Positions 1 through 64,000 of a stretch of DNA of 64,000 bases are shown here, one piece after another. Made by a program: the position numbers and the translations under genes. The notes under the pieces are model-generated. The model did no database searches. It had not been told where the DNA came from and saw only the letters and a list, made by a program, of their open reading frames with translations. The number at the start of each line of letters is the position of its first letter. Position 1 is the first letter of the stretch. Origin of the DNA: Shouchella clausii (GTDB taxonomy: Bacteria > Bacillota > Bacilli > Bacillales > Bacillaceae_D); assembly GCF_001598215.1 (NCBI RefSeq), contig NZ_BCXJ01000003.1, positions 186,001-250,000 of the forward strand. Reading direction: 5' to 3'.

Positions 1-2
1 CG

Positions 3-233
3 CTAGCAACTGGAAAATGGCTTTCATTCTCTTATAAGGACACAGCTAGCTTACAGCTCACTGTTCTGGCCCGCAATTCGCCACTTGCTCTAGCTGTAGT
101 AGTTGCCGCTTTTCCTGGTGAACCTTTCATTGCTCTTGCCCTTGTCATTGGCCCTTTCCTTGAGTTGCCAATCCTCGCTCTCGTAGCCTATGCGTTGTTG
201 TATATAAAGAAGCGGACCCATGTTTTCATCTAA
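3..233 (+). CDS. BASS/ACR3-type permease, C-terminal part (5' end outside window)
   Basis: The window opens inside a reading frame of 76 codons that ends at a TAA. It encodes hydrophobic helices with the segment LARNSPLALAVVVAAFP, followed by ALALVIGPFLELPILALV and a short basic tail. This resembles the last helices of bile acid:sodium symporter superfamily proteins, especially bacterial proteins annotated as arsenic resistance (ACR3-like) permeases, where an ARNS/ARNP motif followed by a proline-rich helix is common. The substrate cannot be told from this fragment. The start and most of the protein lie to the left of the window. Family assignment is fair; arsenite as substrate would be a guess. 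Confidence 0.6.
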   Translation, partial: LATGKWLSFSYKDTASLQLTVLARNSPLALAVVVAAFPGEPFIALALVIGPFLELPILALVAYALLYIKKRTHVFI

Positions 234-439
234 GCACAGCTCTTACGTTCGTATTCTAAAACAAAAAGTTTCGCCCCCTGCTGTTTTTCCCACGTGACAA
301 AGCTATCGAGTTTTTATCAAATCGACAGGCTTTGTTTTTTATTTGGTTGAAATTGATTGTAGATCGACAAGCGTTAACCAGTTTGCAGCGTTTGCCCTTT
401 GGACCAAAAACACTGAGTACCGTTGAAAGACGGCAGTGG

Positions 440-565
440 CTACCGGCCCATCCACCCGCCATCGACAGTAATCATTTCACCATTCACGTAAGACGAAGGG
501 GCAGAGGCCAAATAAATGGCCGCACCGACCATATCTTCTGGATTTCCTACCGCAATCGCTACAAA
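440..565 (-). pseudogene. short-chain dehydrogenase/reductase, C-terminal remnant
   Basis: About 42 codons on the minus strand end in TAG and read [20 protein letters not shown] and then [14 protein letters not shown]. These are the characteristic last blocks of SDR enzymes: the GxPEDM helix and the ITVDGG(W) end. Upstream of this the frame runs on but loses all resemblance to an SDR, so the catalytic YxxxK block and the Rossmann glycine motif are gone. It is therefore a decayed 3' end, probably left by a deletion. The rest of 234-716 holds nothing else I can name, only a short inverted repeat AGCCGAT...ATCGGCT near 573-605. Confidence 0.7.
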
Positions 566-716
566 GTATAAAAGCCGATCAACTTTTCATTTTAGTCAAT
601 CGGCTAATATGATGCTCTTCTGTTTTGTTTATACATGACGATTTGCTGTGATTTTCGCGCATCTTTCCCTGACTACAATATTCAAGACCGAAACGGCTAT
701 CTGTCTTGGGCTTCGG

Positions 717-1847
717 TTACTTCACCAATGCTTGAATCAAATGTGCAAGCAGCACTGTCCGCTTTTCCAAATGATTAATGAGGATATGTTCATGCTCCGC
801 ATGAGGGCCTTTTCCGGCAGCTCCTAAGCCATCCAAAACGGGTATGCCTAATGCAGAAGCAAAACTACCGTCACTCCCTCCCCCTGCAAACACACCATCC
901 ACTTCATAGCCGATCTGTTTTCCAAATGAATGAACTAGTTCAAACAACTTTTTCGATTGGGAAGACTGCTCAAGGGTGGGGCGAACAATACCACCACTAA
1001 CAGTCATTTTTGCTTCAGGATGGCAAGGTTGCAATGATTCTACGAGCGTTTGCATTCTCCTTGCTTCTGCCATTGTCGAAACACGCACATCAACAGAAGC
1101 TTCCGCTTTAGCTGGAACAACATTGATTCCTGTCCCCCCTTTTATTTCGCCTACATTCACAGTTGTGCCTTTGCTGTAATCGGTTTGTTGCGCCAAATAT
1201 TGAATGTGATGTGTCAATTCGACGATCGCATTAATGCCTTTTTCATGGTTATTGCCCGAATGTGCTGCCCGACCAGTGACGGACAAAGTATAGCGCAAAA
1301 TTCCCTTCCTGGCGACTTTTACAGTGTAAGGCTCGGCTGCTTCAGGGACGAGTACAGCCACACTCTTTTGTGCCTCTGTCTCAATTAATTTTCGCGAATC
1401 AGGAGACGATACGCCTTCATGGTCGCTGTTGCAAAGTAACACAATTTTTTTATTCAATGGGATGTTTTGCTCAATTAAGGTTTTTATTGCCCAAATTGCT
1501 TGAACGAGCCCTCCTTTCATATCCAGTATTCCTGGCCCGTACGCCCGGTTTCCTTCTTCCCTGTAGGCAAGATGCCCCTGGGGCCAAACTGTATCAAAGT
1601 GTGCTAAAATTAATAGTTGCTGCTCTCCCGACCCGAATGTGTATTTGAAGTGGTCTCCAAAAGCCTCTCGCTTAAAAACTTCCGCTTCTGCGCCTAGCCG
1701 CTGTTTAACTAGTTTGCGAATTTCTTTTCCGCACTCATCTACTAGCGCTTTATTCCGGGTAGGCGACTCTTTTTCGACTATCGTTTGGATGTCCGCTAGT
1801 ATGTTCCGTTGTTTGTTTTGTAAAGCTTGTAAAATTGAATCACTCAC
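717..1847 (-). CDS. M20 family metallopeptidase, glutamate carboxypeptidase (CPG2)-like
   Basis: A 376-residue zinc peptidase of the M20 family, with the same layout as carboxypeptidase G2. Seen in order: LLILAHFDTVWPQG (first metal His and the flanking Asp), YGPGILDMKGG (bridging Asp), the CNSDHEGVSS region where the paired DEE glutamates normally sit, a Glu in VPEAAEP, the dimerisation insert with GRAAHSG, and a C-terminal GKGPHAEHEHI metal His. M20 CPG2-like enzymes release C-terminal glutamate or act on other acyl-amino acids. The DEE motif is altered here to DHE, so one of the two acidic residues (general base or zinc ligand) is changed. It is the last gene of a unit with an RpiR regulator and a YfcC transporter, 12 bases downstream of the regulator, which suggests use of an imported peptide-like compound. 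Substrate is unknown. Confidence 0.85.
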   Translation of the reverse strand: MSDSILQALQNKQRNILADIQTIVEKESPTRNKALVDECGKEIRKLVKQRLGAEAEVFKREAFGDHFKYTFGSGEQQLLILAHFDTVWPQGHLAYREEGNRAYGPGILDMKGGLVQAIWAIKTLIEQNIPLNKKIVLLCNSDHEGVSSPDSRKLIETEAQKSVAVLVPEAAEPYTVKVARKGILRYTLSVTGRAAHSGNNHEKGINAIVELTHHIQYLAQQTDYSKGTTVNVGEIKGGTGINVVPAKAEASVDVRVSTMAEARRMQTLVESLQPCHPEAKMTVSGGIVRPTLEQSSQSKKLFELVHSFGKQIGYEVDGVFAGGGSDGSFASALGIPVLDGLGAAGKGPHAEHEHILINHLEKRTVLLAHLIQALVK

Positions 1848-1859
1848 GTTTCCACCTCA

Positions 1860-2702
1860 TTATTCAATTAATAGGTCATTCCTTTTATAAATTTCTTCCA
1901 CTTTTAAAAGGCGTTCGTGTATTTCTTGTTTCTCATTTTTACGGACAGCGACAATCAACATGTTTAATAAACTGAGTACAGGTGCAATTCCGTTATAACC
2001 ACTCATATCCCGGTTCGTTTTTGTAAATAAATTGATAGAAGCCAACTTTGCAATAGGCGCTAATTCACCATCAGTAACGGCGACCACATAGGCGCCTGCC
2101 ATTTTGGCCATCTCTGCAAACCGATAAGTTGCCTTATGGTAACGAGGAAAGGAAATGGCAATAACGACAGAATGCTTGTCGATATTCAATAGAGCCTGTT
2201 CAGCCATTCGTTCATCAACCAATTGGACATTGGGTACCATAAACCCCAATGTATACGAAAACCAAAATGCCGGGGCATAGGACGTTCGTTGTCCAATCAC
2301 GTACACCTGGTTGGCGCCCTCGATTTTTTCAGCTATTCTTCTAAGGACTGCGCTATCCAATCTTTCTTTGACTTCTTGCAAAATGGCGATATCACGGTTT
2401 AAGACGGCGGCTAACTCATCATCACTACCTGATTCTCCTTCTTCGTTCCCTCCGTGTTGCCGCAATGCCATTACTTCTAGCTGAATCGCTTTTTGCATGG
2501 CAGAAAAGCCGCTGAAACCAAGGGAATAGGCAAGGCGAATAATGGTTGTCTCGCTTACGCCGGTGCGCCCTTGCAGCATTGCCATTGTACAATAGCTTGC
2601 TTCTTCCAAATGTTCCACAAGGTATTTAGCTGCCTTTTTCTTGCCCGCGGACAAGGAGTCATAGTGCTCTTTCACTAGTTGTTTAAACGTTTTTCCTCTC
2701 AT
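1860..2702 (-). CDS. MurR/RpiR family transcriptional regulator
   Basis: A 280-residue regulator. Residues 1-80 form the HTH_6 (RpiR) domain (YCTMAMLQGRTGVSETTIIR, then LAYSLGFSGFSAMQKAI), and residues 120-270 form a SIS sugar-isomerase-like ligand domain (QVYVIGQRTSYAPAFWFSYT, ISFPRYHKATYRFAEMAK, GAYVVAVTD). RpiR proteins usually sense phosphosugars, but several control amino acid or peptide catabolism. The ATG follows a clear GGAGGAG at about 2706-2713. It lies between a YfcC-type transporter and the M20 peptidase on the same strand, so it most likely controls that unit. The effector cannot be deduced. Confidence 0.88.
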   Translation of the reverse strand: MRGKTFKQLVKEHYDSLSAGKKKAAKYLVEHLEEASYCTMAMLQGRTGVSETTIIRLAYSLGFSGFSAMQKAIQLEVMALRQHGGNEEGESGSDDELAAVLNRDIAILQEVKERLDSAVLRRIAEKIEGANQVYVIGQRTSYAPAFWFSYTLGFMVPNVQLVDERMAEQALLNIDKHSVVIAISFPRYHKATYRFAEMAKMAGAYVVAVTDGELAPIAKLASINLFTKTNRDMSGYNGIAPVLSLLNMLIVAVRKNEKQEIHERLLKVEEIYKRNDLLIE

Positions 2703-2771
2703 ATGGATCTCCTCCTATTAGAGTCATGTCCTACTCTTTTTAGGATACCGGATCAAGTAACTAAAAACCTA

Positions 2772-4157
2772 TTAGAACGGCCCATACCCAATCCATACGG
2801 CAACAAGAACAAAAACGACTGCGATCATTGTCCATATCACTACCAAAGGCAAAATAAAACGGAGCCATTTCGTATAGGGCACTCCTCCTATCGCCAAAAC
2901 AGCCATTAACACGCCAGAAATTGGCGTAATCATGTTTGTAATCCCGTCGCCCAACTTAAACGCGATCACCGCCGTTTGCCTTGTCAACCCAAGCATGTCC
3001 GCTAAAGGAGTCATCATTGGCATCACAACAGATGCTTGCCCACTGCCAGAAGGCACCAAAATGTTAAAGAAGTAATTAAAGAAAAACATCGCCAATGCTC
3101 CCATTGTAGGACCAAGTTCGCTCATCGGAATAAAAATTAAATTGACAACCGTGTCCAAAACCAACCCTTTTTCCATCAACACAACAATCGAACGGGCAAG
3201 CCCGATTATGAGAGCCCCATACAACATGTTTCTCGCTCCACCCATAAACGAGCGAACAAACTGATTTGGAGACTGGCGCGAAATGACAGCACTGCCGATG
3301 GCATTAATTAAAAATATTGCTGCAAGCTCATTAACACCCCATCCTAATGAAAGAGAACCATAAACAAACACGCCGATACATAGGAAAAAGAACAAAATCA
3401 TCCACTTATGTGCCCTAGTAAAGGGACCATGTTCATGTTGACGCATATCCTTATCAGCAAACTTCTGTCCGCCCATGATGCTTGCCGATGGATTCGTAGA
3501 AATCCGTTTGACATAGTTTACTACATAAGCAATTGTAGCTAAAATGAGTGCAAGGAAAATGTAGACGCGAAACATTGCCCCCGAAAATAACGGAAGGCCG
3601 GCAATCTCCTGTGCCACTCCAAGAATAATGGGATCAAAAACGGCGGCTGCCGATCCAGCAAAGTAGCCTAAATAAATGATTGCCACTCCAGCTATTGCAT
3701 CCAAGTCCAAAGCTCTAGCAAGGACAATGCCTAAAGGAATGAAGGCAATGACGGCATTCGATCCTACCCCCACGGCTGAAATAAGGCCGAAAATAAGGCT
3801 AACCGCGCCAATTAACAAGTATTTGCGGTTTTTAGTTTTATCAACAAGTACTTTTATGCCACTGTTGATCGTCCCTGGATGCTCAATTACAGCAATCGCG
3901 CCACCCATAATCAAAACAAGGAAGATTAAGTTCGCTGAAGCGATCATTCCCTCTTGTATAGACAAAAATATATCTAAGAAGCCAAGAGAAGGTGCTTCCA
4001 TTTCCGTATAACTATTTGGAATGACCGTCTCCATTCCATCATCGGATCTTAAAAACTCACCTGAAGGAACGATAAAACTAATGACCCAAGCTAATAGCAG
4101 CAAGAAAAACAAAATTACAAACGCATCTGGCATTGCCATTTTTCCCTTCTTATCCAA
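2772..4157 (-). CDS. YfcC family (DcuC/AbgT-like) membrane transporter
   Basis: A 461-residue polytopic membrane protein with about 12 hydrophobic segments. It matches the YfcC family (C4-dicarboxylate anaerobic carrier-like, IT superfamily): an N-terminal MPDAFVILFFLLLLAWVISF with a VPSGEF loop, and a C-terminal FNILVPSGSGQASVVMPMM and GDGITNMITPISGVLMA, the two family hallmarks. Homologues are variously annotated as arginine/ornithine or dicarboxylate carriers. The listed start is a TTG; an ATG six codons in (4139), preceded by AAGGGAAAA, is an equally possible start. It is the first gene of the minus-strand set with rpiR-like and M20 genes, so it probably imports the compound the peptidase cleaves. 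Confidence 0.82.
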   Translation of the reverse strand: MDKKGKMAMPDAFVILFFLLLLAWVISFIVPSGEFLRSDDGMETVIPNSYTEMEAPSLGFLDIFLSIQEGMIASANLIFLVLIMGGAIAVIEHPGTINSGIKVLVDKTKNRKYLLIGAVSLIFGLISAVGVGSNAVIAFIPLGIVLARALDLDAIAGVAIIYLGYFAGSAAAVFDPIILGVAQEIAGLPLFSGAMFRVYIFLALILATIAYVVNYVKRISTNPSASIMGGQKFADKDMRQHEHGPFTRAHKWMILFFFLCIGVFVYGSLSLGWGVNELAAIFLINAIGSAVISRQSPNQFVRSFMGGARNMLYGALIIGLARSIVVLMEKGLVLDTVVNLIFIPMSELGPTMGALAMFFFNYFFNILVPSGSGQASVVMPMMTPLADMLGLTRQTAVIAFKLGDGITNMITPISGVLMAVLAIGGVPYTKWLRFILPLVVIWTMIAVVFVLVAVWIGYGPF

Positions 4158-4435
4158 CCGACACCCACCACCAATAGAATTTTTTAATTCATATTATTAA
4201 AAAGGAATTTTTTGCTTCATAAGCGTATCACATTCTCTTCAAAATGAAAACGCTTTTTATTGAAATAGACTGAAAATAATCCAGCTAAGCAATTGCCATC
4301 ACCCGAATCGACAGAAAATGTAGGAAATAGTAGATTTTTGTCATAACATCTCTTATACTATGAATGCGCTATCATTTTTTTTAAAAGCAAGCTGCCTAAA
4401 CACAAACCAGATCTAATCAATGGGAGGACGACGGG

Positions 4436-5887
4436 ATGATTACATTTTTGCTAGGCATCGCTTTGTTAATCGTAGGCTACTTCACTTATGGAAAGGTCGT
4501 CGAGCGCATTTTCGGCGTAAAAGAGGAACGCCCGACACCAGCCTATGTGAATCAAGATGGCGTTGATTACTTGCCAATGAGCACTCCTCGTAATTCATTC
4601 ATTCAACTGTTGAATATTGCCGGCACCGGCCCTGTTTTTGGCCCAATTATGGGTGCGTTGTACGGACCAGTTGCTTTTTTATGGATCGTTATTGGCTGCA
4701 TTTTTGCCGGCGCAGTACATGATTACTTAACAGGGATGATTTCGATCCGCAATAAAGGTGCTCATTTGCCTGAGCTAGCTAGTAAATTTTTCGGCAAATC
4801 AATGCGCCATCTAGTCAATGCTTTTGCCGTATTATTGCTACTTTTAGTTGGAACCGTTTTCGTATCGACGCCGGCTAGTTTACTTCATGTGTTGATGGAT
4901 GGCCAGGTGGCGCTGGGCATTTTGATTGCTGCTATTTTTATTTACTACATTTTGGCCACACTTTTGCCCGTTGATAAAATTATCGGCCGCCTTTATCCAT
5001 ATTTTGGCGCAATCCTATTAGTAAGCTCAGTCGGAGTCGGAATCGGCTTGATTGTCACAGGGGCGCCAATTCCAGAGTTGTCGCTGCAAAATTTCCACCC
5101 TGAGAATATGCCCGTCTTGCCATTGATTTTCTTTACGATTACATGCGGCGCCCTATCTGGCTTCCATGCTACACAAACGCCAATTATTTCTCGAACGATA
5201 CAACGGGAAAAGCAGGGCCGTAAAATTTTTTATGGAATGATGATAGCTGAAGGCATTATCGCGATGATCTGGGCGGCAGCTGCCATGAGTTTAGTGGGCA
5301 GCTACGGGGGATTGAATGAAATGCTTAATGCAGGAGGTCCAGGGGCAGTTGTAACGGAAGTATCTACGTTGTTGCTTGGCGCGATTGGTGGGACAATTGC
5401 CGTGCTAGGTGTTGTTGTGCTACCGATCACATCTGGGGATACAGCCTTTCGTAGCGCCCGCATGATTATTGCTGAGTATTTTCAAATCGCGCAAAAGAAA
5501 ATTTCTCGCCGCTTATGGATTGCTTTGCCGCTATTCGCCGTTTCCGTCGCCCTAACACAAATTGACTTTAACATTTTATGGCGTTATTTTAGCTGGGCCA
5601 ACCAAGGAACCGCTGTGATCGCTCTTTTTGTCGGCGCTATGTATTTGTATATCGCCAGGAAAAACTACTGGATTGCCCTTATTCCTGGAGCTTTTATGCT
5701 TGTCATGGTCATTACCTACATTTTAAATGCCGAAATTGGCTTTCGACTTCCAATGACCGCTTCGTGGATTGGCAGCTTTATTTGCTCAGGTGCCATTCTA
5801 ATCCTCTTCTTTCGTGCAGCCAAACAAGCGCGCGCTAACAATATGCCGCTAGAAGTGGATGTATCTGGATTTAAGCATAGTGCTTAG
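4436..5887 (+). CDS. cstA: Carbon starvation protein CstA family (short form)
   Basis: A 483-residue membrane protein of the CstA family, which imports peptides or pyruvate when preferred carbon runs out. Visible blocks: an N-terminal helix followed by RPTPAYVNQDGVDYLPM, then IAGTGPVFGPIMGALYGP and HDYLTGMISIRNKGAHLPEL, and later SGFHATQTPIISRTI and LPITSGDTAFRSARMIIAEYF. It is clearly shorter than the E. coli protein of roughly 700 residues and lacks the extended C-terminal region, as is common for a second CstA form in Firmicutes. A GGGAGG lies nine bases ahead of the ATG. It is divergent from the yfcC-like gene across a 278-base spacer. Calling the substrate pyruvate rather than peptide would be inference. 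Confidence 0.88.
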   Translation: MITFLLGIALLIVGYFTYGKVVERIFGVKEERPTPAYVNQDGVDYLPMSTPRNSFIQLLNIAGTGPVFGPIMGALYGPVAFLWIVIGCIFAGAVHDYLTGMISIRNKGAHLPELASKFFGKSMRHLVNAFAVLLLLLVGTVFVSTPASLLHVLMDGQVALGILIAAIFIYYILATLLPVDKIIGRLYPYFGAILLVSSVGVGIGLIVTGAPIPELSLQNFHPENMPVLPLIFFTITCGALSGFHATQTPIISRTIQREKQGRKIFYGMMIAEGIIAMIWAAAAMSLVGSYGGLNEMLNAGGPGAVVTEVSTLLLGAIGGTIAVLGVVVLPITSGDTAFRSARMIIAEYFQIAQKKISRRLWIALPLFAVSVALTQIDFNILWRYFSWANQGTAVIALFVGAMYLYIARKNYWIALIPGAFMLVMVITYILNAEIGFRLPMTASWIGSFICSGAILILFFRAAKQARANNMPLEVDVSGFKHSA

Positions 5888-5899
5888 TCAGGAATTGAA

Positions 5900-5934
5900 A
5901 AAGGCGAAGTGCTTCTCTAAAGCCCTCCGCCTTT
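5900..5934. terminator. bidirectional hairpin between cstA and the XRE gene
   Basis: AAAGGCG at 5900-5906 pairs with CGCCTTT at 5928-5934; inner pairs AG/CT and GCTT/AAGC extend the stem. It lies in the 45-base gap between two convergent genes and overlaps the stop codon of the XRE gene, so it can end transcripts from both sides. Confidence 0.6.
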
Positions 5935-6127
5935 ATCCTGGCCAAAACAGCTGGTCTAATGTTTTATCAAGCTCTTTGCAGATTGCCACGCATAATGCCA
6001 AGCTTGGATTATATTTACCTTGTTCTATTAAGCCAATCGTTTGCCTGGATACGCCGATTCGCTTCGCCAAATCGGCTTGTGTCATATCTTTTTCGGCCCG
6101 GGCCGCTTTGATTTTCGTATTTTTCAT
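5933..6127 (-). CDS. small XRE-family HTH regulator (YozG-like)
   Basis: A 64-residue protein that is a single Cro/C1 helix-turn-helix: MKNTKIKAARAEKDMTQADL, then AKRIGVSRQTIGLIEQGKYN and ICKELDKTLDQLFWP. Short stand-alone regulators of this kind in Bacilli usually repress their own operon with a neighbouring membrane protein. The start lies 2 bases beyond the stop of the upstream membrane-protein gene, so the two are co-transcribed, a standard arrangement. The signal it responds to is unknown. Confidence 0.9.
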   Translation of the reverse strand: MKNTKIKAARAEKDMTQADLAKRIGVSRQTIGLIEQGKYNPSLALCVAICKELDKTLDQLFWPG

Positions 6128-6129
6128 GG

Positions 6130-6639
6130 CTATTCATCCTTGGTAGATTCAGCGACCTTTTGGCTTTTGTTTTTTAAATAAAGATAGCTTAAAAGCACAA
6201 TCCCTCCTATGATCCCTGTATAGATCATCATGCTTGTAATGAATACGAGAATAAAGTAATACCAGGCTTCTCCCGGGCCTTGTGCAAATTGTACAACGCT
6301 GTTGATCGCCATTACAATCGAGATAGCAACACCGCCAATAATTGCCGCCCCTGCCATTTTTTCATCAAAACTCCATTTGCTTTCACCGTCATGGACTTCA
6401 ATTTCTTCTGAAAAGATGCCTGTTTTGGCCGAGCGCACTACGTAATAAATGGGTATACCTACAAGAATAAGAAGTTCGGTATAAATCGGAGCAGTCCCCC
6501 ATTCAAACATAAAGAACTTTACGATTACCGACAAGACACACAAACCAATGACTAAATAATAGATTTCACGGTATATCTTGTTTTTCTCCTGCTCAATACG
6601 TTCGTCGTAAAAATTTTTCTTGTTTCGGCTAAATAGCAT
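6130..6639 (-). CDS. membrane protein (DUF6773-like), partner of XRE regulator
   Basis: A 169-residue protein with an N-terminal charged helix (FYDERIEQEKNKIYREIYYL) and four predicted membrane helices in two pairs, around residues 25-60 and 100-155. The start is set at the ATG at 6639 because an AGGAGGAG sits at 6646-6653; an upstream in-frame ATG at 6723 has no such site and lies within the promoter. The pairing of a four-helix protein with a YozG-like regulator is recurrent in Bacilli (DUF6773 family as far as I recognise it). Function is unknown; the regulator may control expression of both genes. Confidence 0.72.
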   Translation of the reverse strand: MLFSRNKKNFYDERIEQEKNKIYREIYYLVIGLCVLSVIVKFFMFEWGTAPIYTELLILVGIPIYYVVRSAKTGIFSEEIEVHDGESKWSFDEKMAGAAIIGGVAISIVMAINSVVQFAQGPGEAWYYFILVFITSMMIYTGIIGGIVLLSYLYLKNKSQKVAESTKDE

Positions 6640-6672
6640 ATATGGCTCCTCCTGGGTATGCGCTTTGCTATA

Positions 6673-6700
6673 ATTATACATTAAAAACGTCATTTTGCAA
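6673..6700 (-). promoter_or_regulatory. SigA-type promoter for membrane protein/XRE operon
   Basis: On the minus strand a TTGCAA -35 (6695-6700) is followed after 16 bases by a perfect TATAAT -10 (6673-6678). It lies about 35 bases ahead of the translation start at 6639. This promoter also shows that an upstream in-frame ATG at 6723 cannot be the start. Confidence 0.6.
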
Positions 6701-6834
6701 TATATATTTGTCATAGCAGACAAATTTCTATCCTTTTTACTTAACTACGAAGAGCACACTAGGTTGGAAAACACTTTGCCTATTTCGCTCTATCTCTGTT
6801 TTATTTATCATTTTGAAAATAAGCAAAGAACAAG

Positions 6835-7070
6835 TATACTTGCATGAGAGATTGGTGAAGCGGAGTGGTCCGAATGAAACTGATTATAGGTATGACAGGA
6901 GCTACGGGAGCTATTTTTGGCATTCGTTTGCTCTAGCAACTACAAAAAACAGAAGTGGAATCCCATTTGGTGATGTCGCCATGGGCTGCTGCTACGATCC
7001 AAGCCGAAACGTCTTTTACCGTAAAAGATGTTGAACGGCTTGCCAATTATACGTATTCGCCTAAAAATTT
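6835..7070 (+). repeat. direct repeat, copy 1 of the ubiX 5' region
   Basis: These 236 bases repeat at 10077-10312 with a constant offset of 3242 bases and 12 to 14 substitutions, so roughly 95 percent identity by eye. The repeat covers the leader, ribosome binding site and first 66 or so codons of ubiX. A weaker similarity continues upstream of 6835 for about 25 bases. It ends abruptly at 7070, where copy 1 runs into transposase sequence. Confidence 0.9.
6874..7070 (+). pseudogene. truncated, nonsense-bearing copy of ubiX
   Basis: The ATG at 6874 begins MKLIIGMTGATGAIFGIRLL and then meets a TAG at 6934-6936, where the intact gene at 10116 has CAG. Reading past this stop, the frame matches the intact flavin prenyltransferase through YTYSPK and is then cut at about 7070 by transposase sequence. 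The copy therefore has two independent lesions and cannot make enzyme. Substitutions are mostly synonymous transitions, so the copy has been diverging for some time. Confidence 0.9.
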
Positions 7071-7582
7071 GCCCGAACGGCAGGAAGCTGCTATTTAGCC
7101 ACCCTTCTAACCGAACCGATTCATACGGATTTGCCCACACATTTAAAGTGTATCAATGTGAGGACTGTTCAGACTGTCCGTTCCGCTCCCTGTGCACAAA
7201 GGCGAAGGAAGGGAATAACCGAAAGTTGTATGTCAACGAGAAGTGGGAACAGCAAAAAGCATCGATCAGGGAAAAGCTTTCGGAGGGAAAAACGGAAAAT
7301 CGATGTAGAGCCAGTTTTCGGATTCCTGAAGGCTCATTTGCGTTTCACTCGTTTCTCCGTAAGAGGAAACGAAAAGATGAAAAAGGAATGGGGTTCTCCC
7401 TCCTGGCGGTAAACCTGCGAAAATATACCGCCAGGAACAATAACCAAGCAAAAGAGAACCAAAAAACTAGACAAAAAGGAGTGCGCTCATCGGTGTTTGA
7501 TGAGCGTACTCCTTTTCATTTAATTTCTTGGCTGGTTTTGTCCCGGCCCCTTCCTTGTGCGATGCTTCTGCTTAAAAAATAA
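7058..7582 (+). mobile_element. IS1182-family transposase, degraded 3' fragment
   Basis: Translation gives ICPNGRKLLFSHPSNRTD, then FKVYQCEDCSDCPFRSLCTK and NRKLYVNEKWEQQKASIRE, then in a second frame KRKIDVEPVFGFLKAHLRFT, and back in the first frame GFSLLAVNLRKYTARNNNQ. This is the cysteine-rich CxxCxxCxFRxxC region and the DDE-containing C-terminal domain of IS1182 (IS1182/ISBcl-type) transposases. Two frame changes, near 7290-7300 (with loss of some codons) and near 7390, make it inactive. The N-terminal two thirds are missing; the left edge abuts the ubiX fragment at about 7060-7070. No matching left end of the element was found in the window. Confidence 0.85.
7474..7516 (+). terminator. 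strong hairpin at the end of the transposase remnant
   Basis: An 18-base arm (7474-7491) pairs with 7499-7516 with one mismatch across a 7-base loop, and the right arm ends in CCTTTT. It follows the conserved end of the transposase and may be the element's terminator or part of its right end. It would block transcripts coming from the ubiX side. Confidence 0.7.
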
Positions 7583-7679
7583 TAATGCACTACGGAAAAG
7601 TTCGACAACCAAACTATTTGATGCTCGTGCCTTTCCCGTCTGTACAAGAAATATCGGTCCAACGGAAAGTATATATGCA

Positions 7680-8867
7680 TCACTGCAGTTTTTTATCCGC
7701 TGACTGCGCCGCCGAATACCGTGGCACCATGCTGAACAAAACAAACACGGCAATGATGGCGATGAGTACGCCAAGTATCCCGAACCAAGTAATGGATGCC
7801 AAAGAAACACGGTTAACGATCAGCCCACCCATTCCTGCGCCAACAGCCATGGAAAGCTGCATCATGGAACTGTTCAAGCTCAGCATTACCCCCGAAGATT
7901 CAGGAACAAGCGAGACCAGGTTAAATTGCTGCGCAGGTGCGGATGACCAGGCGGCAAAAGACCAGAGGATCAAAATTGCGAATACGGCAATGACCGATTG
8001 CCCGACTAAAGATAGCAAAATCAACGAAATGACGTGAAGCCCCATTCCTGAGACAAGCGTGTATTTGATGCCACGTTTATCCGTGCTGTAGCCACCGACT
8101 TTTGAGCCAATCAAACTGGCAATGCCGAACACGAACAGAGCTGCACTTATCAATGATTCATTTATATGTGTCACCTCTAGCAGAAAAGGGGTGATGTAGG
8201 TATAGGCGAGGGAATATCCTCCCAACCAGAAGAAAGTAATCGCTAAAGCTACCAAAATCTGAGGTTTTTTTAACAAAGCAAATTGGTTGATTAATGGAAC
8301 AGGTTTGTCGCCCTGCATACGTGGAAAAACCGCAGCTATGACAAGCATGGAGATGGCCCCGACAATTGCGATGACCAGAAATATCGCTTTCCAGCCAAAA
8401 GCCGAGGCTACCATTCTGCCGAGCGGGACGCCGATGATGAGCGATGCGGTAATGCCCATCGTGACGTTAGCGATGGCGCTGGCCTGCTTGCCAGGCGGAG
8501 CGATTTTGGCGGCGATGCTGAGCGCGTTAACGGTGACTACCCCAGCGCCTATTGCCGTAATGATTCTCGCGGCAATGAAAAGGCCGAAGCCGGACAATAT
8601 ATATGTCAGCAGATTTGCGGCAATAAAAAGACCTAGCGAATAAAGGAGGAGCTTGCGCCGGTCCATCTTGGCCGTCAGCGCCATCAATATAGGTGTGACG
8701 ACCGCATAGGCCAGGGAATAAACCGTAATAAGCTGGCCTGCTGTCGCAACGCTTGTTCCCAACGTCTCTGCGATCCGGTCTAATATCCCAGAAATGACGT
8801 AATTGGATGTTCCAACTAAAAAGCTAATCAAGGCTAGAACGTACACTTTCCATGCGCTCTTCATCAT
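7680..8867 (-). CDS. MFS efflux transporter (DHA1 family, PbuE/YdhP-like)
   Basis: A 395-residue protein with 12 predicted membrane helices. Helix 2-3 carries the family A-like motif (LTAKMDRRKLLLYSLGLF), helix 5 has GVPLGRMVASAFGWK, and the second half begins with FFWLGGYSLAYTYITPFL. The overall pattern resembles B. subtilis PbuE (purine efflux) and other DHA1 drug exporters, but substrate cannot be assigned. AGGAGAGTGA precedes the double ATG. It lies in the segment between the two ubiX copies and is divergent, across about 440 bases, from a TetR regulator, the usual arrangement of a pump with its repressor. It was probably acquired together with that regulator. Confidence 0.85.
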   Translation of the reverse strand: MMKSAWKVYVLALISFLVGTSNYVISGILDRIAETLGTSVATAGQLITVYSLAYAVVTPILMALTAKMDRRKLLLYSLGLFIAANLLTYILSGFGLFIAARIITAIGAGVVTVNALSIAAKIAPPGKQASAIANVTMGITASLIIGVPLGRMVASAFGWKAIFLVIAIVGAISMLVIAAVFPRMQGDKPVPLINQFALLKKPQILVALAITFFWLGGYSLAYTYITPFLLEVTHINESLISAALFVFGIASLIGSKVGGYSTDKRGIKYTLVSGMGLHVISLILLSLVGQSVIAVFAILILWSFAAWSSAPAQQFNLVSLVPESSGVMLSLNSSMMQLSMAVGAGMGGLIVNRVSLASITWFGILGVLIAIIAVFVLFSMVPRYSAAQSADKKLQ

Positions 8868-8905
8868 TCACTCTCCTGATGTGTTTTAAAGAACTATTTT
8901 TTAAA

Positions 8906-8925
8906 AACAATCTTTACATATTGTT
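8906..8925. promoter_or_regulatory. inverted repeat upstream of the MFS gene
   Basis: AACAAT (8906-8911) and ATTGTT (8920-8925) form a perfect 6-base inverted repeat with an 8-base spacer, about 40 bases ahead of the MFS start. It resembles half of the GTTGT...ACAAC sites near the TetR gene, so it may be an operator for the pump. The stretch 8926-9170 shows only coding-like debris on the minus strand that I could not identify. Confidence 0.35.
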
Positions 8926-9175
8926 ATTCCTTAAGCATTTTGTTAAAGAAAGGGACATCATCGACTGCCAGCCTCACCGTCGGATGACCGGACTTCGCCG
9001 CCTTTTGCGCGGGCAACAAGCATGAGTGGCACCGATACTAGCACGTTATGACTCTCCAATCTTCGAGTACCACAATGACAGCCGAAGCCTCAACCTCTTT
9101 TGATTTGTGAAACCGACATGTTTCTCTCCTCCTTTTGGAAAAGAAGCATTCTAAATTCGTATCTATGCAACATTT

Positions 9176-9267
9176 GTTGTTTGAACAACATTCGTTGTAT
9201 TCATATGTTATAATTCCAACCAGATGGTGAGCAATCATCAATAGCCATGAACCGTTGTATAAACAAC
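9176..9267. promoter_or_regulatory. two near-identical palindromes, probable TetR operators
   Basis: GTTGTTTGAACAAC (9176-9189) and GTTGTATAAACAAC (9254-9267) share the form GTTGTWTRAACAAC. A TATAAT lies between them at 9209-9214. The second site is about 40 bases upstream of the ATG of the TetR-family gene. Pairs of such palindromes flanking a -10 box are typical of autoregulated TetR repressors. Binding by this regulator is inference. Confidence 0.55.
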
Positions 9268-9308
9268 ACCCTTTCTATAATGTCGTTTTATTGGGGGAGA
9301 TTTTAACC

Positions 9309-9899
9309 ATGACAACTAAAAAGAATGAAGCTGATCCTCGTGTGATACGTACACGGCGACTTCTTCAAGACGCTTTTGCTTCATTAATTCAAGAAAAAGA
9401 TTTTGAATCGATAACCGTTAAAGATATAGCAGAGCGGGCTACTGTTAACAGAGCAACGTTTTATGCGCACTTCATAGATAAATTCGAAATTCTTGAGGCT
9501 AGACTAATGGAATCATTTATGACAATCATAAATCGTAGAATATGCGGTCACGAAGTATTAAATGAAGAAACCATTCAGAGCATCTTTCTGGGTGTATGCG
9601 ATTTTCACAAGGATCTAAGCGCTATGTGCAAAAGAAGGAATGCATCGCTCGGAGCTGTATTTGAAACTCAAATAAAGGAAAAAATTCAAACGATACTTCT
9701 TTCCTTTATAGACAAAGACAAGATGCTATCAAGTTCAAACGCGCAATTCTTAATCAATACAGCTTCTATTATGTTAAGTTGGGGGATGTATGGATTGGCT
9801 TACGTTTGGAACAAGGAGGGGCGTCAAATAAGTGCGGAATCATTCGTTAAACAAAGTATGCCCTTAGTAATGAACGGAGCCAAAGAACTGCTGGAATAG
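9309..9899 (+). CDS. TetR/AcrR family transcriptional regulator
   Basis: A 196-residue regulator with an N-terminal TetR helix-turn-helix (TRRLLQDAFASLIQEKDFES, then ITVKDIAERATVNRATFYAH) and a C-terminal ligand domain of the type found in Bacillus TetR proteins next to efflux genes. The ATG at 9309 was chosen because GGGGGAG lies about nine bases upstream; the frame is open to a TTG at 9255 but that lies inside a predicted operator. It is divergent from the MFS pump and probably represses it and itself. Ligand unknown. Both lie within the block bounded by the ubiX repeats. Confidence 0.9.
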   Translation: MTTKKNEADPRVIRTRRLLQDAFASLIQEKDFESITVKDIAERATVNRATFYAHFIDKFEILEARLMESFMTIINRRICGHEVLNEETIQSIFLGVCDFHKDLSAMCKRRNASLGAVFETQIKEKIQTILLSFIDKDKMLSSSNAQFLINTASIMLSWGMYGLAYVWNKEGRQISAESFVKQSMPLVMNGAKELLE

Positions 9900-10076
9900 G
9901 TCCTGTCGCTATTGCTGTGGAAGAAACAAGATGCATACAAAAAAGACCCACTCCCACGCGAAGTGATACGCTCCCACCATCTAATTTATAAACGCAGCTA
10001 TAGTATGATGGATTGGCTGCTACCTCTTTCTTGTTTAGCTAAAATCGATCATACTGAAATAGAAACGAAGAACACA

Positions 10077-10312
10077 TATACTTGCATGAGAGATTGATGA
10101 AGCGGAGTGGTCTGAATGAAACTGATTATAGGAATGACAGGGGCTACAGGGGCCATTTTTGGCATCCGTTTGCTCCAGCAACTACAAAAAACAGAAGTGG
10201 AGTCCCATTTGGTGATGTCGCCATGGGCTGCTGCTACGATCCAAGCTGAAACGTCTTTTACCGTAAAAGATGTTGAACGGCTTGCCAATTATACGTATTC
10301 GCCTAAAGATTT
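10077..10312 (+). repeat. direct repeat, copy 2 (5' part of intact ubiX)
   Basis: Partner of 6835-7070. It contains the leader, ribosome binding region and first 66 codons of the intact gene. The two copies bound a 3.2 kb segment holding the transposase remnant, the MFS pump and the TetR regulator. Recombination between them would delete that segment and leave one ubiX. The stretch 9900-10076 between tetR and this repeat shows no gene. Confidence 0.9.
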
Positions 10313-10700
10313 AGGCGCAGCGATTTCAAGCGGCTCTTTTCAAATCGATGGCATGATGATCGCCCCGTGCAGCATGAAGACGCTCGCTTCAATCCGGACA
10401 GGCCTCGCAGACAACCTGGTTACACGGGCCGCTGATGTCATGTTAAAAGAGCGTAAACCGCTATTATTAATGACACGGGAAACGCCACTTAATGATATAC
10501 ATTTAGAAAACATGCTGGCTTTGTCGCGAATGGGGGCTCATATCGTCCCGCCAATGCCCGCTTTTTATAACCAGCCGCAAACGATTGATGATCTTGTTGA
10601 CCATATCGTTTACCGCACCCTTGACCAATTCGGCATTCACTTGCCTGATGCAAAACGCTGGCAAGGATTAAAAGCAGAGCGCCGCGATCCTGGTTTTTAA
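10116..10700 (+). CDS. ubiX: UbiX/Pad1 family flavin prenyltransferase
   Basis: A 194-residue protein of the UbiX family, which attaches a dimethylallyl group to FMN to make prenyl-FMN, the cofactor of UbiD decarboxylases. The N-terminal IIGMTGATGAIFGIRLL is the flavin-binding loop; DGMMIAPCSMKTLASIRTGL and DNLVTRAADVMLKERKPLLL are the conserved SMKTLA and ADVxLKERR blocks; and MTRETPLNDIHLENMLALS binds the prenyl phosphate. No ubiD gene is nearby, unlike the bsdBCD phenolic-acid operon of B. subtilis, so the partner decarboxylase must be elsewhere. Its first third is duplicated at 6835-7070. A strong terminator follows. Confidence 0.93.
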   Translation: MKLIIGMTGATGAIFGIRLLQQLQKTEVESHLVMSPWAAATIQAETSFTVKDVERLANYTYSPKDLGAAISSGSFQIDGMMIAPCSMKTLASIRTGLADNLVTRAADVMLKERKPLLLMTRETPLNDIHLENMLALSRMGAHIVPPMPAFYNQPQTIDDLVDHIVYRTLDQFGIHLPDAKRWQGLKAERRDPGF

Positions 10701-10713
10701 GTGAACTATATGT

Positions 10714-10746
10714 AAAAGGAGCTGACACTGGGTGTCAGCTCCTTTT
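10714..10746. terminator. perfect bidirectional terminator between ubiX and uxuB
   Basis: A 15-base perfect stem (10714-10728 with 10732-10746, 3-base loop) starts with AAAA and ends with TTTT followed by two more T. It serves the convergent ubiX and uxu transcripts. Confidence 0.9.
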
Positions 10747-10760
10747 TTATAGTCATACCC

Positions 10761-11606
10761 TTAAACGCCTGAATACGCCATAAATCCTCCATCAACGGGG
10801 ATCGTAACGCCTGTCACAAACCGCGAAGCGTCTTCATCGGCAAGCCACAAAAGTGTTCCAAGCAAATCTTCAGGTTTGCCGAAACGGCGCTGTGGTGTGT
10901 GGGCAATGATTTTTTCGGCCCGCTCCGTTAGCGAACCGTCTGGCTTTGTTAATAAAGCGCGGTTTTGCTCAGTTAGAAAGAAGCCAGGGGCGATGGCATT
11001 AGCGCGAATGCCTGAGTCAGCAAAATGAACGGCGAGCCACTGAGTAAAATTGTTAATACCTGCTTTTGCAGCGCTATAGGCTGGAACTTTCGTCATCGGT
11101 GATGGAGCAGACATGGATGAAATATTGATTACCGAACCGCCGCGTCCGAGCATTTGTTTGACAAAGGCTTGTGTCGGAATGACGGTGCCTTGCAAATTTA
11201 ACCGAAATACGGAATCAAAACCATTCGGCGCCAAATCAAAAAACGATTTTGCCGACTCGTTTTCCAAATCGCCTTCCTCATAAGTTTCCTTGTCAGTAAT
11301 GGCGTCTGGATGGTTTCCACCAGCACCATTTATAAGCAAATCACAAGGGCCAAACTCTTCCTTGACCGTAGAGGCCGCTTGTTGGACCTGCTCTTCATTA
11401 AGCACATCACAAGCTAGCGCTATCGCCTTCCCGCCTTGTTCCCTAATTTCCTGGGCAACTGCCTCGCCTTTTTCTTTCGTCCGATTTAGAATCGCGACTT
11501 TCATGCCATGTATGGCAAGTTCTTTTGCCATTGCCCGGCAAAGAATGCCGCTTCCGCCAGTCACAACAGCGACTTTCCCCTTTAATGACTCATGCCCAAC
11601 TGCCAT
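10761..11606 (-). CDS. uxuB: D-mannonate/fructuronate oxidoreductase, SDR type (UxuB/YjmF-like)
   Basis: A 281-residue short-chain dehydrogenase: [19 protein letters not shown] is the NAD(P) glycine loop, [13 protein letters not shown] the second motif, [20 protein letters not shown] the catalytic Ser and YSAAK Tyr-Lys, and [14 protein letters not shown] the C-terminus. The insert around [20 protein letters not shown] is typical of the Bacillus UxuB (YjmF) type that interconverts D-fructuronate and D-mannonate. It is the last gene of a three-gene unit and its start overlaps the uxuA stop by one base. A D-mannonate dehydratase next to it makes the assignment firm. Confidence 0.9.
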
Positions 11607-12682
11607 TACGATTGCCTCCTTTTTGCTTCAAGCTCATATGCATCCCAAAGTCCCCACAAATGCATGATGCCAAGAGCACGGTCGTAGAGGCCATAGCCAG
11701 GACGGCATTTTTCATCCCAAATATGGCGGCCGTGGTCAGGGCGCGCATAGCCAGTATAGCCGTTTTCGTGGTAGGCCTTAACGACATCGGCAATATGAAC
11801 AGAACCGTCTTGTGAACGATGAGATGTCTCGATAAAATCCCCATTATCATAGACTTTGACATTGCGGATATGAGCAAATGGAATTCGGTCGTGGAAACGG
11901 CGAATCATCTTCGGAATATCGTTTTCTGGGTTTGCACCAAGTGAACCGCTGCATAGCGTAATGCCATGGGCTGGGCTGTTTGACAATTGCAAAAAGCGCT
12001 CAACGGCGGCCTCACTTGTTATGATGCGCGGCAAGCCAAAAACAGACCATGGCGGATCGTCAGGGTGGATCGCCATTTGAATGCCATGTTCCTCTGCAAC
12101 TGGAAGTACTTGCTCTAAGAAATACTGCAAATGCTCCCATAGATCTTCTTCTGTCACATTCTCGTAAGCTTTGAGCGATTTTTCAATATGAGCCAAACGC
12201 TCTGGCTCCCAGCCAGGCATGGTAAAGGCCGCGTTGCTTGTCGTTTGTCGTACCAATTCGTGGGGGTCCATGCTGTCCACTTTTGCTTTTTCATAGAAAA
12301 GAGCAGTAGATCCGTCTTCCATTTCTTTAAACAAATCTGTGCGTGTCCAATCAAACACAGGCATAAAGTTGTAACAAATCACCTTCGCACCGACCTTGGC
12401 GACATTGCGAATGCTTTCTTTATAATTCTCAATGTATGCATCACGCGTCGGCAAGCCTAGTTTAATATCTTCGTGGACATTAATGCTTTCAACCACGTCT
12501 AAATGAAACCCATAACGGTCGGCCTGTTCCTTTACTTTCATGATGTCTTCCAAAGGCCATACTTCGCCAGCCATTTTATCGTGCAACGCCCAAACAAGCC
12601 CTTCTACTCCAGGGATTTGTTTGATTTGCTCCAGTGTTACGCTGTCGTTGTTTTCTCCGTACCACCTAAATGTCATTCTCAC
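11606..12682 (-). CDS. uxuA: mannonate dehydratase
   Basis: A 358-residue UxuA protein that dehydrates D-mannonate to 2-keto-3-deoxygluconate in hexuronate breakdown. Conserved features seen: [20 protein letters not shown] at the start, [17 protein letters not shown], the metal-binding [33 protein letters not shown], and the C-terminal [13 protein letters not shown] followed by [11 protein letters not shown]. Length matches Gram-positive UxuA. It overlaps the upstream dehydrogenase by four bases and the downstream uxuB by one, so the three genes are translated in a coupled way. Confidence 0.96.
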
Positions 12683-13716
12683 TTGCTCTCATCCTCTCTA
12701 TCAAAGATTAACACTGCTTTACGGACATTAGCAGGCTCCTTTTCAAGCAACTCGATTGCCTTTTTCACCTCATCAAAATCAAAACGATGGGATATAATCG
12801 AGGCTGGGTCAACCTTTTGTTCATTCACTTGCCTAATAACGTCGGGAAATTGGTTTGTTTGCAGCCTTGAGCCTGCTACAGTCAATTCTTTTTTCGTTAA
12901 CAATAAAGACGGAATGCTCGACGGCGTTTCATTAAAGCCTAATGTCACTACCGTTCCAGCAACAGAAGCAAGCCTAACTGCTTCAGCAAATGTTGTATTC
13001 GTACCAACTGCATCAATGACAACATTCGCGAGTTCGCCATCGGTTTTCTCAAACAGGACTGTTTCCGGCTCTTCATGAGGCAAATGAATTGTAAAATCAG
13101 CGCCTACCTGTTTGGCATAATCGAGCCGGTTGGCTTGTAAATCAGAAATGAAAACCGTTGCGCCTTTTTGCTTCGCCATGATTAAACAAGCGATGCCTGT
13201 TGGTCCTGCGCCCATGATAAAAACAGTATCTCCAGGCTCAATGTTGCCACGATATGCGGCTTGGGCGCCGATTGTCATTGGCTCGACAAGAGCAGCTGCT
13301 TCAAAAGGCAAATCCCCTTTTACTTTGTGCCAGTTAGCTTCAGGAGCTACCATCCATTCACGCATCCCACCATCACGGTGTACGCCAAATACTTCCAACT
13401 TTGCGCAAACATTCGGGCGACCTTTTTTGCAAGCGTAGCATACGCCGCATGATGAAATGGGCTCAAGCGCTACACGGTCGCCAGGACGAAGGCCATGGAC
13501 GCCGCTCCCCACTTCTTCAACAATGCCTCCGACTTCATGGCCGATAATGCGCGGGTAGACAGTAAACGGATTACTGCCATGGTAAATGTGCATGTCTGAA
13601 CCACATATCCCTACAGCTTGCACTTTGACAAGTACATCCGTGTCATTTTCAAGCTCTGGCTTTTTTATTTCAACTATGTGAATGTCCCCTGGCTTTCTAA
13701 CTTCAATTGCTCGCAA
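12679..13716 (-). CDS. zinc-dependent alcohol/sugar-acid dehydrogenase (YjmD-like)
   Basis: A 345-residue medium-chain dehydrogenase with the catalytic zinc Cys in AVGICGSDMHIYHGSNPF, GHEVGGIVEEVGSG, the four-Cys structural zinc lobe (CGVCYACKKGRPNVC), and a Rossmann motif MGAGPTGIACLIMA. It is most like B. subtilis YjmD, which stands with uxuA/uxuB in the galacturonate locus. The TTG at 13716 is chosen as start: it follows AAGGAAGTGG and matches the family N-terminus (RAIEVRKPGDI), while the longer open frame up to 13854 runs through a predicted cre site and promoter. It is first in the uxu unit. The exact substrate (a hexonate or related alcohol) is not shown by sequence. Confidence 0.85.
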   Translation of the reverse strand: MRAIEVRKPGDIHIVEIKKPELENDTDVLVKVQAVGICGSDMHIYHGSNPFTVYPRIIGHEVGGIVEEVGSGVHGLRPGDRVALEPISSCGVCYACKKGRPNVCAKLEVFGVHRDGGMREWMVAPEANWHKVKGDLPFEAAALVEPMTIGAQAAYRGNIEPGDTVFIMGAGPTGIACLIMAKQKGATVFISDLQANRLDYAKQVGADFTIHLPHEEPETVLFEKTDGELANVVIDAVGTNTTFAEAVRLASVAGTVVTLGFNETPSSIPSLLLTKKELTVAGSRLQTNQFPDVIRQVNEQKVDPASIISHRFDFDEVKKAIELLEKEPANVRKAVLIFDREDESK

Positions 13717-13753
13717 ATGCGCCACTTCCTTTTCCGTTAGTCTGACGTCTTTT

Positions 13754-13769
13754 TTGAATCCGCTTACAG
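13754..13769 (-). promoter_or_regulatory. cre site (CcpA operator) of the uxu operon
   Basis: On the minus strand CTGTAAGCGGATTCAA matches the cre consensus WTGNAARCGNWWWCAW at every position but the first. It lies about 40 bases upstream of the TTG start and downstream of the predicted promoter, where CcpA binding blocks elongation or initiation. This supports glucose repression of hexuronate use. Confidence 0.7.
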
Positions 13770-13837
13770 GATAGGCTTTGAAAATATCAAGTATGATGAT
13801 AACAATGGAGCCTGCGCTCAAAGTTAAATATGATTCT

Positions 13838-13867
13838 ACCATACTACCATACAAGTGTGGCAGTCAA
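13838..13867 (-). promoter_or_regulatory. probable uxu promoter with repeated TATGGTAG
   Basis: A TTGACT -35 (13862-13867) is followed after 18 bases by TATGGT (13838-13843). The octamer TATGGTAG occurs twice in tandem over and next to the -10, a likely operator for a local uronate regulator (GntR type in related bacteria). The -10 is weak, so the call is tentative. Confidence 0.4.
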
Positions 13868-14261
13868 GAAATTTGCTTATTCATGAGGCTAGAAGTCATG
13901 CCAAATTGGTTTTTCCGAAAACGCATCAAAAGCAATTGACTAAGATCAGATCTGCGCCATTACGCCCTTTCACTGCGATAACCTCCGAAAACAGCCTGCG
14001 CGAACAAGCCCACCCATCGTTGACTTGACTGGGGCAACATTTGTTTATATCACACAGCTTGTTTATAGGGTCTCGTTCATTCCCTTCGAGACTACCTTTT
14101 GTATAGGTTGAAATAGGCGTTTTCCTTGTCGCACTTATCGGGAGAAGCTTTAATAAGTGGGGAAACGGTAATGGCTATCTCTTTAATTCGCCTTTAGTTT
14201 GCGAGAGAAAACAAAGACTAGGGACTGGCGTCTCCTAGCCTTGTTCTTGTCATAAGAATAA
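13868..14261. other. 394-base intergenic stretch between uxu promoter and the flavoprotein gene
   Basis: No gene is supported. The minus-strand hairpin AAGACTAGG (14214-14222)/CCTAGCCTT (14234-14242), followed on the minus strand by a T-rich TGTTTT, probably terminates the transcript of the flavoprotein gene that ends at 14262. Nothing else is recognised in 13868-14210. Confidence 0.5.
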
Positions 14262-15773
14262 TCATGATTTAGAGGATAACGGTTTTGTTCTGTTGCAGAA
14301 GGCAGCTGCTTGTTCGCCAGCAAGCCGCCCAAACACAGCGCCCACCATTAAGCCAGCACCACCAGGATAGTTATGGTAAAATAGCCCGCCAACCATTTCT
14401 CCGGCTGCAAACAAGCCAGGAACTGGGCGCTTATCATCGCCGAGAATTTCGCTTTTTGGGCTGATGTGTATGCCACCAAACGTAAAAGTAATCCCGCACG
14501 TTACCGGAAATGCATAAAACGGTGCTTTTTCAAATGTTAGCGCCCAGTTTGATTTAGGCGGAAACACTCCTATTGTACGTTTGCCGTCTTTTGTCGCTGG
14601 ATTGTACGGACCTGGTTGAACTGCTTGATTATAAGTACGGATCGTATTTAATAGCGCTTCAGGACAGACGCCTATTTTCTCTGCTAATTTCTCGACGCTG
14701 TCTGCTTGGTAACAGGTTGCTTCTGGCAGGTAGTATTCTTTGCGGAGGTTAGCGCTCACTTGTGAATCGAATAATTGAAATGCTTTTTGTTCGGGTTGCT
14801 TCAATGTTTCTTTTCCGTACTTTGCATACGTATAGTTACGGAAATCGGCTCCTTCATCTACGAACCGTTCTCCTTTCACATTCACAATCAACCCTAACGG
14901 ATAAGACGATTTTTTATAAATGTCCCCTGGCTTGTTAAAGTCGCCTGTCTTCGGTGCATGATAATCCGTCGTATGAGCGTGGCAACCATCCCATTGCCCA
15001 TATTGGATAGCCCCTGCTTTTAGGGCGAGCGTTAACCCTTCTCCTGTGTTAAACGCTGTACCGCGGACAACTGCTTTTTCCCATTCAATTCCTAGGTGGG
15101 TTTTGCGCATGTTTGCATTGGCTTCAAACCCCCCACAGGCAAAAATGACGGCATTGGCGTTAATTTCAGCAGGTTCTCCCGCTATTTCAACAACTAGTTT
15201 TTTTGATTGGTCTTCTTCTTGTTTTAACTCTGTTGTCTTTGCTTCGTAACAGATGTCGATGCCAAGTGCTTCGGCACGTTGAAACAAAGCTTGGACCAGC
15301 CCCACTCCTTTGTTTTTTGTCTTCAACGGAAGCCCTCCCCAAAAATGGCGCTTCCCGTCTTTCTCATAATATTGGTTCTCATTCACTGCAAATTGCACGC
15401 CTTGCTTCATCATCCATTGAATCGTATCAAAAGAGCGTGACACGAGCTGGTTCGCTAACTTTCGATCTGTCTGCCCCTCCGTCAAGCGCAGCAGGTCGGC
15501 CATAAACGCTTCTTCTCCATAGTCAGGCATGCTGATTTGCTCGACTTGCTCCTCATCCAAGTCCGGGAGAACGGCCCGCAAATCCTGAAAGCTACCATAC
15601 GCACAACGAATTGCTCCGTCGGTAAAATACGAATTTCCGCCTCTCTTGTTCTTTGGTGCCCGTTCCAACATACATACGCTGGCCCCTTGCTCTTTTGCAG
15701 CAATCGCTGCACAAAGGGCGGCATTTCCTGCCCCTAACACAACCACGTCGACGTCTGTTTTTCTCATGATCAT
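14262..15773 (-). CDS. tcuA: FAD-dependent tricarballylate dehydrogenase-like flavoprotein (TcuA/CobZ family)
   Basis: A 503-residue flavoprotein of the fumarate reductase/succinate dehydrogenase superfamily. The N-terminal VVVLGAGNAALCAAIAAKEQ with RGGNSYFTDGAIR is the hallmark of the TcuA/CobZ group, in which TcuA oxidises tricarballylate to cis-aconitate. Later blocks: GIEWEKAVVRGTAFNTGEGL, the catalytic region around NVKGERFVDEGADFRN, and HNYPGGAGLMVGAVFGRLAG. The start (ATG 15773) follows GAGGAGGCGG and overlaps the upstream dehydrogenase by four bases. No tcuB (electron-transfer partner) is present here, so electrons must go to another acceptor. The substrate could be another tricarboxylate-like acid. 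Confidence 0.8.
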   Translation of the reverse strand: MIMRKTDVDVVVLGAGNAALCAAIAAKEQGASVCMLERAPKNKRGGNSYFTDGAIRCAYGSFQDLRAVLPDLDEEQVEQISMPDYGEEAFMADLLRLTEGQTDRKLANQLVSRSFDTIQWMMKQGVQFAVNENQYYEKDGKRHFWGGLPLKTKNKGVGLVQALFQRAEALGIDICYEAKTTELKQEEDQSKKLVVEIAGEPAEINANAVIFACGGFEANANMRKTHLGIEWEKAVVRGTAFNTGEGLTLALKAGAIQYGQWDGCHAHTTDYHAPKTGDFNKPGDIYKKSSYPLGLIVNVKGERFVDEGADFRNYTYAKYGKETLKQPEQKAFQLFDSQVSANLRKEYYLPEATCYQADSVEKLAEKIGVCPEALLNTIRTYNQAVQPGPYNPATKDGKRTIGVFPPKSNWALTFEKAPFYAFPVTCGITFTFGGIHISPKSEILGDDKRPVPGLFAAGEMVGGLFYHNYPGGAGLMVGAVFGRLAGEQAAAFCNRTKPLSSKS

Positions 15774-16843
15774 TCCGCCTCCTCGATCTTCTCGCAAACA
15801 ACATCTGTAAATTGCTGCGTGCTTGCTGTTCCACCAAGATCCTTGGTACATACTCCACTTGCCAACGTGTCGGCAACCCCTTGGTTAATCCGTCTCTCGA
15901 TAGTGCTGCATGATTGACTTTTATGTTTTTGGCCAATCCAACCTAATAACATCGCACTGGAACGAATCATTCCAATCGGATTGGCCACACCTAGGCCAGC
16001 AATATCGGGGGCTGAGCCGTGTGCCGCTTGTGCCATTGCTTTGCTTTCACTTGCATTGATCGAGCCGGCAAGCCCTAAGCTTCCAACAAGCTCTCCAGTA
16101 AGATCCGATAAAATATCGCCGAACATATTTTCTGCAACAATGACATCAAAGTCATCGGTGCGTCTAACCAAATGGGCACACATGGCGTCGATGTGGTAAT
16201 CATCAACAGACACGTCTGGATAGTGTTGGCCTACCTCTTTGCAGACGTTTAAAAACAAGCCAGATCCAAGGGAAATCACATTCGCCTTATGCACAATCGA
16301 AACTTTTTTTCGACGTTCCCGAGCAGCACGAAACGCGGCATGAGCAATCCGTTCAACCGCTTGGCGCGTAAAGACACCGGCTGTTACAGCAATGTCTTCT
16401 GTTACCATCCATTCGCCGATTCCTTTATACATATTGCGGTCAACATAAAACCCTTCTGTATTTTCTCTGTATATAACCAAATCCGCGCTTTCCACCACTC
16501 CTTTTATATAAGGCTCTGACTTAGCTGGCCTAATGTTGGCGTACAAATCGAAGCGGTGCCGCAATTCTCCGCTTGGATTGCGTGTGCTTTGCAGCTGTTT
16601 TGGATACGACTGTGAATCATGGGGACCCATCAACCACCCATCGAGTTTGTCAAGAGCTTGTATCGTCTCCTCTGGCATGCTTGAACCTGTCTGTTTGATT
16701 GCTTCCAGCCCCATTGGTAACACACGCCAGCCAATAACCAAACCTGATTTCGCGGCGGCAGCGCTTACAATTTTCACGGAAGCGCTTACGATTTCATGGC
16801 CAATTCCATCCCCATATAATACGCCTAGCTCTAATTGCCCCAT
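15770..16843 (-). CDS. isocitrate/isopropylmalate dehydrogenase family protein
   Basis: A 357-residue NAD(P)-dependent beta-decarboxylating dehydrogenase. Seen: YGDGIGHEI at the N-terminus, the substrate Arg cluster LRHRFDLYANIRPAKS, YRENTEGFY, the catalytic Lys in IVHKANVI, the metal-binding DAMCAHLVRR and AENMFGDILSDLTGEL, and AAHGSAPDIAGLGVANPIGM with the nucleotide pocket. It is likely to oxidise a malate-type 2-hydroxyacid with loss of CO2: isocitrate, homoisocitrate or tartrate. It lacks the phosphorylatable-loop length of the major Icd. A strong AAGGAGG precedes the ATG. It is first in a two-gene unit with the TcuA-like gene, next to the Tct transporter, which suits oxidation of isocitrate made from aconitate. 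Confidence 0.85.
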   Translation of the reverse strand: MGQLELGVLYGDGIGHEIVSASVKIVSAAAAKSGLVIGWRVLPMGLEAIKQTGSSMPEETIQALDKLDGWLMGPHDSQSYPKQLQSTRNPSGELRHRFDLYANIRPAKSEPYIKGVVESADLVIYRENTEGFYVDRNMYKGIGEWMVTEDIAVTAGVFTRQAVERIAHAAFRAARERRKKVSIVHKANVISLGSGLFLNVCKEVGQHYPDVSVDDYHIDAMCAHLVRRTDDFDVIVAENMFGDILSDLTGELVGSLGLAGSINASESKAMAQAAHGSAPDIAGLGVANPIGMIRSSAMLLGWIGQKHKSQSCSTIERRINQGVADTLASGVCTKDLGGTASTQQFTDVVCEKIEEAE

Positions 16844-16935
16844 GGCACCCTCCTTAACATGGACTTACCTTTAGGCTACTAGGAAAATATTATAGAGGGA
16901 AATATCGATTTTCTTTGACGTTCCATAAAAATTTT

Positions 16936-17805
16936 TTATGATCGTTCTTGTTGCCACTGGCGGATGTAATCGATAAAATGCCTGACCACTGCCAGCTTTG
17001 CCGCCTCCCTGCTCGCTAATAGCCATGTCCGGCGCAAAAGTGGGGCACCGTCCAAATAGTAGAGTGGCTCGATGTAAAGCTGGTCTTTTTCTGAAAGGGA
17101 AATTCCCGGCACAATCGCGTAGCCGAGCCCGTGTTTGACCATTTCCTTGCATGTTTCAAATCGGTCTAAATCCATTTCCGTGTACGGCGGCTCCTCAAAT
17201 CGGTCGTTCCACCAATGCTGAATCGTATCTTTAAGCGAACTGTCTGTCCGGTAACTTAAATACGGCTTCTCAGGCAATGTGCCGAGTTCGAGCTTTTCCT
17301 TCGAAATGAGCGCCAGCTGCTCTTCTCCAAGAAGATGCTTTTCTCCTGGCCATGTAAAGTCACTCCGCAAAATGCCAACATGAACGGAAGCGCTTTGTAA
17401 ATGTTCTAATACTTGCGTACTCCATCCTGTCCGGACTTGGAAGCGAACATTGGGATAGTGGCTCGAAAACCCTTTGAGCACTTTTGGCAGCAAATATTGC
17501 GCATAATTGCTCGATGCGCCAATGCGAAGCGTTCCGCTTATATGCTTTTGCATGTGGAGCAACTGGTCTTTTGTTTGTTGGATTTTCTCAAGCATTTCTT
17601 TTGCGCATTCTGCAAGATATTCTCCTTCTGCCGTAAAACCGATCCCCTTTTTCGTTTTGAAAAACAGCTCCACTTGAAATTCTTGCTCAATTCGCTTTAA
17701 TCGGTAACTCAGGGAAGGCTGTGAAACAAATAGCTTTTCTGCTGTCTTGGTTAAGTTTTTGTATTTATACAGTGCGTCAATTAACTCCCAATCTTTTTGG
17801 TCCAT
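16936..17805 (-). CDS. LysR family regulator of the tricarboxylate cluster
   Basis: A 289-residue LysR protein: HTH in residues 1-60 (DWELIDALYKYKNLTKTAEK, LFVSQPSLSYRLKRIEQEF) and a substrate-binding domain from about residue 90 (GTLRIGASSNYAQYLLPKVL). It lies between the dehydrogenase/flavoprotein pair on one side and the divergent tctCAB-prpF genes on the other, with a 143-base spacer to tctC. It most likely activates transport and catabolism in response to the imported tricarboxylate. Ligand is inferred from context only. Confidence 0.9.
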   Translation of the reverse strand: MDQKDWELIDALYKYKNLTKTAEKLFVSQPSLSYRLKRIEQEFQVELFFKTKKGIGFTAEGEYLAECAKEMLEKIQQTKDQLLHMQKHISGTLRIGASSNYAQYLLPKVLKGFSSHYPNVRFQVRTGWSTQVLEHLQSASVHVGILRSDFTWPGEKHLLGEEQLALISKEKLELGTLPEKPYLSYRTDSSLKDTIQHWWNDRFEEPPYTEMDLDRFETCKEMVKHGLGYAIVPGISLSEKDQLYIEPLYYLDGAPLLRRTWLLASREAAKLAVVRHFIDYIRQWQQERS

Positions 17806-17873
17806 TATTGGCCCCCCTTGCCGTTTTTGTGTGCCTATTATACATGATTATTAAAAATATTTATCGGATTTTA

Positions 17874-17883
17874 TAGAATTCTA
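17874..17883. promoter_or_regulatory. palindrome in the lysR-tctC spacer, candidate LysR site
   Basis: TAGAATTCTA is a perfect 10-base palindrome inside an AT-rich 143-base region between the divergent regulator and tctC genes, where a LysR activator would bind. T-N11-A patterns surround it, but AT-richness makes these weak evidence. Confidence 0.3.
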
Positions 17884-17948
17884 CTATTTTACTTATGTTT
17901 TGCAATCGCTTACAATTCGATTCAAGACATTGCAAACGAGGTGAAAAA

Positions 17949-19070
17949 ATGAGAAAAACGTTTGGGCTAGTGGCCTATTCCGTATTATTGTTCGCAACTG
18001 CAGGCTGTAACACCATTCAGGCAAACGATAAGCAAGCCGACAGCGAGGGAAGCGAAGGGGCACTCTATGAAAATGAAGTGATCTCATTTGTCGTCCCTTA
18101 CCAAGCCGGCGGTGGTTCGGATGTATTTGCCCGCTTTATGGCCAACTACTTTTCCAAACACATTGAAGGCTCCCCTCGGGTCCAAGTGGAGAATATACCT
18201 GGAGGGGGAAGCATCACAGGGACCAATGAATATGCACTTTTGCGGCAGGAAAATGGACGGAATATTTTAACAACAAGTGCTTCCACTCATATCCCGTATA
18301 TTCTCCAACAGCCGTCTGTCCAGTATGACTTGTCAAAAATGACACCGATTATTGGCGCTCCTACAGGTGGCGTTGTCTACACTTCTCCCAAATTAGCAAA
18401 ATTAGGCATGTACGATCTTTCGAAACAGCAAGGGGAGCTTTTTTATGCCGGCATTTCGCCAACTGGATTGGACCTTGTCACGCTATTGTCGTTTGAAGTC
18501 CTTGGCCTTGACGTCAAAGCCGTACTTGGTTACGAAGGCAAGGGGCCTGCCCGTGTGGCCTTTGAACAGGGGGAAAGCAACATTGATTACCAAACAACGA
18601 CGGCCTATAAACGGAACGTCATTCCTTTGGTCGAAGAAGGCAGTGCTGTCCCCCTTTACAGCCTTGGACAAATGAATGAAGACGGCGATTTGGTGAGAGA
18701 TCCCCAGTTCCCGGAGTTGCCCACGATTGAAGAAATCCATTATGACCTATACGGAACTGGACCAACAGGAGACGCATGGGAAGCCTATAAACAATTTGTA
18801 GGCGCTTCCTTTACGATGCAAAAAGTTATTTGGGTCCATGAAGACGCGCCGGAACAGCATCAACAGCTTCTGCATGCATCGATGGAAGCACTTATTCAAG
18901 ACGAACAATTTATCGCCCAGTCAGAGGAAATTTTGGAAAATTATCAGCCTTTAGTTGGTGAGGAGCTGCAAACAAGAATTGATTCGATGTTGACAATGTC
19001 CCCTGAAACATTAGAATGGGTTTCCCAATTTCTTTTAGATACCTATGATGTGGACATTACTAGGCTTTAA
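17949..19070 (+). CDS. tctC: TctC-type tricarboxylate-binding lipoprotein (TTT family)
   Basis: A 373-residue extracytoplasmic binding lipoprotein of the tripartite tricarboxylate transporter family. The ATG at 17949 follows GAGGTG and gives a lipoprotein signal, MRKTFGLVAYSVLLFATAGC, with Cys as the lipid-modified residue. The mature part has VISFVVPYQAGGGSDVFARF, the Bug-family phosphate/carboxylate loop, and NIPGGGSITGTNEY. It delivers a tricarboxylate to the TctA-TctB membrane complex encoded just downstream. It is longer than most Bug proteins and ends DTYDVDITRL. Nearby TcuA- and PrpF-like enzymes point to tricarballylate, aconitate or citrate. Confidence 0.88.
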   Translation: MRKTFGLVAYSVLLFATAGCNTIQANDKQADSEGSEGALYENEVISFVVPYQAGGGSDVFARFMANYFSKHIEGSPRVQVENIPGGGSITGTNEYALLRQENGRNILTTSASTHIPYILQQPSVQYDLSKMTPIIGAPTGGVVYTSPKLAKLGMYDLSKQQGELFYAGISPTGLDLVTLLSFEVLGLDVKAVLGYEGKGPARVAFEQGESNIDYQTTTAYKRNVIPLVEEGSAVPLYSLGQMNEDGDLVRDPQFPELPTIEEIHYDLYGTGPTGDAWEAYKQFVGASFTMQKVIWVHEDAPEQHQQLLHASMEALIQDEQFIAQSEEILENYQPLVGEELQTRIDSMLTMSPETLEWVSQFLLDTYDVDITRL

Positions 19071-19148
19071 TTTAACGGTGGCGGACTTTTCCTTATTTTA
19101 CCTATTTCATTTCAACTGACAGCATCCATAAAAAAGGAGGCGACTGCT

Positions 19149-20639
19149 ATGCTCGAAGCTGCATGGGAAGCATTGCTTATCGTGTTGCACCCATCTAGAA
19201 TCGGCTTCATGTTTCTCGGCATATTTATTGGCATCTTTGTAGGACTTCTCCCAGGTTTAAGCGGAACGGTAGGCATGTCCTTGCTGCTACCCTTTGTGTT
19301 TGGCCTCGACCCATTTGTTGGCATGGCCTTGCTGATTGGCATGGTTGCCGTTGTCCACACGGGCGATACATTCCCGTCTATCTTGCTCGGCATTCCCGGA
19401 ACTGCGGGGTCCCAAGCAACGATTATGGACGGTTTTCCTTTAACCAAACAAGGGCAAGCCTCACGGGCTATGGGGGCCTCATTCTTTTGCTCCATGGTAG
19501 GGGGTGTGATCGGCGGTCTTGCCCTCTATTTAACAATCCCGTTCGTCCGCCCGCTTATCACTGCCTTCAGTTCGCCTGAGTTATTTATGTTGACGATGCT
19601 AGGACTTAGCATGGCTGGGCTGCTTGCTGGAAAATCGCCGATGAAAGGGATCATTTCAGGATTGCTTGGTTTGCTGATTGGCTCAATCGGCAGCGCCCCG
19701 GCTATCGCTGAATACCGCTATACATTCGGATCACTTTATTTGTTAAACGGCGTATCTTTGCCAGTCGTGGCATTAGCGATTTTTGCTTTCCCTATTATGA
19801 TCACAATGTTGACCAATAAAGGCGCCGTTTCCAACCATGGCCCTTTAAAAAGAGGCGTTTTGACAGGTGTTATGGACGCGCTTCGCAACAAATTCCTTGT
19901 CTTCCGCAGCGCGGTTATCGGTACGTTGATTGGTTTTGTTCCAGGACTTGGAGGCAGTGTTGTTGACTGGATTGCCTATGGCGCTGCCCAAAAAACAGTC
20001 AAAGGAAATTCGTTTGGAAAAGGCGACATCCGCGGCGTCATTGCTCCGGAGAGCGCCAACAACGCCAAAGAAGGCGGTTCCCTTGTGCCGACACTTTTGT
20101 TTGGCATCCCCGGCTCTGGCACAACAGCGATTTTGCTAGGCGGGCTCACGTTAATGGGCCTGGAAGCTGGGCCACGAATGCTTGGCGCCGATTTACCGGT
20201 GACGTTATCGATTGTATGGACGCTCGTTTTTGCCAATATTTTTGGCGCACTGCTATGCATGTTGCTTATCCGGCCAATCTCCAAGATTAGCATGGTGCCT
20301 GGGGAAAAAATTGTCCCGTTTCTCGTTGTCCTGCTTGTACTAGGCGCTTACCAATCTAACTTCTCATGGGGCGATCTCGTTGTTTTCGTTGCCATTGGCC
20401 TCCTGGGCTATGTGATGACCATTTTAGATTGGCCGCGCCCGCCGCTCTTAATTGGGTTTGTCCTCGCTTTAAGTGCTGAGCGCTATTATTGGATATCGAT
20501 AGAGCGGTACGGTTGGTCATGGATTAGCAATCCTCTTGTCATTGCCCTTGCTCTATTTATTGTTCTATTGTTGTCAGGCGGGGCGATTATGAAACAGTTC
20601 AGTAAATCTGTTGAGTCAGGAAAAGGGGTTTCCTCATGA
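19149..20639 (+). CDS. tctA: TctA large membrane subunit of tricarboxylate transporter
   Basis: A 496-residue protein with about 12 membrane helices and the two repeated signature loops of TctA: IFVGLLPGLSGTVGMSLLLP with PSILLGIPGTAGSQATIMDG in the first half, and GFVPGLGGSVVDWIAYGAAQ with LVPTLLFGIPGSGTTAILLG in the second. It couples substrate uptake to a sodium or proton gradient. GGAGG lies about eight bases ahead of the ATG. It follows tctC by 78 bases and overlaps tctB by four bases (ATGA). Confidence 0.94.
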   Translation: MLEAAWEALLIVLHPSRIGFMFLGIFIGIFVGLLPGLSGTVGMSLLLPFVFGLDPFVGMALLIGMVAVVHTGDTFPSILLGIPGTAGSQATIMDGFPLTKQGQASRAMGASFFCSMVGGVIGGLALYLTIPFVRPLITAFSSPELFMLTMLGLSMAGLLAGKSPMKGIISGLLGLLIGSIGSAPAIAEYRYTFGSLYLLNGVSLPVVALAIFAFPIMITMLTNKGAVSNHGPLKRGVLTGVMDALRNKFLVFRSAVIGTLIGFVPGLGGSVVDWIAYGAAQKTVKGNSFGKGDIRGVIAPESANNAKEGGSLVPTLLFGIPGSGTTAILLGGLTLMGLEAGPRMLGADLPVTLSIVWTLVFANIFGALLCMLLIRPISKISMVPGEKIVPFLVVLLVLGAYQSNFSWGDLVVFVAIGLLGYVMTILDWPRPPLLIGFVLALSAERYYWISIERYGWSWISNPLVIALALFIVLLLSGGAIMKQFSKSVESGKGVSS

Positions 20640-21076
20640 CAAAAGACTTATTTAATATTGGTTTTACTAGTTTCTTGTTGCTTGTTTTTGGATTCGCTGT
20701 TTTTGGAGCTTTGCAATTTTCACGGTTGGCGCAGTTTTTCCCACTTTATGTTTCGGCTGCCGGGACCGTTTGTACAGCGATTTACTTAGTTGTTTTAATC
20801 ATCCGGTATCGAAAAGAAAATGATCCAGACTCACAGGCGGTGGTCTCCATTGTCCGGCCACTCCGCTATATTGCATGGCTTCTTGGCTACATTGCCTTCA
20901 TTTATCTTGCAGGCATGTTGATTGCCACTTCACTGTTCCTCGTCGCTTTCTTGATGTTTGAATCGAAAATGCCATTTATAAAGACTGCCCTTTCTGTCGC
21001 AATCGTGCTGCTCGCGATTTCAGCCGCTAGCTCCCTACTCGGTGTTTACTGGCCGACAAACTTGCTTGGGCTGTAA
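20636..21076 (+). CDS. tctB: TctB small membrane subunit of tricarboxylate transporter
   Basis: A 146-residue protein with four predicted membrane helices, the length and layout usual for TctB. Its ATG overlaps the stop of tctA. Sequence conservation in TctB is low, so the call rests on position, size and topology. It completes a TctC-TctA-TctB system transcribed with the PrpF-family gene downstream. Confidence 0.88.
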   Translation: MTKDLFNIGFTSFLLLVFGFAVFGALQFSRLAQFFPLYVSAAGTVCTAIYLVVLIIRYRKENDPDSQAVVSIVRPLRYIAWLLGYIAFIYLAGMLIATSLFLVAFLMFESKMPFIKTALSVAIVLLAISAASSLLGVYWPTNLLGL

Positions 21077-21106
21077 AAAGGGACATTGACCACTAGGAGT
21101 GAAGCA

Positions 21107-22264
21107 ATGATGAGAGAATATGAACGCATACGCGCTGCCATTATTCGCGGCGGCACAAGCAAAGGCGTCTTTATTTTACAAAACGAGCTGCCTGGAGACC
21201 CTAAAGTCCGCGATCAAGTCATCCTGTCCTTATACGGCCAGGATGCACGGCAAATTGATGGCCTTGGCGGAGCAGACGCCTTGACAAGCAAGTTTGCGAT
21301 GGTCCGTCCGTCTCCTTTGTCAGAAGCCGATATTGAGTATACATTCGGCCAAGTTGGGATTGGTACTGGTCATATCGACTACAATACCAATTGCGGGAAT
21401 ATTCTTAGCGGCGTTGGTCCGTTTGCCGTAGATGAGGGGCTTGTTTGCGTGAAGGAACCCTATACCAAAGTCCGTATCCATAACACCAATACAGATCGAA
21501 TCGTCATCGCCCATGTTCCCGTAGAAAACGGCCGTGCCAAGCAAGTAGGGAACTTTCATATTGACGGTGTCCTTGGCGGAGGCGCTAAAATCATGCTTGA
21601 TTTTCAAAACGCTGCTGGAGTAAAAACTGGCGCCCTTTTTCCAACAGGCGCACGAAAAGATTGGCTTGATTGCTCGTATGGCAAAATTGAAACGAGTATT
21701 GTCGATGTTACTACACCAGTCGCTTTTATAAAAGCTTCTGAAGTAGGAATGATAGGAGTAGAACTTCCTGAGCAGCTGAATCAAGAGCAACTGTTTCTGC
21801 TTGAGGAAATCCGTGGGGCAGCGGCAACAAAATTAGGTTTTGTCGCCCAGCCAGCAGACGCCGCACACTTTACACCTTCAAGTCCGAAATTGATTATCGT
21901 TGCTGAAGCACAAGACTACCAAACGACTGCCGGACGGGCTGTTCATAAGGCAGATATCGATTTCGTTGGCCGGGCGATGTCAATGCAACATATGCATAAA
22001 ACATTCCCTGTCACAGGCGGACTGTGCACTGCTGTTGCTTCCAAGCTAGCAGGCACTGTCGTCCATGAGTGCTGTTTTTACCATGCTCAAAATCAGCAAA
22101 TTGTCCGTGTTGGACACCCTTCCGGCACAATGGAGTTTCATGTATCCGTCAAAGAAGCAAAAGGAATCGAACCAACGATTGAAAAAGCAGCTGTCGCCAG
22201 GACGGCACGGCGTATAATGGAAGGGTTTGCGTACGCGCCGGCTGCTTTGTTTTGGGGACACTGA
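21107..22264 (+). CDS. PrpF-family isomerase (aconitate/methylaconitate isomerase-like)
   Basis: A 385-residue protein of the PrpF family, built like diaminopimelate epimerase and working by proton shifts at a carbon next to a carboxylate. Seen: IRAAIIRGGTSKGVFILQNE, QIDGLGGADALTSKFAMV, the catalytic-Cys motif YNTNCGNILSGVGPFAVDEG, and GGGAKIMLDFQNAAG. Members include 2-methylaconitate cis-trans isomerase, aconitate isomerase and 4-oxalomesaconate tautomerase. Next to a tricarboxylate transporter and TcuA-like dehydrogenase, interconversion of cis- and trans-aconitate is the best guess. Two adjacent ATGs (21107, 21110) follow TAGGAGTG; either could start. Confidence 0.87.
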   Translation: MMREYERIRAAIIRGGTSKGVFILQNELPGDPKVRDQVILSLYGQDARQIDGLGGADALTSKFAMVRPSPLSEADIEYTFGQVGIGTGHIDYNTNCGNILSGVGPFAVDEGLVCVKEPYTKVRIHNTNTDRIVIAHVPVENGRAKQVGNFHIDGVLGGGAKIMLDFQNAAGVKTGALFPTGARKDWLDCSYGKIETSIVDVTTPVAFIKASEVGMIGVELPEQLNQEQLFLLEEIRGAAATKLGFVAQPADAAHFTPSSPKLIIVAEAQDYQTTAGRAVHKADIDFVGRAMSMQHMHKTFPVTGGLCTAVASKLAGTVVHECCFYHAQNQQIVRVGHPSGTMEFHVSVKEAKGIEPTIEKAAVARTARRIMEGFAYAPAALFWGH

Positions 22265-22393
22265 TCTAAAAAAGGATATAAAGGAATATAGGCGTTTGTC
22301 TGTCTGAAGCAAATCAATTAGACGGACACGTCCCGAGTATAGAACACTACTCCAACTAAGATAACGCAAAGCAAATAATGATTATACGAGATC

Positions 22394-22428
22394 AAGCACC
22401 CAAGCATTTCGCTTTAGGTGCTTTTCTT
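22394..22428 (+). terminator. terminator of the tct-prpF unit
   Basis: AAGCACC (22394-22400) pairs with GGTGCTT (22417-22423) and is followed by TTCTTT. It separates the tct unit from the GntR/ABC operon. Confidence 0.7.
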
Positions 22429-22461
22429 TGCCAAAACATCGCAATTGAGTTTTTTAACCAC

Positions 22462-22504
22462 TTGACAGCCAACCCTATTCCATATATGGTTAACTACATA
22501 ACCA
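22462..22504 (+). promoter_or_regulatory. promoter and operator of the GntR/ABC operon
   Basis: TTGACA (22462-22467), 17 bases, then TATGGT (22485-22490). Overlapping the -10 is the perfect inverted repeat TGGTTA-N6-TAACCA (22487-22504). The 5-prime-most gene codes for a YtrA-type GntR repressor, whose family binds such sites in its own promoter. Autoregulation is inferred from position. Confidence 0.7.
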
Positions 22505-22570
22505 ACTAACCAAATAACAAACTACAGCCCATCTTCATGCTCTCTAAAATTCCGAAAAAGGAGGGATCAC

Positions 22571-22945
22571 ATGAAACCTTCACTTGATGAAAACAAACCC
22601 ATCTTTCAACAAATACGAGAGATGATTGAAGATGAAATTGTGAATGGCACATTGACAGAAGAGGCACAAGTCCCTTCAACGAACCAGCTAGTGGCTACTT
22701 ATAAAATCAATCCAGCAACTGTTTTAAAGGGGTTCAACCAATTGGTTGACAATGGCATTCTGTACAAGAAAAGAGGCGTTGGCATGTTCGTCAAAAGCGG
22801 AGCCAGAAGCAAGCTTATTAAGAAGCGCAAACAAGCGTTTAAAGAAAATTATGTCCGAAGTATGCTGCAAGAAGCACGAAAACTCGGCATTACTGAAGGA
22901 GAGTTACAAGAAATGATTAAGTCAATAGGAGGAGAAATAGAATGA
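22571..22945 (+). CDS. GntR family repressor, YtrA type
   Basis: A 124-residue regulator. The N-terminal winged HTH reads PIFQQIREMIEDEIVNGTLT, then VPSTNQLVATYKINPATVLK and GILYKKRGVGMFV; the short C-terminal helix pair with no large ligand domain is the YtrA subfamily layout. These repressors control ABC transporter operons in response to cell-wall or membrane stress, and this gene is followed by such an ABC pair. It overlaps the ATPase gene by four bases (ATGA). Start follows GGAGGGATC. Confidence 0.92.
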   Translation: MKPSLDENKPIFQQIREMIEDEIVNGTLTEEAQVPSTNQLVATYKINPATVLKGFNQLVDNGILYKKRGVGMFVKSGARSKLIKKRKQAFKENYVRSMLQEARKLGITEGELQEMIKSIGGEIE

Positions 22946-23823
22946 TCGACCCTGTGATTGAAGCGAGACAGCTTACGCTACGTCTTTCGGATAAAACGAT
23001 TATTGACAATGTCTCGTTTACACTTGAACAGAACAAAATCTATGGATTGCTCGGACGAAATGGCGCAGGGAAAACCACGCTATTGTCCTTGTTGGCGGGA
23101 TTCCGAAACCCGACGAGTGGCTCGATTACCGTTAACGGCGAGGACGTCTTTGAGAACGGAGCGATTGTTGAAAACATCAGCTTTATTCGTGATGTCAAAA
23201 TTGATTCAGATTCAGATCGTTTAGAGGAATATTTAAAAGGTGTTGCCCTCTTCCGTCCCCATTTTGATTGGGAGTATGCCATGAACCTTGTAGAACGGTT
23301 TAAACTGCCTATTCATTCGCCGATGAATGAATTATCACGGGGGATGCAGTCTGCCGCCCATGTCGTAGCCGGACTAGCAAGCCGGGCACCGATTACGATT
23401 TTTGACGAAGCCTATTTAGGCATGGACGCGCCAGCTCGTGACATTTTCTATAAAGAAGTGCTCAAAGAATATATGGAACATCCAAGAACAATCATCCTGT
23501 CCACACACCTTATTTCCGAAGTGGCTTCGATGCTGGAAGACGTCCTCATCCTTCATCAAGGTTCCCTTATGCTCCATGATGATACGGAGTCATTGTTATC
23601 CCGGGGAACGACGATTACTGGCGATGTCGCAGCGGTTGATGAATTTACAATAGGAAAGAAAGTACTAAATGAACAGACACTAGGACAGACAAAATCGGCG
23701 ATGGTCTATGGAGAATTAACAGAAAGAGAACGAGCCCTGTCCGAACAACAAGGTTTGCAAATTGGCCCAGTTGCTTTGCAAGAACTATTTATCCATTTGA
23801 CAGAGGAGGGGCATAATGAATAA
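22942..23823 (+). CDS. ABC transporter ATP-binding protein
   Basis: A 293-residue ATPase: Walker A in GLLGRNGAGKTTLLSLLAG, a Q-loop region near ENISFIRDVK, a degenerate signature LSRGMQSAAHVVAGLA in place of LSGGQ, Walker B ITIFDEAYLGMD and switch His in ILSTHLISEV. The C-terminal 70 residues form the extra regulatory domain seen in YtrB-like ATPases. It overlaps the repressor and the membrane protein genes, so the three are translated together. Exported or sensed compound is unknown. Confidence 0.92.
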   Translation: MIDPVIEARQLTLRLSDKTIIDNVSFTLEQNKIYGLLGRNGAGKTTLLSLLAGFRNPTSGSITVNGEDVFENGAIVENISFIRDVKIDSDSDRLEEYLKGVALFRPHFDWEYAMNLVERFKLPIHSPMNELSRGMQSAAHVVAGLASRAPITIFDEAYLGMDAPARDIFYKEVLKEYMEHPRTIILSTHLISEVASMLEDVLILHQGSLMLHDDTESLLSRGTTITGDVAAVDEFTIGKKVLNEQTLGQTKSAMVYGELTERERALSEQQGLQIGPVALQELFIHLTEEGHNE

Positions 23824-24511
23824 AAGCACACTCGTTGCCAAGGCGACATTGCATACATTTGCGAAATGGAGTAAATGGTATACAGCAATTTTTATTGGCG
23901 TCTATCTTGTGATTATCATTTTGCTCAGTTACCAATCAGCCTATGACTGGTCCCTCTTACAAGGCTATCTGCAATCTACACGGATTTTCTTTTTAATTCT
24001 TGGTTTGCTGTCTATGAGAGGCTTCTTGGAATACTATGTATCCAACGGCATTACGCGCAAAGACTACTTTAAAGGGATGGTGTCAGCTAGCGCTCGCTTA
24101 TCCATAATTATGACCATAGCCGGACTTATCTTGTACGGCCTGGAATCGCTCGTCTACTCCGTCGCCGGTTGGGAATTAAGTCGTTCTTGGCCCTTTATGG
24201 AACAATCGCTTTTCATCCAAACTGCAGCAATGCTATCCACTTTTTTCCTATTCTACTTGTTAGGCTGGTTCATTAGCGCAGGCTACTATAAATTTAACCC
24301 TTATGCCGGGTTTGGCATCATCATGCTTAGTGTGGCAGTCGTTATCGTCCACAACCACTTTTGGGGCTTAGACGTCCCTGATCCCGTGCTCATTTGGACC
24401 GGCGGCCTCTCGCCTTCTCCCTTCTTCTCGTTTTTTCTAACTGCGGCGTTGATTGCTGGGTTGCTGTGGTTGCTGCGGAAGATGACGAAAAATGCGGAAG
24501 TGACAGCTTGA
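23816..24511 (+). CDS. ABC transporter membrane protein
   Basis: A 231-residue protein with six predicted membrane helices and short loops; the segment YYVSNGITRKDYFKGMVSAS between helices 2 and 3 resembles the cytoplasmic coupling region of ABC-2-like permeases (NGxTRK motif). It overlaps the ATPase gene by eight bases and starts after GAGGAGGGG. It is most likely the membrane part of the GntR-controlled ABC exporter. No sequence family is close enough to name a substrate. Confidence 0.78.
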   Translation: MNKSTLVAKATLHTFAKWSKWYTAIFIGVYLVIIILLSYQSAYDWSLLQGYLQSTRIFFLILGLLSMRGFLEYYVSNGITRKDYFKGMVSASARLSIIMTIAGLILYGLESLVYSVAGWELSRSWPFMEQSLFIQTAAMLSTFFLFYLLGWFISAGYYKFNPYAGFGIIMLSVAVVIVHNHFWGLDVPDPVLIWTGGLSPSPFFSFFLTAALIAGLLWLLRKMTKNAEVTA

Positions 24512-24535
24512 TTTTTGCTTTGCAACAAAGAAATC

Positions 24536-24560
24536 GCCACTAGGCTCCATGCTTAGTGGC
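24536..24560. terminator. bidirectional terminator between ABC operon and cysI
   Basis: GCCACTA (24536-24542) and TAGTGGC (24554-24560) form a perfect stem with an 11-base loop; T-rich tracts lie on both sides. It separates two convergent operons. Confidence 0.75.
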
Positions 24561-24567
24561 GCTCCTT

Positions 24568-26292
24568 TTATTGATGAAAATCAGTTCCCGACTCGACTGC
24601 TTTTACATAACCTTTACGGATGACAAAATCGCCAAAACGCTCGCCTTCCTCTCGTTCTTTCGCATAAGCATACAAGATCGGCTCCAATGTTTTTATGATT
24701 TCCGCCTCGCCGATATTTTCTTTGTACATTTTGCTCAAGCGCTCCCCAGCAAATCCTCCGCCAAGATATAGGTTATACTTACCTGGCGCTTTGCCAATAA
24801 AACCGATTTCAGCTAATGCAGCACGTGAGCAGCCATTGGGACAGCCAGCCATGCGGATGACGATGTCTTCGTCGCGGATGCCTGCTTCATCGAGGACAAA
24901 CTCCAGTTTGTCAATGAGTGAAGGCAAGTACCGTTCTGATTCAGCCATTGCTAAGCCACATGTCGGAAAAGCAACGCAAGCCATCGAGTTGCGGCGCAAT
25001 GCCGAAACATGTTTGCCGTCTGTTAGCCCATATGTTTCAACAATTGCTTGAATCGCTTTTCTCTTCGCCGCCGTTACGTTACTGATAATTACATTTTGAT
25101 TGCCAGTCAAACGAAATTCGCCTGTATGAATCTTGGCAATCTCCCGCAAGCCAGTCATTAGTTGATAATCGTCCGTGTCTTGAATCCGGCCATTTTGGAT
25201 GAATAACGTCAAATGCCAACGTCCTTTTACTCCTTTTGTCCAGCCATACCGATCACCGTTATGATCAAACTGAAAAGGGCGTGCTTCTCCTAGCTCCCAG
25301 CCAAGGCGAGCGTGCAACTCGTTTTTTAACCAGTCTAAGCCATGGCGGTCAATCGTGTACTTAAATCGGGCATATTTCCGGACTGAACGGTTGCCGTAAT
25401 CCCGTTGAATCGTAATCAATTTTTCAGCAACGTCAATGATTTGTTGGGGCTCGCAAAAGCCAATGACACGGCCCAGTTGCGGGTAGGTTTTCGTATCGCC
25501 ATGCGTCATGCCCATTCCGCCACCGCAAGCAACATTAAAACCTGTTAGCTTGCCTTCTTCCAAGATGGCAATAAAACCAATGTCTTGCGAAAAGATATCC
25601 ACATCATTTGCAGGTGGAACGGCAACACCAATTTTAAATTTTCTTGGCAAATAAAGAGGCCCATACATTGGTTCTACTTCATCTTGCTGAGGGGTGCCCG
25701 CGACTTTCTCTTCGTCAAGCCAAATTTCATGATAAGCACGTGTTTTTGGCAAGAGCGCTTCACTCAGTTTTTTTGCCCAGTCGTAGACTTCGCCGTGGAC
25801 TTCCGATTGGTACGGATTGGGTGTGCTCATCACATTTCGATTTACGTCGCCACAAGCCGCAATCGTATCCATTAAAGCAGCGTTAATGCCTTGAATGTTT
25901 TTTTTCATATTCCATTTTAAAATGCCATGCATTTGGAACGTTTGCCGTGTCGTTAGTCGAAGCGTGCCATTGCCGTAGCGATGGGCCAGATCATCCATAG
26001 CGAGCCATTGTTTCGGTGTTGCGACACCACCAGGAAGACGGACACGCACCATAAATTGATAGGCAGGCTCGAGCTTTTGTCGGCGCCGCTCTTCACGCAA
26101 GTCGCGGTCATCTTGCAAATAGCTGCCATGAAATTTCATTAAACGGTTATCGTCGTCTGGGATGCCGGCGCTTAATGGTTCTTTTAATGTTTCAGCTAAA
26201 GTACCACGTAAATAATTGCTTTCTCTTTTAATGCGTTCGACATCACTAGGAGGTCCATCTTGTGTCGGTGCAACTTTTTGGTCTGCCATCAT
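24568..26292 (-). CDS. cysI: assimilatory sulfite reductase hemoprotein (beta subunit)
   Basis: A 574-residue siroheme/4Fe-4S protein that reduces sulfite to sulfide with electrons from CysJ. Motifs: [13 protein letters not shown] and LRLTGNQNV-type repeats (here [14 protein letters not shown]), the cluster ligands [16 protein letters not shown] and [11 protein letters not shown], giving the Cys-x5-Cys and Cys-x3-Cys pairs. N-terminal [16 protein letters not shown] is typical. Full length. It is the last gene of the sulfate operon and lies 12 bases after cysJ. Confidence 0.97.
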
Positions 26293-26304
26293 TTTCTCCC
26301 TCCA

Positions 26305-28131
26305 TTAATATACGTCGCGCTGGTAACGGTTATTTTGCTGTAAGTTGCTGAGATAGGCTTCTGCTTCTTCTTCGCTGCGGTTGCCTTGTTTGGCGATGAT
26401 CGAAACGAGGGTTTTATGGACGTCTTTCGCCATTTGTTTTTCATCCCCACAAATGTAAATAACAGCGCCATCTTCTAGCCATTGGAACACTTCATCTGCT
26501 TTCTCTAACATTCTGTGCTGCACATAGACTTTTTCGTCCTGGTCACGTGAGAAAGCGACATCCATTTTCGTTAGTACGCCTTCTTTCATCCAGCGCTGCC
26601 AATCGGTTTGGTATAGAAAGTCGGTCGAAAAATGCTGATCACCAAAAAATAGCCAAGCGGGCCCTTCTGCCCCTGTCTCTTCCCGTTCTTCCAAAAAGGC
26701 TCGGAAAGGGGCTACTCCTGTTCCTGGACCGACCATTAAAATCGGTGTGCTCCCATCCTCAGGCAAGCGAAAATTCGGGTTGCGCTGAATAAAAATCGGC
26801 AATGTCTCCCCTGGCGCTTTGCGCTCAGCGCACTGTACGGAGCAAACGCCTGCCCGTTTACGTCCATGAGCGTCATAGCGGACAGCGCCAACGGTTAAAT
26901 GGACTTCGTCTTCATTGGCACGGTAGCTACTAGCAATTGAATACAGACGTGGTGGGATTTTGCGGAGAATAGCGGTAAAGTCTCCTGCTGTTCCTTCCCA
27001 TGGGGCGAAATCCCTAACCAAATCAAGAATGTCCCGTCCTTCTAGATAAGCTCGAAGTTGCTGTTCATTGCCAGCTGCCACTAATTCCTTTAAAGCATTG
27101 TTTTTGGAAAGCAGCGATGCTTTTTCAAGCAGAGGCTTTGTTAAAACCGTTATTTCGAAATGACGGATTAGTGCCTCCCGCAACGGCAACACATCGCCTT
27201 GCTTGCCAATTGGCACCGACTCATCACCGTTCCAACCCATTTCGGCAATCAACTGATCGGCCAAATCGCTGTCATTTTCCGGAAAAATGCCAACCGAGTC
27301 GCCAGGCTCAAATGTAAATCCCGACCCTTCAAGAGAAAGCTCCAAGTGGCGCGTCTCCTTGTTTGAACCACGGCCATTTAAATTGATATTTTCAAGTATT
27401 TCTGCTTTATAAGGATTGGTGCGGCTGTAAACAGTAGCCGTGGCATCTGTTAATAGCGGAGCTGCGGAACTCGCCGCTGACGGTATACCCGTTGCTTTTT
27501 CAAGGCCAGCAAGAACACCTTCCATCCATTCGGCTGCATCCTCGTCAAAATCAATGTCACAATCAACACGAGGATACAACCGCGTTCCTCCAAGCTCCTC
27601 TAAGCGCTGGTCCAACTCTTTCCCAGTTTGACAGAAAAATTCATAAGATGAGTCCCCTAAAGCAAGCACTGAAAAATGCACATCCGACAATTTCGGCGCC
27701 TTGCGCCCAAGTAGAAATTCGTGGAAAGCAATGGCGTTATCTGGCGGTTCGCCTTCCCCATGCGTACTAACAATAAGAAGTAAATTCGTAACGTCTTTTA
27801 TGTTTTTTGGCTTGTATGTATGCATCGATGCCAGTGTCACATGATACGCTTTGTCTTCCAGTTTGCGGCTAATTTCTTCAGCGAGCTGTTGGCTATTGCC
27901 TGTTTGTGAACCGTATAACACAGTCACTTCTTTGTTTTCCTGGGCAGCTTCACTCGGTGCGCTAAGTTCAGCTGGTACCGTTATCGCTGCTTCACTAAGA
28001 GCCGCGTTTGCTGTTGCTGCCAAATAACCGCTTATCCAGCTTTTCTGTGTATCGGTTAGCGTTGGCAGCAACTTATTTAAAAGCTCTATTTGTTCTTGGC
28101 TGAATGGGCTGTTTGTCGTCTGGAGCTGCAC
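26305..28131 (-). CDS. cysJ: sulfite reductase flavoprotein (alpha subunit)
   Basis: A 608-residue NADPH reductase that feeds electrons to CysI. Order of domains: N-terminal helix, flavodoxin domain with VLYGSQTGNSQQLAEE and STHGEGEPPDNA, then FAD domain with RLYSIASS and AGVCSVQCAER, then NADPH domain with MVGPGTGVAPFRAFLEER and the C-terminal NNRYQRDVY. Two GTG codons stand side by side; the second (28131) matches the family N-terminus MQLQ and is better spaced from AGAGGTGG. It shares the operon with siroheme genes needed by its partner. Confidence 0.95.
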   Translation of the reverse strand: MQLQTTNSPFSQEQIELLNKLLPTLTDTQKSWISGYLAATANAALSEAAITVPAELSAPSEAAQENKEVTVLYGSQTGNSQQLAEEISRKLEDKAYHVTLASMHTYKPKNIKDVTNLLLIVSTHGEGEPPDNAIAFHEFLLGRKAPKLSDVHFSVLALGDSSYEFFCQTGKELDQRLEELGGTRLYPRVDCDIDFDEDAAEWMEGVLAGLEKATGIPSAASSAAPLLTDATATVYSRTNPYKAEILENINLNGRGSNKETRHLELSLEGSGFTFEPGDSVGIFPENDSDLADQLIAEMGWNGDESVPIGKQGDVLPLREALIRHFEITVLTKPLLEKASLLSKNNALKELVAAGNEQQLRAYLEGRDILDLVRDFAPWEGTAGDFTAILRKIPPRLYSIASSYRANEDEVHLTVGAVRYDAHGRKRAGVCSVQCAERKAPGETLPIFIQRNPNFRLPEDGSTPILMVGPGTGVAPFRAFLEEREETGAEGPAWLFFGDQHFSTDFLYQTDWQRWMKEGVLTKMDVAFSRDQDEKVYVQHRMLEKADEVFQWLEDGAVIYICGDEKQMAKDVHKTLVSIIAKQGNRSEEEAEAYLSNLQQNNRYQRDVY

Positions 28132-28155
28132 CACAATCCACCTCTCGTATCGTCT

Positions 28156-28785
28156 TCATTTTTGTTTACCTTCGGCTATCCGTCGCAGTTGGTCAGCTAG
28201 CCATTGCTCGCGCCACTCATCTTGCAGACGTTCTGGTGAAGCGAGCTCTTGCAAAAGAGCGCGTTTTTCCTCGTTTTCCGCATTGCTCGCTAATACAAGC
28301 TCCCGTGCTTTCTGGAGAAACGCAAGTTCTTCAGCGGCATGCTCTGGCAACAAGTTCGCGATTTGCCCCTTTATCCGCTTGGTGTAACTTGGGCTTGCTC
28401 CTGCTGTCGAGATGCTAACTGTGAGCAACCCTTTCTCAATTTTAGCCGGCACATAAACATGGCCTGCTTGCGCTTGGTCGCCAACATAAACGAGCTGACG
28501 CGGTGCTCGGTTTCGCAACAACTGTTGGTGCACAAGTGGCTGATCGGTACAGAGGAAAAGCAAATCAGCGAGAAAGCATTCATCGCCGCTTGCATAGCGT
28601 GCTTCCCAGCGCAGTTTTTCGGCTAACGCTAACGCTTGGAGCTGCGGATGAAGTGTGGGCGCCACAACGGTTACGTGTCCACCTGCTTCAACGATGCTTA
28701 ACGTCCGCTTATAGGCAAGCTGCCCCCCGCCGACTACCACGGTTTTTAACATGCTTAGCTCAAGCATAAACGGCAACGCACTCAT
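28156..28785 (-). CDS. sirC: precorrin-2 dehydrogenase (SirC/YlnF, siroheme synthesis)
   Basis: A 209-residue protein matching the N-terminal half of CysG: MLKTVVVGGGQLAYKRTLSI is the NAD loop, TVVAPTLHPQL follows, and LLFLCTDQPLVHQQLL and TVSISTAGASPSYTKRIKG are conserved. It oxidises precorrin-2 to sirohydrochlorin. The ATG at 28785 overlaps the stop of the ferrochelatase gene; the ATG two codons upstream touches the ribosome binding GGGGG, so is rejected. In Bacilli this gene is ylnF. The GGGxVAxRK loop is slightly altered to GGGQLAYKR. Confidence 0.88.
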   Translation of the reverse strand: MSALPFMLELSMLKTVVVGGGQLAYKRTLSIVEAGGHVTVVAPTLHPQLQALALAEKLRWEARYASGDECFLADLLFLCTDQPLVHQQLLRNRAPRQLVYVGDQAQAGHVYVPAKIEKGLLTVSISTAGASPSYTKRIKGQIANLLPEHAAEELAFLQKARELVLASNAENEEKRALLQELASPERLQDEWREQWLADQLRRIAEGKQK

Positions 28786-29561
28786 CCACATCCCCCATTT
28801 ATTTCACGAAGCGCCTCATTGACGCGGCCTATCAACACAGGCGCGAGCCCGTCATCGCTCCCAAGGAATTCGCATAACACATATGCAGTGGCTGTGTTTC
28901 CTTTTCTGTCTGCTAGCGTGTTGGCCAATTCGTTCATTAAAATGCCGGTAAAGAGCAAATACGGAAGCACATAAACACGCTGCGCACCAAGTTTCTCCAC
29001 TTTGGCTAACCCTTGGGCAACTGTTGGCGTTGTGGCTGCCATAAAACACGTTTCGACGTTGTCACACGCTGTTTTCTCATAGAGTAGACGGGCAATTTTA
29101 GCGACATCACTTGGTTGATTGCCATCGCTTGACCCTCTGCCGACAACAAGAACGGTCGTACCGTCTTGCCGCTTGCCTTCCTCTGCAAGCAGTGGCAGCC
29201 CTGCATTAGCAAGCCGTCTTAAAGCAACATCAATGACATCGGCTTGAATGCCAAACGGCTTGCCATAGGCAAATGCAACATCAGGATATTTTCTCTTAGC
29301 CGCTTGTATTTCCTGAGGGATGTCCATATTCGCATGGTGGGCCGTCAATAACAATACGGGAATGATGGCAATTGCCGTTGCTCCGTTTTGTACACACCGA
29401 TCAATCCCTTCGGCAATCGTCGGTTTACTAAGTTCAATAAACGCTTCCGTTTGGAAATAATCGCCGGAAAAATGGCTTTTGGCTTTTTTTAAAAAAGCAC
29501 GAAACTGGTCGTTTCCTTCTTTGACGCGGCTACCGTGGCCCACATATAAAATCGCCTGCAT
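28782..29561 (-). CDS. sirB: sirohydrochlorin ferrochelatase (CbiX/SirB, YlnE)
   Basis: A 259-residue protein with two CbiX repeats: MQAILYVGHGSRVKEGNDQF holds the first catalytic His, AIAIIPVLLLTAHHANMDIP the second metal site, and the second repeat begins TTVLVVGRGSSDGNQPSDVA. It inserts iron into sirohydrochlorin to make siroheme for CysI. The ATG at 29561 follows GGAGGGGACGT; the frame is open further upstream but overlaps the preceding gene extensively. It overlaps that gene's end by about 30 bases and the next gene by 4. Confidence 0.92.
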   Translation of the reverse strand: MQAILYVGHGSRVKEGNDQFRAFLKKAKSHFSGDYFQTEAFIELSKPTIAEGIDRCVQNGATAIAIIPVLLLTAHHANMDIPQEIQAAKRKYPDVAFAYGKPFGIQADVIDVALRRLANAGLPLLAEEGKRQDGTTVLVVGRGSSDGNQPSDVAKIARLLYEKTACDNVETCFMAATTPTVAQGLAKVEKLGAQRVYVLPYLLFTGILMNELANTLADRKGNTATAYVLCEFLGSDDGLAPVLIGRVNEALREINGGCG

Positions 29562-30960
29562 ACGTCCCCTCCATCCATGACGACAGTACAGATTGCTTGA
29601 CTTGCGGCGACAAACCATAGGAAATCGCTGCTTTTTTCGCTTCATCGCTTAAACAAAGCACATTTAACTCCCTTATTTCCTTCTCTCTGCCGATCGCAGC
29701 GAACGCTTCGCCAAAACATTCGACGGACTCACGGCTCAAAAAGACAAGATCGGTCAAGTGCCCTTCATCGAGTAGACGGTTGATCGTCGTTTGCGTGGAC
29801 GGGGCAACGATTCGTTCCCTCGTTTGAACATGTTTCCAGCCAGGTTTGCCACCTAAGCCCCCACGGCTTAAAAAGAATCGGTCTGAACCTAATGGACTGC
29901 TCCCCTGAGTAGGGGCAAGCCCGCGTTGTTGAAGAGCTTCTACCGCCGAATCGGTTTCACCGCTAAATTGGGCAGAAAGGGTACGGATATCAAGTCCTCT
30001 TTCTTGGAGCCATCGAAAAAAGACAACGACATCCTCCTCTTCAAAGAAGGCAATGTCTGTGGCCGTTTCCCAATGAATAAGCGGGGCTTCTTCATCCACC
30101 TCATGGAAACGGGGGTATACAAACGTTTCAGCCCCTTCTTCTTTTAAGAGAGATGCAAGCTGAGAAGAACCGTCGCTATTGGCAATAAGCGGAAACGAGC
30201 CAAACAATGGTTTACGCTCAAACCAACTTTTTCCTTGATAAAGAGCTGCGACATCCCCAATGAGGGCAATCGCTGGGTTGGTAAACTGTTCAGCTTCTGC
30301 TTTTCGGGCTACCGTGCCTAAGTCAGCGATAAGAGTCCGCTGTTTGCTTGTTGTCCCCCATTGAATTAACAACACTTTTTCGTCCCTCCGGCGACCATGC
30401 GTGATTAAATTTTCAGCAATGGCTGGCAAATGTTTAATGCCCATATAAAAAGCAACCGTGTCGATGGAGGCAAGCCCCTTCCAATCGATTTCAGGCAAGC
30501 CGGTGTCTCTGCGGCTATGCCCCGTCGCAATGGCAAAGTTGGCGCCGTGAAGGCGATGGGTTACAGGAACGCCTGCATAAGCTGGCGCCGCCATTCCTGC
30601 TGTCACGCCCGGAACGATTTCGTAAGGTACGCCGTATTCGTCGAGAAAGGCTGCTTCTTCACCAACGCGTCCAAATACGCTTGGGTCGCCGCCTTTTAAA
30701 CGAACGACGCATTTTCCTTTTTGGGCATGGCGCACCATTTCGTCATGAATCGCTTCTTGGCGAAGAATATGGCGGTTCGGCAGCTTGCCTGCATATAGCA
30801 GCTCAGCCCCTGGCTTTGTTTCTTCCAGCAAAAGTGGGTTGACAAGACGGTCGTATAATAAAACGTCCGCCTGGCGAAGAATGTCAAGCCCCTTTGCCGT
30901 CAATAAACCGCAATCGCCTGGCCCTGCACCAATTAAATAAACCGTTCCCTTTTGTGCCAT
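29530..30960 (-). CDS. cobA: uroporphyrinogen-III C-methyltransferase fused to a HemD-like domain
   Basis: A 476-residue protein. Residues 1-240 are a SUMT (CobA) methylase: VYLIGAGPGDCGLLTAKGL, VVRLKGGDPSVFGRVGEEAA, VPGVTAGMAAPAYAGVPVTH, and ALIGDVAAL. It makes precorrin-2. Residues about 250-476 look like a uroporphyrinogen-III synthase (HemD) domain, weakly conserved, with the usual TTINRLLDEGHLTDLVFLSR near its end. Such CobA-HemD fusions are common in Firmicutes sulfate or anaerobic clusters, whereas B. subtilis YlnD is the methylase alone. The ATG at 30960 follows GGAAGG; a GTG three codons earlier is too close to it. Confidence 0.9.
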   Translation of the reverse strand: MAQKGTVYLIGAGPGDCGLLTAKGLDILRQADVLLYDRLVNPLLLEETKPGAELLYAGKLPNRHILRQEAIHDEMVRHAQKGKCVVRLKGGDPSVFGRVGEEAAFLDEYGVPYEIVPGVTAGMAAPAYAGVPVTHRLHGANFAIATGHSRRDTGLPEIDWKGLASIDTVAFYMGIKHLPAIAENLITHGRRRDEKVLLIQWGTTSKQRTLIADLGTVARKAEAEQFTNPAIALIGDVAALYQGKSWFERKPLFGSFPLIANSDGSSQLASLLKEEGAETFVYPRFHEVDEEAPLIHWETATDIAFFEEEDVVVFFRWLQERGLDIRTLSAQFSGETDSAVEALQQRGLAPTQGSSPLGSDRFFLSRGGLGGKPGWKHVQTRERIVAPSTQTTINRLLDEGHLTDLVFLSRESVECFGEAFAAIGREKEIRELNVLCLSDEAKKAAISYGLSPQVKQSVLSSWMEGTYAGDFICGPR

Positions 30961-30996
30961 TGCTATCACTGCCTTCCGTTTACTTTGCCTGCGTTT

Positions 30997-31605
30997 TTAC
31001 CGAGTGAGAATATGATGCTTTTCTAGCCAGCCAATGATTTGTTCTACTGATTCTTCCACTGTTTGCACGCTCGTATCGACGGTAATTTCAGGCGTTTCCG
31101 GCTCCTCATAAGGGGAACTAATGCCAGTAAATTGAGGAATCTCCCCATTGCGCGCTTTTTTATAAAGCCCTTTGACGTCACGGCGCTCACACTCTTCAAG
31201 GGGGCATTTCACATACACTTCTACAAATTCGCCGTCTGCTAGTAGAGCCCTTGCCTGGTCTCTGTCAGACTGAAACGGCGAAATAAAGGCTGTCGATACA
31301 ATTGTACCAGCATCGACAAATAATTTGGCAACTTCTCCAATGCGGCGGATGTTTTCCTGCCGATCTCTATCCGAAAAACCTAAATCCTTATTTAAGCCAT
31401 GGCGAATGTTGTCTCCGTCAAGCACGTACGTTGACAGCCCCGCATCAAACAATGAACGGTCCAAAGCATTAGCAAGCGTCGATTTTCCCGAACCTGAAAG
31501 TCCTGTAAACCAAAGCACGCAGCCTTTATGGTTATGACGTGCATGCCTTTCCTGTTTACTGACGCTCGCTTCATGCCAGACGAGATTTGAATTCGTTTTT
31601 GTCAT
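30997..31605 (-). CDS. cysC: adenylylsulfate kinase
   Basis: A 202-residue APS kinase that phosphorylates adenylylsulfate to PAPS. P-loop in [20 protein letters not shown], then [20 protein letters not shown], the APS-binding block [16 protein letters not shown], and [20 protein letters not shown]. Full length. It stands between the sulfate permease and the siroheme genes. Its presence, with a CysH that has cluster cysteines, leaves open whether APS or PAPS is the main substrate for reduction. Confidence 0.96.
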
Positions 31606-31630
31606 AGGAAATTCCCCTTATGTAAATTGT

Positions 31631-32707
31631 TTATATGCCTTCACCATCACGCATCGTCTGTTCTTTGTCTTGGCGGACCGACCGGTATAAGCTGATTGCA
31701 CCTACTGTCGCGATAAAGACGCTGACAATCACAACAAGTGTATAATAGTCTTGCGAGCGGAAAAGCAAAATCAAACTATAGGAAACAGCCAACGCAAACA
31801 AAGGCGATACAATCCATACTTTTAGAATCCGCCTGATGACAGACTTCTGCCAAAGGACAAAACCGTTTTCCGCTGTGCCGATACCGACAATAGCCGCAGT
31901 CGTAATTTGCGTAAGGGGGACGGGCAAACCGAAAATCGAAGCAATGATGACAAGCCCTCCGCCGGTAAACGAGACTGTACTTCCTTGCAGCAGCGAAAGA
32001 TTGGTAATATGTTTGCCGTTGGTCTCCAGCACTTTTCCGCCGAGTAAAAGGGCGCCAAGGGCAACAAAAAATCCACCGGCAATAGCAGCCGTTGTCACAT
32101 CTAGTGCCCCTACTCCGACAAGAGGGCCGACGGCATTGGCAACATTGTTCATTCCAGCTGAAAAAGCTTCGAGACAACCGCAAGCGATTAGAATGAAGGT
32201 GAGAGGCTTATGCCATTTTCCATCGCCACGCAAAAATGGCAAATGGGCTTGATGCTTTTTTATCGTTCTTCCAGCCCCGAGTGCGAGAAAAAACGCGGCA
32301 AACGGAATGACAATCCAAAAGCTCATAATTATGAGCAGCTGCTGCCAGTAAAGGGCTTGATACGCAAGGCCAGCCCCGACAAGGGAGCCGACAACAACCT
32401 CGCTCGTTGACAAGGGAATGCCGATTAGGTTGGCAAAAAATAAGGTTAAACAAGCTGCACCTAACACAATGACAACGACATCCATTTGCATAATAGTAGG
32501 CGGCACAATCCCTTCGCCGATCGTCCGCACCACTTCGCCTCCTGCCAGCGCGCCAAGCCAAGCGCAAGCACCAACAAGAAGCATTGCTACTCGTTTCTTT
32601 TTAATCGCCCCGCTTCCGTAAGCAGGGCCCATCGCTGCTGCTGTTCCGCTTGCGCCGATATTCATTGCGAAGAAAAAAGCAATCGCAAATGCTGCCACCT
32701 CCATCAT
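31631..32707 (-). CDS. cysP: sulfate permease of the PiT family (CysP)
   Basis: A 358-residue membrane protein with about 10 helices and the inverted PiT repeats: FFFAMNIGASGTAAAMGPAY near the N-terminus and AFSAGMNNVANAVGPLVG in the middle. Most PiT proteins carry phosphate, but the B. subtilis member in the sulfate operon (CysP) carries sulfate, and this gene lies between sat and cysC, so sulfate is the likely substrate. Two adjacent ATGs follow GAGGGAGCGG. It is about 25 bases upstream of cysC. Confidence 0.93.
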   Translation of the reverse strand: MMEVAAFAIAFFFAMNIGASGTAAAMGPAYGSGAIKKKRVAMLLVGACAWLGALAGGEVVRTIGEGIVPPTIMQMDVVVIVLGAACLTLFFANLIGIPLSTSEVVVGSLVGAGLAYQALYWQQLLIIMSFWIVIPFAAFFLALGAGRTIKKHQAHLPFLRGDGKWHKPLTFILIACGCLEAFSAGMNNVANAVGPLVGVGALDVTTAAIAGGFFVALGALLLGGKVLETNGKHITNLSLLQGSTVSFTGGGLVIIASIFGLPVPLTQITTAAIVGIGTAENGFVLWQKSVIRRILKVWIVSPLFALAVSYSLILLFRSQDYYTLVVIVSVFIATVGAISLYRSVRQDKEQTMRDGEGI

Positions 32708-32739
32708 TGCCGCTCCCTCTTTCTCTTTTTTTCTATCAC

Positions 32740-33858
32740 CTATCCGCGCATCAACACTTCAACCACTTCTTTGCGGCTGAATTCTTGTGGAGGAAGCACG
32801 CCTTCTTTTAACATTTGCCGCACTTTTGTCCCTGATAAAATAACATGGTGCTCAGGCTCATGAGGACATGTTTTTTGCGATGCCATGTTACCGCAAGCTT
32901 TGCAATAAAAACTATGTTCAAAAAACAATGGCTTAATGCCAAGCTCGCTTTCTTCAAATTCTTTAAAAATTTCTTGTGCATCGTAGGTGCCATAATAATT
33001 GCCGACACCTGCATGGTCACGGCCAACAATAAAATGAGTACAACCGTAATTTTTGCGAACTAGCGCATGAAAAATAGCTTCCCGGGGACCGGCATAACGC
33101 ATTGCTGCCGGGAACACCGATAAATGGACACGGTTTTTTGGATAATAGTTTTTAAGCAACACTTCATAGCTTTTCATTCGTACACCGGCTGGAATGTCCC
33201 CTGCCTTTGTTTCACCGACAAGCGGATTCAAGAACAGCCCGTCAACCGTTTCAAGAGCTGCTTTTTGGATGTATTCATGGGCGCGATGCACAGGATTGCG
33301 CGTTTGGAAGCCAACGACTGTCTTCCAGCCTTTCTCAGCAAAAATCCGCCGCGTATCGATTGGGTCGATATAGTAAGAGGCAAAGCGTTCATAATTTACG
33401 CGTTTTGTCAATACAATCGGCCCGCCTACATAAACCGGCGGTCGTGCATACATTTTTGCTACTCCAGGGTGGGCTTCGTCCGTCGTACGGTATACTTCCT
33501 GAGCTTCGACTTTTTTATCAGGCGTATAAATCGATTCGATTTCAATGACGCCGTAAGTTTCGTTCTTGTAAACGAGCTTTGCACGTTCACCAACACCCAA
33601 GGCAGAAGCCTCATCAGCGGTAACTGGCAGTGAAATCGGAATGCTCCAAGGCGCTCCATTCGCTAATCGCATTGATTTGACAACAGAATGATAATCATCT
33701 TCGTTTAAAAAGCCAGTTAGCGGTGTAAAACCGCCAATTCCAAGTAACTCCAAGTCAGAGAGGGCAAAACCATCAAGTGCAATCTCGTTTGTGATGCCTG
33801 TTGTATCATAAGCCGGATCATATAATTGAACAAGTTCTGTCTCTTTTACCGCTTCCAT
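32740..33858 (-). CDS. sat: sulfate adenylyltransferase
   Basis: A 372-residue ATP sulfurylase that makes APS from sulfate and ATP. Seen: [14 protein letters not shown], the nucleotide site [40 protein letters not shown], a Cys pair [17 protein letters not shown] and [12 protein letters not shown] near the end. It is the monofunctional bacterial form without an APS kinase domain. Its ATG follows directly on the cysH stop codon, so the two are tightly coupled. Confidence 0.97.
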
Positions 33859-34584
33859 TCATGAATCCCCTTTCGTTGGTGCATGCAACCCGCATTCTGT
33901 TTTTCCTGTTCCCGCCCAGCGGCCACTTCGAGCATCTTCCCCAGGCATGACCGCCTTCGTGCAGTACGTACAGCCAATGCTCGGGTAGTGATGGTCGTGC
34001 AGCTCATTGTAAGGCAATTGATGCAATTTAATGTACATCCATATTTCTTCTTCCGTCCAATGGATCAACGGACAAACCTTCACCTTTTTAAAGCGTTTAT
34101 CCTGATTAACAAACTCGGTATTTGCTCGTGTCGGAGACTGCTCACGCCTTAACCCTGACAGCCAAGCATCGTAAGGCTCAAGCTCACGAGCCAGCACATC
34201 CAATTTTCGAATTTGGCAGCACTGGTCTGGGTTTCTAAGCCATAGCTCCTCGCCGTAACGTTTCGCTTGTTCCTCTGGAGACAAAGCTGGCTTAGCCATG
34301 TTGATACGAAAATTCGGGTATCGTGCCTTTACACGTTCGATCAATTCATATGTTTCTGTAAAATGAAAATCTGTATCTAAAAATAAAATGTGGGCTTCTT
34401 TTTGCACCTTTGACAACAAGTCAAGCAGCACCATGGCTTCGGCTCCAAAACTGCAAGCGTACACGAGCTTTTCACCATACGTTTGATTCGCCCAACGCAA
34501 AATATCCAGGCTATCCCGATTTTTCAACTTGGTATTTACCTTTTCATAGTCGGTTGCCTTCATTTGCTCAAAAACGTAAGCCAT
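33859..34584 (-). CDS. cysH: phosphoadenylyl/adenylyl-sulfate reductase
   Basis: A 241-residue reductase converting (P)APS to sulfite with thioredoxin. It carries VYACSFGAEAMVLLDLL (PP-loop-like), the CC of RNPDQCCQIRKLDVL, the CTYCT pair near residue 207 and the C-terminal GRWAGTGKTECGLH with the catalytic Cys. The two Cys pairs predict a 4Fe-4S cluster, the hallmark of reductases that accept APS; the B. subtilis enzyme of this type accepts both. First gene of the nine-gene operon behind a strong promoter. Confidence 0.95.
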   Translation of the reverse strand: MAYVFEQMKATDYEKVNTKLKNRDSLDILRWANQTYGEKLVYACSFGAEAMVLLDLLSKVQKEAHILFLDTDFHFTETYELIERVKARYPNFRINMAKPALSPEEQAKRYGEELWLRNPDQCCQIRKLDVLARELEPYDAWLSGLRREQSPTRANTEFVNQDKRFKKVKVCPLIHWTEEEIWMYIKLHQLPYNELHDHHYPSIGCTYCTKAVMPGEDARSGRWAGTGKTECGLHAPTKGDS

Positions 34585-34641
34585 TACTCTCCCCTTTCTC
34601 CTTTACAGACAAACCCATGTAAGTTGATATGATTTATAAAA

Positions 34642-34670
34642 ATTCTAACTGTGTTCGAATAGACTGTCAA
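34642..34670 (-). promoter_or_regulatory. SigA promoter of the sulfate operon
   Basis: On the minus strand a perfect TTGACA (34665-34670), 17-base spacer and TAGAAT (34642-34647). It gives a leader of only about 50 bases before cysH, too short for an S-box or other riboswitch. Confidence 0.8.
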
Positions 34671-34683
34671 TGGGTTAATTTGA

Positions 34684-34698
34684 TTGAACACCGTTCAA
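34684..34698. promoter_or_regulatory. perfect palindrome upstream of the cysH promoter
   Basis: TTGAACACCGTTCAA is a perfect 6-3-6 inverted repeat placed 14 bases upstream of the -35 box of the sulfate operon, the position of an activator site (for example a LysR-type CysL-like protein). Which protein binds is not shown here. Confidence 0.5.
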
Positions 34699-34824
34699 GA
34701 AAATACAAACCTTTGTCGATCATGAAAAGTCAGTCCCTTATTGTTACAGCAAAATTCAAAAAGCCCGTCGATGTTCAAATGGAGCTAGAAAAAGTTTCGT
34801 TAGGGGGCAATCAAGCAACTTGTC

Positions 34825-34878
34825 TTGACAAAAGTCTAATTAGACCTCATACTCAGCGTTACAGTCTAATTAGACTGT
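34825..34878 (+). promoter_or_regulatory. promoter with twin palindromic operators before the esterase gene
   Basis: TTGACA (34825-34830), 17 bases, CATACT (34848-34853). The 12-base palindrome GTCTAATTAGAC occurs twice: 34834-34845, inside the -35/-10 spacer, and 34864-34875, just after the start point, where it extends to an 18-base perfect palindrome (34861-34878). The centres are exactly 30 bases apart, about three helical turns, so two dimers would bind on the same face. Strong repression is expected. The regulator is not identified; the PadR gene downstream is one candidate. Confidence 0.75.
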
Positions 34879-34904
34879 CGCAATCAAAGAAAGAAGGTTT
34901 TACG

Positions 34905-35621
34905 ATGAAATCAATTTTATTAATCGGACAATCAAATATGGCGGGAAGAGGATTTGTTGAAGACGTACCGCCTATTTATAATGAGCACATCCATATGTTG
35001 CGGAATGGCAGATGGCAAATGATGGCTGAACCCCTCCATTTTGATCGGCATGTATCTGGTATTGGGCCAGCCGCTTCTTTTGCTCAGGCTTGGACAACGG
35101 ATCATCCAGGTGAATCCATTGGGTTAATTCCATGTGCGGAAGGAGGTAGCTCTATTGATGAGTGGACAATAGACGGTCCACTGGTCAGACATGCGATCTC
35201 TGAAGCAACGTTCGCTACGGAAACGAGTGAATTAATAGGGATATTATGGCACCAAGGAGAAAGTGACAGTTTCGGAGAACGTTTTAAGACATATGAGAAT
35301 AAGTTGCTCTCATTATTTATACATTTGAGAGAAAAATTGAATGTACCAAATATCCCTATTATTGTCGGTGAATTAGGGCGTTATCTTGGAGAGAGCGGAT
35401 TTGGAAAAAACGCTGTAGAGTTTAAGCAAATAAACCAGATTTTGTATAAAATTGCTGATAACGAAGAAAACTGCTACTTTGTAACATCAAAAGGCTTGAC
35501 AGCAAATCCAGATGGCATTCATATTGATGCGACCTCCCAAAGGAAATTTGGACTACGGTATTATGAAGCTTTTTCAAAACAAAAACACGTTATAGATCCT
35601 TTGGACATCGAGGATGAATAG
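34905..35621 (+). CDS. SGNH-type carbohydrate esterase (CE6/sialate O-acetylesterase-like)
   Basis: A 238-residue hydrolase. MKSILLIGQSNMAGRGFVED holds the catalytic Ser in GQSNMAGRG; ASFAQAW and LIPCAEGGSSIDEW follow; GILWHQGESDS is the conserved HQGESD block; and the C-terminal GIHIDATSQRKFGLRY carries the catalytic His region (DGIHID). This is the DUF303/CE6 family, which removes acetyl groups from sugars such as xylan or sialic acid. No signal peptide is seen, so it acts in the cytoplasm. Start at 34905 follows AGAAGG; upstream open frame runs through the operators and is not coding. An unusual open frame continues past its TAG. Confidence 0.82.
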   Translation: MKSILLIGQSNMAGRGFVEDVPPIYNEHIHMLRNGRWQMMAEPLHFDRHVSGIGPAASFAQAWTTDHPGESIGLIPCAEGGSSIDEWTIDGPLVRHAISEATFATETSELIGILWHQGESDSFGERFKTYENKLLSLFIHLREKLNVPNIPIIVGELGRYLGESGFGKNAVEFKQINQILYKIADNEENCYFVTSKGLTANPDGIHIDATSQRKFGLRYYEAFSKQKHVIDPLDIEDE

Positions 35622-35757
35622 ATTGCTAAGGAAGCAAAGCGTGAACTTACTAAAAATGAAGCCATGTTTGTTCAAAGTACGAAGTTTGCTTTAGGACAAT
35701 TGAGTTTTAAAGAGTTTTCTTCTCATGTTTCCAAAATCAATCAAAGCGAGGAGTGAT
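35622..35757 (+). pseudogene. open in-frame stretch after the esterase stop, possible C-terminal remnant
   Basis: After the esterase TAG (35619-35621) the same frame is open for 44 codons with coding-like content (KEAKRELTKNEAMFVQSTKF, ALGQLSFKEFSSHVSKINQS) and ends in TGA right at the ribosome binding site of the PadR gene. No start with a ribosome binding site is seen. It could be a lost C-terminal extension, the tail of a deleted gene, or chance. It resembles no family I can name. Confidence 0.3.
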
Positions 35758-35760
35758 CCA

Positions 35761-36306
35761 TTGATCCCACTATTAATTTTAGGTTTGTTAAAAGAAAAAC
35801 CAGGTTCCTACGGGTATGAGCTTCTGGCCATTATGAATGAGAGACATTACAAGTTTGTCGTCAATTACACCAAAGGGTCATTTTATTACAATATTCAACA
35901 GTTAGAGGAAAAAAGAATGATTCAACGCATTGTTGAAGAAAGAGAAGCTGAATCGAGAGAAAAAAACAAATACATTCTTACCGATTTAGGAGTGGAGGAG
36001 TTTAATCGTTTAATGACAAAGTACGGGTCAAAAACAGATTATATAAATCTATCTTTTTATAGCGCAATGCTTTTCGAAGGTGAATACGACAAAGAAAAGA
36101 TGAAAGAACTCGTTCTTGTTCAAATTAAACAAACAGAGAAAAAAATTGCTCTCTTAGAGGACACTTTGACAAATCGGGCAAATCTTATGAAAAATTTCCG
36201 CCGTATGTTAGAAAATTCCCTTTCACACCATAAAGTGAACGTGGCCTGGTTTCATGAAATTTTAAAGGAAATCGATACAGAAATCACGGAGAACGAGTTA
36301 TCATAA
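35761..36306 (+). CDS. PadR family transcriptional regulator
   Basis: A 181-residue regulator. Residues 1-85 form the PadR winged helix (LIPLLILGLLKEKPGSYGYE, KGSFYYNIQQLEEKRMIQRI, YILTDLGVEEFNRLM) and the C-terminal part is helical (EYDKEKMKELVLVQIKQTEK), the VirR/PadR_C layout. The TTG at 35761 is preferred because GAGGAGTG lies eight bases upstream; an ATG at 35725 has no good site. It is 140 bases after the esterase gene on the same strand and may control it. Ligand unknown. Confidence 0.87.
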   Translation: MIPLLILGLLKEKPGSYGYELLAIMNERHYKFVVNYTKGSFYYNIQQLEEKRMIQRIVEEREAESREKNKYILTDLGVEEFNRLMTKYGSKTDYINLSFYSAMLFEGEYDKEKMKELVLVQIKQTEKKIALLEDTLTNRANLMKNFRRMLENSLSHHKVNVAWFHEILKEIDTEITENELS

Positions 36307-36401
36307 TAGAACTTTACCGATTTTCTACCTACGCTGGTGTGGTTACTAATGAATAAAAGAACCCTCCGTTAATAAGGACTTTAGCGCAATCGTTAATTAT
36401 T

Positions 36402-36421
36402 AGCCTCCATTGTTAGAGGCT
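36402..36421 (+). terminator. weak hairpin after the PadR gene
   Basis: AGCCTC (36402-36407) and GAGGCT (36416-36421) form a 6-base stem with an 8-base loop; a pyrimidine-rich stretch with TTTTT comes only after about 20 bases. It is a possible terminator in a 265-base gap that otherwise shows nothing recognisable. Confidence 0.35.
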
Positions 36422-36571
36422 GATTTGGTCAATTCCTTTTTCTGGGACTCTGCTTCTGGTTCGGTTCGGCAGGTGCTGAACTATACAGTTGGAGTAATGA
36501 GAATAACCGTAGCACCTGCAGAAGATATAGTCGTATCCACAAGATAGATCTTTGCTTTGACTTTTGCAGTC

Positions 36572-37228
36572 TTACGATTGCAACTTCGCCAACCTTTTTC
36601 GCATTTTCCCTTTCCATTCGTCCGCTAGAGCATCGACTGCTAAAATTCGTTCCATCGCCTGCTTGTCTGTTGGCTTGCGGAAATACGTTTCACAGACAAA
36701 CAAAACCGACACTTTGTCAGGATGAGGATCAAGAAGTGCAACTTCCCCATCAGTTCGTACAATACCTTCATGGAGCACACGGGCTAAATAACCAGTATAT
36801 CCTGTTTCAACAATTCGTTTTAATAGCGAGTTAAACCCCGTGTGTTTGTCGATCGTGCTGCATGGGTTACGTGCTTGTGTGATTTGAATGATCGCCTCTC
36901 CTAATTGAAAAATATCTCCTATGTGGACATCTTTTTCTAGCATATTCGTCACCGTCACGTTTTCGCCAAAAGCTGCTGGAGGAAGGGGCTTTCCAAATTC
37001 TTTTTCCCATTTTGCATAATGTTCGTACGGATATAGGCAAACCGCTCGATCTGGGCCGCCGTGGTTTTTCTTATCGGCAACATCATCCCTTTCAAAGCCA
37101 TTTTTAGACAAAAACACCGCTTCTGTTTGCTGTTTCTGGATGCCGCTAACCATCTGTTTGCCGTCGCCATAATCGAGCGTTTTTGGCTTTCCAATCGACA
37201 GCCTCTCTATTTTTATTGAACTTGTCAT
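36572..37228 (-). CDS. MOSC domain protein (YflK/YiiM-like)
   Basis: A 218-residue protein with a MOSC (molybdenum cofactor sulfurase C-terminal) domain: KKNHGGPDRAVCLYPYEHYA, AFGENVTVTNMLEKDVHIGD, and the conserved Cys block ITQARNPCSTIDKHTGF, followed by the YiiM-type 3-alpha C-terminal region. MOSC proteins of this kind bind or use molybdenum cofactor to reduce N-hydroxylated compounds, the Cys being the Mo ligand. It stands alone between PadR and a TPR protein. Similar to B. subtilis YflK; physiological substrate unknown. Confidence 0.9.
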   Translation of the reverse strand: MTSSIKIERLSIGKPKTLDYGDGKQMVSGIQKQQTEAVFLSKNGFERDDVADKKNHGGPDRAVCLYPYEHYAKWEKEFGKPLPPAAFGENVTVTNMLEKDVHIGDIFQLGEAIIQITQARNPCSTIDKHTGFNSLLKRIVETGYTGYLARVLHEGIVRTDGEVALLDPHPDKVSVLFVCETYFRKPTDKQAMERILAVDALADEWKGKMRKRLAKLQS

Positions 37229-37500
37229 CTTCTATTACACTCCTTTTCAAGACAAAACGTCGTTTTTTCGTTTGCTCCATTATCGCATGTTTTCTCGTTT
37301 TATACATATTTGGGCAACGTATGTCTTCCCTCTTCGGCTTTGCAACATTAAGGACAACAACCGTTCTTCCGTTTCATTCTTGCCTCATTTTTTTATCATT
37401 ATCGTGATAATCATCAGATCACTATTGAAAAATATGAAAAATAAGGTTATAAACTAGTATAAAAGGTCCATTCCTTTATTCTCATTCAGGAGGTGCACTA

Positions 37501-38403
37501 ATGTCAGAAGACGCCTTTATGACAAAACGCAATGAAGGAGAAAAAAGCTTGGTTTCTATCAACCAAGCCGAGAGTGAAGAGAGAGTTTGTCACCAGTCAT
37601 TACGCCCAATTGAACGAGAGCCCAGTAAACAAACGTTGTCCACTTATCCTAGCTTGGCCGATGTACTAGGCTTAAAGCTAGATGAATTGCTGTTAGAAAC
37701 GAAAAAACCAGTCGATGATTGGGTTTCCTTCATTCTGGAAGAGATTAGGCATGCGATCCGTCGTGATGACTTTGCGGCAGTGAAAGCACTTGTCGTTGAG
37801 CACCTGAATAACCCAACTTTTCAGTCACCTAAACTACGACAGTTTCTGCTTTGGCATCAAGCAATTATTGTTTACTATGTAGACGATAATCAACACGAAG
37901 CAATGCAATTGCTCAACAGCGCGTTAAACGCTACAGGATATGCTACTAAATCAACGCCTAGCGCCCAAGAGCTAGGGATTCTTATCCGTTTAGCGCTGCT
38001 CCATTCTGAAGAGGGCAACAATGACCAAGCGATACGCCTTTTTAAACAAGCCTTAAAAACACCTTGTCCAAAAACTGCCCATACAAACCTCGCCCTCTAT
38101 TTGCGTATATATGACCATTTGGTACAGTTGTTATATGAAAGCAACGATTTCTACCAAGCGATTGAATATGCAGATAAAGGACTGAAACTCACGAGTGAAA
38201 ACGACTATTTGCCTATTAAAGGAGAACTTCATTACATGCGCGGCAAATCGTTTCACCGCCTTGGCCAACAAGAAGAAGCGCTATTGGATTTGCAACTGTC
38301 CTTTACACTCTTTCAAACTGTTGACTTGAAAAGCAAGGCTGAAATGGTCCAAAAACAGTTAGCACTTCTTCAAGAAGGGAAGGAACTGCCTTTTCACTGT
38401 TAA
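37501..38403 (+). CDS. TPR-containing regulator (RNPP-like) with degenerate HTH
   Basis: A 300-residue protein. Residues about 90-295 are tetratricopeptide repeats (LGILIRLALLHSEEGNNDQA, LYLRIYDHLVQLLYESNDFY, GELHYMRGKSFHRLGQQEEA). Residues 45-65 (REPSKQTLSTYPSLADVLGL, then KLDELL) match the end of an XRE HTH as found in NprR/PlcR-like or Rgg-like proteins, but the first half of the HTH is not recognisable in this frame, and the neighbouring frame shows an RRLYDK-like piece, suggesting an old frameshift. AGGAGGTG precedes the ATG. DNA binding may be lost, leaving a peptide-binding TPR protein. Function unknown. Confidence 0.65.
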   Translation: MSEDAFMTKRNEGEKSLVSINQAESEERVCHQSLRPIEREPSKQTLSTYPSLADVLGLKLDELLLETKKPVDDWVSFILEEIRHAIRRDDFAAVKALVVEHLNNPTFQSPKLRQFLLWHQAIIVYYVDDNQHEAMQLLNSALNATGYATKSTPSAQELGILIRLALLHSEEGNNDQAIRLFKQALKTPCPKTAHTNLALYLRIYDHLVQLLYESNDFYQAIEYADKGLKLTSENDYLPIKGELHYMRGKSFHRLGQQEEALLDLQLSFTLFQTVDLKSKAEMVQKQLALLQEGKELPFHC

Positions 38404-38462
38404 CATTGCGTAAACCGATTTGCCCGATAGAAGTACGTCACCATTAGCAGCACGCCATGTAT

Positions 38463-39818
38463 TCATGCAATCAACAGGCTACACACATAGGCAATCACAA
38501 CAATAAACAATAAATAGCTAAAAGCAAACGCAACGTTCTTACGGATAATGCTGTACGGATTGGCATTTAGCTGCATCGCCAAAATCGTTGGTGTAACATT
38601 AAATGGGCCTATCATGACTGTGCCAAGTCCAACGCCAATGAGCAATAGGCTGATGCCGTAAGGATAGGCCGCAACTTGTTCTTGTAAAAACGGTGATAGA
38701 ATCGCAATTGAAATAAGAGGATGGAAGCCGATAAGGGCAAAGCCAAAAACGCATAATCCAACAAGCAAATAAAACAAAAACAACGATCCTTCTTGATAAG
38801 TAAAAGCAAAAAAGGCATTCATATACTCAAACCAAATTGTGTAAGGAAACACTTCCACAAAAAAGCCTGCCGCCAAAAACAAGAAAAACAAGCTGTGAAG
38901 CTGTGTCGTATTGCCCTTTAAATAGAGAAAAGCAAGTTTTTTAAAGCGCCTTGGCCTTTTAATCACCACTGCCCATAAAAACGTGAATGGGATAATAAGC
39001 ACGGTTACCGAAAATAAAAATGATTGCGGGATAAACGCATTTACAGCAAGAAGCAAAACGATAAAACCCGTAATCGCTATTGCGAGCTGCATTAATTTCC
39101 GCCGCAATAATTTAGGATTCCCTATTTGTTCCTGCTGTACAATAAGCTCGCCCCCTTTTAATTGGCGGTTGTGCAAAAACCAGTCAATTGAGAGAAACAG
39201 GACGCTTATTACAAGTAGCGTCGGCAACAACGCCACATAATTTGTACCTGTCAAATCAATCGTGGAAGCGACGAGAATTTCCGTAGGGCTCCATAACAAA
39301 ACAAGGGCATATGCCCGCAATATACTGTGGGCAAAAAAGCGTTGGATGACAGCAGAGCTGACTTGGCTAAGCTTGCTCTTGACCGTCGCCACAACAACCG
39401 GGACAGTGGCCACATTTAAAAATAGCGTCAGCATATACGACATCACCGATGTGCGTCGATATAGCCGAACCATGTTTAATTTAGGAGGCTTGCTAATCAT
39501 TTGCCCAAGTGCGCGGTCGTACTTGCCTGCTGCTATAATGGTGCTCATAAACGGTAAAACAAACAAAAGTGCCAACAATCCAGTCATTGAGCCAAACAAG
39601 TTAAAAAAAACAACTTCTTTTGGGACATAAATAAAATAAAAAAGAAACCCTAATAAGAAGAAAGAAAGGCCAGCCCATAAGTATAGCTGACGAGCTCTTC
39701 GAATATTAACGACTATAACAATGAATGCGAGAATACCACTCACCGTTTGAACCCATGGAGTATGGTATATCTGGTCAGTTATATATAGAAGGACGATTAG
39801 AAAATATAAATGAAAAAT
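38463..39818 (-). CDS. polytopic membrane protein, transporter-like, unknown function
   Basis: A protein of about 450 residues with roughly 12 to 14 membrane helices and few charged loops, ending VAFAFSYLLFIVVIAYVCSL. The layout with long helices, an amphipathic centre and MIGPFNVTPTILAMQLNANP near the end recalls ion-transporter superfamily permeases, but I recognise no family. Start is uncertain: the only usual start codon near the beginning is a GTG (39827) lying inside the ribosome binding site GGGAGGTG, whereas an ATT at 39816-39818 has ideal spacing of eight bases; I give the ATT. It is divergent from the HTH protein at 40148 and convergent with the TPR gene. Confidence 0.6.
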   Translation of the reverse strand: MFHLYFLIVLLYITDQIYHTPWVQTVSGILAFIVIVVNIRRARQLYLWAGLSFFLLGFLFYFIYVPKEVVFFNLFGSMTGLLALLFVLPFMSTIIAAGKYDRALGQMISKPPKLNMVRLYRRTSVMSYMLTLFLNVATVPVVVATVKSKLSQVSSAVIQRFFAHSILRAYALVLLWSPTEILVASTIDLTGTNYVALLPTLLVISVLFLSIDWFLHNRQLKGGELIVQQEQIGNPKLLRRKLMQLAIAITGFIVLLLAVNAFIPQSFLFSVTVLIIPFTFLWAVVIKRPRRFKKLAFLYLKGNTTQLHSLFFLFLAAGFFVEVFPYTIWFEYMNAFFAFTYQEGSLFLFYLLVGLCVFGFALIGFHPLISIAILSPFLQEQVAAYPYGISLLLIGVGLGTVMIGPFNVTPTILAMQLNANPYSIIRKNVAFAFSYLLFIVVIAYVCSLLIA

Positions 39819-39827
39819 GGCTCGCAC

Positions 39828-40147
39828 CTCCCTCTATCATCATTCTCATTCTATTCAGTATTTCATCCATGATCGAATCACTTGAACCTGTCTGTGGCCA
39901 CTAGAAAAAACGGATCCTGTTATTATTGGAAATGAAAAAACAGATTTCAAAAAAACAATGAATCGTTCATTCGTTATTGTCAACGCGTGAGAAATATGAT
40001 ATATATGTAAAAAGACTCCGTGAAAACGTTTTCTTCTGAATATTCCATATCGACTAATTGTTTGTTTATGGTCTACTCGTTCCTTAAAGGATTGCGAAAG
40101 TAATGGACAAGCCTTCAAAATAGCTATTATAAAGGAGACTTTTTGCC
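39828..40147. other. 320-base intergenic region between divergent genes
   Basis: It must hold the promoters of the membrane-protein gene and the gene at 40148, but I see no clear -35/-10 pair. The motif TGAAAACGTTTTCTTC near 40021-40036 resembles part of a cre site, without a full match. Nothing else is recognised. Confidence 0.4.
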
Positions 40148-40912
40148 ATGCCATTCCCTTCTTATGATGAATTCATGAGCATGAAAACAGCAGACCAACG
40201 CCGCTTGTTGGAAGAAGAGCGTAAGCAATACGGAAACACGCGCATCATTACAGTCGAAGGTTGGAATACAGCAAACTTAGCAAATGTCCTCAACATTCTT
40301 GGCTTGCCGAAGTTAGATAGAAAACCCCCTACTGGCGAAAACCATTCAAGCAAGATTAGGCAACTGCCATTTTTGCCAAAAGACCAGTTGGAAGAGTACA
40401 AAAATAATTACAAGAGAATGAAAGACTTCACAGAATGGGGAAAAATTAATATTGTAGACCGCAAGGAATTAATTACTGCCTGGATTGAAAAGAAAATCAA
40501 GCCTGCTGACTTAGCAAAGCATTTCGGCAAAAGCCCGAGCTATTGGTATAACTACATGCACCGTGTAAAACAATCACCAGCTTTGCGCCGTTCCTCCACC
40601 GAGAAACAAGTCTCAGCTACCATTGAAGAGGCAGGGGAATTTATTCATCCTGAACATAAGCTAGACAGCCAACACACCCAATTAGAAGCGATTCCATCTA
40701 AAAAAAATGGCCTCCATTATCACATCGAAGGCGAGTACTTCGCCAGTGAAGCGAGGCGGCGGATCAAAAGCCTCGACGCCCTTCTCGCAAGTTTGGATAG
40801 CAAATTTAAGCTCTCCCTTTCTTTAGAAGAAATGGATACAGATGAAAAGGACCCTGAATTTTCCGAGCAGGAAATTTTAGAGATCGCGCGCTTGCTCAAA
40901 CGAAAACGGTAA
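40148..40912 (+). CDS. hypothetical protein with HTH-like segment
   Basis: A 254-residue, soluble, charged protein that I cannot place in a family. Residues about 115-140 (ELITAWIEKKIKPADLAKHF, then GKSPSYWYNYMHRVK) look like a helix-turn-helix with a recognition helix after KSPSYW. The C-terminal half is rich in acidic and basic residues and ends in a predicted helix (EQEILEIARLLKRKR). GGAG lies upstream of the ATG and a strong terminator follows, so it is a single-gene unit. Role in DNA binding is suggested, not shown. Confidence 0.6.
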   Translation: MPFPSYDEFMSMKTADQRRLLEEERKQYGNTRIITVEGWNTANLANVLNILGLPKLDRKPPTGENHSSKIRQLPFLPKDQLEEYKNNYKRMKDFTEWGKINIVDRKELITAWIEKKIKPADLAKHFGKSPSYWYNYMHRVKQSPALRRSSTEKQVSATIEEAGEFIHPEHKLDSQHTQLEAIPSKKNGLHYHIEGEYFASEARRRIKSLDALLASLDSKFKLSLSLEEMDTDEKDPEFSEQEILEIARLLKRKR

Positions 40913-40937
40913 CGCATTGTATAAAAGGTGAATAGGC

Positions 40938-40980
40938 AGCAAAAACCAAGTTGGGTATACGACTCAACTTGGTTTTTGCT
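40938..40980. terminator. perfect bidirectional terminator
   Basis: A 16-base perfect stem (40938-40953 with 40965-40980) with an 11-base loop, flanked by AAAAA and TTTTT tracts within the stem. It serves the convergent gene at 40148 and the lipoprotein gene at 41012. Confidence 0.9.
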
Positions 40981-41011
40981 TGTATGAGACCATTTCATTC
41001 GCTATAGCGAT

Positions 41012-42379
41012 TTATTGGATAAACGCATCTAAGTATTGGTCTTGATCTAAGATCATATAGCTGCCGCCAGCACGGTTTACTTCCACACTTACTTCGCGCG
41101 CTTCTGCCAAATGGTCTTCAGCAGCCACTTTTTCAAGCACACTTACCATCGCCTGAACGATCTCTTCTTCTGATGATTCTTCACTAATGCTGCCGCTGTT
41201 CAATTCATTTTGCAACAACAAATCAATTTCGCGCTGAATGTTATCAAGCATAACGCCTTCTACGCTTACTACAACTTCAAACGTGTCCTCGCTTTGGGCA
41301 TTTGATTCTAGCATTAAGTAATTGGAGCCTTGCAGCAACTTCAAGTAGGCTGTAGACGCCTCCTCGATGACGTCTTCATTAACGTTCAACTCTTCCAAGC
41401 CTAACCCAAAAAACATTTTGAATAAGTCGCCAAATTCCTCTTTCTGCTTTGTCCCTTCTTCCTTTTTCTCATCCTCTGATTGATCTCCAGGAGCACGGGC
41501 TGCATATTCTTCTTCATTTTGGAAAACAGTTGCTTGAATCACGGCATCGACATAATCCGCTGCCTCTTGTTCATACTGTTCTTGCTGATCGTATGACAAG
41601 TTGCCAACAGCCGTTAAATCTTTGTCTGGCTTTTCAATTGCTGCTACTTCATCGAACGAAGAAAAGATGTAATTGTTATCCGCTTCGAATTCACGTTCGT
41701 AGCCGTCGATGTCAATGGCATAATCAGCCTTGATTTTGTAGCTCATAACACGGTTTGTATCTTTATCAATATCAAATGACAACTCGAATGAATCGGCAGT
41801 GACTTCATCAATTTCAATATCTTCCGGGTCTTCTTCCCAAATCCTTGCATTGTAATCTACATATGATTGCGCCAAACTTTCAATCAACAACAGCCGGTCG
41901 TCCTCACTGCCGTTATACGTTAGCAAATAAGAGCCGTCCTTTTCTTCGAGCTCAAATTTGTCGAAGAGGTTTTCATCATACTCCTTAAAGTGAGCGAGCG
42001 GATTTTTATGTTGGCTCGTCATCCTGTCTAAAAGGCTTTCATATTTCGCTTTTTCGTCTCGGGTATAAGACATATCGCTAATAAACAAAAACTCTTCGCT
42101 GTCTTTAAACAGCGTCAATTTAGGCGACTCCGTTTCAATATTAGTAACGTTTTCAGCAAAATCATAGGAAGCAACACCCTCTTCTTCCCAACCATAATCA
42201 TCCATTTGTGAAAAGGAAACTTCCACCGATTGCAGGTCTTGATGGGCCTTTTCAGCTGCGGTTAAAACCGATGATGCCGTAAGTTCCTCCTCTTTTGCCT
42301 TTTCCTCCTCTCCTCCAGCGCCTTGATTACATGCTGCTAACATACTGACTCCAATCAATACAGCTAACTGCTTTTTCAT
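41012..42379 (-). CDS. large acidic lipoprotein of unknown function
   Basis: A 455-residue exported lipoprotein: MKKQLAVLIGVSMLAAC is a lipoprotein signal with the lipid-modified Cys, followed by a Glu/Lys-rich linker. The rest is strongly acidic with repeated alternation of beta-like strands (SVEVSFSQMDDYGWEEEGVA, DSFELSFDIDKDTNRVMSYK), similar in outline to the YcdB/LolA-like DUF6612 group, in which such proteins carry or shield lipids outside the membrane. The C-terminal third (LNVNEDVIEEASTAYLKLLQ) differs. AGGAGAGAGG precedes the ATG at 42379. It is monocistronic with a perfect terminator. The assignment to DUF6612 or DUF5105 is tentative. Confidence 0.65.
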   Translation of the reverse strand: MKKQLAVLIGVSMLAACNQGAGGEEEKAKEEELTASSVLTAAEKAHQDLQSVEVSFSQMDDYGWEEEGVASYDFAENVTNIETESPKLTLFKDSEEFLFISDMSYTRDEKAKYESLLDRMTSQHKNPLAHFKEYDENLFDKFELEEKDGSYLLTYNGSEDDRLLLIESLAQSYVDYNARIWEEDPEDIEIDEVTADSFELSFDIDKDTNRVMSYKIKADYAIDIDGYEREFEADNNYIFSSFDEVAAIEKPDKDLTAVGNLSYDQQEQYEQEAADYVDAVIQATVFQNEEEYAARAPGDQSEDEKKEEGTKQKEEFGDLFKMFFGLGLEELNVNEDVIEEASTAYLKLLQGSNYLMLESNAQSEDTFEVVVSVEGVMLDNIQREIDLLLQNELNSGSISEESSEEEIVQAMVSVLEKVAAEDHLAEAREVSVEVNRAGGSYMILDQDQYLDAFIQ

Positions 42380-42781
42380 ATCCTCTCTCCTTTTTACCAT
42401 GACAATAGTCCTTATTTTCACTAAATTTCACCTGGTCATCTTATCCTGCTATTCCTTTTGTTTCCTTTTCAAACCCCCCGTTGCAAAAAAAAATGACGCT
42501 AAACTGCTTTTTGATTTGCCACAAACCATAATTGTGCCTCTTTAATCGTAACGAATCATTGTTTTTTTCGCAACTACATATTTTATAAAAGAACGAGTTT
42601 TAAAGGGGCCTTTCTTTCTTTTAGGTGTTTTTTCAACGTAGTCTCGAAATCATCTGTTATGATATACTTTCCAACGTCCTAAAAGGTTTCACCCCTTTAC
42701 GAGCACCCCGGGAAGGATTTGCCTTCCCATCAGCGAATTTACCAAACAACGAATTGCTCGATTTTGACAAGGAGGGACAAT
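42380..42781. other. 402-base intergenic region between lipoprotein and acyl-CoA synthetase genes
   Basis: It must carry two divergent promoters. A possible -10 TATAAA lies near 42591-42596 with TTGTTT about 30 bases upstream, but spacing is poor. The region 42640-42780 ahead of the synthetase gene shows no riboswitch or operator I can recognise. Confidence 0.35.
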
Positions 42782-44419
42782 ATGTTAATGAGAGAAGAGA
42801 CAATCGGGAGTTTATTAGAGAGAATGGCTGAGGAGCACCCTTCCACCGAAGCGCTAGTTTACCCCGACCATCATTTACGACTTTCCTACAAAGATTTTAA
42901 TCACTCGTGCAGACAGTTGGCAAAAGGGCTTATGCGCTTGGGCATAAAGCGTGGCGAACATATGGCCGTTTGGGCGACAAATTGTCCAGAATGGGTGACA
43001 ACTCAATTTGCTACAGGGAAAATGGGGGCTGTCCTTGTTACCGTCAATACGAACTACCAGCAATCTGAGCTTGCTTATTTGTTAAAACAGTCTGATACGA
43101 CCACACTGCTCGTAATGGAAGGATACAAGGGGACTTCCTATTTAGAAATGCTTTACCGGTTAATTCCTGAACTACAAGCTGCTGAACCTGGGAAACTGGA
43201 ATCAGCTGAATTTCCCTATCTTAAGCATATTATTTACTTAGGAAAAGAACGCAAGCCTGGCATGTGGCTTTATGACGACATTGTCAAAATGGGCGACCAA
43301 GTAACCGATGCCGCCCTTGACCGCTTAATGAGTGAGCTGGACGTCGATGATGCCATTAATATGCAGTACACTTCTGGAACAACAGGCTTTCCTAAAGGCG
43401 TTATGCTGACACATCGCAATTTAATCCATAACGCAAGCAATATTGCTGCTTGCATGGAACTTTCTCAGCAAGACCGCCTCTGTATTCCTGTACCATTTTT
43501 CCACTGTTTTGGCTGCGTCCTTGGGACACTAGCCTGCGTTAGCGTGGCAGCAACAATGGTGCCTGTAGAAGAGTTCCATCCAGAGAAAGTCTTGCAAACT
43601 GTCCAAGCTGAAAAGTGTACAGCGCTTCACGGCGTACCAACAATGTTTATTGCTGAGCTGAACTTGCCGACATTCGATACGTATGACCTTTCTTCATTGC
43701 GTACTGGCATTATGGCAGGTTCAAACTGCCCTGTTGAAGTAATGAAAGATGTGATTGAGAAAATGGGCATCACTGAGATTACCATTGCCTATGGCCAAAC
43801 GGAATCCTCTCCTGTCATTACGCAAACACGCGTCAATGATTCGCTAGAACGGCGAACAGACACGGTTGGGCGAGCTTTGCCAAATGTTGAGGTGAAAATT
43901 GTCGACCCTGATACACAGGAAGAAGTGGCTGCAGGGGTTCAAGGGGAACTGCTAACTAGGGGCTATCATGTCATGAAAGGCTATTACAAACAGCCTGAAG
44001 AAACAGCCAAAGTGTTAACTGGAGACGGCTGGCTTCATACAGGCGACCTTGCGATTATGGACGAAGACGGCTATTGCAAAATTACGGGCCGCTTAAAAGA
44101 CATGATTATACGTGGCGGGGAAAACATTTATCCACGGGAAATAGAGGAATTTTTATATACACATCCAGCAATTTTAGATGTTCAAGTTGTAGGCCTACCT
44201 GATCCTAAATATGGTGAAATCGTGTCTGCTTGGATTCGTCTCAAGGCAAACCACTCCCTTACAGCAGCTGAAGTCCAAGCCTATTGTAAGGGACAGATTG
44301 CCCATTTTAAAATTCCACAAGTCGTTGAATTTGTCGACCATTTTCCAATGACCGCTTCAGGGAAAGTACAGAAATTTAAGCTGCGTGAACAAAAAGAAAA
44401 ACAAGGAGAAAATGCTTGA
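42782..44419 (+). CDS. long/medium-chain acyl-CoA synthetase (AMP-binding)
   Basis: A 545-residue ANL superfamily ligase activating a fatty or carboxylic acid to its CoA ester through an acyl-AMP. Motifs: P-loop [30 protein letters not shown] (A5), the TGD motif [16 protein letters not shown], hinge [20 protein letters not shown] and the C-terminal catalytic Lys in [14 protein letters not shown]. It closely follows the FadD/LcfB-like type of Bacilli. The ATG at 42782 follows AAGGAGG. It is not linked to beta-oxidation genes here. Chain-length preference cannot be read from the sequence. Confidence 0.92.
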
Positions 44420-44466
44420 GTATCCTGTGATTTTTCACCTAGGCTTACAGACCTATATCATAGTGA

Positions 44467-44492
44467 AGGCTTCCGTCGAATGGCGGAAGCTT
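44467..44492 (+). terminator. hairpin after acyl-CoA synthetase
   Basis: GGCTTCCG (44468-44475) pairs with CGGAAGCT (44484-44491) with an 8-base loop, followed by TTC. The T-run is short, so this is a moderate candidate. Confidence 0.45.
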
Positions 44493-44584
44493 TCAAACTG
44501 TAGACAAACGCTCATATACGTCATCATTTGTCTCGGTCATATACTCATCCCCGTTTATTTCGCCTGCCTCATTCATCCTCCTGA

Positions 44585-44866
44585 TTAGGTTGATTGTTTA
44601 TCTTCGAGGGAGACGCCATTTGTACGGTAATGCATTTTGACGTTAGTTAGAAGTTCTTCAGCTCCTGCTTGGATCGCTTGTTGATGGACATCGCGCAACA
44701 ACGCCATTAAGGAATCGAACTCCCCTTCCACTACCGTTTCAAGCGGGCCAACCCGGTGCCGCAAACCAGACTGTTCAATGACGTCAATCACTTTATTAGC
44801 AATGCCTCCTGTGTGGTCTTCTTTGCCATTTGGTATAAGTTGAATGCCCGCTAGCATCGTGGCCAT
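44585..44866 (-). CDS. thiamine-binding protein, MTH1187/YqgV family
   Basis: A 93-residue protein of the MTH1187 (thiamine-binding, PF01910) family: MATMLAGIQLIPNGKEDHTG, GPLETVVEGEFDSLMALLRD, and GAEELLTNVKMHYR. Homologues form dimers or tetramers with a ferredoxin-like fold that bind thiamine or its pyrimidine part. GAGGAGG precedes the ATG. No thiamine pathway or TPP riboswitch is next to it here. Role in the cell is not established. Confidence 0.85.
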   Translation of the reverse strand: MATMLAGIQLIPNGKEDHTGGIANKVIDVIEQSGLRHRVGPLETVVEGEFDSLMALLRDVHQQAIQAGAEELLTNVKMHYRTNGVSLEDKQST

Positions 44867-45170
44867 GTAGAAAAACCTCCTCGATTTTTATGTCGTACTA
44901 CACCATTTCCTGTTCCGGCCCGATTTAAACATCTGCCATGATTTAGGTTCATGTTTGTAGCATGCCCAACTTGTGATCGAACATTCGTCTTGTAATCTAG
45001 GGCAATTTCGACTTGCGTCAGTGAGGTTTTTCACGACTTTTATAAGCAATCTCGCTAGGATTGATCGCTCTCCTAAAGCTTCACCTAGTTGTAAGCAGGA
45101 GCTGGCACCTAAATGAATGAACCTGGGCCATTTAACAACAATACGAGCCGTTCTATCGATAGCAAACCGA
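44867..45170. other. 304-base gap upstream of the thiamine-binding gene with an open minus-strand frame
   Basis: One minus-strand frame is free of stops through this region (roughly 44888-45211) and reads IHLGASSCLQLGEALGERSI, then LARLLIKVVKNLTDASRNCP and AHGW-free text that I cannot match to a family. It has no ribosome binding site and overlaps the chromate transporter stop region, so I do not call a gene. It may be the remnant of a mobile element. No riboswitch fold was recognised. Confidence 0.3.
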
Positions 45171-46346
45171 TTAGAAAAACAGCAAGCCACATGCGGCACC
45201 GACAACAACAACGGCCCATGGCGGCCATTTCCAATAAGCGAGCATGGAAAACAACACGGCGGCTAAGGCAAAGTCAGTGGCATGCTGGATCGTGCTTGTC
45301 CAAATCGGTGTATAAAACGCTGAAATTAATATGCCGACAACCCCAGCATTAGCCCCCATTAACGCCGCCTTCATTTTTGCGTTTTCCCGTAATGCGCTCC
45401 AAAAAGGCAATGTGCCATATATGAGCAAAAACGCAGGCAAGAAAATGGCCCCTGTCGCCAACAATCCCCCTGTCCATCCGTTCATAACTGCCCCTAAATA
45501 AGCGGCAAATGTAAACAACGGCCCTGGCACGGCTTGTGCTGCCCCATAGCCTGCCAAAAACGCCTCCTCTCCAATCAAGCCTGTTGGAACAAACTCCCTC
45601 TCCAATAGTGGCAAGACGACATGACCGCCGCCAAACACTAAAGAACCTGCCCGGTAAAAAGAATCGAACATGGCTAGCCACTGAGAGGGCATTGCCGTCG
45701 CCAACACTGGCAAACCAACAAGCAAAATGAAAAACAAGGAAAGGGACACGACTCCGATTGTTTTCGATAATGGAAAGGCGACAGAACGCTCTTGATTCGG
45801 GTTGACCTCATTTGCAAACATAAAATAGCCAAGCAAACCTGCAAGCAAAATGACGGCCACTTGCACAAATGCAGAGGGTACAAGCAAAACGGCAAGCAAG
45901 GCAAACAAACAAATCATTTTGCGGCGCAAGTCAGGAGTCAAGTTTTTCGCCATGCCGAGAATCGCATGTGCCACCACTGCTACGGCAACGATTTTCAGCC
46001 CGTGGATAAGTCCCATTTCGCCAACGCCAAACTTGCCGACGAACAACGCAAATCCAATTAAGGCAAGGACTGAAGGAAGAGTAAAACCAATAAATGAAAC
46101 AATTCCTCCTAATGTACCTGCGCGGATAACGCCAATCCCTATACCTACTTGGCTGCTCGCCGGTCCAGGAAGAAACTGGCATAATGCAACGAGATCCGCA
46201 TACCTTTCTTCATCAAGCCATTTTCGTCTTCGTACATATTCTTCGTGAAAATAGCCTAAGTGGGCAATGGGACCGCCAAAAGAAGTGAGGCCCAGCTTTG
46301 TGGAAACGAGTAATACTTCAAGTAATGATCGTCGTCTATTTTTCAT
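45171..46346 (-). CDS. chrA: chromate ion transporter (two-domain CHR family)
   Basis: A 391-residue protein with two homologous CHR domains. The first opens LLVSTKLGLTSFGGPIAHLG, then FHEEYVRRRKWLDEERYADL and ALCQFLPGPASSQVGIGIGV; the second has GSLVFGGGHVVLPLLEREFV and GYGAAQAVPGPLFTFAAYLG. The family expels chromate or takes up sulfate-like oxyanions. AAAGGGGG precedes the ATG. It is a single gene without a ChrB or other chromate regulator nearby, so its true substrate is open. Confidence 0.92.
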   Translation of the reverse strand: MKNRRRSLLEVLLVSTKLGLTSFGGPIAHLGYFHEEYVRRRKWLDEERYADLVALCQFLPGPASSQVGIGIGVIRAGTLGGIVSFIGFTLPSVLALIGFALFVGKFGVGEMGLIHGLKIVAVAVVAHAILGMAKNLTPDLRRKMICLFALLAVLLVPSAFVQVAVILLAGLLGYFMFANEVNPNQERSVAFPLSKTIGVVSLSLFFILLVGLPVLATAMPSQWLAMFDSFYRAGSLVFGGGHVVLPLLEREFVPTGLIGEEAFLAGYGAAQAVPGPLFTFAAYLGAVMNGWTGGLLATGAIFLPAFLLIYGTLPFWSALRENAKMKAALMGANAGVVGILISAFYTPIWTSTIQHATDFALAAVLFSMLAYWKWPPWAVVVVGAACGLLFF

Positions 46347-46497
46347 TGCCAGCCCCCTTTAGCAGAACTTATTTAATGAATATGCCAGTATGAGTATAGC
46401 AAAAAAGCGTCCTCAATGCCTTTACATTTAGCCATTACCGAACACTTTTAACAATTCCTCAATAATGGTTTCTTTAAGGCGGAAAGACATTAAAAAA

Positions 46498-46535
46498 TCC
46501 CCCTAAAGGCTGTGGTTCTACTACCTTTTAGGGAG
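46498..46535 (-). terminator. terminator after the tautomerase gene
   Basis: On the minus strand TCTCCCTAAAAGG pairs with CCTTTAGGGGGA (one bulge) and is followed by TTTTTT. It ends the MFS/tautomerase transcript. Confidence 0.75.
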
Positions 46536-46564
46536 ATTGCTAATATAGAATTCCGTACTCTCTT

Positions 46565-46774
46565 TTATTTTCCTGCTTTTCTTCGATCCGAAATTTGCTC
46601 AGCTCCTAGGCCATAGTTATCCATGTCAATTTCATCAATCACGACTACCGTTGATGCCGGATTTTTGTTTAATGTTTCAGCTAACAAATTGGTTACACCT
46701 TTAATTAAAGTATGCTTTTCTTCTTTTGTCAGACCTCCATTTTCTTTAGTGACTTTGATGTTTACGTACGGCAT
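46565..46774 (-). CDS. 4-oxalocrotonate tautomerase family protein
   Basis: A 69-residue tautomerase. The start Met is followed by Pro (MPYVNIKVTKENGG), and Pro1 is the catalytic base of this family; TLIKGVTNLLAETLNKNPAS and VVVIDEIDMDNYGLGAEQIS match DmpI/4-OT proteins. It acts on enol/keto forms of unsaturated acids, but no aromatic pathway is nearby. It overlaps the end of the MFS gene by 29 bases and lies on the same strand, so it is co-transcribed and translationally coupled to the transporter. Confidence 0.92.
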   Translation of the reverse strand: MPYVNIKVTKENGGLTKEEKHTLIKGVTNLLAETLNKNPASTVVVIDEIDMDNYGLGAEQISDRRKAGK

Positions 46775-47957
46775 TTAACGTATCCCCTTTCTGATCTTTT
46801 ATGAAATTTATGGTGATCAAAGCAGCTACAAGGACAACTGCTGAAATCATAAATGGAATGGTGAAATCATTTACAGAAATGAGTGTACCGGCCACAACAG
46901 GCCCCAATAATTGACCGATCGCGTAAGCTGCCGTTAATCCACTTACTAAATTTGGCCCTGCTGCCTCTAATGATTTCGCCAGAGTGAGCGTAAGTGTCGT
47001 GATTCCCATAAACGTAGCACCAAATCCTAACGCCGAAAGCAATGTCAGCAGCAGGTGATCTGTAAACACTGGTAGTAAAATACTAATGATTTGCGTCATA
47101 TACGCCCATTTTAGCGCGCGAATCGAAGACACCCTTGTGCCGAGCCAAGACCAGAAAAGACAAGACGGAATGACGCCAACACCTACGATCGCCCACACAT
47201 AAGAAGATTCAAATGTAAAAGATGGATTTTTGACCAACATAGCTGTTATAAACGTTCCGAAGATAATATAGCCAAAACCTTCACCTGTATAAGAAATATA
47301 TAAAGCATACTTTGCTTTTTTTTGTTTTCGGACGACTTCCGGATGTCTATTTTTGGGTGTTTGATCACTTAAAGAAGCTGATACATTGCTGTTCCCTTGC
47401 TTCCACATCCCCAAAAAGACCGCAACCATAAAGGCGACGCTTAAAAGTCCTAAACTTAACCATGCCCCTTCCCAGCCATAATTGGATTGAATCGTTGGGA
47501 TCGCTATCCCTGAAACGCATATCCCAAACCCTACCCCTCCATATAGGAAGCCGGAATAATACATTTTGCCGGTTTGATTTAAACGGGATAAAATCAAGTT
47601 AGAGACGATCACAAAAACCATGCCACTTGTAATGCCTGATAGCAACCGCCATATGGACCAGAGAATATAATTTTCCATCAAGCCCATTAATAGAGTCGTT
47701 CCAATATTGACGCCTAGCCCAATGTATAGCCACTTGTTACTTCGCGGTACATATCTAGCCCCTAATGCCCCTATAAAATAGCCTATGTAATTAAAGGTTG
47801 CTAACAGCCCTGCAGAAAAGGGGGTCAGCAATTGGTCCAATTCCATATAGGGAAAGATTGGTGTGTACGAAAACCTTCCAACCCCCATGACCACCGCTAA
47901 ACTTAAAAAACCTGAAAGCAATAATCGGTTATGGTGATTTGCAATCGTATTCTCCAT
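46746..47957 (-). CDS. MFS transporter, YbfB/YjiJ family
   Basis: A 403-residue protein with 12 predicted helices. The N-terminal VVMGVGRFSYTPIFPYMEL with DQLLTPFSAGLLATFNYIGY is the recognisable YbfB/YjiJ opening, and PSCLFWSWLGTRVSSIRALK and GPVVAGTLISVNDFTIPFM follow. Substrates of the family are unknown. Coupling with a tautomerase suggests that it brings in a compound handled by an enol-keto shift. GAGGGG precedes the ATG. Confidence 0.85.
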   Translation of the reverse strand: MENTIANHHNRLLLSGFLSLAVVMGVGRFSYTPIFPYMELDQLLTPFSAGLLATFNYIGYFIGALGARYVPRSNKWLYIGLGVNIGTTLLMGLMENYILWSIWRLLSGITSGMVFVIVSNLILSRLNQTGKMYYSGFLYGGVGFGICVSGIAIPTIQSNYGWEGAWLSLGLLSVAFMVAVFLGMWKQGNSNVSASLSDQTPKNRHPEVVRKQKKAKYALYISYTGEGFGYIIFGTFITAMLVKNPSFTFESSYVWAIVGVGVIPSCLFWSWLGTRVSSIRALKWAYMTQIISILLPVFTDHLLLTLLSALGFGATFMGITTLTLTLAKSLEAAGPNLVSGLTAAYAIGQLLGPVVAGTLISVNDFTIPFMISAVVLVAALITINFIKDQKGDTLNAVRKHQSH

Positions 47958-48129
47958 TTGTTGGCCCCTCGTTATGTCAGTCGTATCATCACACGGTCCG
48001 TACTAAATTTGCAAAGGTAGTCGTATGTCCATTCCCACTTTGCAAAAAGTATCGCTTTTTTAAGTTTAACATTTTACTAGAAAGGGTTGTTGTCGAACTT
48101 CAACAAACTTCCCCTGCGGCACAGCAAAA

Positions 48130-48163
48130 AAAAGCTTCTCCCTGTCTCCAGGCAGAAGCTTTT
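48130..48163 (-). terminator. terminator of the DUF917/DUF1177/OPT operon
   Basis: AAAAGCTTCTCCCTG (48130-48144) and CAGGCAGAAGCTTTT (48149-48163) form a 15-base stem with one mismatch; on the minus strand a run of T follows. It lies a few bases after the stop at 48167. Confidence 0.9.
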
Positions 48164-48166
48164 CCT

Positions 48167-49117
48167 TTATTGCACGATTTTTCCCTTTTCCAACACATGT
48201 TCGTCTCCAAGCCAAACACTTGGTGAAAGGGTAACACAGTCCAAATGGACACCGGCTTCAATTGTGCCACCGAATGTCTTGCTTGAACCAAAGGCAATGT
48301 GAATCGTACCGTATGCTTTTTCATCTTCGAGGATATTGCCAGTTACGCGGGCAGCTTCATTTGTGCCAATGCCAAATTCGGCAATGTAACGGCCATCGCC
48401 GTCACCTAGTAATTCTAACAATTTAGCTCCTTCTGTCCCACTAGCGCTCGCGAGCCGTCCATCTTTCACTGTAAGCAACGTTGGCTCTGACAGTTTGCCG
48501 ATGCCAGCGATCGAGCCGTCCACCCAAAATTGGCCGTGTGAGCCTTCGATTTGCGGGGCAATATAGCTTTCTCCAGAAGGCAAGTTGCCTGACGCCCCTT
48601 GCCCTGGAAATACGCCTGTGCTGCTAATGCCGTTACGTCCGTTAAGATTTAGGAACAGTTCATATTCGCCATTTGGACCTGTCTTAATCACAGCTGAATC
48701 AATTTGGTTAAGGCGTTTCGTAAATGATTCTGTCAAAGCAACTACTTTCGTGTAGTCTGCTTTCATTGCCCCTTCGGTGAACATGTCCATTGTGATCCCT
48801 GGCATTGTCAGCACTTTGGTTCCTTGGCTACTTGCCGCTTTCCGGGCGCTTGTATGTGTTAAGGAGTGTTGGCAAATACAAAAACAAATGTCCGCTGCTT
48901 TCATCATGTCGGCGACTGTGGACGGCGGCTCTTCCCCTGAACGACTCCGTGTTTGCATTAACACAAAGTCAGTAGCGTAGCCGAGTTCACATAAAGAGTC
49001 AAACACGCGCCGGCCAATTTCTTCTTTCTTTAAATCAGCAAGAACTACGACATGCTCATTTCCTGACGCTTTTACATTTTGTTCCATCATATTGTTGACA
49101 ATCTGTTTAAATTCCAT
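48167..49117 (-). CDS. M29 aminopeptidase/NicX-like metallohydrolase
   Basis: A 316-residue protein of the thermophilic aminopeptidase (M29)/NicX superfamily. The metal site appears as EFGIGTNEAARVTG, DEKAYGTIHIAFGSS and IEAGVHLDCVTLSPSV, giving the conserved Glu, His and His-x-Asp set. Members are annotated as leucyl aminopeptidases, but NicX-type relatives are ring-opening dioxygenases, so the reaction is open. The ATG at 49117 follows AAAGGGGG. It is the last gene of a six-gene operon and starts 72 bases after the aroM-like gene. Confidence 0.82.
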   Translation of the reverse strand: MEFKQIVNNMMEQNVKASGNEHVVVLADLKKEEIGRRVFDSLCELGYATDFVLMQTRSRSGEEPPSTVADMMKAADICFCICQHSLTHTSARKAASSQGTKVLTMPGITMDMFTEGAMKADYTKVVALTESFTKRLNQIDSAVIKTGPNGEYELFLNLNGRNGISSTGVFPGQGASGNLPSGESYIAPQIEGSHGQFWVDGSIAGIGKLSEPTLLTVKDGRLASASGTEGAKLLELLGDGDGRYIAEFGIGTNEAARVTGNILEDEKAYGTIHIAFGSSKTFGGTIEAGVHLDCVTLSPSVWLGDEHVLEKGKIVQ

Positions 49118-49188
49118 TTCAATCCCCCTTTCCTCTCCATCCAGTATAAAGCGAGTGGGCGAAATTCGATAGCTTTTCAATCAGGCGC

Positions 49189-49842
49189 TTATGCTAGCTC
49201 TGCCGCTGCTCGGGCGACTGCACTGCGAGCAAGAATCACAGGTAGCCCCGTCGCCACTTGAGCCCGCTGTTTATGAGCATTTGTATAACCCATGCAGTCG
49301 AGGACGAGCAATGTAGCCCCTTGTTCTTTTAGAGCTGCAGCCGCTCCTTCAATATCAGACGGCGCATATGGCGTCGCCGCTTCTGAGACAAGAGGGAGAT
49401 CGCCCCACTTTCCGGCTAGCTGGTGTATTTGTTCTTCCAAAGGCACGATCGCGCCAAGTGTACCGTCACCAATAACCCCTTGGACAAAATGGCAGAGGAT
49501 TTTGTCAGGAAACAACAGCGGCTTTTCATGTTGAATCGTTGGGAAGTGGCCAGTGCACACAATGATCGAGCTCGAGACGTGCTTCTCGACTTTTTGCAAT
49601 TCCGCTTGCAAGTAAGGAAGCAATTTTTGTTTAGAAAGTTTGGCGCTGTCCCCGTTCCTGAGGCGCGAGACATACGTCTGCTCATCAGGATGGGGAGCGA
49701 GCGCTTTTATTTGCTCAGTCGATAAAGAGTCAAGAGCGCCTGCTTCTACAAACTCGACGCCAGCGCCAAGAAAGGGCTGCATTTCAGGAGTCATGTCCAC
49801 TCGTGGTGATTGCCCAATTGTGACAAGCCCTATTTTTTTCAT
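49189..49842 (-). CDS. AroM family protein
   Basis: A 217-residue AroM-family protein: MKKIGLVTIGQSPRVDMTPE at the N-terminus, VCTGHFPTIQHEKPLLFPDK and TLLVLDCMGYTNAHKQRAQV. The fold is related to Asp/Glu racemases, with Cys residues in ICTGHF-like and DCMGY motifs in the same places as their catalytic pair. AroM of E. coli has no known function. Here it follows DUF1177 with 1 base between stop and start, so it belongs to this operon. Confidence 0.9.
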   Translation of the reverse strand: MKKIGLVTIGQSPRVDMTPEMQPFLGAGVEFVEAGALDSLSTEQIKALAPHPDEQTYVSRLRNGDSAKLSKQKLLPYLQAELQKVEKHVSSSIIVCTGHFPTIQHEKPLLFPDKILCHFVQGVIGDGTLGAIVPLEEQIHQLAGKWGDLPLVSEAATPYAPSDIEGAAAALKEQGATLLVLDCMGYTNAHKQRAQVATGLPVILARSAVARAAAELA

Positions 49843-49843
49843 G

Positions 49844-50782
49844 TTACTTGCCCTGTCCCATCGTTTGCAGAACGTTCATCGGACCATACAACTGTTGCAA
49901 ATGGGAAAATTCATTTTCATCGTAGAAACGCGTTGTGCCCGCCGTATATTCCTTCGCTGTCTCGATCGCAAACCGTACCGCTTGGGCAATGTCCACCTCA
50001 TGACTAGCGCCTGTGCCACAACCAGGCACAGCAGACGTGGCTGTAATGGCGAGGCCAACAACTGGCGCGTTTGTCGCAACAGCCGGTTGGAGGATGGAAT
50101 TGATATGGTAAACATCATTTCCATAAGGTGTAATGTCCTGTGTCGTAATCGCAAATGTAGACGGAAGGTCCCCTGTCGTCATTTCCATAATGCGCAAGAG
50201 GTCATCGCTAAACTTCAAAATATATCCTTCTTTGACTGTAGGAGAGATGGCGATCCCTTTATGTTTAATGATTTTATTGCCTTTCGTCGTGTCAATGGAA
50301 AGGATTGCTTCCATTTCCGGCAGCACTTCATGCTTGTTCATTGTTAAAATGTCAACAGGGGAACCCATGAAATCGACTGGCTCGTGTGGAACTGTTGGCG
50401 CATTTGGGCAAATGTGTGTCGTGATCAACACATCTCCAGGAAGGCGATCGCCTTTTTCAGCCATCTCCGCTAACTTGAGCGCAGCAGCAACTGCCGCAAC
50501 AGCCCCGTCTGCATCGGAAACAAGCCCAATCCGGCTTGGCCGAGCGCCAATCCCGCCAAGGCGACCGACAATCCCGAATGTCGGCGCATTTCCACCAGAT
50601 TGTTTCCCATTCGTGCCTTCGATCTGGATTTTCACAAAATCGGTCGATCCTTGTTCACCAGTCACCGTTGTTGTTTCTGCTTTGGCATAAGTATATCCGC
50701 TAAACAACGCTGCTACTTTCTCGCCATTAATAGCAGGATCGTCTAACATTTCCACTATTTGCATCGTATACGTCAATGACAT
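49844..50782 (-). CDS. DUF1177 domain protein
   Basis: A 312-residue protein of the DUF1177 family: MQIVEMLDDPAINGEKVAAL, FGIVGRLGGIGARPSRIGLV, GDVLITTHICPNAPTVPHEP and TAVPGCGTGASHEVDIAQA-like text near residue 250. The His/Asp/Glu-rich blocks (TTHICP, SDADGA, IEAILSIDTTKGN) suggest a metal enzyme similar to M20/M42-like amidohydrolases, but this is inference. No function is published as far as I know. It follows the DUF917 gene by 39 bases and uses GGGAGAG. Confidence 0.92.
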   Translation of the reverse strand: MSLTYTMQIVEMLDDPAINGEKVAALFSGYTYAKAETTTVTGEQGSTDFVKIQIEGTNGKQSGGNAPTFGIVGRLGGIGARPSRIGLVSDADGAVAAVAAALKLAEMAEKGDRLPGDVLITTHICPNAPTVPHEPVDFMGSPVDILTMNKHEVLPEMEAILSIDTTKGNKIIKHKGIAISPTVKEGYILKFSDDLLRIMEMTTGDLPSTFAITTQDITPYGNDVYHINSILQPAVATNAPVVGLAITATSAVPGCGTGASHEVDIAQAVRFAIETAKEYTAGTTRFYDENEFSHLQQLYGPMNVLQTMGQGK

Positions 50783-50821
50783 CTTCGATCTCTCCCTTAT
50801 GTTTGTGTTTGTGATATGCCT

Positions 50822-51871
50822 TCACACGATTGTCTTTTGAATAACTGGTTCAATCGTGCGCAGCAACCGTTCATTCTCCATCGTTGAGCTAAGAAGTAGC
50901 TCCGATTGTGGCACGCAAATAACCGCCAGTTTTTGGCCGTTTTTCACTTCAGCGCTTACGATAGGCTGCCCCGTATCAGCATCAAATGTCATAATTAAAT
51001 CAGGGAACGTTCCTTTCCGTTCGCCGTTTTCTTCTAATGTCATAAATTCATTCCAAAATGTCAGTTCAATTCCGTCCACATCCAAACGGCCGACATCAAA
51101 CCCGCCTTCTGTTTTCAACTCAAAACTGCGCACATGACCGACTTTGACAACGCGGCCATGTAGAGCTGCTGTGACGGCCTCAATTTTGCTGCTGCCCTCT
51201 TTTTCTGCTAAAAAGGCTTTGCCGATTTCCATCGCTTTTGAAATTCCGCCGACTGCCCCATGGGCTTTCACATAAGCAACACTTACTGGATTGCGGGCAA
51301 CGCCAACCATTCCACCAGCCTCAACCGACATACGACGAATGACGTTTCCGACATAGTCAAGCGTCCCGGAGACAAATCCGCTAATCGCACGGCTGCCAAA
51401 TCCGCCAGCAGCCGCTTGGTAGGATACATAATCTTGTTGCTCAGACAAGTTCAGCGCCCCCATCGCCCCTGTAGGGTGTGCCCTGCCGTTGCAAGGAGCG
51501 TCAATGACTGGCAGGCCAGTCATTGCTGCTTGAAGCCAGCCATTGATCGTCGTTGCAGCGCCATTTTCATTAGTCATAATCGCTTTAATGGTGCCTGGAT
51601 AATTTTTTTGCAACAATTCAACGGTCGCGAGCAATTGGTTGTCGTCAACGTACTGGTCTTTGGCGGCTGGTGCGCCGACGAGGGAGACGCATACGACCTC
51701 ATCATTGTCGTTTAATTCATCGACGCTAATGAGCTCTACTTTGCCTTTCGCCAGAGCAGCCCGCCCTTTTTCAAGCCCCTGGGCGATCCAGCCGCCGCCA
51801 CCGCCGCCAAGGATCGCTCCACCGTATACAGCTTGCTCAACCATCTCTGCTGTCAATACTGTTCGTGCCAT
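50822..51871 (-). CDS. DUF917 family protein
   Basis: A 349-residue DUF917 protein: GGAILGGGGGGWIAQGLEKG, VVCVSLVGAPAAKDQYV, MTNENGAATTINGWLQAAMT, PVIDAPCNGRAHPTGAMGAL and TFDADTGQPIVSAEVKNGQK are the family landmarks. DUF917 proteins are linked to hydantoinase/OPLAH-type genes in other bacteria, and the glycine-rich N-terminus suggests nucleotide or metal binding; no reaction has been shown that I know of. It starts 18 bases after the OPT transporter and is followed by DUF1177. Confidence 0.92.
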   Translation of the reverse strand: MARTVLTAEMVEQAVYGGAILGGGGGGWIAQGLEKGRAALAKGKVELISVDELNDNDEVVCVSLVGAPAAKDQYVDDNQLLATVELLQKNYPGTIKAIMTNENGAATTINGWLQAAMTGLPVIDAPCNGRAHPTGAMGALNLSEQQDYVSYQAAAGGFGSRAISGFVSGTLDYVGNVIRRMSVEAGGMVGVARNPVSVAYVKAHGAVGGISKAMEIGKAFLAEKEGSSKIEAVTAALHGRVVKVGHVRSFELKTEGGFDVGRLDVDGIELTFWNEFMTLEENGERKGTFPDLIMTFDADTGQPIVSAEVKNGQKLAVICVPQSELLLSSTMENERLLRTIEPVIQKTIV

Positions 51872-51889
51872 TCTCTCTCTCCTTCCAAA

Positions 51890-53470
51890 TTACCGGGCTT
51901 TAAAGACAGAGCTAAAGAAACTGTAAAGCGCATCTCCAGCAATGAATCCAGCTGCGGTTGTAAACATTGCCGATTCACCGGCTTCGCCTTTCCATTTCAA
52001 AATGACAACTCGTGCAAGTATGCCCACGAGAACGGCCCAACCAGCCCAAGGGTTCATCACCAGCAGACCAGTAGCAAGCATAATGCCAAGCTGGCGTTTA
52101 GCCCCACCAATCAATTGAATGATCGCTCCAGGAATGGCCCAAATCAGCAGATACTTTCCTGTTTCGCCAACAATGCCTTCTTGTATCGTTGCCGCAAATA
52201 CGCGGTCAACAGGCGGAACCAAGTCTTGGGCAAAATACATCTGATGGAAAAGTAGTACCATCACAATGGCTACCACGAGCCCGATTATGCCGGCAATAAG
52301 CTGCAAGCGTCGGCCGTGTAGCTCTTGTTGCCAATTGTCGCGGCCCCTGATTAAAAATCCTGTCTTTAAATCAAATCCAAAATCGGCAAAAGCAGGACCA
52401 GTAGCCGCCGTGTACCCAGTGAGCAAAGCCAAGGCAATTGGCGGAAACCCGAGCATGATCCCGATTAACAGCACAATTAACGTAACGGCAAAAGCAGGGA
52501 ACCAGCCAGAGTGCATCGCAGCGACACCGACGATCATTTCTGAAACCAATGTCGCAAAAGCCGCAAAAAGAATAAATAACACCATTTGACCGACTGACAA
52601 TTCAGTATAGAGTCCCGCTAGAAAAGCAACGAGCATAGCGCCAATGACATAGGCAAGAAACCCAAAGCCAAATCCTTTTGCTACATCAAGTTCACTGCGT
52701 GTATACACATGCTCGGAAGCTTGTTCTGATTTCTTGGTGATCGTCTGCTTTTTACTCATTTGCCCTTTGATAATCGTGTAAATGAACTGAAGCAAAGCAA
52801 CGAGACCAGCACCGATCATCATCCCGTGTGGAATATAATAATCGTTGAGGTTAATGTGAAACCATGGCTGTGAATAGCCGTTGATCAGCAAACCGATGCC
52901 AAACATTGACAGCGCCCAAATGTTTCCAATAAAAGCGACACCAAACGCTGACATTGGAATGCCTAGCGCCGAGCCGGCCACCCCGCCAGCGATGCCGATG
53001 CCAAGGAATTTAGCCTTTTTTCCGCCTTCATCACCAGCACGGAGCGCTTCTGCCGTAGCAGCGCCAGACGGCCATGCTTCATTGGCGCCAAACAGTTTGG
53101 AATCAAATACTTTATATAAAATAAGGGCATCAATGATTAAAGCGAAACCTGCTCCCACAAGCATCGGGAAAACAAGTTCAGGCAGCCCCATTACAAAAGG
53201 AATCCCAATCGGAATAAGCAAACTGTTTGCCGCTCCAAATGTGGCCGCTGAAATCGTCGTCTGCACCAAATTTTGCGTTTCCAATTGGCGATAGCGGTGG
53301 AACATTTGCATTGGAATGCGAGCAATTAACATTGCAATCATTGCACCAATAATAGAAGTATTTGGTGTTACGCCAAGAGTGGTAATAATTTGCATACCGA
53401 TAATCGCCCCAAAAACGGCAATCAATACGGATAGCAAAATCAAAGTCCAGTCAAATGTGCGTTGTTTCAT
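51890..53470 (-). CDS. OPT family oligopeptide-like transporter (short form)
   Basis: A 526-residue membrane protein with about 14 helices in the OPT superfamily. Seen: IIGAMIAMLIARIPMQMFHR, ANSLLIPIGIPFVMGLPELV, LFGANEAWPSGAATAEALRA and the repeat PPIALALLTGYTAATGPAFA with DFGFDLKTGFLIRG. It is shorter than the usual 600-700 residue OPT proteins. OPT members carry small peptides, glutathione or metal-chelator complexes. It is the second gene of the operon, 5 bases after the racemase, so it most probably imports the compound the downstream enzymes handle. Confidence 0.9.
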   Translation of the reverse strand: MKQRTFDWTLILLSVLIAVFGAIIGMQIITTLGVTPNTSIIGAMIAMLIARIPMQMFHRYRQLETQNLVQTTISAATFGAANSLLIPIGIPFVMGLPELVFPMLVGAGFALIIDALILYKVFDSKLFGANEAWPSGAATAEALRAGDEGGKKAKFLGIGIAGGVAGSALGIPMSAFGVAFIGNIWALSMFGIGLLINGYSQPWFHINLNDYYIPHGMMIGAGLVALLQFIYTIIKGQMSKKQTITKKSEQASEHVYTRSELDVAKGFGFGFLAYVIGAMLVAFLAGLYTELSVGQMVLFILFAAFATLVSEMIVGVAAMHSGWFPAFAVTLIVLLIGIMLGFPPIALALLTGYTAATGPAFADFGFDLKTGFLIRGRDNWQQELHGRRLQLIAGIIGLVVAIVMVLLFHQMYFAQDLVPPVDRVFAATIQEGIVGETGKYLLIWAIPGAIIQLIGGAKRQLGIMLATGLLVMNPWAGWAVLVGILARVVILKWKGEAGESAMFTTAAGFIAGDALYSFFSSVFKAR

Positions 53471-53475
53471 GTCAT

Positions 53476-54117
53476 TTACCTCCTCTGGCGGATCATTGAA
53501 TACGCCATGCCTTGTGCTTCAACTAAATCAATTACAGGCACTGCGAGTTCCTTTATAATCGTTTCTTTTAAATGAATGGTTGAATAACCTGTACAAGCAA
53601 ACAAGATAGCAGTCGCTCCTTGCTCAACAAGCTGCCGGGCCGATGAAACGGCTTCAGCTTGCGTCTCTCGTTTTAGTAAATCAGTTGTATTTGTGACGCC
53701 ATTCGGGACAAGATGGCCAACTAGCCGTTCGCCTAAAACTGTTTCAATTGCTTCAGGTATTTTATTTGTTAAGCCAAGAACACCAATCTTGTTGCTAATC
53801 ATGCATGCAGCATGGGCCCCTGCCTCGCCAGCACCTATGACCGGAATCGATACGGCTGCCCGGCTGAAGTCAAGCGCTGGATCTGCTGCACAGCTAATGG
53901 AAATCGCGTCGATGTCAGCATCGGCTGCCATCTCTTTAACTAGCGCTGTTATTTTCGGCAAAGCCGCTGCTTTTGATTCCTGGTTGTAAATGCCATATGG
54001 CTGATCTGGAATGCAATTGCTTTTAGAGTTAATGCCCATCCTTTGTCGCAATAGGACAGAATGTTCTTGCAATAATTGCTCGTCTTCGGTTGTCCATACA
54101 CGAACGATGCCAAGCAT
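53476..54117 (-). CDS. Asp/Glu/hydantoin racemase family protein
   Basis: A 213-residue racemase-fold protein with the catalytic cysteine pair in AISISCAADPALDFSRAAVS and ATAILFACTGYSTIHLKETI, and VIGAGEAGAHAACMISNKIG between them. Members invert aspartate, glutamate, hydantoins or maleate. ATG at 54117 follows GGTGG with good spacing; the ATG four codons upstream abuts AAAAAGG and is less likely. First gene of the operon; the stereochemical inversion of an imported compound would fit here. Confidence 0.88.
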   Translation of the reverse strand: MLGIVRVWTTEDEQLLQEHSVLLRQRMGINSKSNCIPDQPYGIYNQESKAAALPKITALVKEMAADADIDAISISCAADPALDFSRAAVSIPVIGAGEAGAHAACMISNKIGVLGLTNKIPEAIETVLGERLVGHLVPNGVTNTTDLLKRETQAEAVSSARQLVEQGATAILFACTGYSTIHLKETIIKELAVPVIDLVEAQGMAYSMIRQRR

Positions 54118-54169
54118 AATTTCCACCATCCTTTTTAGACACTATAAATTTTTGATGCGATATTAAAAA

Positions 54170-54218
54170 TGCCCAATGTATGCAAAATGATAAAAGCGTT
54201 CATTGCACACATTGGGCA
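54170..54218. promoter_or_regulatory. long inverted repeat upstream of the racemase-OPT operon
   Basis: TGCCCAATGTATGC (54170-54183) and GCACACATTGGGCA (54205-54218) are inverted copies with one mismatch, spaced by 21 bases. It lies 50 to 100 bases upstream of the first gene of the operon and just beyond the PucR gene's end (54286). It could be the PucR binding site, or a terminator-like hairpin of the PucR transcript. The unusual wide spacing fits a dimer or tetramer bridging two half sites. Confidence 0.5.
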
Positions 54219-54285
54219 GAAGCATTGTCAAAAAACGCGCTGTTGCTACGATTCAGCGCCTTCTTCATGTCATATTTTCTTACAT

Positions 54286-55830
54286 CTATTTTTTCATTTT
54301 TAAAACAAAATAAAGCAGAAATCGAACTTCACTGTCATTAAGATCGACCATCAGCCGCTCTTCAATTTTTTCTAAACGGTATTTCAACGTACGTCGATGA
54401 ACAAATAATTTTTCTGCCGTTTTTGAATGGTTGCCGTTCTCACGGAGAAACACTTCTAGCGTGTGGAGCAATGCTTCGCCTGCATAGCGATCCGCTGATT
54501 CCAGTGGTTTTAATGTACTCGCGGCAAAAGCCTGAACATCTTCGTCATTTTTAAGTTTCGTCATGATCCGCTCAAACCCCATCTGCTCGTACAAACAAAT
54601 TTTTTGTGCTTCCCCGCTCTCCTCTAAAGCTGCACGAGCCTCGAGGTAAGCTTGTTTGGCCAGCGGTATAGCATCGTAAGCTAGGCTCACTCCTACCTGA
54701 AATGATACATCCATTTCCTCCTCAAGCTCTTTTAACATACGACCGATGGAAGAAATCGTTTTTGCACGGCCTTGATCACGAGTGAACGTGTACAGGATAA
54801 TAAAGTTGCCGCCTTTGCAAATCAAGGTTGCATTTGGAAAATAACGGTCCAGTTTTTTATATAGTTGATGTAGAAATAGAGCAGAAATCGGTTCTTTCTC
54901 AACAGGCGGTCCTGCTATTCTTCTCATTGCCAAAAAGCCGAAATAGCTGCTTTTGTCGATCAACGTATGGATTGGGGAACTGGCTGGCACGTCGTTTTTG
55001 TCAATCAGCTCCGTGACCAACACTTTTTCTTCATTGGCACGTTTATTGACTTGATAAAGCCGTTTCCGTAATAAAAACCGGATTTGTTCCTCTAAAAATG
55101 TTGCCGCCTTCTTTAATACAGATGTCCATACATGTTCCTTTTCGTGCGGCACGCCTATTACAACAGAGCAGCGCAAACCTGCCTCTGCTTTTTTGAAAAC
55201 AAGTCGAACTTGTCGTTTATCAAAGCGCGTTTGTTTTGCTGGTTGCGAAAACCAGATAAACGCTTGTCGTTCCGCTGTCACTTTGTTGTTCGCATAAGCG
55301 ATTAGCCGCTTCTCTTCGCTTTCAAGCAACACATTCTCCCCTGTAAGCTTTCCTAACCCTTCCAAAAAATCGTGTAATTTCCGGGCTTCGCCAAGCTTAT
55401 AGACTGCTTCCAGAAGTTGCGCTTCTTCAGATTGCGCTTCTTTAAACTTTGTCTCGAATAAGATGGTCAGTAAGCCCACAAAAGAAACTTCTACAGGAAT
55501 GGCAATAATAGGCATATTATGTTCATCAGCAAGGCGCAGCATCGTTTCTGGCAATGTGTGAACATAACGGCCAATTTTGACAACGAGACCGGCGCCATTT
55601 ACTTCAATTAACTTCCGAAACATGCTGATTTGCGCTTCTGGATTGTCTTTGACCGAGTAAAATGTCGAAATAATTAAAATCCCTTCTGTCAGCCATTCAT
55701 TAATATCAGGGACTTCCATCACTTCAGCTGCTTTAATTTTCCGATACAAACCACCTTCACCGGCAAGTACACGAGCGAGCTTTAAATCGCCTAACTGTAA
55801 AGCTTCGCCTACAATCATTTCCAACACCAT
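54286..55830 (-). CDS. PucR family transcriptional regulator
   Basis: A 514-residue activator. Residues about 10-130 are the PucR N-terminal domain (VGEALQLGDLKLARVLAGEG, IKAAEVMEVPDINEWLTEGI, MPIIAIPVEVSFVGLLTILF); residues 280-400 form the GGDEF-like central domain; the C-terminal 60 residues hold the HTH_30 (LEVFLRENGNHSKTAEKLFV, HRRTLKYRLEKIEERLMVDL). PucR in B. subtilis senses allantoin-like purine catabolites; relatives control nitrogen-compound breakdown. Its position before the racemase-OPT-DUF917-DUF1177-AroM-M29 unit points to that operon as its target. It has no ribosome binding site oddities. Confidence 0.92.
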   Translation of the reverse strand: MVLEMIVGEALQLGDLKLARVLAGEGGLYRKIKAAEVMEVPDINEWLTEGILIISTFYSVKDNPEAQISMFRKLIEVNGAGLVVKIGRYVHTLPETMLRLADEHNMPIIAIPVEVSFVGLLTILFETKFKEAQSEEAQLLEAVYKLGEARKLHDFLEGLGKLTGENVLLESEEKRLIAYANNKVTAERQAFIWFSQPAKQTRFDKRQVRLVFKKAEAGLRCSVVIGVPHEKEHVWTSVLKKAATFLEEQIRFLLRKRLYQVNKRANEEKVLVTELIDKNDVPASSPIHTLIDKSSYFGFLAMRRIAGPPVEKEPISALFLHQLYKKLDRYFPNATLICKGGNFIILYTFTRDQGRAKTISSIGRMLKELEEEMDVSFQVGVSLAYDAIPLAKQAYLEARAALEESGEAQKICLYEQMGFERIMTKLKNDEDVQAFAASTLKPLESADRYAGEALLHTLEVFLRENGNHSKTAEKLFVHRRTLKYRLEKIEERLMVDLNDSEVRFLLYFVLKMKK

Positions 55831-55959
55831 CCTCTATATAAATAGTATTTTACTACGGACCGACATATATCGACAAAACCTTTTAACCGTGCCTAGCAAG
55901 ATTAGCCAATCAGTGACTGTCATCCATATTTTTCAAAGTCGCTAAATGAACATTTCCCA

Positions 55960-55989
55960 TTGACATCGCTAGCGAGTTCATGTTAGCTT
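55960..55989 (+). promoter_or_regulatory. probable bgl promoter
   Basis: TTGACA at 55960-55965 is followed after 17-18 bases by the weak TTAGCT/TAGCTT. The predicted start is then within a few bases of the RAT sequence, as in B. subtilis bglPH and licS. Confidence 0.5.
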
Positions 55990-56002
55990 GAAAGTAATAA
56001 AA

Positions 56003-56088
56003 GGATTGTTACTGATTCGATCAGGCATGACCTAGATATAGCAGAAATGTTGTTGCCCGACATTTCCGCTATGTCTAGGTCTTTTTTT
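56003..56088 (+). promoter_or_regulatory. LicT antiterminator (RAT) and terminator, first copy
   Basis: The RAT site (56003-56032) starts GGATTGTTACTG and ends GGCATGACC, matching the LicT/SacY target. Its end overlaps the left arm of a 21-base terminator stem (56029-56049 with 56061-56081) followed by seven T. LicT binding would hold the RAT hairpin open to transcription, so the phospho-beta-glucosidase gene is read only when beta-glucoside is present. Confidence 0.92.
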
Positions 56089-56121
56089 GTGAAGAATCGT
56101 AACAGGTGAAAGGATGATTCG

Positions 56122-57540
56122 ATGGAATTTAAAGACAATCAATCATTTGGAAGCGGTTTTTTATGGGGGGCGTCTACTTCTGCTTTTCAAGTAGAAGGAG
56201 CAAGCGAAAAAGATGGAAAAGGGCTTTCAGTAATTGATATGATGAAAAAAAATCCAACCATTACAGACTTCTCTGTCGCTTCTGACCACTATCATCGCTT
56301 TAAAGAAGACGTTGCACTGATGGCCGAGCTAGGCTTAAACGTGTATCGTTTTTCAATTGCTTGGACCCGCATTTTTCCAAATGGAAATGGAGAGATTAAT
56401 GAAAAGGGTGTAGCATTTTATAATGAATTGATTGATGAGTTGGTTAAACATCAGATTGAACCTCTTGTCACCATTTACCATTTTGACTATCCGCAAAGTC
56501 TTGTTGACCAGTATGGCGGCTGGATTTCCCGCCAAAGCATTGAAGACTTCCACGCGTACGCTGAATTTCTTTTTAAAACTTACGGAGATCGCGTCAAATA
56601 CTGGTTAACAATTAACGAACAAGACCATGTAGTTCGGATTCCTAGCCGCCTTGGGTTAACAGGTGACGACCGTTATGAACAAATGAAATTAGGCTATCAA
56701 GCAAACCATCACATGTGTGTAGCCACAGCTCGAGTCATTGAGACATTTTACCGTCTTGGATTAAAGGGCAAAATTGGTCCAGCCGTCTCCTATTCAATGG
56801 TTCATCCAGCGAGCTCGAAGCCAGAAGATGTGTTGGCCAGCAAAGACGCTATGCTTATTAAACACAATTATTTATTGGACTTGCATTGTTATGGCGAATA
56901 CTCAAAGCCATTCCAAAAGTATTTAAATGACCGCCATTATATGCCGCGCATGGAAGCTGGCGATTTGGAATTGATGAAACAAAATCCGCCAACTATGATT
57001 GGCGTAAACTATTACTTTTCAGAAACAGTCCAAGCATTCCCCGCCTCGGAAGAATTTCCGATTGGCTATCAAAAAGAAGCGTTGCTTGCTGAGGCGGAAG
57101 CAGGGGTCTTTCAAGTTGTACCAAATGAACGCCTTCAAGCGACCGACTGGGGTTGGGAAATTGATCCAATTGGGCTTCGCCTAACATTGCGCGAACTTCA
57201 CGAACGGTACCGCCTACCCATTATTATTACCGAAAATGGCCTAGGTGCTTATGATGAGTTAGAGGAAGGCGACGTCGTTCAAGACGACTACCGGATTTCC
57301 TATTTAAATGAGCATATAAAACAAGTAAAATTAGCTTTAAATGATGGAGTTGATGTATTAGGATATTGCGCTTGGACGTTTATGGATGTCGTCAGTGGGC
57401 GCAACGGCATGGACAAGCGCTATGGCTTTGTCTATGTAAACAGGGAAAATTTTGATTTGAAGGATATGAGGAGAATTAAGAAGAAAAGTTTCCATTGGTA
57501 TCAAAAGGTCATTCAAACAAATGGGGAAAGCCTATCATAA
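56122..57540 (+). CDS. bglA: 6-phospho-beta-glucosidase (GH1)
   Basis: A 472-residue GH1 enzyme that splits the 6-phosphate of aryl- or cellobiose-type beta-glucosides delivered by the PTS. Seen: FLWGASTSAFQVEGASEKDG at the start, the acid/base Glu in WLTINEQDHVV, the nucleophile in IIITENGLGAYDEL, and the phosphate-binding Ser/Lys/Tyr region SGRNGMDKRYGFVYVNRENF. It is shorter and more diverged than B. subtilis BglH. It is the first gene behind the first LicT switch and is followed 75 bases later by licT. Confidence 0.93.
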   Translation: MEFKDNQSFGSGFLWGASTSAFQVEGASEKDGKGLSVIDMMKKNPTITDFSVASDHYHRFKEDVALMAELGLNVYRFSIAWTRIFPNGNGEINEKGVAFYNELIDELVKHQIEPLVTIYHFDYPQSLVDQYGGWISRQSIEDFHAYAEFLFKTYGDRVKYWLTINEQDHVVRIPSRLGLTGDDRYEQMKLGYQANHHMCVATARVIETFYRLGLKGKIGPAVSYSMVHPASSKPEDVLASKDAMLIKHNYLLDLHCYGEYSKPFQKYLNDRHYMPRMEAGDLELMKQNPPTMIGVNYYFSETVQAFPASEEFPIGYQKEALLAEAEAGVFQVVPNERLQATDWGWEIDPIGLRLTLRELHERYRLPIIITENGLGAYDELEEGDVVQDDYRISYLNEHIKQVKLALNDGVDVLGYCAWTFMDVVSGRNGMDKRYGFVYVNRENFDLKDMRRIKKKSFHWYQKVIQTNGESLS

Positions 57541-57615
57541 AATCGCAAATGGCCTTGATCGTAGTGGTCCAACTCCTTCATGGATAAGATCAAAGCGAAA
57601 TGTGAGGAAAATCAA

Positions 57616-58449
57616 ATGCGCATTAAAAAAGTATTTAACAATAATGTTTCGCTAGTCGTAGATGGGGACGAAGAAAAAATTCTGATGGGAAAAGGGATTG
57701 GTTTCCAAAAGAAAGTTGGCGATGCAATCGATGAATCGCTGATTGAAAAAACGTTCGTTTTGTCTTCAAACACCCACCCATTGGAACAATTATCAACCTT
57801 TTTTAACGAGGTTCCGCTTGAAATTGTTGCTTTAACTAGTGACCTTATCCACAAAGGCCGCCAACTTTTAGGGACACACATAGGCGATAATTTGCTTATC
57901 CCGTTATCAGATCATATATGGTTTGCTCTTGAACGAGTAAGTGAGGGGATCGAAGTCGACTATCCTTTAAAGTGGGAAATGAAACATATGTATCCAGACG
58001 AGTATGCATATGCGAAACAAGCATTAAACGAAATCGAAAAAAAAACCAAGCAAGCGCTCCCCCCTTCTGAGGTGGTGCCAATTGCGATGCACTTTGTCAA
58101 TGCCCGATATGGAGCTAATAGTTATCATCAAACGTACGAAATGACAGCTATTGTCGCAAAAATTAAAGACGTCATTCATTATCACTATTTTATGGATATT
58201 AACGAAGATTCTCTTCATTATGCGCGTTTTATTACCCATCTTCGCTACTTTATTTTAAGGCAAATGGCTGGGGAAGCACATGCTTCTGGCGATCAACTCT
58301 TTGACCATATGGTTAAAGAAAAATACCCAAAAGCATACAGTTGTGCGATCAAGGTCAAGAAATTGCTTGAGAGCACAATGGGTTGGACGGTTGATGATGA
58401 TGAAGTCACTTATTTAACCATTCACATTCAACGGCTCACAACCCTTTAA
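57616..58449 (+). CDS. licT: BglG family transcription antiterminator (LicT-like)
   Basis: A 277-residue antiterminator. Residues 1-55 are the CAT RNA-binding domain (MRIKKVFNNNVSLVVDGDEE), followed by PRD1 (about 65-165, ending near LKWEMKHMYPDEYAYAKQA) and PRD2 (about 175-270, with DINEDSLHYARFITHLRYFI). PRD histidines are phosphorylated by the PTS: phospho-HPr activates, while the beta-glucoside EII inhibits in the absence of sugar. ATG at 57616 follows GTGAGGAA. It sits between the glucosidase and the EII genes and should act on both RAT sites. Confidence 0.94.
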   Translation: MRIKKVFNNNVSLVVDGDEEKILMGKGIGFQKKVGDAIDESLIEKTFVLSSNTHPLEQLSTFFNEVPLEIVALTSDLIHKGRQLLGTHIGDNLLIPLSDHIWFALERVSEGIEVDYPLKWEMKHMYPDEYAYAKQALNEIEKKTKQALPPSEVVPIAMHFVNARYGANSYHQTYEMTAIVAKIKDVIHYHYFMDINEDSLHYARFITHLRYFILRQMAGEAHASGDQLFDHMVKEKYPKAYSCAIKVKKLLESTMGWTVDDDEVTYLTIHIQRLTTL

Positions 58450-58470
58450 CTAAAAAGACTGATCCATGCA

Positions 58471-58573
58471 GGATTGTTACTGGTAAGCAGGCATGACCTA
58501 AATGGACGAACATGTTCTTCTCGCCGTTCTGGCGTTTGAAGTTCTTTGTCCCGTCTTCATTTAGGTCTTTTTT
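58471..58573 (+). promoter_or_regulatory. LicT antiterminator (RAT) and terminator, second copy
   Basis: The second RAT (58471-58499), GGATTGTTACTGG to GGCATGACC, precedes a terminator whose outer stem GACCTAAATG (58495-58504) pairs with CATTTAGGTC (58558-58567) and is followed by TTTTTT. The site lies between licT and the EII gene, so the permease is controlled separately from the glucosidase. The two RAT sites share most positions but differ in the loop. Confidence 0.9.
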
Positions 58574-58601
58574 GTCTGTTTTTCTCTTATGAAAGGACTG
58601 A

Positions 58602-60473
<1,872 letters not shown>

Positions 60474-60487
60474 TTACGTACGTAACA

Positions 60488-60529
60488 AAAACCGCTTGTC
60501 TTGGTTTTGCACCCGAGACAGGCGGTTTT
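60488..60529. terminator. terminator after bglP
   Basis: AAAACCGC (60488-60495) with GCGGTTTT (60522-60529), extended inward by TGTC/GACA with a mismatch. It serves the convergent bglP and Gfo/Idh/MocA genes. Confidence 0.85.
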
Positions 60530-60546
60530 GTCGTCTTTTACATCCA

Positions 60547-61722
60547 CTAACTCTTTACAAGCAGTTCCTCGACATTGACCCAACGTTGCTGTTGAATCGA
60601 TTGTTCTACGGCGGTAAGGACAGCTTGGTTGCGCAAACCGTCTGCAAAATCAGGTTTTGGCTGCTCGCCACGGGCAATGCCTTGGAGGAATTCGTACAAC
60701 AAATGAATAAAGGTGTGTTCATAACCAATCATATGGCCAGCGGCCCAATAGGATCCAACATAAGGATGGCCGGCTTCGGTTACGTCGATCGTCCGAAACC
60801 CTTGCAAGCCTTCTTCATCATTCGCAAAGTACACATCCAACTGATTCATGTTTTCCATATTCCAACGCACGGATCCGTGTTCACCGTTGATTTCAAATTC
60901 ATTTCGATTGCGATTTCCACCAGCAAAGCGTGTTGCTTCAAATGTACCGAGGGCCCCGTTTTCAAATTTGGCGATAATCGCAGTGGCGTCATCAACGGTC
61001 ACGGGCGCCATTTTCCCTTCGCTTACTTTCGCGCTTAGCCCCCCTGTCATAGCTCCGATCGGTCGTTCTTTAATAAATGTCTTTGCGGTGGCAACCACTT
61101 CAGCGATTTCACCAACTAAAAAGCGGCCAATGTCGAGACTATGGGCAGCAATATCGCCAAGAGCGCCAGAGCCCGACACCTTTTGATCAAGACGCCATGT
61201 TAGTGGAAATGTAGGGCTCATAATAAAGTCTTGTAAATACCGAGCACGGAAATGATAGATTTCTCCAAGCTTTCCTGACGTCACGAGCTGTTTCGCTAGC
61301 TGAACAGCAGGCACATAGCGGTAATTGTGGCAAACCATATGGATCACATTATTTTCCGTGACCGCGGCATGCATGCGCTGCGCTTCGTCCAAATTCATCG
61401 CTAGAGGCTTTTCGGTGATGACATGTTTGCCTGCTTTTGCCGCGGCGATCGCGATTTCTGCATGTGTGTTGTTTGGCGTAACGATGTCAATGACGTCAAT
61501 GTCATCACGTTCAACCACTTTGCGCCAATCGGTTTCGTAGGATTCGAACCCCATTTTTTCTGCCGCTTGTTGCACAGCTTCTTCATTGCGACCGCAAACT
61601 GCCTTTAAAACGGGCTTTGCCTCAACATCGAAAAAGAAAGGAATGTCACGGTATGCATGGCTATGTGCTTTCCCCATAAACTGATAGCCAATTAAACCAA
61701 TGCGAAGTTCTTTTTTCTCCAT
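60547..61722 (-). CDS. Gfo/Idh/MocA family oxidoreductase
   Basis: A 391-residue NAD(P)-dependent sugar dehydrogenase. The Rossmann segment IGLIGYQFMGKAHSHAYRDI, then VIDIVTPNNTHAEIAIAAAK and the signature HVITEKPLAMNLDEA with catalytic Lys are clear; DPHxxDxxR-type LGDIAAHSLDIGRFLVGEI follows. Members act on inositols, glucose derivatives or polyols. It lies downstream of the ThuA gene on the same strand, with about 80 bases between them, and next to a divergent ROK repressor. Substrate unknown. Confidence 0.92.
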   Translation of the reverse strand: MEKKELRIGLIGYQFMGKAHSHAYRDIPFFFDVEAKPVLKAVCGRNEEAVQQAAEKMGFESYETDWRKVVERDDIDVIDIVTPNNTHAEIAIAAAKAGKHVITEKPLAMNLDEAQRMHAAVTENNVIHMVCHNYRYVPAVQLAKQLVTSGKLGEIYHFRARYLQDFIMSPTFPLTWRLDQKVSGSGALGDIAAHSLDIGRFLVGEIAEVVATAKTFIKERPIGAMTGGLSAKVSEGKMAPVTVDDATAIIAKFENGALGTFEATRFAGGNRNRNEFEINGEHGSVRWNMENMNQLDVYFANDEEGLQGFRTIDVTEAGHPYVGSYWAAGHMIGYEHTFIHLLYEFLQGIARGEQPKPDFADGLRNQAVLTAVEQSIQQQRWVNVEELLVKS

Positions 61723-61802
61723 TCTGTCCCCTCCAAACGATCATTTTGTTAACCAATTCCACTTATGTGCAGCGATTCCCTTTTTCCATTGACAAAAACG
61801 TG

Positions 61803-62453
61803 CTATCTAGCGGCCCAAACCATGCCATTCCTCATCAATTCCATTACTTCAGGCATGCGGACAATTTCAGCTACATGGCCAAGAGAGCAATAGTAGACGT
61901 TGCCCTTTCCCCATTGCTTTGTCCATACAACTGGCATTTCTATGCTGCCGTTTACAGCATGGGGGCCATCAGCAATTGGAAATGTGGTCGTCGCATGCAC
62001 GGAAACGGCGGGATCGACATGCATATAATACTGCTCGGATTCTACTTCGAAATCAGCCATTCCGTTTGTTAATGGATGCGTACGGTCCTTTATCTGGACT
62101 TTATAACGAACTCCGTCATTGCCAGGATGGGCAACCCACTGCCCTCCTACCATAAACTGATAGTCCGTTGCCATGCGAAACGAATCGCCCATTCCGCCAT
62201 GCAAACCGGCAAGCCCTGTTCCTGTTTCAATTGCTGCCATTAATGCCTTGAGCTGATCGTCTTCAATTTGCCCTTGTGTCCAGTTTGGGACAATTAAGTC
62301 GTATTCAGGCAAATGTTCTTCTGTTAGCACTGTCAATGAATCGGCTACATTAACGGAAAACCCTTCTTCAATAAGAATGCCTTCAAGAATAGAGGCGACT
62401 TGCTTTGGTTCATGTCCTTCCCAACCGCCTTGAAAGATCAATGCTTTTTTCAC
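61803..62453 (-). CDS. ThuA domain protein (trehalose utilisation family)
   Basis: A 216-residue ThuA-family protein with a glutamine-amidotransferase-like fold: MKKALIFQGGWEGHEPKQVA, YDLIVPNWTQGQIEDDQLKA, TGLAGLHGGMGDSFRMATDY and VWTKQWGKGNVYYCSLGHVA. In alpha-proteobacteria ThuA with ThuB (a Gfo/Idh/MocA protein) converts trehalose to 3-ketotrehalose, and the same pair stands here. The start is a GTG (62451-62453) after AAAGGGG. It is transcribed away from the ROK regulator. A 3-keto-sugar pathway is a reasonable guess. Confidence 0.9.
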   Translation of the reverse strand: MKKALIFQGGWEGHEPKQVASILEGILIEEGFSVNVADSLTVLTEEHLPEYDLIVPNWTQGQIEDDQLKALMAAIETGTGLAGLHGGMGDSFRMATDYQFMVGGQWVAHPGNDGVRYKVQIKDRTHPLTNGMADFEVESEQYYMHVDPAVSVHATTTFPIADGPHAVNGSIEMPVVWTKQWGKGNVYYCSLGHVAEIVRMPEVMELMRNGMVWAAR

Positions 62454-62516
62454 GTGTACACCCCTTTATCAAAAATAGTTTGTCACTTGAATAAGCAGCG
62501 CTAAAAAATCAGCCGC

Positions 62517-62561
62517 TTGTTGTAGACGCTTCCATTGCTTATAATGTTTATTATCTAAACA
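62517..62561 (+). promoter_or_regulatory. promoter and operator of the ROK repressor gene
   Basis: TTGTTG (62517-62522), 17 bases, then TATAAT (62540-62545). The perfect inverted repeat TGTTTA-N5-TAAACA (62545-62561) begins at the last base of the -10, as in XylR-type ROK operators. The short gap to the ThuA gene allows control of both directions. Confidence 0.75.
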
Positions 62562-62580
62562 AAGTCAAGGAGTCCAATGG

Positions 62581-63756
62581 ATGATTACCATCGACCACGA
62601 AACAATGAAAGACATGAACAAATCAACCGTTTTCCGCCTCATTCAAAGGCACGCTCCCATTTCCCGAGCTGATATTGCTAAGAGAAGCGGATTAAATAAA
62701 GCAACTGTCTCTGCTCTAGTCGCACAGTTAATTGAAAACCAATTTGTCTATGAAATCGGTACTGGCGACTCAAGTGGAGGTAGAAAGCCAGTATTGTTGT
62801 ATTGCAACGATCATGCCAGCCATGCCATCAGCGTTGACATTGGCGTCAACGGCTTGCTTGGCATTATTACCGACCTCTCCGGCAAAACGATAGCCAAACG
62901 GGAAATGGCGCTGACAAGCAAGCAATTCAACATTGTCCTGGCAAACACAGAAGCAATCATTGAACAATTGATGCAAGAAGCACCGCCAGCACCATATGGG
63001 ATTTGCGGGATTACCGCTTCTGTCCCTGGCATCGTCGATTCGAAAGGCAACATTTTGCTTGCCCCCAATCTAGGCTGGGAAAATGTTGACATCAAAACAG
63101 CACTTGAGGATAAATTTAAGCTTCCTGTTGTTGTCATTAATGAGGCAAATGCCGGAGCGCTCGGCGAAAAGCAATATGGCGTCGGCAAACCTTATTCGGC
63201 GATCTCTTATATTTCCGTCAGTATTGGGATTGGCACCGGCCAAATTATTGACGGCAAGCTATTCACAGGTGCAAATGGCTTTGCAGGCGAATTTGGCCAT
63301 ATGTCAATTGATCGCCATGGAAAACAGTGCCGTTGTGGAAATCAAGGCTGTTGGGAGCTGTATAGTTCTGAGAAGGCGTTACTTGAAATCGCCGCAAGCA
63401 AAATGAACCGTCCAAGTATTTCATTTGAAGAAGTGCTTGCAGCTGCCCGTTCCCAAAATCAAGCAGCTCTAGATGCCTTTGCCACAGTTGGCCATTCACT
63501 TGGCACAGGCCTTGTCTCGATGATTCATTCCATGAACCCTGAGGCAATCATCATAGGCAACCGTTTTGCTAAGTTAAAACCGTATATTCAAATCCCTATT
63601 GAAGAGACACTCGCAAAACAGCTTCCTTCCTATTATCAAAAAGCAGTCAAACTGTTGTTTTCAGAGCTTGGTCAGGAGGCACCTTTACTAGGCGGATCTC
63701 TTCTTGCAACAAGCCAGTTTTTCAACCGCCACCGCATCCACTTAACGGTTCATTAG
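62581..63756 (+). CDS. ROK family transcriptional repressor (XylR/NagC-like)
   Basis: A 391-residue regulator. Residues 10-65 form a MarR-like HTH (ISRADIAKRSGLNKATVSAL, VAQLIENQFVYEIGTGDSSG). Residues 80-390 are a ROK sugar-kinase-like domain with the DIGVNGLLGIITDLSG phosphate loop, VVINEANAGALGEKQYG, and the zinc motif CRCGNQGCWELYSSEKALLE. It likely represses the ThuA/Gfo genes and itself until a sugar binds. AAGGAG precedes the ATG. Confidence 0.93.
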   Translation: MITIDHETMKDMNKSTVFRLIQRHAPISRADIAKRSGLNKATVSALVAQLIENQFVYEIGTGDSSGGRKPVLLYCNDHASHAISVDIGVNGLLGIITDLSGKTIAKREMALTSKQFNIVLANTEAIIEQLMQEAPPAPYGICGITASVPGIVDSKGNILLAPNLGWENVDIKTALEDKFKLPVVVINEANAGALGEKQYGVGKPYSAISYISVSIGIGTGQIIDGKLFTGANGFAGEFGHMSIDRHGKQCRCGNQGCWELYSSEKALLEIAASKMNRPSISFEEVLAAARSQNQAALDAFATVGHSLGTGLVSMIHSMNPEAIIIGNRFAKLKPYIQIPIEETLAKQLPSYYQKAVKLLFSELGQEAPLLGGSLLATSQFFNRHRIHLTVH

Positions 63757-63770
63757 CAACAAGCACTTCT

Positions 63771-64000
63771 TCATTCAGATTGTGTCGAGAAGCGATACAC
63801 CGTTTCATGTTGGTAAATCGTACCTGGTTCAAGCCAAATTTGCGGCAAATCGTCATATTGGAGGGAGGCAGGAGATGCTTGCGCTTCTAAACAAAAACCG
63901 GCGTGTTTTCTTGAATGTCCGTCTGTAAGTTCTGGTTCTGAGCCAAGACTATTCCCTGTATATAAGACAAGACCAGGCTGTGTGGTTTCCATCGCTAGCA
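63771..64000 (-). CDS. galM: aldose 1-epimerase, C-terminal part (5' end outside window)
   Basis: The frame runs off the right edge. It reads LAMETTQPGLVLYTGN-like text at its visible start and then HSRKHAGFCLEAQASPASLQ and GTIYQHETVYRFSTQSE at the end, which are the conserved last blocks of GalM: TxQPGLQxYTGN, and GxCLExQxxPDAxN, where the Glu is the catalytic base. It converts alpha and beta anomers of hexoses. It is convergent with the ROK gene with 14 bases between stops. N-terminus is not in the window. Confidence 0.88.
   Translation of the reverse strand, partial: LAMETTQPGLVLYTGNSLGSEPELTDGHSRKHAGFCLEAQASPASLQYDDLPQIWLEPGTIYQHETVYRFSTQSE

What the first reader, a model, noticed from the sequence alone, without database searches (positions are those of the whole stretch)
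48167..55830. Compact PucR-racemase-OPT-DUF917-DUF1177-AroM-M29 operon: candidate undescribed catabolic pathway
Six genes on the minus strand with gaps of 1 to 72 bases code for an importer (OPT), a cysteine-pair racemase, three proteins without an established reaction (DUF917, DUF1177, AroM) and a metallohydrolase of the M29/NicX type, with a PucR-type activator just upstream. Seen directly: gene order, tight spacing, the shared strand, one terminator at 48130-48163 and one long inverted repeat at 54170-54218. From family knowledge: PucR regulates catabolism of nitrogen compounds, OPT carries small peptides and chelates, and racemases of this fold handle amino acids and hydantoins. Inference: the set is a complete route for a chiral nitrogen compound such as a cyclic dipeptide, hydantoin or D-peptide.
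Basis: partly seen in the sequence, partly recalled or inferred. Interest (0 to 1): 0.8.

Follow-up and report, generated by a model that had tools for sequence, protein, structure and literature searches.

The report
Conserved peptide-catabolism operon, four uncharacterised enzymes
Seven neighbouring genes in a Bacillus relative form a real, widely shared unit that probably imports and takes apart small peptide-like molecules, and it contains several enzyme families whose reactions are still unknown.

Summary
The operon is real and conserved. Gene order, spacing, terminator and inverted repeat are as described. In 398 sampled genomes of the phylum, DUF1177 is in 46 and AroM (strong matches) in 40; 35 have both (Fisher P 4e-35), within 5 kb in 28. 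The full six-gene set recurs in 12 of 42 DUF1177 loci of that draw and 29 of 80 closest-relative loci; 13 of the 42 have none of the five partners. OPT and Dpp-type peptide ABC importers never share a run (63 and 18 of 122). An archaeal plasmid carries DUF917-DUF1177-AroM-aminopeptidase-racemase. New here: DUF1177 is predicted to have a zinc-exopeptidase fold with an altered site; the DUF1177-linked DUF917 is its own subfamily; the inverted repeat matches a palindrome, TTGTGC-N5-GCACAA, kept beside PucR across genera. AroM folds like hydantoin racemases and keeps both cysteines. Best reading: import, epimerisation and hydrolysis of a small peptide, perhaps cyclised or with D-residues; the substrate is unproven. 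A 2024 paper (PMC11055893) already reported racemase, DUF917, AroM and OPT near cyclodipeptide-oxidase-like genes; DUF1177 does not occur in its text.

The parts
54286..55830 (-). PucR-type transcriptional activator (PucR, GGDEF_2, HTH_30 domains)
   Evidence: Pfam
54230..54266 (-). terminator-like hairpin after pucR (GGCGCTG...CAGCGC then GTTTTTT)
   Evidence: sequence, fold
54170..54218 (.). inverted repeat TGCCCAATGTGTGCAA-N17-TTGCATACATTGGGCA; candidate PucR operator, long-spacer form of TGTGC...GCACA, with one mismatch in this strain
54141..54146 (-). putative -10 element TATAGT, 23 bases after the inverted repeat, kept in L089, L171 and L173
   Evidence: sequence; inference by eye
53476..54117 (-). 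Asp/Glu/hydantoin racemase, both catalytic cysteines kept (C80, C179 counted in the 217-aa ORF starting at 54129)
   Evidence: Pfam; 2eq5 hydantoin racemase E 4.7e-45; conservation
51890..53470 (-). OPT-family importer
   Evidence: Pfam; Dpp-type ABC importers stand in other clusters
50822..51871 (-). DUF917 / S-Me-THD-family protein of a DUF1177-linked subfamily
49844..50782 (-). DUF1177 protein, predicted zinc-exopeptidase (M28/M20/M17-like) fold
49189..49842 (-). AroM protein, hydantoin/Asp/Glu racemase fold with both cysteines (C96, C183)
48167..49117 (-). M29-type metallopeptidase; conserved candidate ligands E204, E268, H294, H312, D314 (numbered in the 337-aa ORF)
48130..48163 (-). intrinsic terminator of the operon

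Best explanation
This is a substrate-induced scavenging operon for a small peptide-type compound. OPT imports it. PucR senses it (or a product) and activates transcription from the inverted repeat just upstream of the racemase promoter. Two cofactor-free two-cysteine racemases (Race and AroM) epimerise activated alpha-carbons, so that mixed-chirality material can be used. DUF917 and DUF1177 act on amide or imide bonds, DUF917 most plausibly opening a ring and DUF1177 hydrolysing or binding the opened peptide on a modified zinc-exopeptidase scaffold. M29 (PepE in enterobacterial clusters) releases the amino acids. My preferred substrate class is a cyclised dipeptide (2,5-diketopiperazine) or peptide-derived hydantoin. 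Shown: operon anatomy, co-occurrence, exchange of importer types, predicted folds, the conserved palindrome. Inferred: each enzyme's reaction, the order of steps, the regulator's site and the substrate.
For: Clustering of DUF1177 and AroM: 35 genomes with both of 398 (4.6 expected), 28 of 35 within 5 kb. Race, OPT, DUF917, DUF1177, AroM and M29 in one co-directional run in 12 of 42 phylum-draw loci and 29 of 80 GTDB-contig loci. OPT and Dpp-type ABC importers: 63 and 18 of 122 runs, 0 overlap, P 4e-7; M29 only in runs with AroM, 68 of 68; AroM in 14 of 18 ABC-type runs. PepE, not M29, in 5 of the 80 GTDB runs and two enterobacterial plasmid clusters. The own genome's second DUF1177 lies with a Dpp-type ABC importer, an M20 deacylase and IclR. 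Race is close to a structure deposited as hydantoin racemase. AroM's model best matches hydantoin and allantoin racemases, with both cysteines at least 97% conserved. DUF1177's model matches M28, M17 and M20 zinc exopeptidases, best E 7.8e-9. The nitroreductase plus DUF6092 (cyclodipeptide-oxidase-like) pair is in 8 of 80 GTDB runs and 1 of 42 draw runs. Palindrome at the same place across genera and in clusters with other importers.
Against: No substrate, activity or expression data. 13 of 42 draw loci have none of AroM, Race, DUF917, OPT or M29 in the DUF1177 run, and 11 of 46 DUF1177 genomes lack a strong AroM match, so DUF1177 also works in other settings. The cyclodipeptide-oxidase partner is absent from the own genome and its genome-wide link to DUF1177 is not significant: 3 of 10 DUF6092 genomes have DUF1177, 1.2 expected, P 0.10. 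M20 enzymes do not replace M29: 8 of 12 runs with M20 also have M29. DUF1177 lacks recognisable HxD and EE metal motifs, and profile comparison to M28 and M20 is not significant, so it may not be a zinc hydrolase. DUF917's named relatives act on thiohydantoins, not diketopiperazines.
Confidence: 0.45

Rival explanations
1. Scavenging of linear peptides with unusual residues (D-residues, isopeptide or N-acyl bonds, e.g. cell-wall or modified dipeptides), with no ring-opening step; DUF917 and DUF1177 remove a modification or act as unusual peptidases.
For: Importers are of peptide type (OPT; SBP_bac_5 ABC in the paralogous cluster); associated enzymes are peptidases or deacylases (M29, PepE, M20 ArgE/DapE type); DUF1177 has an exopeptidase-like fold; PepE clusters have no DUF917 in the run (0 of 5; plasmids).
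Against: Race's nearest solved relative is called a hydantoin racemase, and DUF917 relatives work on five-membered imide rings; cyclodipeptide-oxidase-like pairs occur in some clusters.
Confidence: 0.28
2. Hydantoin, allantoin or thiohydantoin catabolism (purine-type or ergothioneine-derived), with DUF917 as the ring enzyme as in S-methyl thiohydantoin desulfurase.
For: DUF917 family names, hydantoin-racemase-like Race and AroM, PucR-type regulator; PMC11055893 prefers hydantoin or allantoin.
Against: The DUF917 here is of a subfamily 22-27% identical to HyuA-linked copies, with its own conserved polar residues; scores far below NCBIfam cut-offs; none of the window operon's genes matches a hydantoinase, carbamoylase or allantoinase family; the importer classes are of peptide type.
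Confidence: 0.14
3. Uptake and recycling of a peptide-like metal chelate (OPT/YSL-type), for example an opine-like metallophore.
For: OPT/YSL proteins of plants and fungi carry metal chelates (recalled, no call).
Against: Dpp-type peptide ABC importers stand in OPT's place in other clusters; regulators are PucR and IclR types rather than metal regulators.
Confidence: 0.07
4. Chance neighbours with unrelated roles.
For: Nothing beyond the lack of experimental data.
Against: Co-occurrence and synteny across the phylum, in enterobacteria and in an archaeon.
Confidence: 0.02

Closest known systems
Non-CDPS cyclodipeptide-oxidase-like gene clusters (PMC11055893; section 6 read, other passages)
   Same: Hydantoin-type racemase, DUF917, AroM, OPT or Dpp importers, EamA and peptidases are reported there; 8 of 80 GTDB runs here carry the nitroreductase plus PF19585 pair and 15 of 80 an EamA gene.
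   Different: The window operon has no cyclodipeptide-oxidase pair and no PF19585 was found in its genome. 'DUF1177' has 0 occurrences in the paper's main text.
S-methyl thiohydantoin desulfurase / thiohydantoin desulfurase (PF06032+PF20906; NF058529, NF058532)
   Same: Both Pfam domains matched.
   Different: Below both NCBIfam cut-offs; separate subfamily with its own conserved residues; no HyuA or cytosine permease beside it in the window.
Hydantoin racemase of Pyrococcus horikoshii (PDB 2eq5)
   Same: Race matches at E 4.7e-45; AroM has the same fold; both keep two cysteines.
   Different: The substrate of Race and AroM is not known; AroM shares 16% identity with 2eq5 in the structural match.
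M28, M17 and M20 zinc exopeptidases (1amp, 1gyt, DapE)
   Same: Fold of the DUF1177 model.
   Different: No detectable sequence similarity; canonical metal motifs not recognisable; 67 positions are at least 99% conserved in 136 sequences, which suggests its own chemistry (inference).
Enterobacterial plasmid cluster IclR-OPT-DUF1177-AroM-PepE-Race (NZ_CP057460.1, NZ_CP006570.1)
   Same: Same core with another regulator and peptidase.
   Different: No DUF917 in the cluster, PepE where the window has M29.

Membership tests
S-methyl thiohydantoin / thiohydantoin desulfurase (DUF917) | Both Pfam domains above curated cut-off | tested here: met
   85.6 and 102.5 bits against 27
S-methyl thiohydantoin / thiohydantoin desulfurase (DUF917) | NCBIfam equivalog cut-off | tested here: not met
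   275.4 versus 440 and 243.3 versus 450 bits
Two-cysteine (PLP-independent) racemase superfamily: Race | Pfam Asp_Glu_race and two catalytic cysteines | tested here: met
   83.7 bits versus 31; C80 and C179 at least 97% conserved in 78 relatives plus the window. That these are the catalytic pair is recalled from the family
Two-cysteine (PLP-independent) racemase superfamily: AroM | Same fold and two cysteines | tested here: met
   Foldseek best hit 2eq5, E 1.2e-7; C96 and C183 at least 97% conserved in 106 relatives plus the window
Two-cysteine racemase superfamily | Racemase activity | not testable with these tools
   needs enzymology
Zinc exopeptidase (M28/M20/M17-like): DUF1177 | Fold | tested here: met
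   174 PDB chains at E <= 0.001, the 50 shown are M28, M17, M20 and glutaminyl-cyclase entries; TM about 0.5; model pLDDT 82.9 with low-confidence loops at 133-137, 221-227 and 250-258
Zinc exopeptidase (M28/M20/M17-like): DUF1177 | Co-catalytic metal ligands (HxD, D, EE, D, H; recalled) | tested here: inconclusive
   Read by eye: D90 and D164 sit where two of the aspartates would; HxD and EE not seen; hhalign not significant; coordinates not available for superposition
M29 metallopeptidase | Pfam match and E, E, H, H, D metal ligands | tested here: met
   41.4 bits versus 27; E204, E268, H294 at least 85% and H312, D314 at least 97% conserved in 78 relatives plus the window. Assignment of these as the ligands is recalled from the family, not computed
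Cyclodipeptide-oxidase cluster | Nitroreductase plus DUF6092 pair | tested here: not met
   None in the window operon; no PF19585 match in G000 (where 10 other genomes rang)
PucR-regulated operon | PucR-family gene adjacent with a conserved operator | tested here: inconclusive
   Gene adjacent; palindrome conserved at the site; binding not testable here

The most novel reading that the evidence does not exclude
A peptide-ring catabolic pathway shared by bacteria and archaea and not yet described: AroM is an epimerase for cyclic or imide-activated peptide units, the DUF1177-linked DUF917 subfamily opens the ring, and DUF1177 is a zinc-exopeptidase-fold enzyme with a new active site, under a PucR regulator reading the TTGTGC-N5-GCACAA element, with importers and end peptidases as exchangeable cassettes.
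Probability: 0.25. Interest if true: 0.8.

Novelty: new variant of a known kind. Interest (0 to 1): 0.58.

Why it matters
AroM has had a name but no demonstrated function since its 1986 sequencing paper (seen in the reference list of PMC11055893, which also calls the family experimentally uncharacterised). I found no function for DUF1177: in the held library the term appears in one paper, where it describes plant E3 ligases. The neighbourhood data tie both, and a DUF917 subfamily, to peptide importers and peptidases, so all three become testable by one growth and one enzyme screen. If the substrates are diketopiperazines, it would explain how microbes recycle a class of compounds that is common in food, cultures and soil (recalled).

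Tried and rejected
Sequence search of DUF1177 against the PDB found nothing at E up to 1, and Pfam at E up to 10 gave only DUF1177 plus scattered matches in one or two members. M29 had no PDB sequence match at E 0.1; AroM only two weak chance-level ones. hhalign of DUF1177 against M28 and M20 was not significant. Of the five M28 loci I read in that script four gave no sequence because my motif filter failed, so the M28 side was effectively one sequence. The M20 alignment falls on the segment with D90, but I do not use it as evidence.

I considered that the window inverted repeat is only a terminator. A separate terminator-like hairpin precedes it, and the TGTGC/GCACA core is shared by loci whose outer stems differ. 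But the window repeat is itself followed by ATTTTTAA, and in many relatives the palindrome lies 13-26 bases after the pucR stop within a longer hairpin; both roles remain possible. The shuffle control keeps base composition only, and five of its 18 positive loci are close Shouchella relatives.

Cyclodipeptide oxidase as an obligatory partner was rejected: 3 of 10 DUF6092 genomes hold DUF1177, of 398 (P 0.10), and none in the own genome. M20 as a replacement for M29 was rejected for these loci: 8 of 12 runs with M20 also hold M29. The PepE-M29 exclusion rests on five GTDB loci (L126, L156, L157, L160, L162), four of them enterobacterial by record title, so it may reflect lineage; the OPT-ABC exclusion likewise is not corrected for relatedness. 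Paper searches (all 10 allowed) found no description of this operon beyond PMC11055893; they did not ask for the palindrome, and most subscription journals are not in that library. A phage search with the racemase gave no match.

Counting rules and dropped rows. One search uses strong AroM matches only: 40 of the 45 genomes at E <= 0.001; G092, G128, G240, G266 and the fragmentary G372 were dropped. The coordinates were typed, leaving out two short DUF1177 fragments (one each in G053 and G185, whose other pieces were kept). Of 46 DUF1177 genomes in the draw I fetched 42 loci; G000 is the window, and G053, G255 and G185 (broken or partial) were left out. Of 7 plasmid records matched I fetched 6, leaving out a near-duplicate Planococcus record. 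'Run' means co-directional ORFs with gaps under 250 bases from a simple ORF picker, and short contigs cut some clusters, so counts are lower bounds.
Full report
WHAT IS THERE. The window lies in a genome of 4.66 Mb (G000). The nearest named loci are Shouchella tritolerans and S. rhizosphaerae at 97-98% identity for DUF1177, so S. clausii or a near relative is likely (inference). All seven genes are confirmed by Pfam. The gaps between the six structural genes are 5, 18, 39, 1 and 71 bases (with M29 from ATG 49117 and Race from ATG 54117). A strong hairpin with a T run ends the set. PucR stands 156-168 bases upstream on the same strand, with its own terminator-like hairpin. The downstream MFS gene (46746-47957) follows the terminator and is not counted in.

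IS IT MORE THAN CHANCE. In one draw of 398 genomes of the phylum, DUF1177 occurs in 46 and strong AroM in 40. 35 have both, where 4.6 are expected, Fisher P 3.7e-35, and 28 of the 35 have them within 5 kb. I read 136 stretches: 42 DUF1177 loci of the draw, 80 from GTDB contigs, 6 from plasmids, 6 from four genomes of the window's own family, the window and its neighbour L003. Race, OPT, DUF917, DUF1177, AroM and M29 together in one co-directional run: 12 of 42, 29 of 80 and 1 of 6 plasmid loci. Against this, 13 of the 42 and 2 of the 80 have none of the five partners in the run, so DUF1177 is not confined to this set. An archaeal plasmid (Salinigranum rubrum) has DUF917-DUF1177-AroM-aminopeptidase, then a racemase, behind an ABC importer. 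Enterobacterial plasmids (Klebsiella, Sodalis) have IclR-OPT-DUF1177-AroM-PepE-racemase.

HOW THE PARTS SWAP. Over the 122 draw and GTDB loci, OPT is in 63 runs and a Dpp-type ABC importer in 18, never both (P 4.3e-7). M29 is in 68 runs, all with AroM (P 2.7e-10). PepE (5 runs) and M29 never co-occur (P 0.015), but M20 does co-occur with M29 (8 of its 12 runs). PucR and IclR nearly exclude each other (49 and 21 runs, one overlap, P 1e-4). OPT goes with DUF917 (52 of 63) and Race (49 of 63) (all). AroM is in 14 of the 18 ABC-type runs. None of these tests is corrected for relatedness. The own genome has a second DUF1177 (63% identical) about 20 kb away with Dpp-type ABC genes, an ArgE/DapE-type M20 enzyme, IclR and two divergent amidohydrolases. 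A peptide-type importer is therefore the commonest shared feature besides AroM, and the peptidase is variable.

THE UNCHARACTERISED PROTEINS. DUF1177 is unusually constant: 52-98% identity to the window copy in 135 relatives, one of them archaeal, with 67 positions at least 99% conserved. Its AlphaFold model (pLDDT 82.9, pTM 0.88) matches M28, M17 and M20 zinc exopeptidases (best E 7.8e-9, TM about 0.5), though no sequence method I tried sees this. By eye, D90 and D164 fall where two metal-binding aspartates of the fold would, while the usual HxD and EE motifs are absent and H123, H133 and H226 are conserved (inference, no superposition possible). Some conserved loops are modelled with low confidence. 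AroM's model (pLDDT 92.9) best matches hydantoin and allantoin racemases, and C96 and C183 are at least 97% conserved among 106 relatives plus the window. With Race (C80, C179) the operon thus has two two-cysteine racemase-type proteins; PMC11055893 reached the same fold for AroM. The DUF917 copies within two genes of DUF1177 share residues (N101, N110, N128, H132, Y148, Q152, R193, N194, D259, W273, R285, T288; 62-65 of 66 at each) that nine HyuA-linked DUF917 copies lack; those and two odd DUF1177-linked copies (L109, L164) are 22-27% identical to the window's, the rest at least 37%. The phylum search shows the same split: 20 copies beside DUF1177 score 63-115 bits with PF20906, most others 128-265; a few low scorers lie beside AroM without DUF1177 (G154, G255, G350) or are fragments.

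THE REGULATORY SITE. The window's repeat 54170-54218 contains TGTGC-N21-GCATA, one mismatch from the TGTGC-N21-GCACA of five relatives (L089, L090, L171, L173, L176). In other genera the same place holds TTGTGC-N5-GCACAA. Of 47 PucR-Race or PucR-OPT spacers, 18 have TGTGC-N(1-25)-GCACA, against a mean of 0.03 (maximum 2) in 500 composition shuffles. Of 20 exact N5 matches in all 136 loci, 18 lie directly downstream of a PucR gene, including Dpp-type clusters (L066, L069) and clusters with other importers (L087, L169, L170); the two exceptions are L067 and L133. Of 74 PucR 3' regions examined 19 have an exact and 9 a one-mismatch copy, so 46 do not. In the own genome the long form occurs once at up to 3 mismatches. 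A TATAGT hexamer lies 23 bases after the repeat and 23 before the ATG at 54117. I take the repeat as the PucR operator (inference); a terminator role is not excluded.

MECHANISM. Import by OPT, sensing by PucR, epimerisation by Race and AroM, ring or amide opening by DUF917 and DUF1177, release of amino acids by M29. The substrate is most likely a small peptide with cyclised or D-configured units. Support for the cyclic form: hydantoin-racemase likeness, DUF917's imide-ring relatives, and cyclodipeptide-oxidase-like pairs (both genes in 8 of 80 GTDB runs and 1 of 42 draw runs). Against: the pair is missing here, and genome-wide only 3 of 10 DUF6092 genomes have DUF1177 (P 0.10). Linear unusual peptides remain a serious rival.

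WHAT IS KNOWN. PMC11055893 (section 6 read, other passages found by term) reported PF01177 racemases, DUF917, AroM, OPT, Dpp, EamA and peptidases near CDO-like genes and suggested hydantoin or allantoin substrates or secondary metabolism; DUF1177 has 0 occurrences there. PMC6061476 (passages) suggests that some bacterial 'oxoprolinase' genes may be cyclic dipeptide hydrolases; HyuA/HyuB-like genes occur in a few of our loci. PMC12915319, PMC7513527 and PMC9503626 (passages) mention DUF917 genes beside hydantoinase, permease or PucR genes without this operon. DUF1177 as core member, the exchange of importers, the separate DUF917 subfamily and DUF1177's fold were not found in searches, which cover open-licence PMC papers only; the palindrome was not searched for in print.

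VERDICT. Observation confirmed; interpretation partly supported; a conserved, partly described type of peptide-catabolic operon with new elements.

Noticed in passing
L003 7975-19116 (own genome C3, about 20 kb from the operon, outside the window): Second DUF1177 paralogue in a Dpp-type ABC, M20 deacylase, IclR cluster with two divergent amidohydrolase genes.
   Followed up: partly
L050 6955-7797 (-) and 7 further loci: A 274-286 aa family beside DUF1177 in 8 of 136 loci, mostly between DUF1177 and AroM; the representative has no Pfam or NCBIfam match.
   Followed up: partly
L096 10654-11556 and 14 further loci: EamA-type permease gene within the run in 15 of the 80 GTDB loci, perhaps an exporter of a product.
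   Followed up: no
54170-54218 and the same site in L089, L090, L173, L176: Arms of the repeat differ between close relatives; the window copy and L173 each have one mismatched pair, at different positions.
   Followed up: partly
G000:C1:916136-916702: A second DUF917 gene elsewhere in the genome that scores 226 bits with PF20906, unlike the operon copy's 103.
   Followed up: no
717-4157 (-): M20-type peptidase, RpiR-like regulator and a dicarboxylate- or AbgT-like permease in a row; names are my reading of the translations, no family search was run.
   Followed up: no
14262-22264: Genes that read like a flavoprotein, an isocitrate/isopropylmalate-type dehydrogenase, a LysR regulator, a TctC/TctA-like importer and a PrpF-like isomerase, perhaps a tricarboxylate utilisation cluster; by eye only.
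   Followed up: no
56122-60473 (+): Family 1 glycosidase, antiterminator-like gene and PTS transporter, upstream of pucR on the other strand (GH1 and PTS by Pfam; the middle gene by eye).
   Followed up: partly
L044 (NZ_CP057460.1 168388-187320): The core module on a conjugative Klebsiella plasmid with transposase genes on both sides, which suggests mobility.
   Followed up: no
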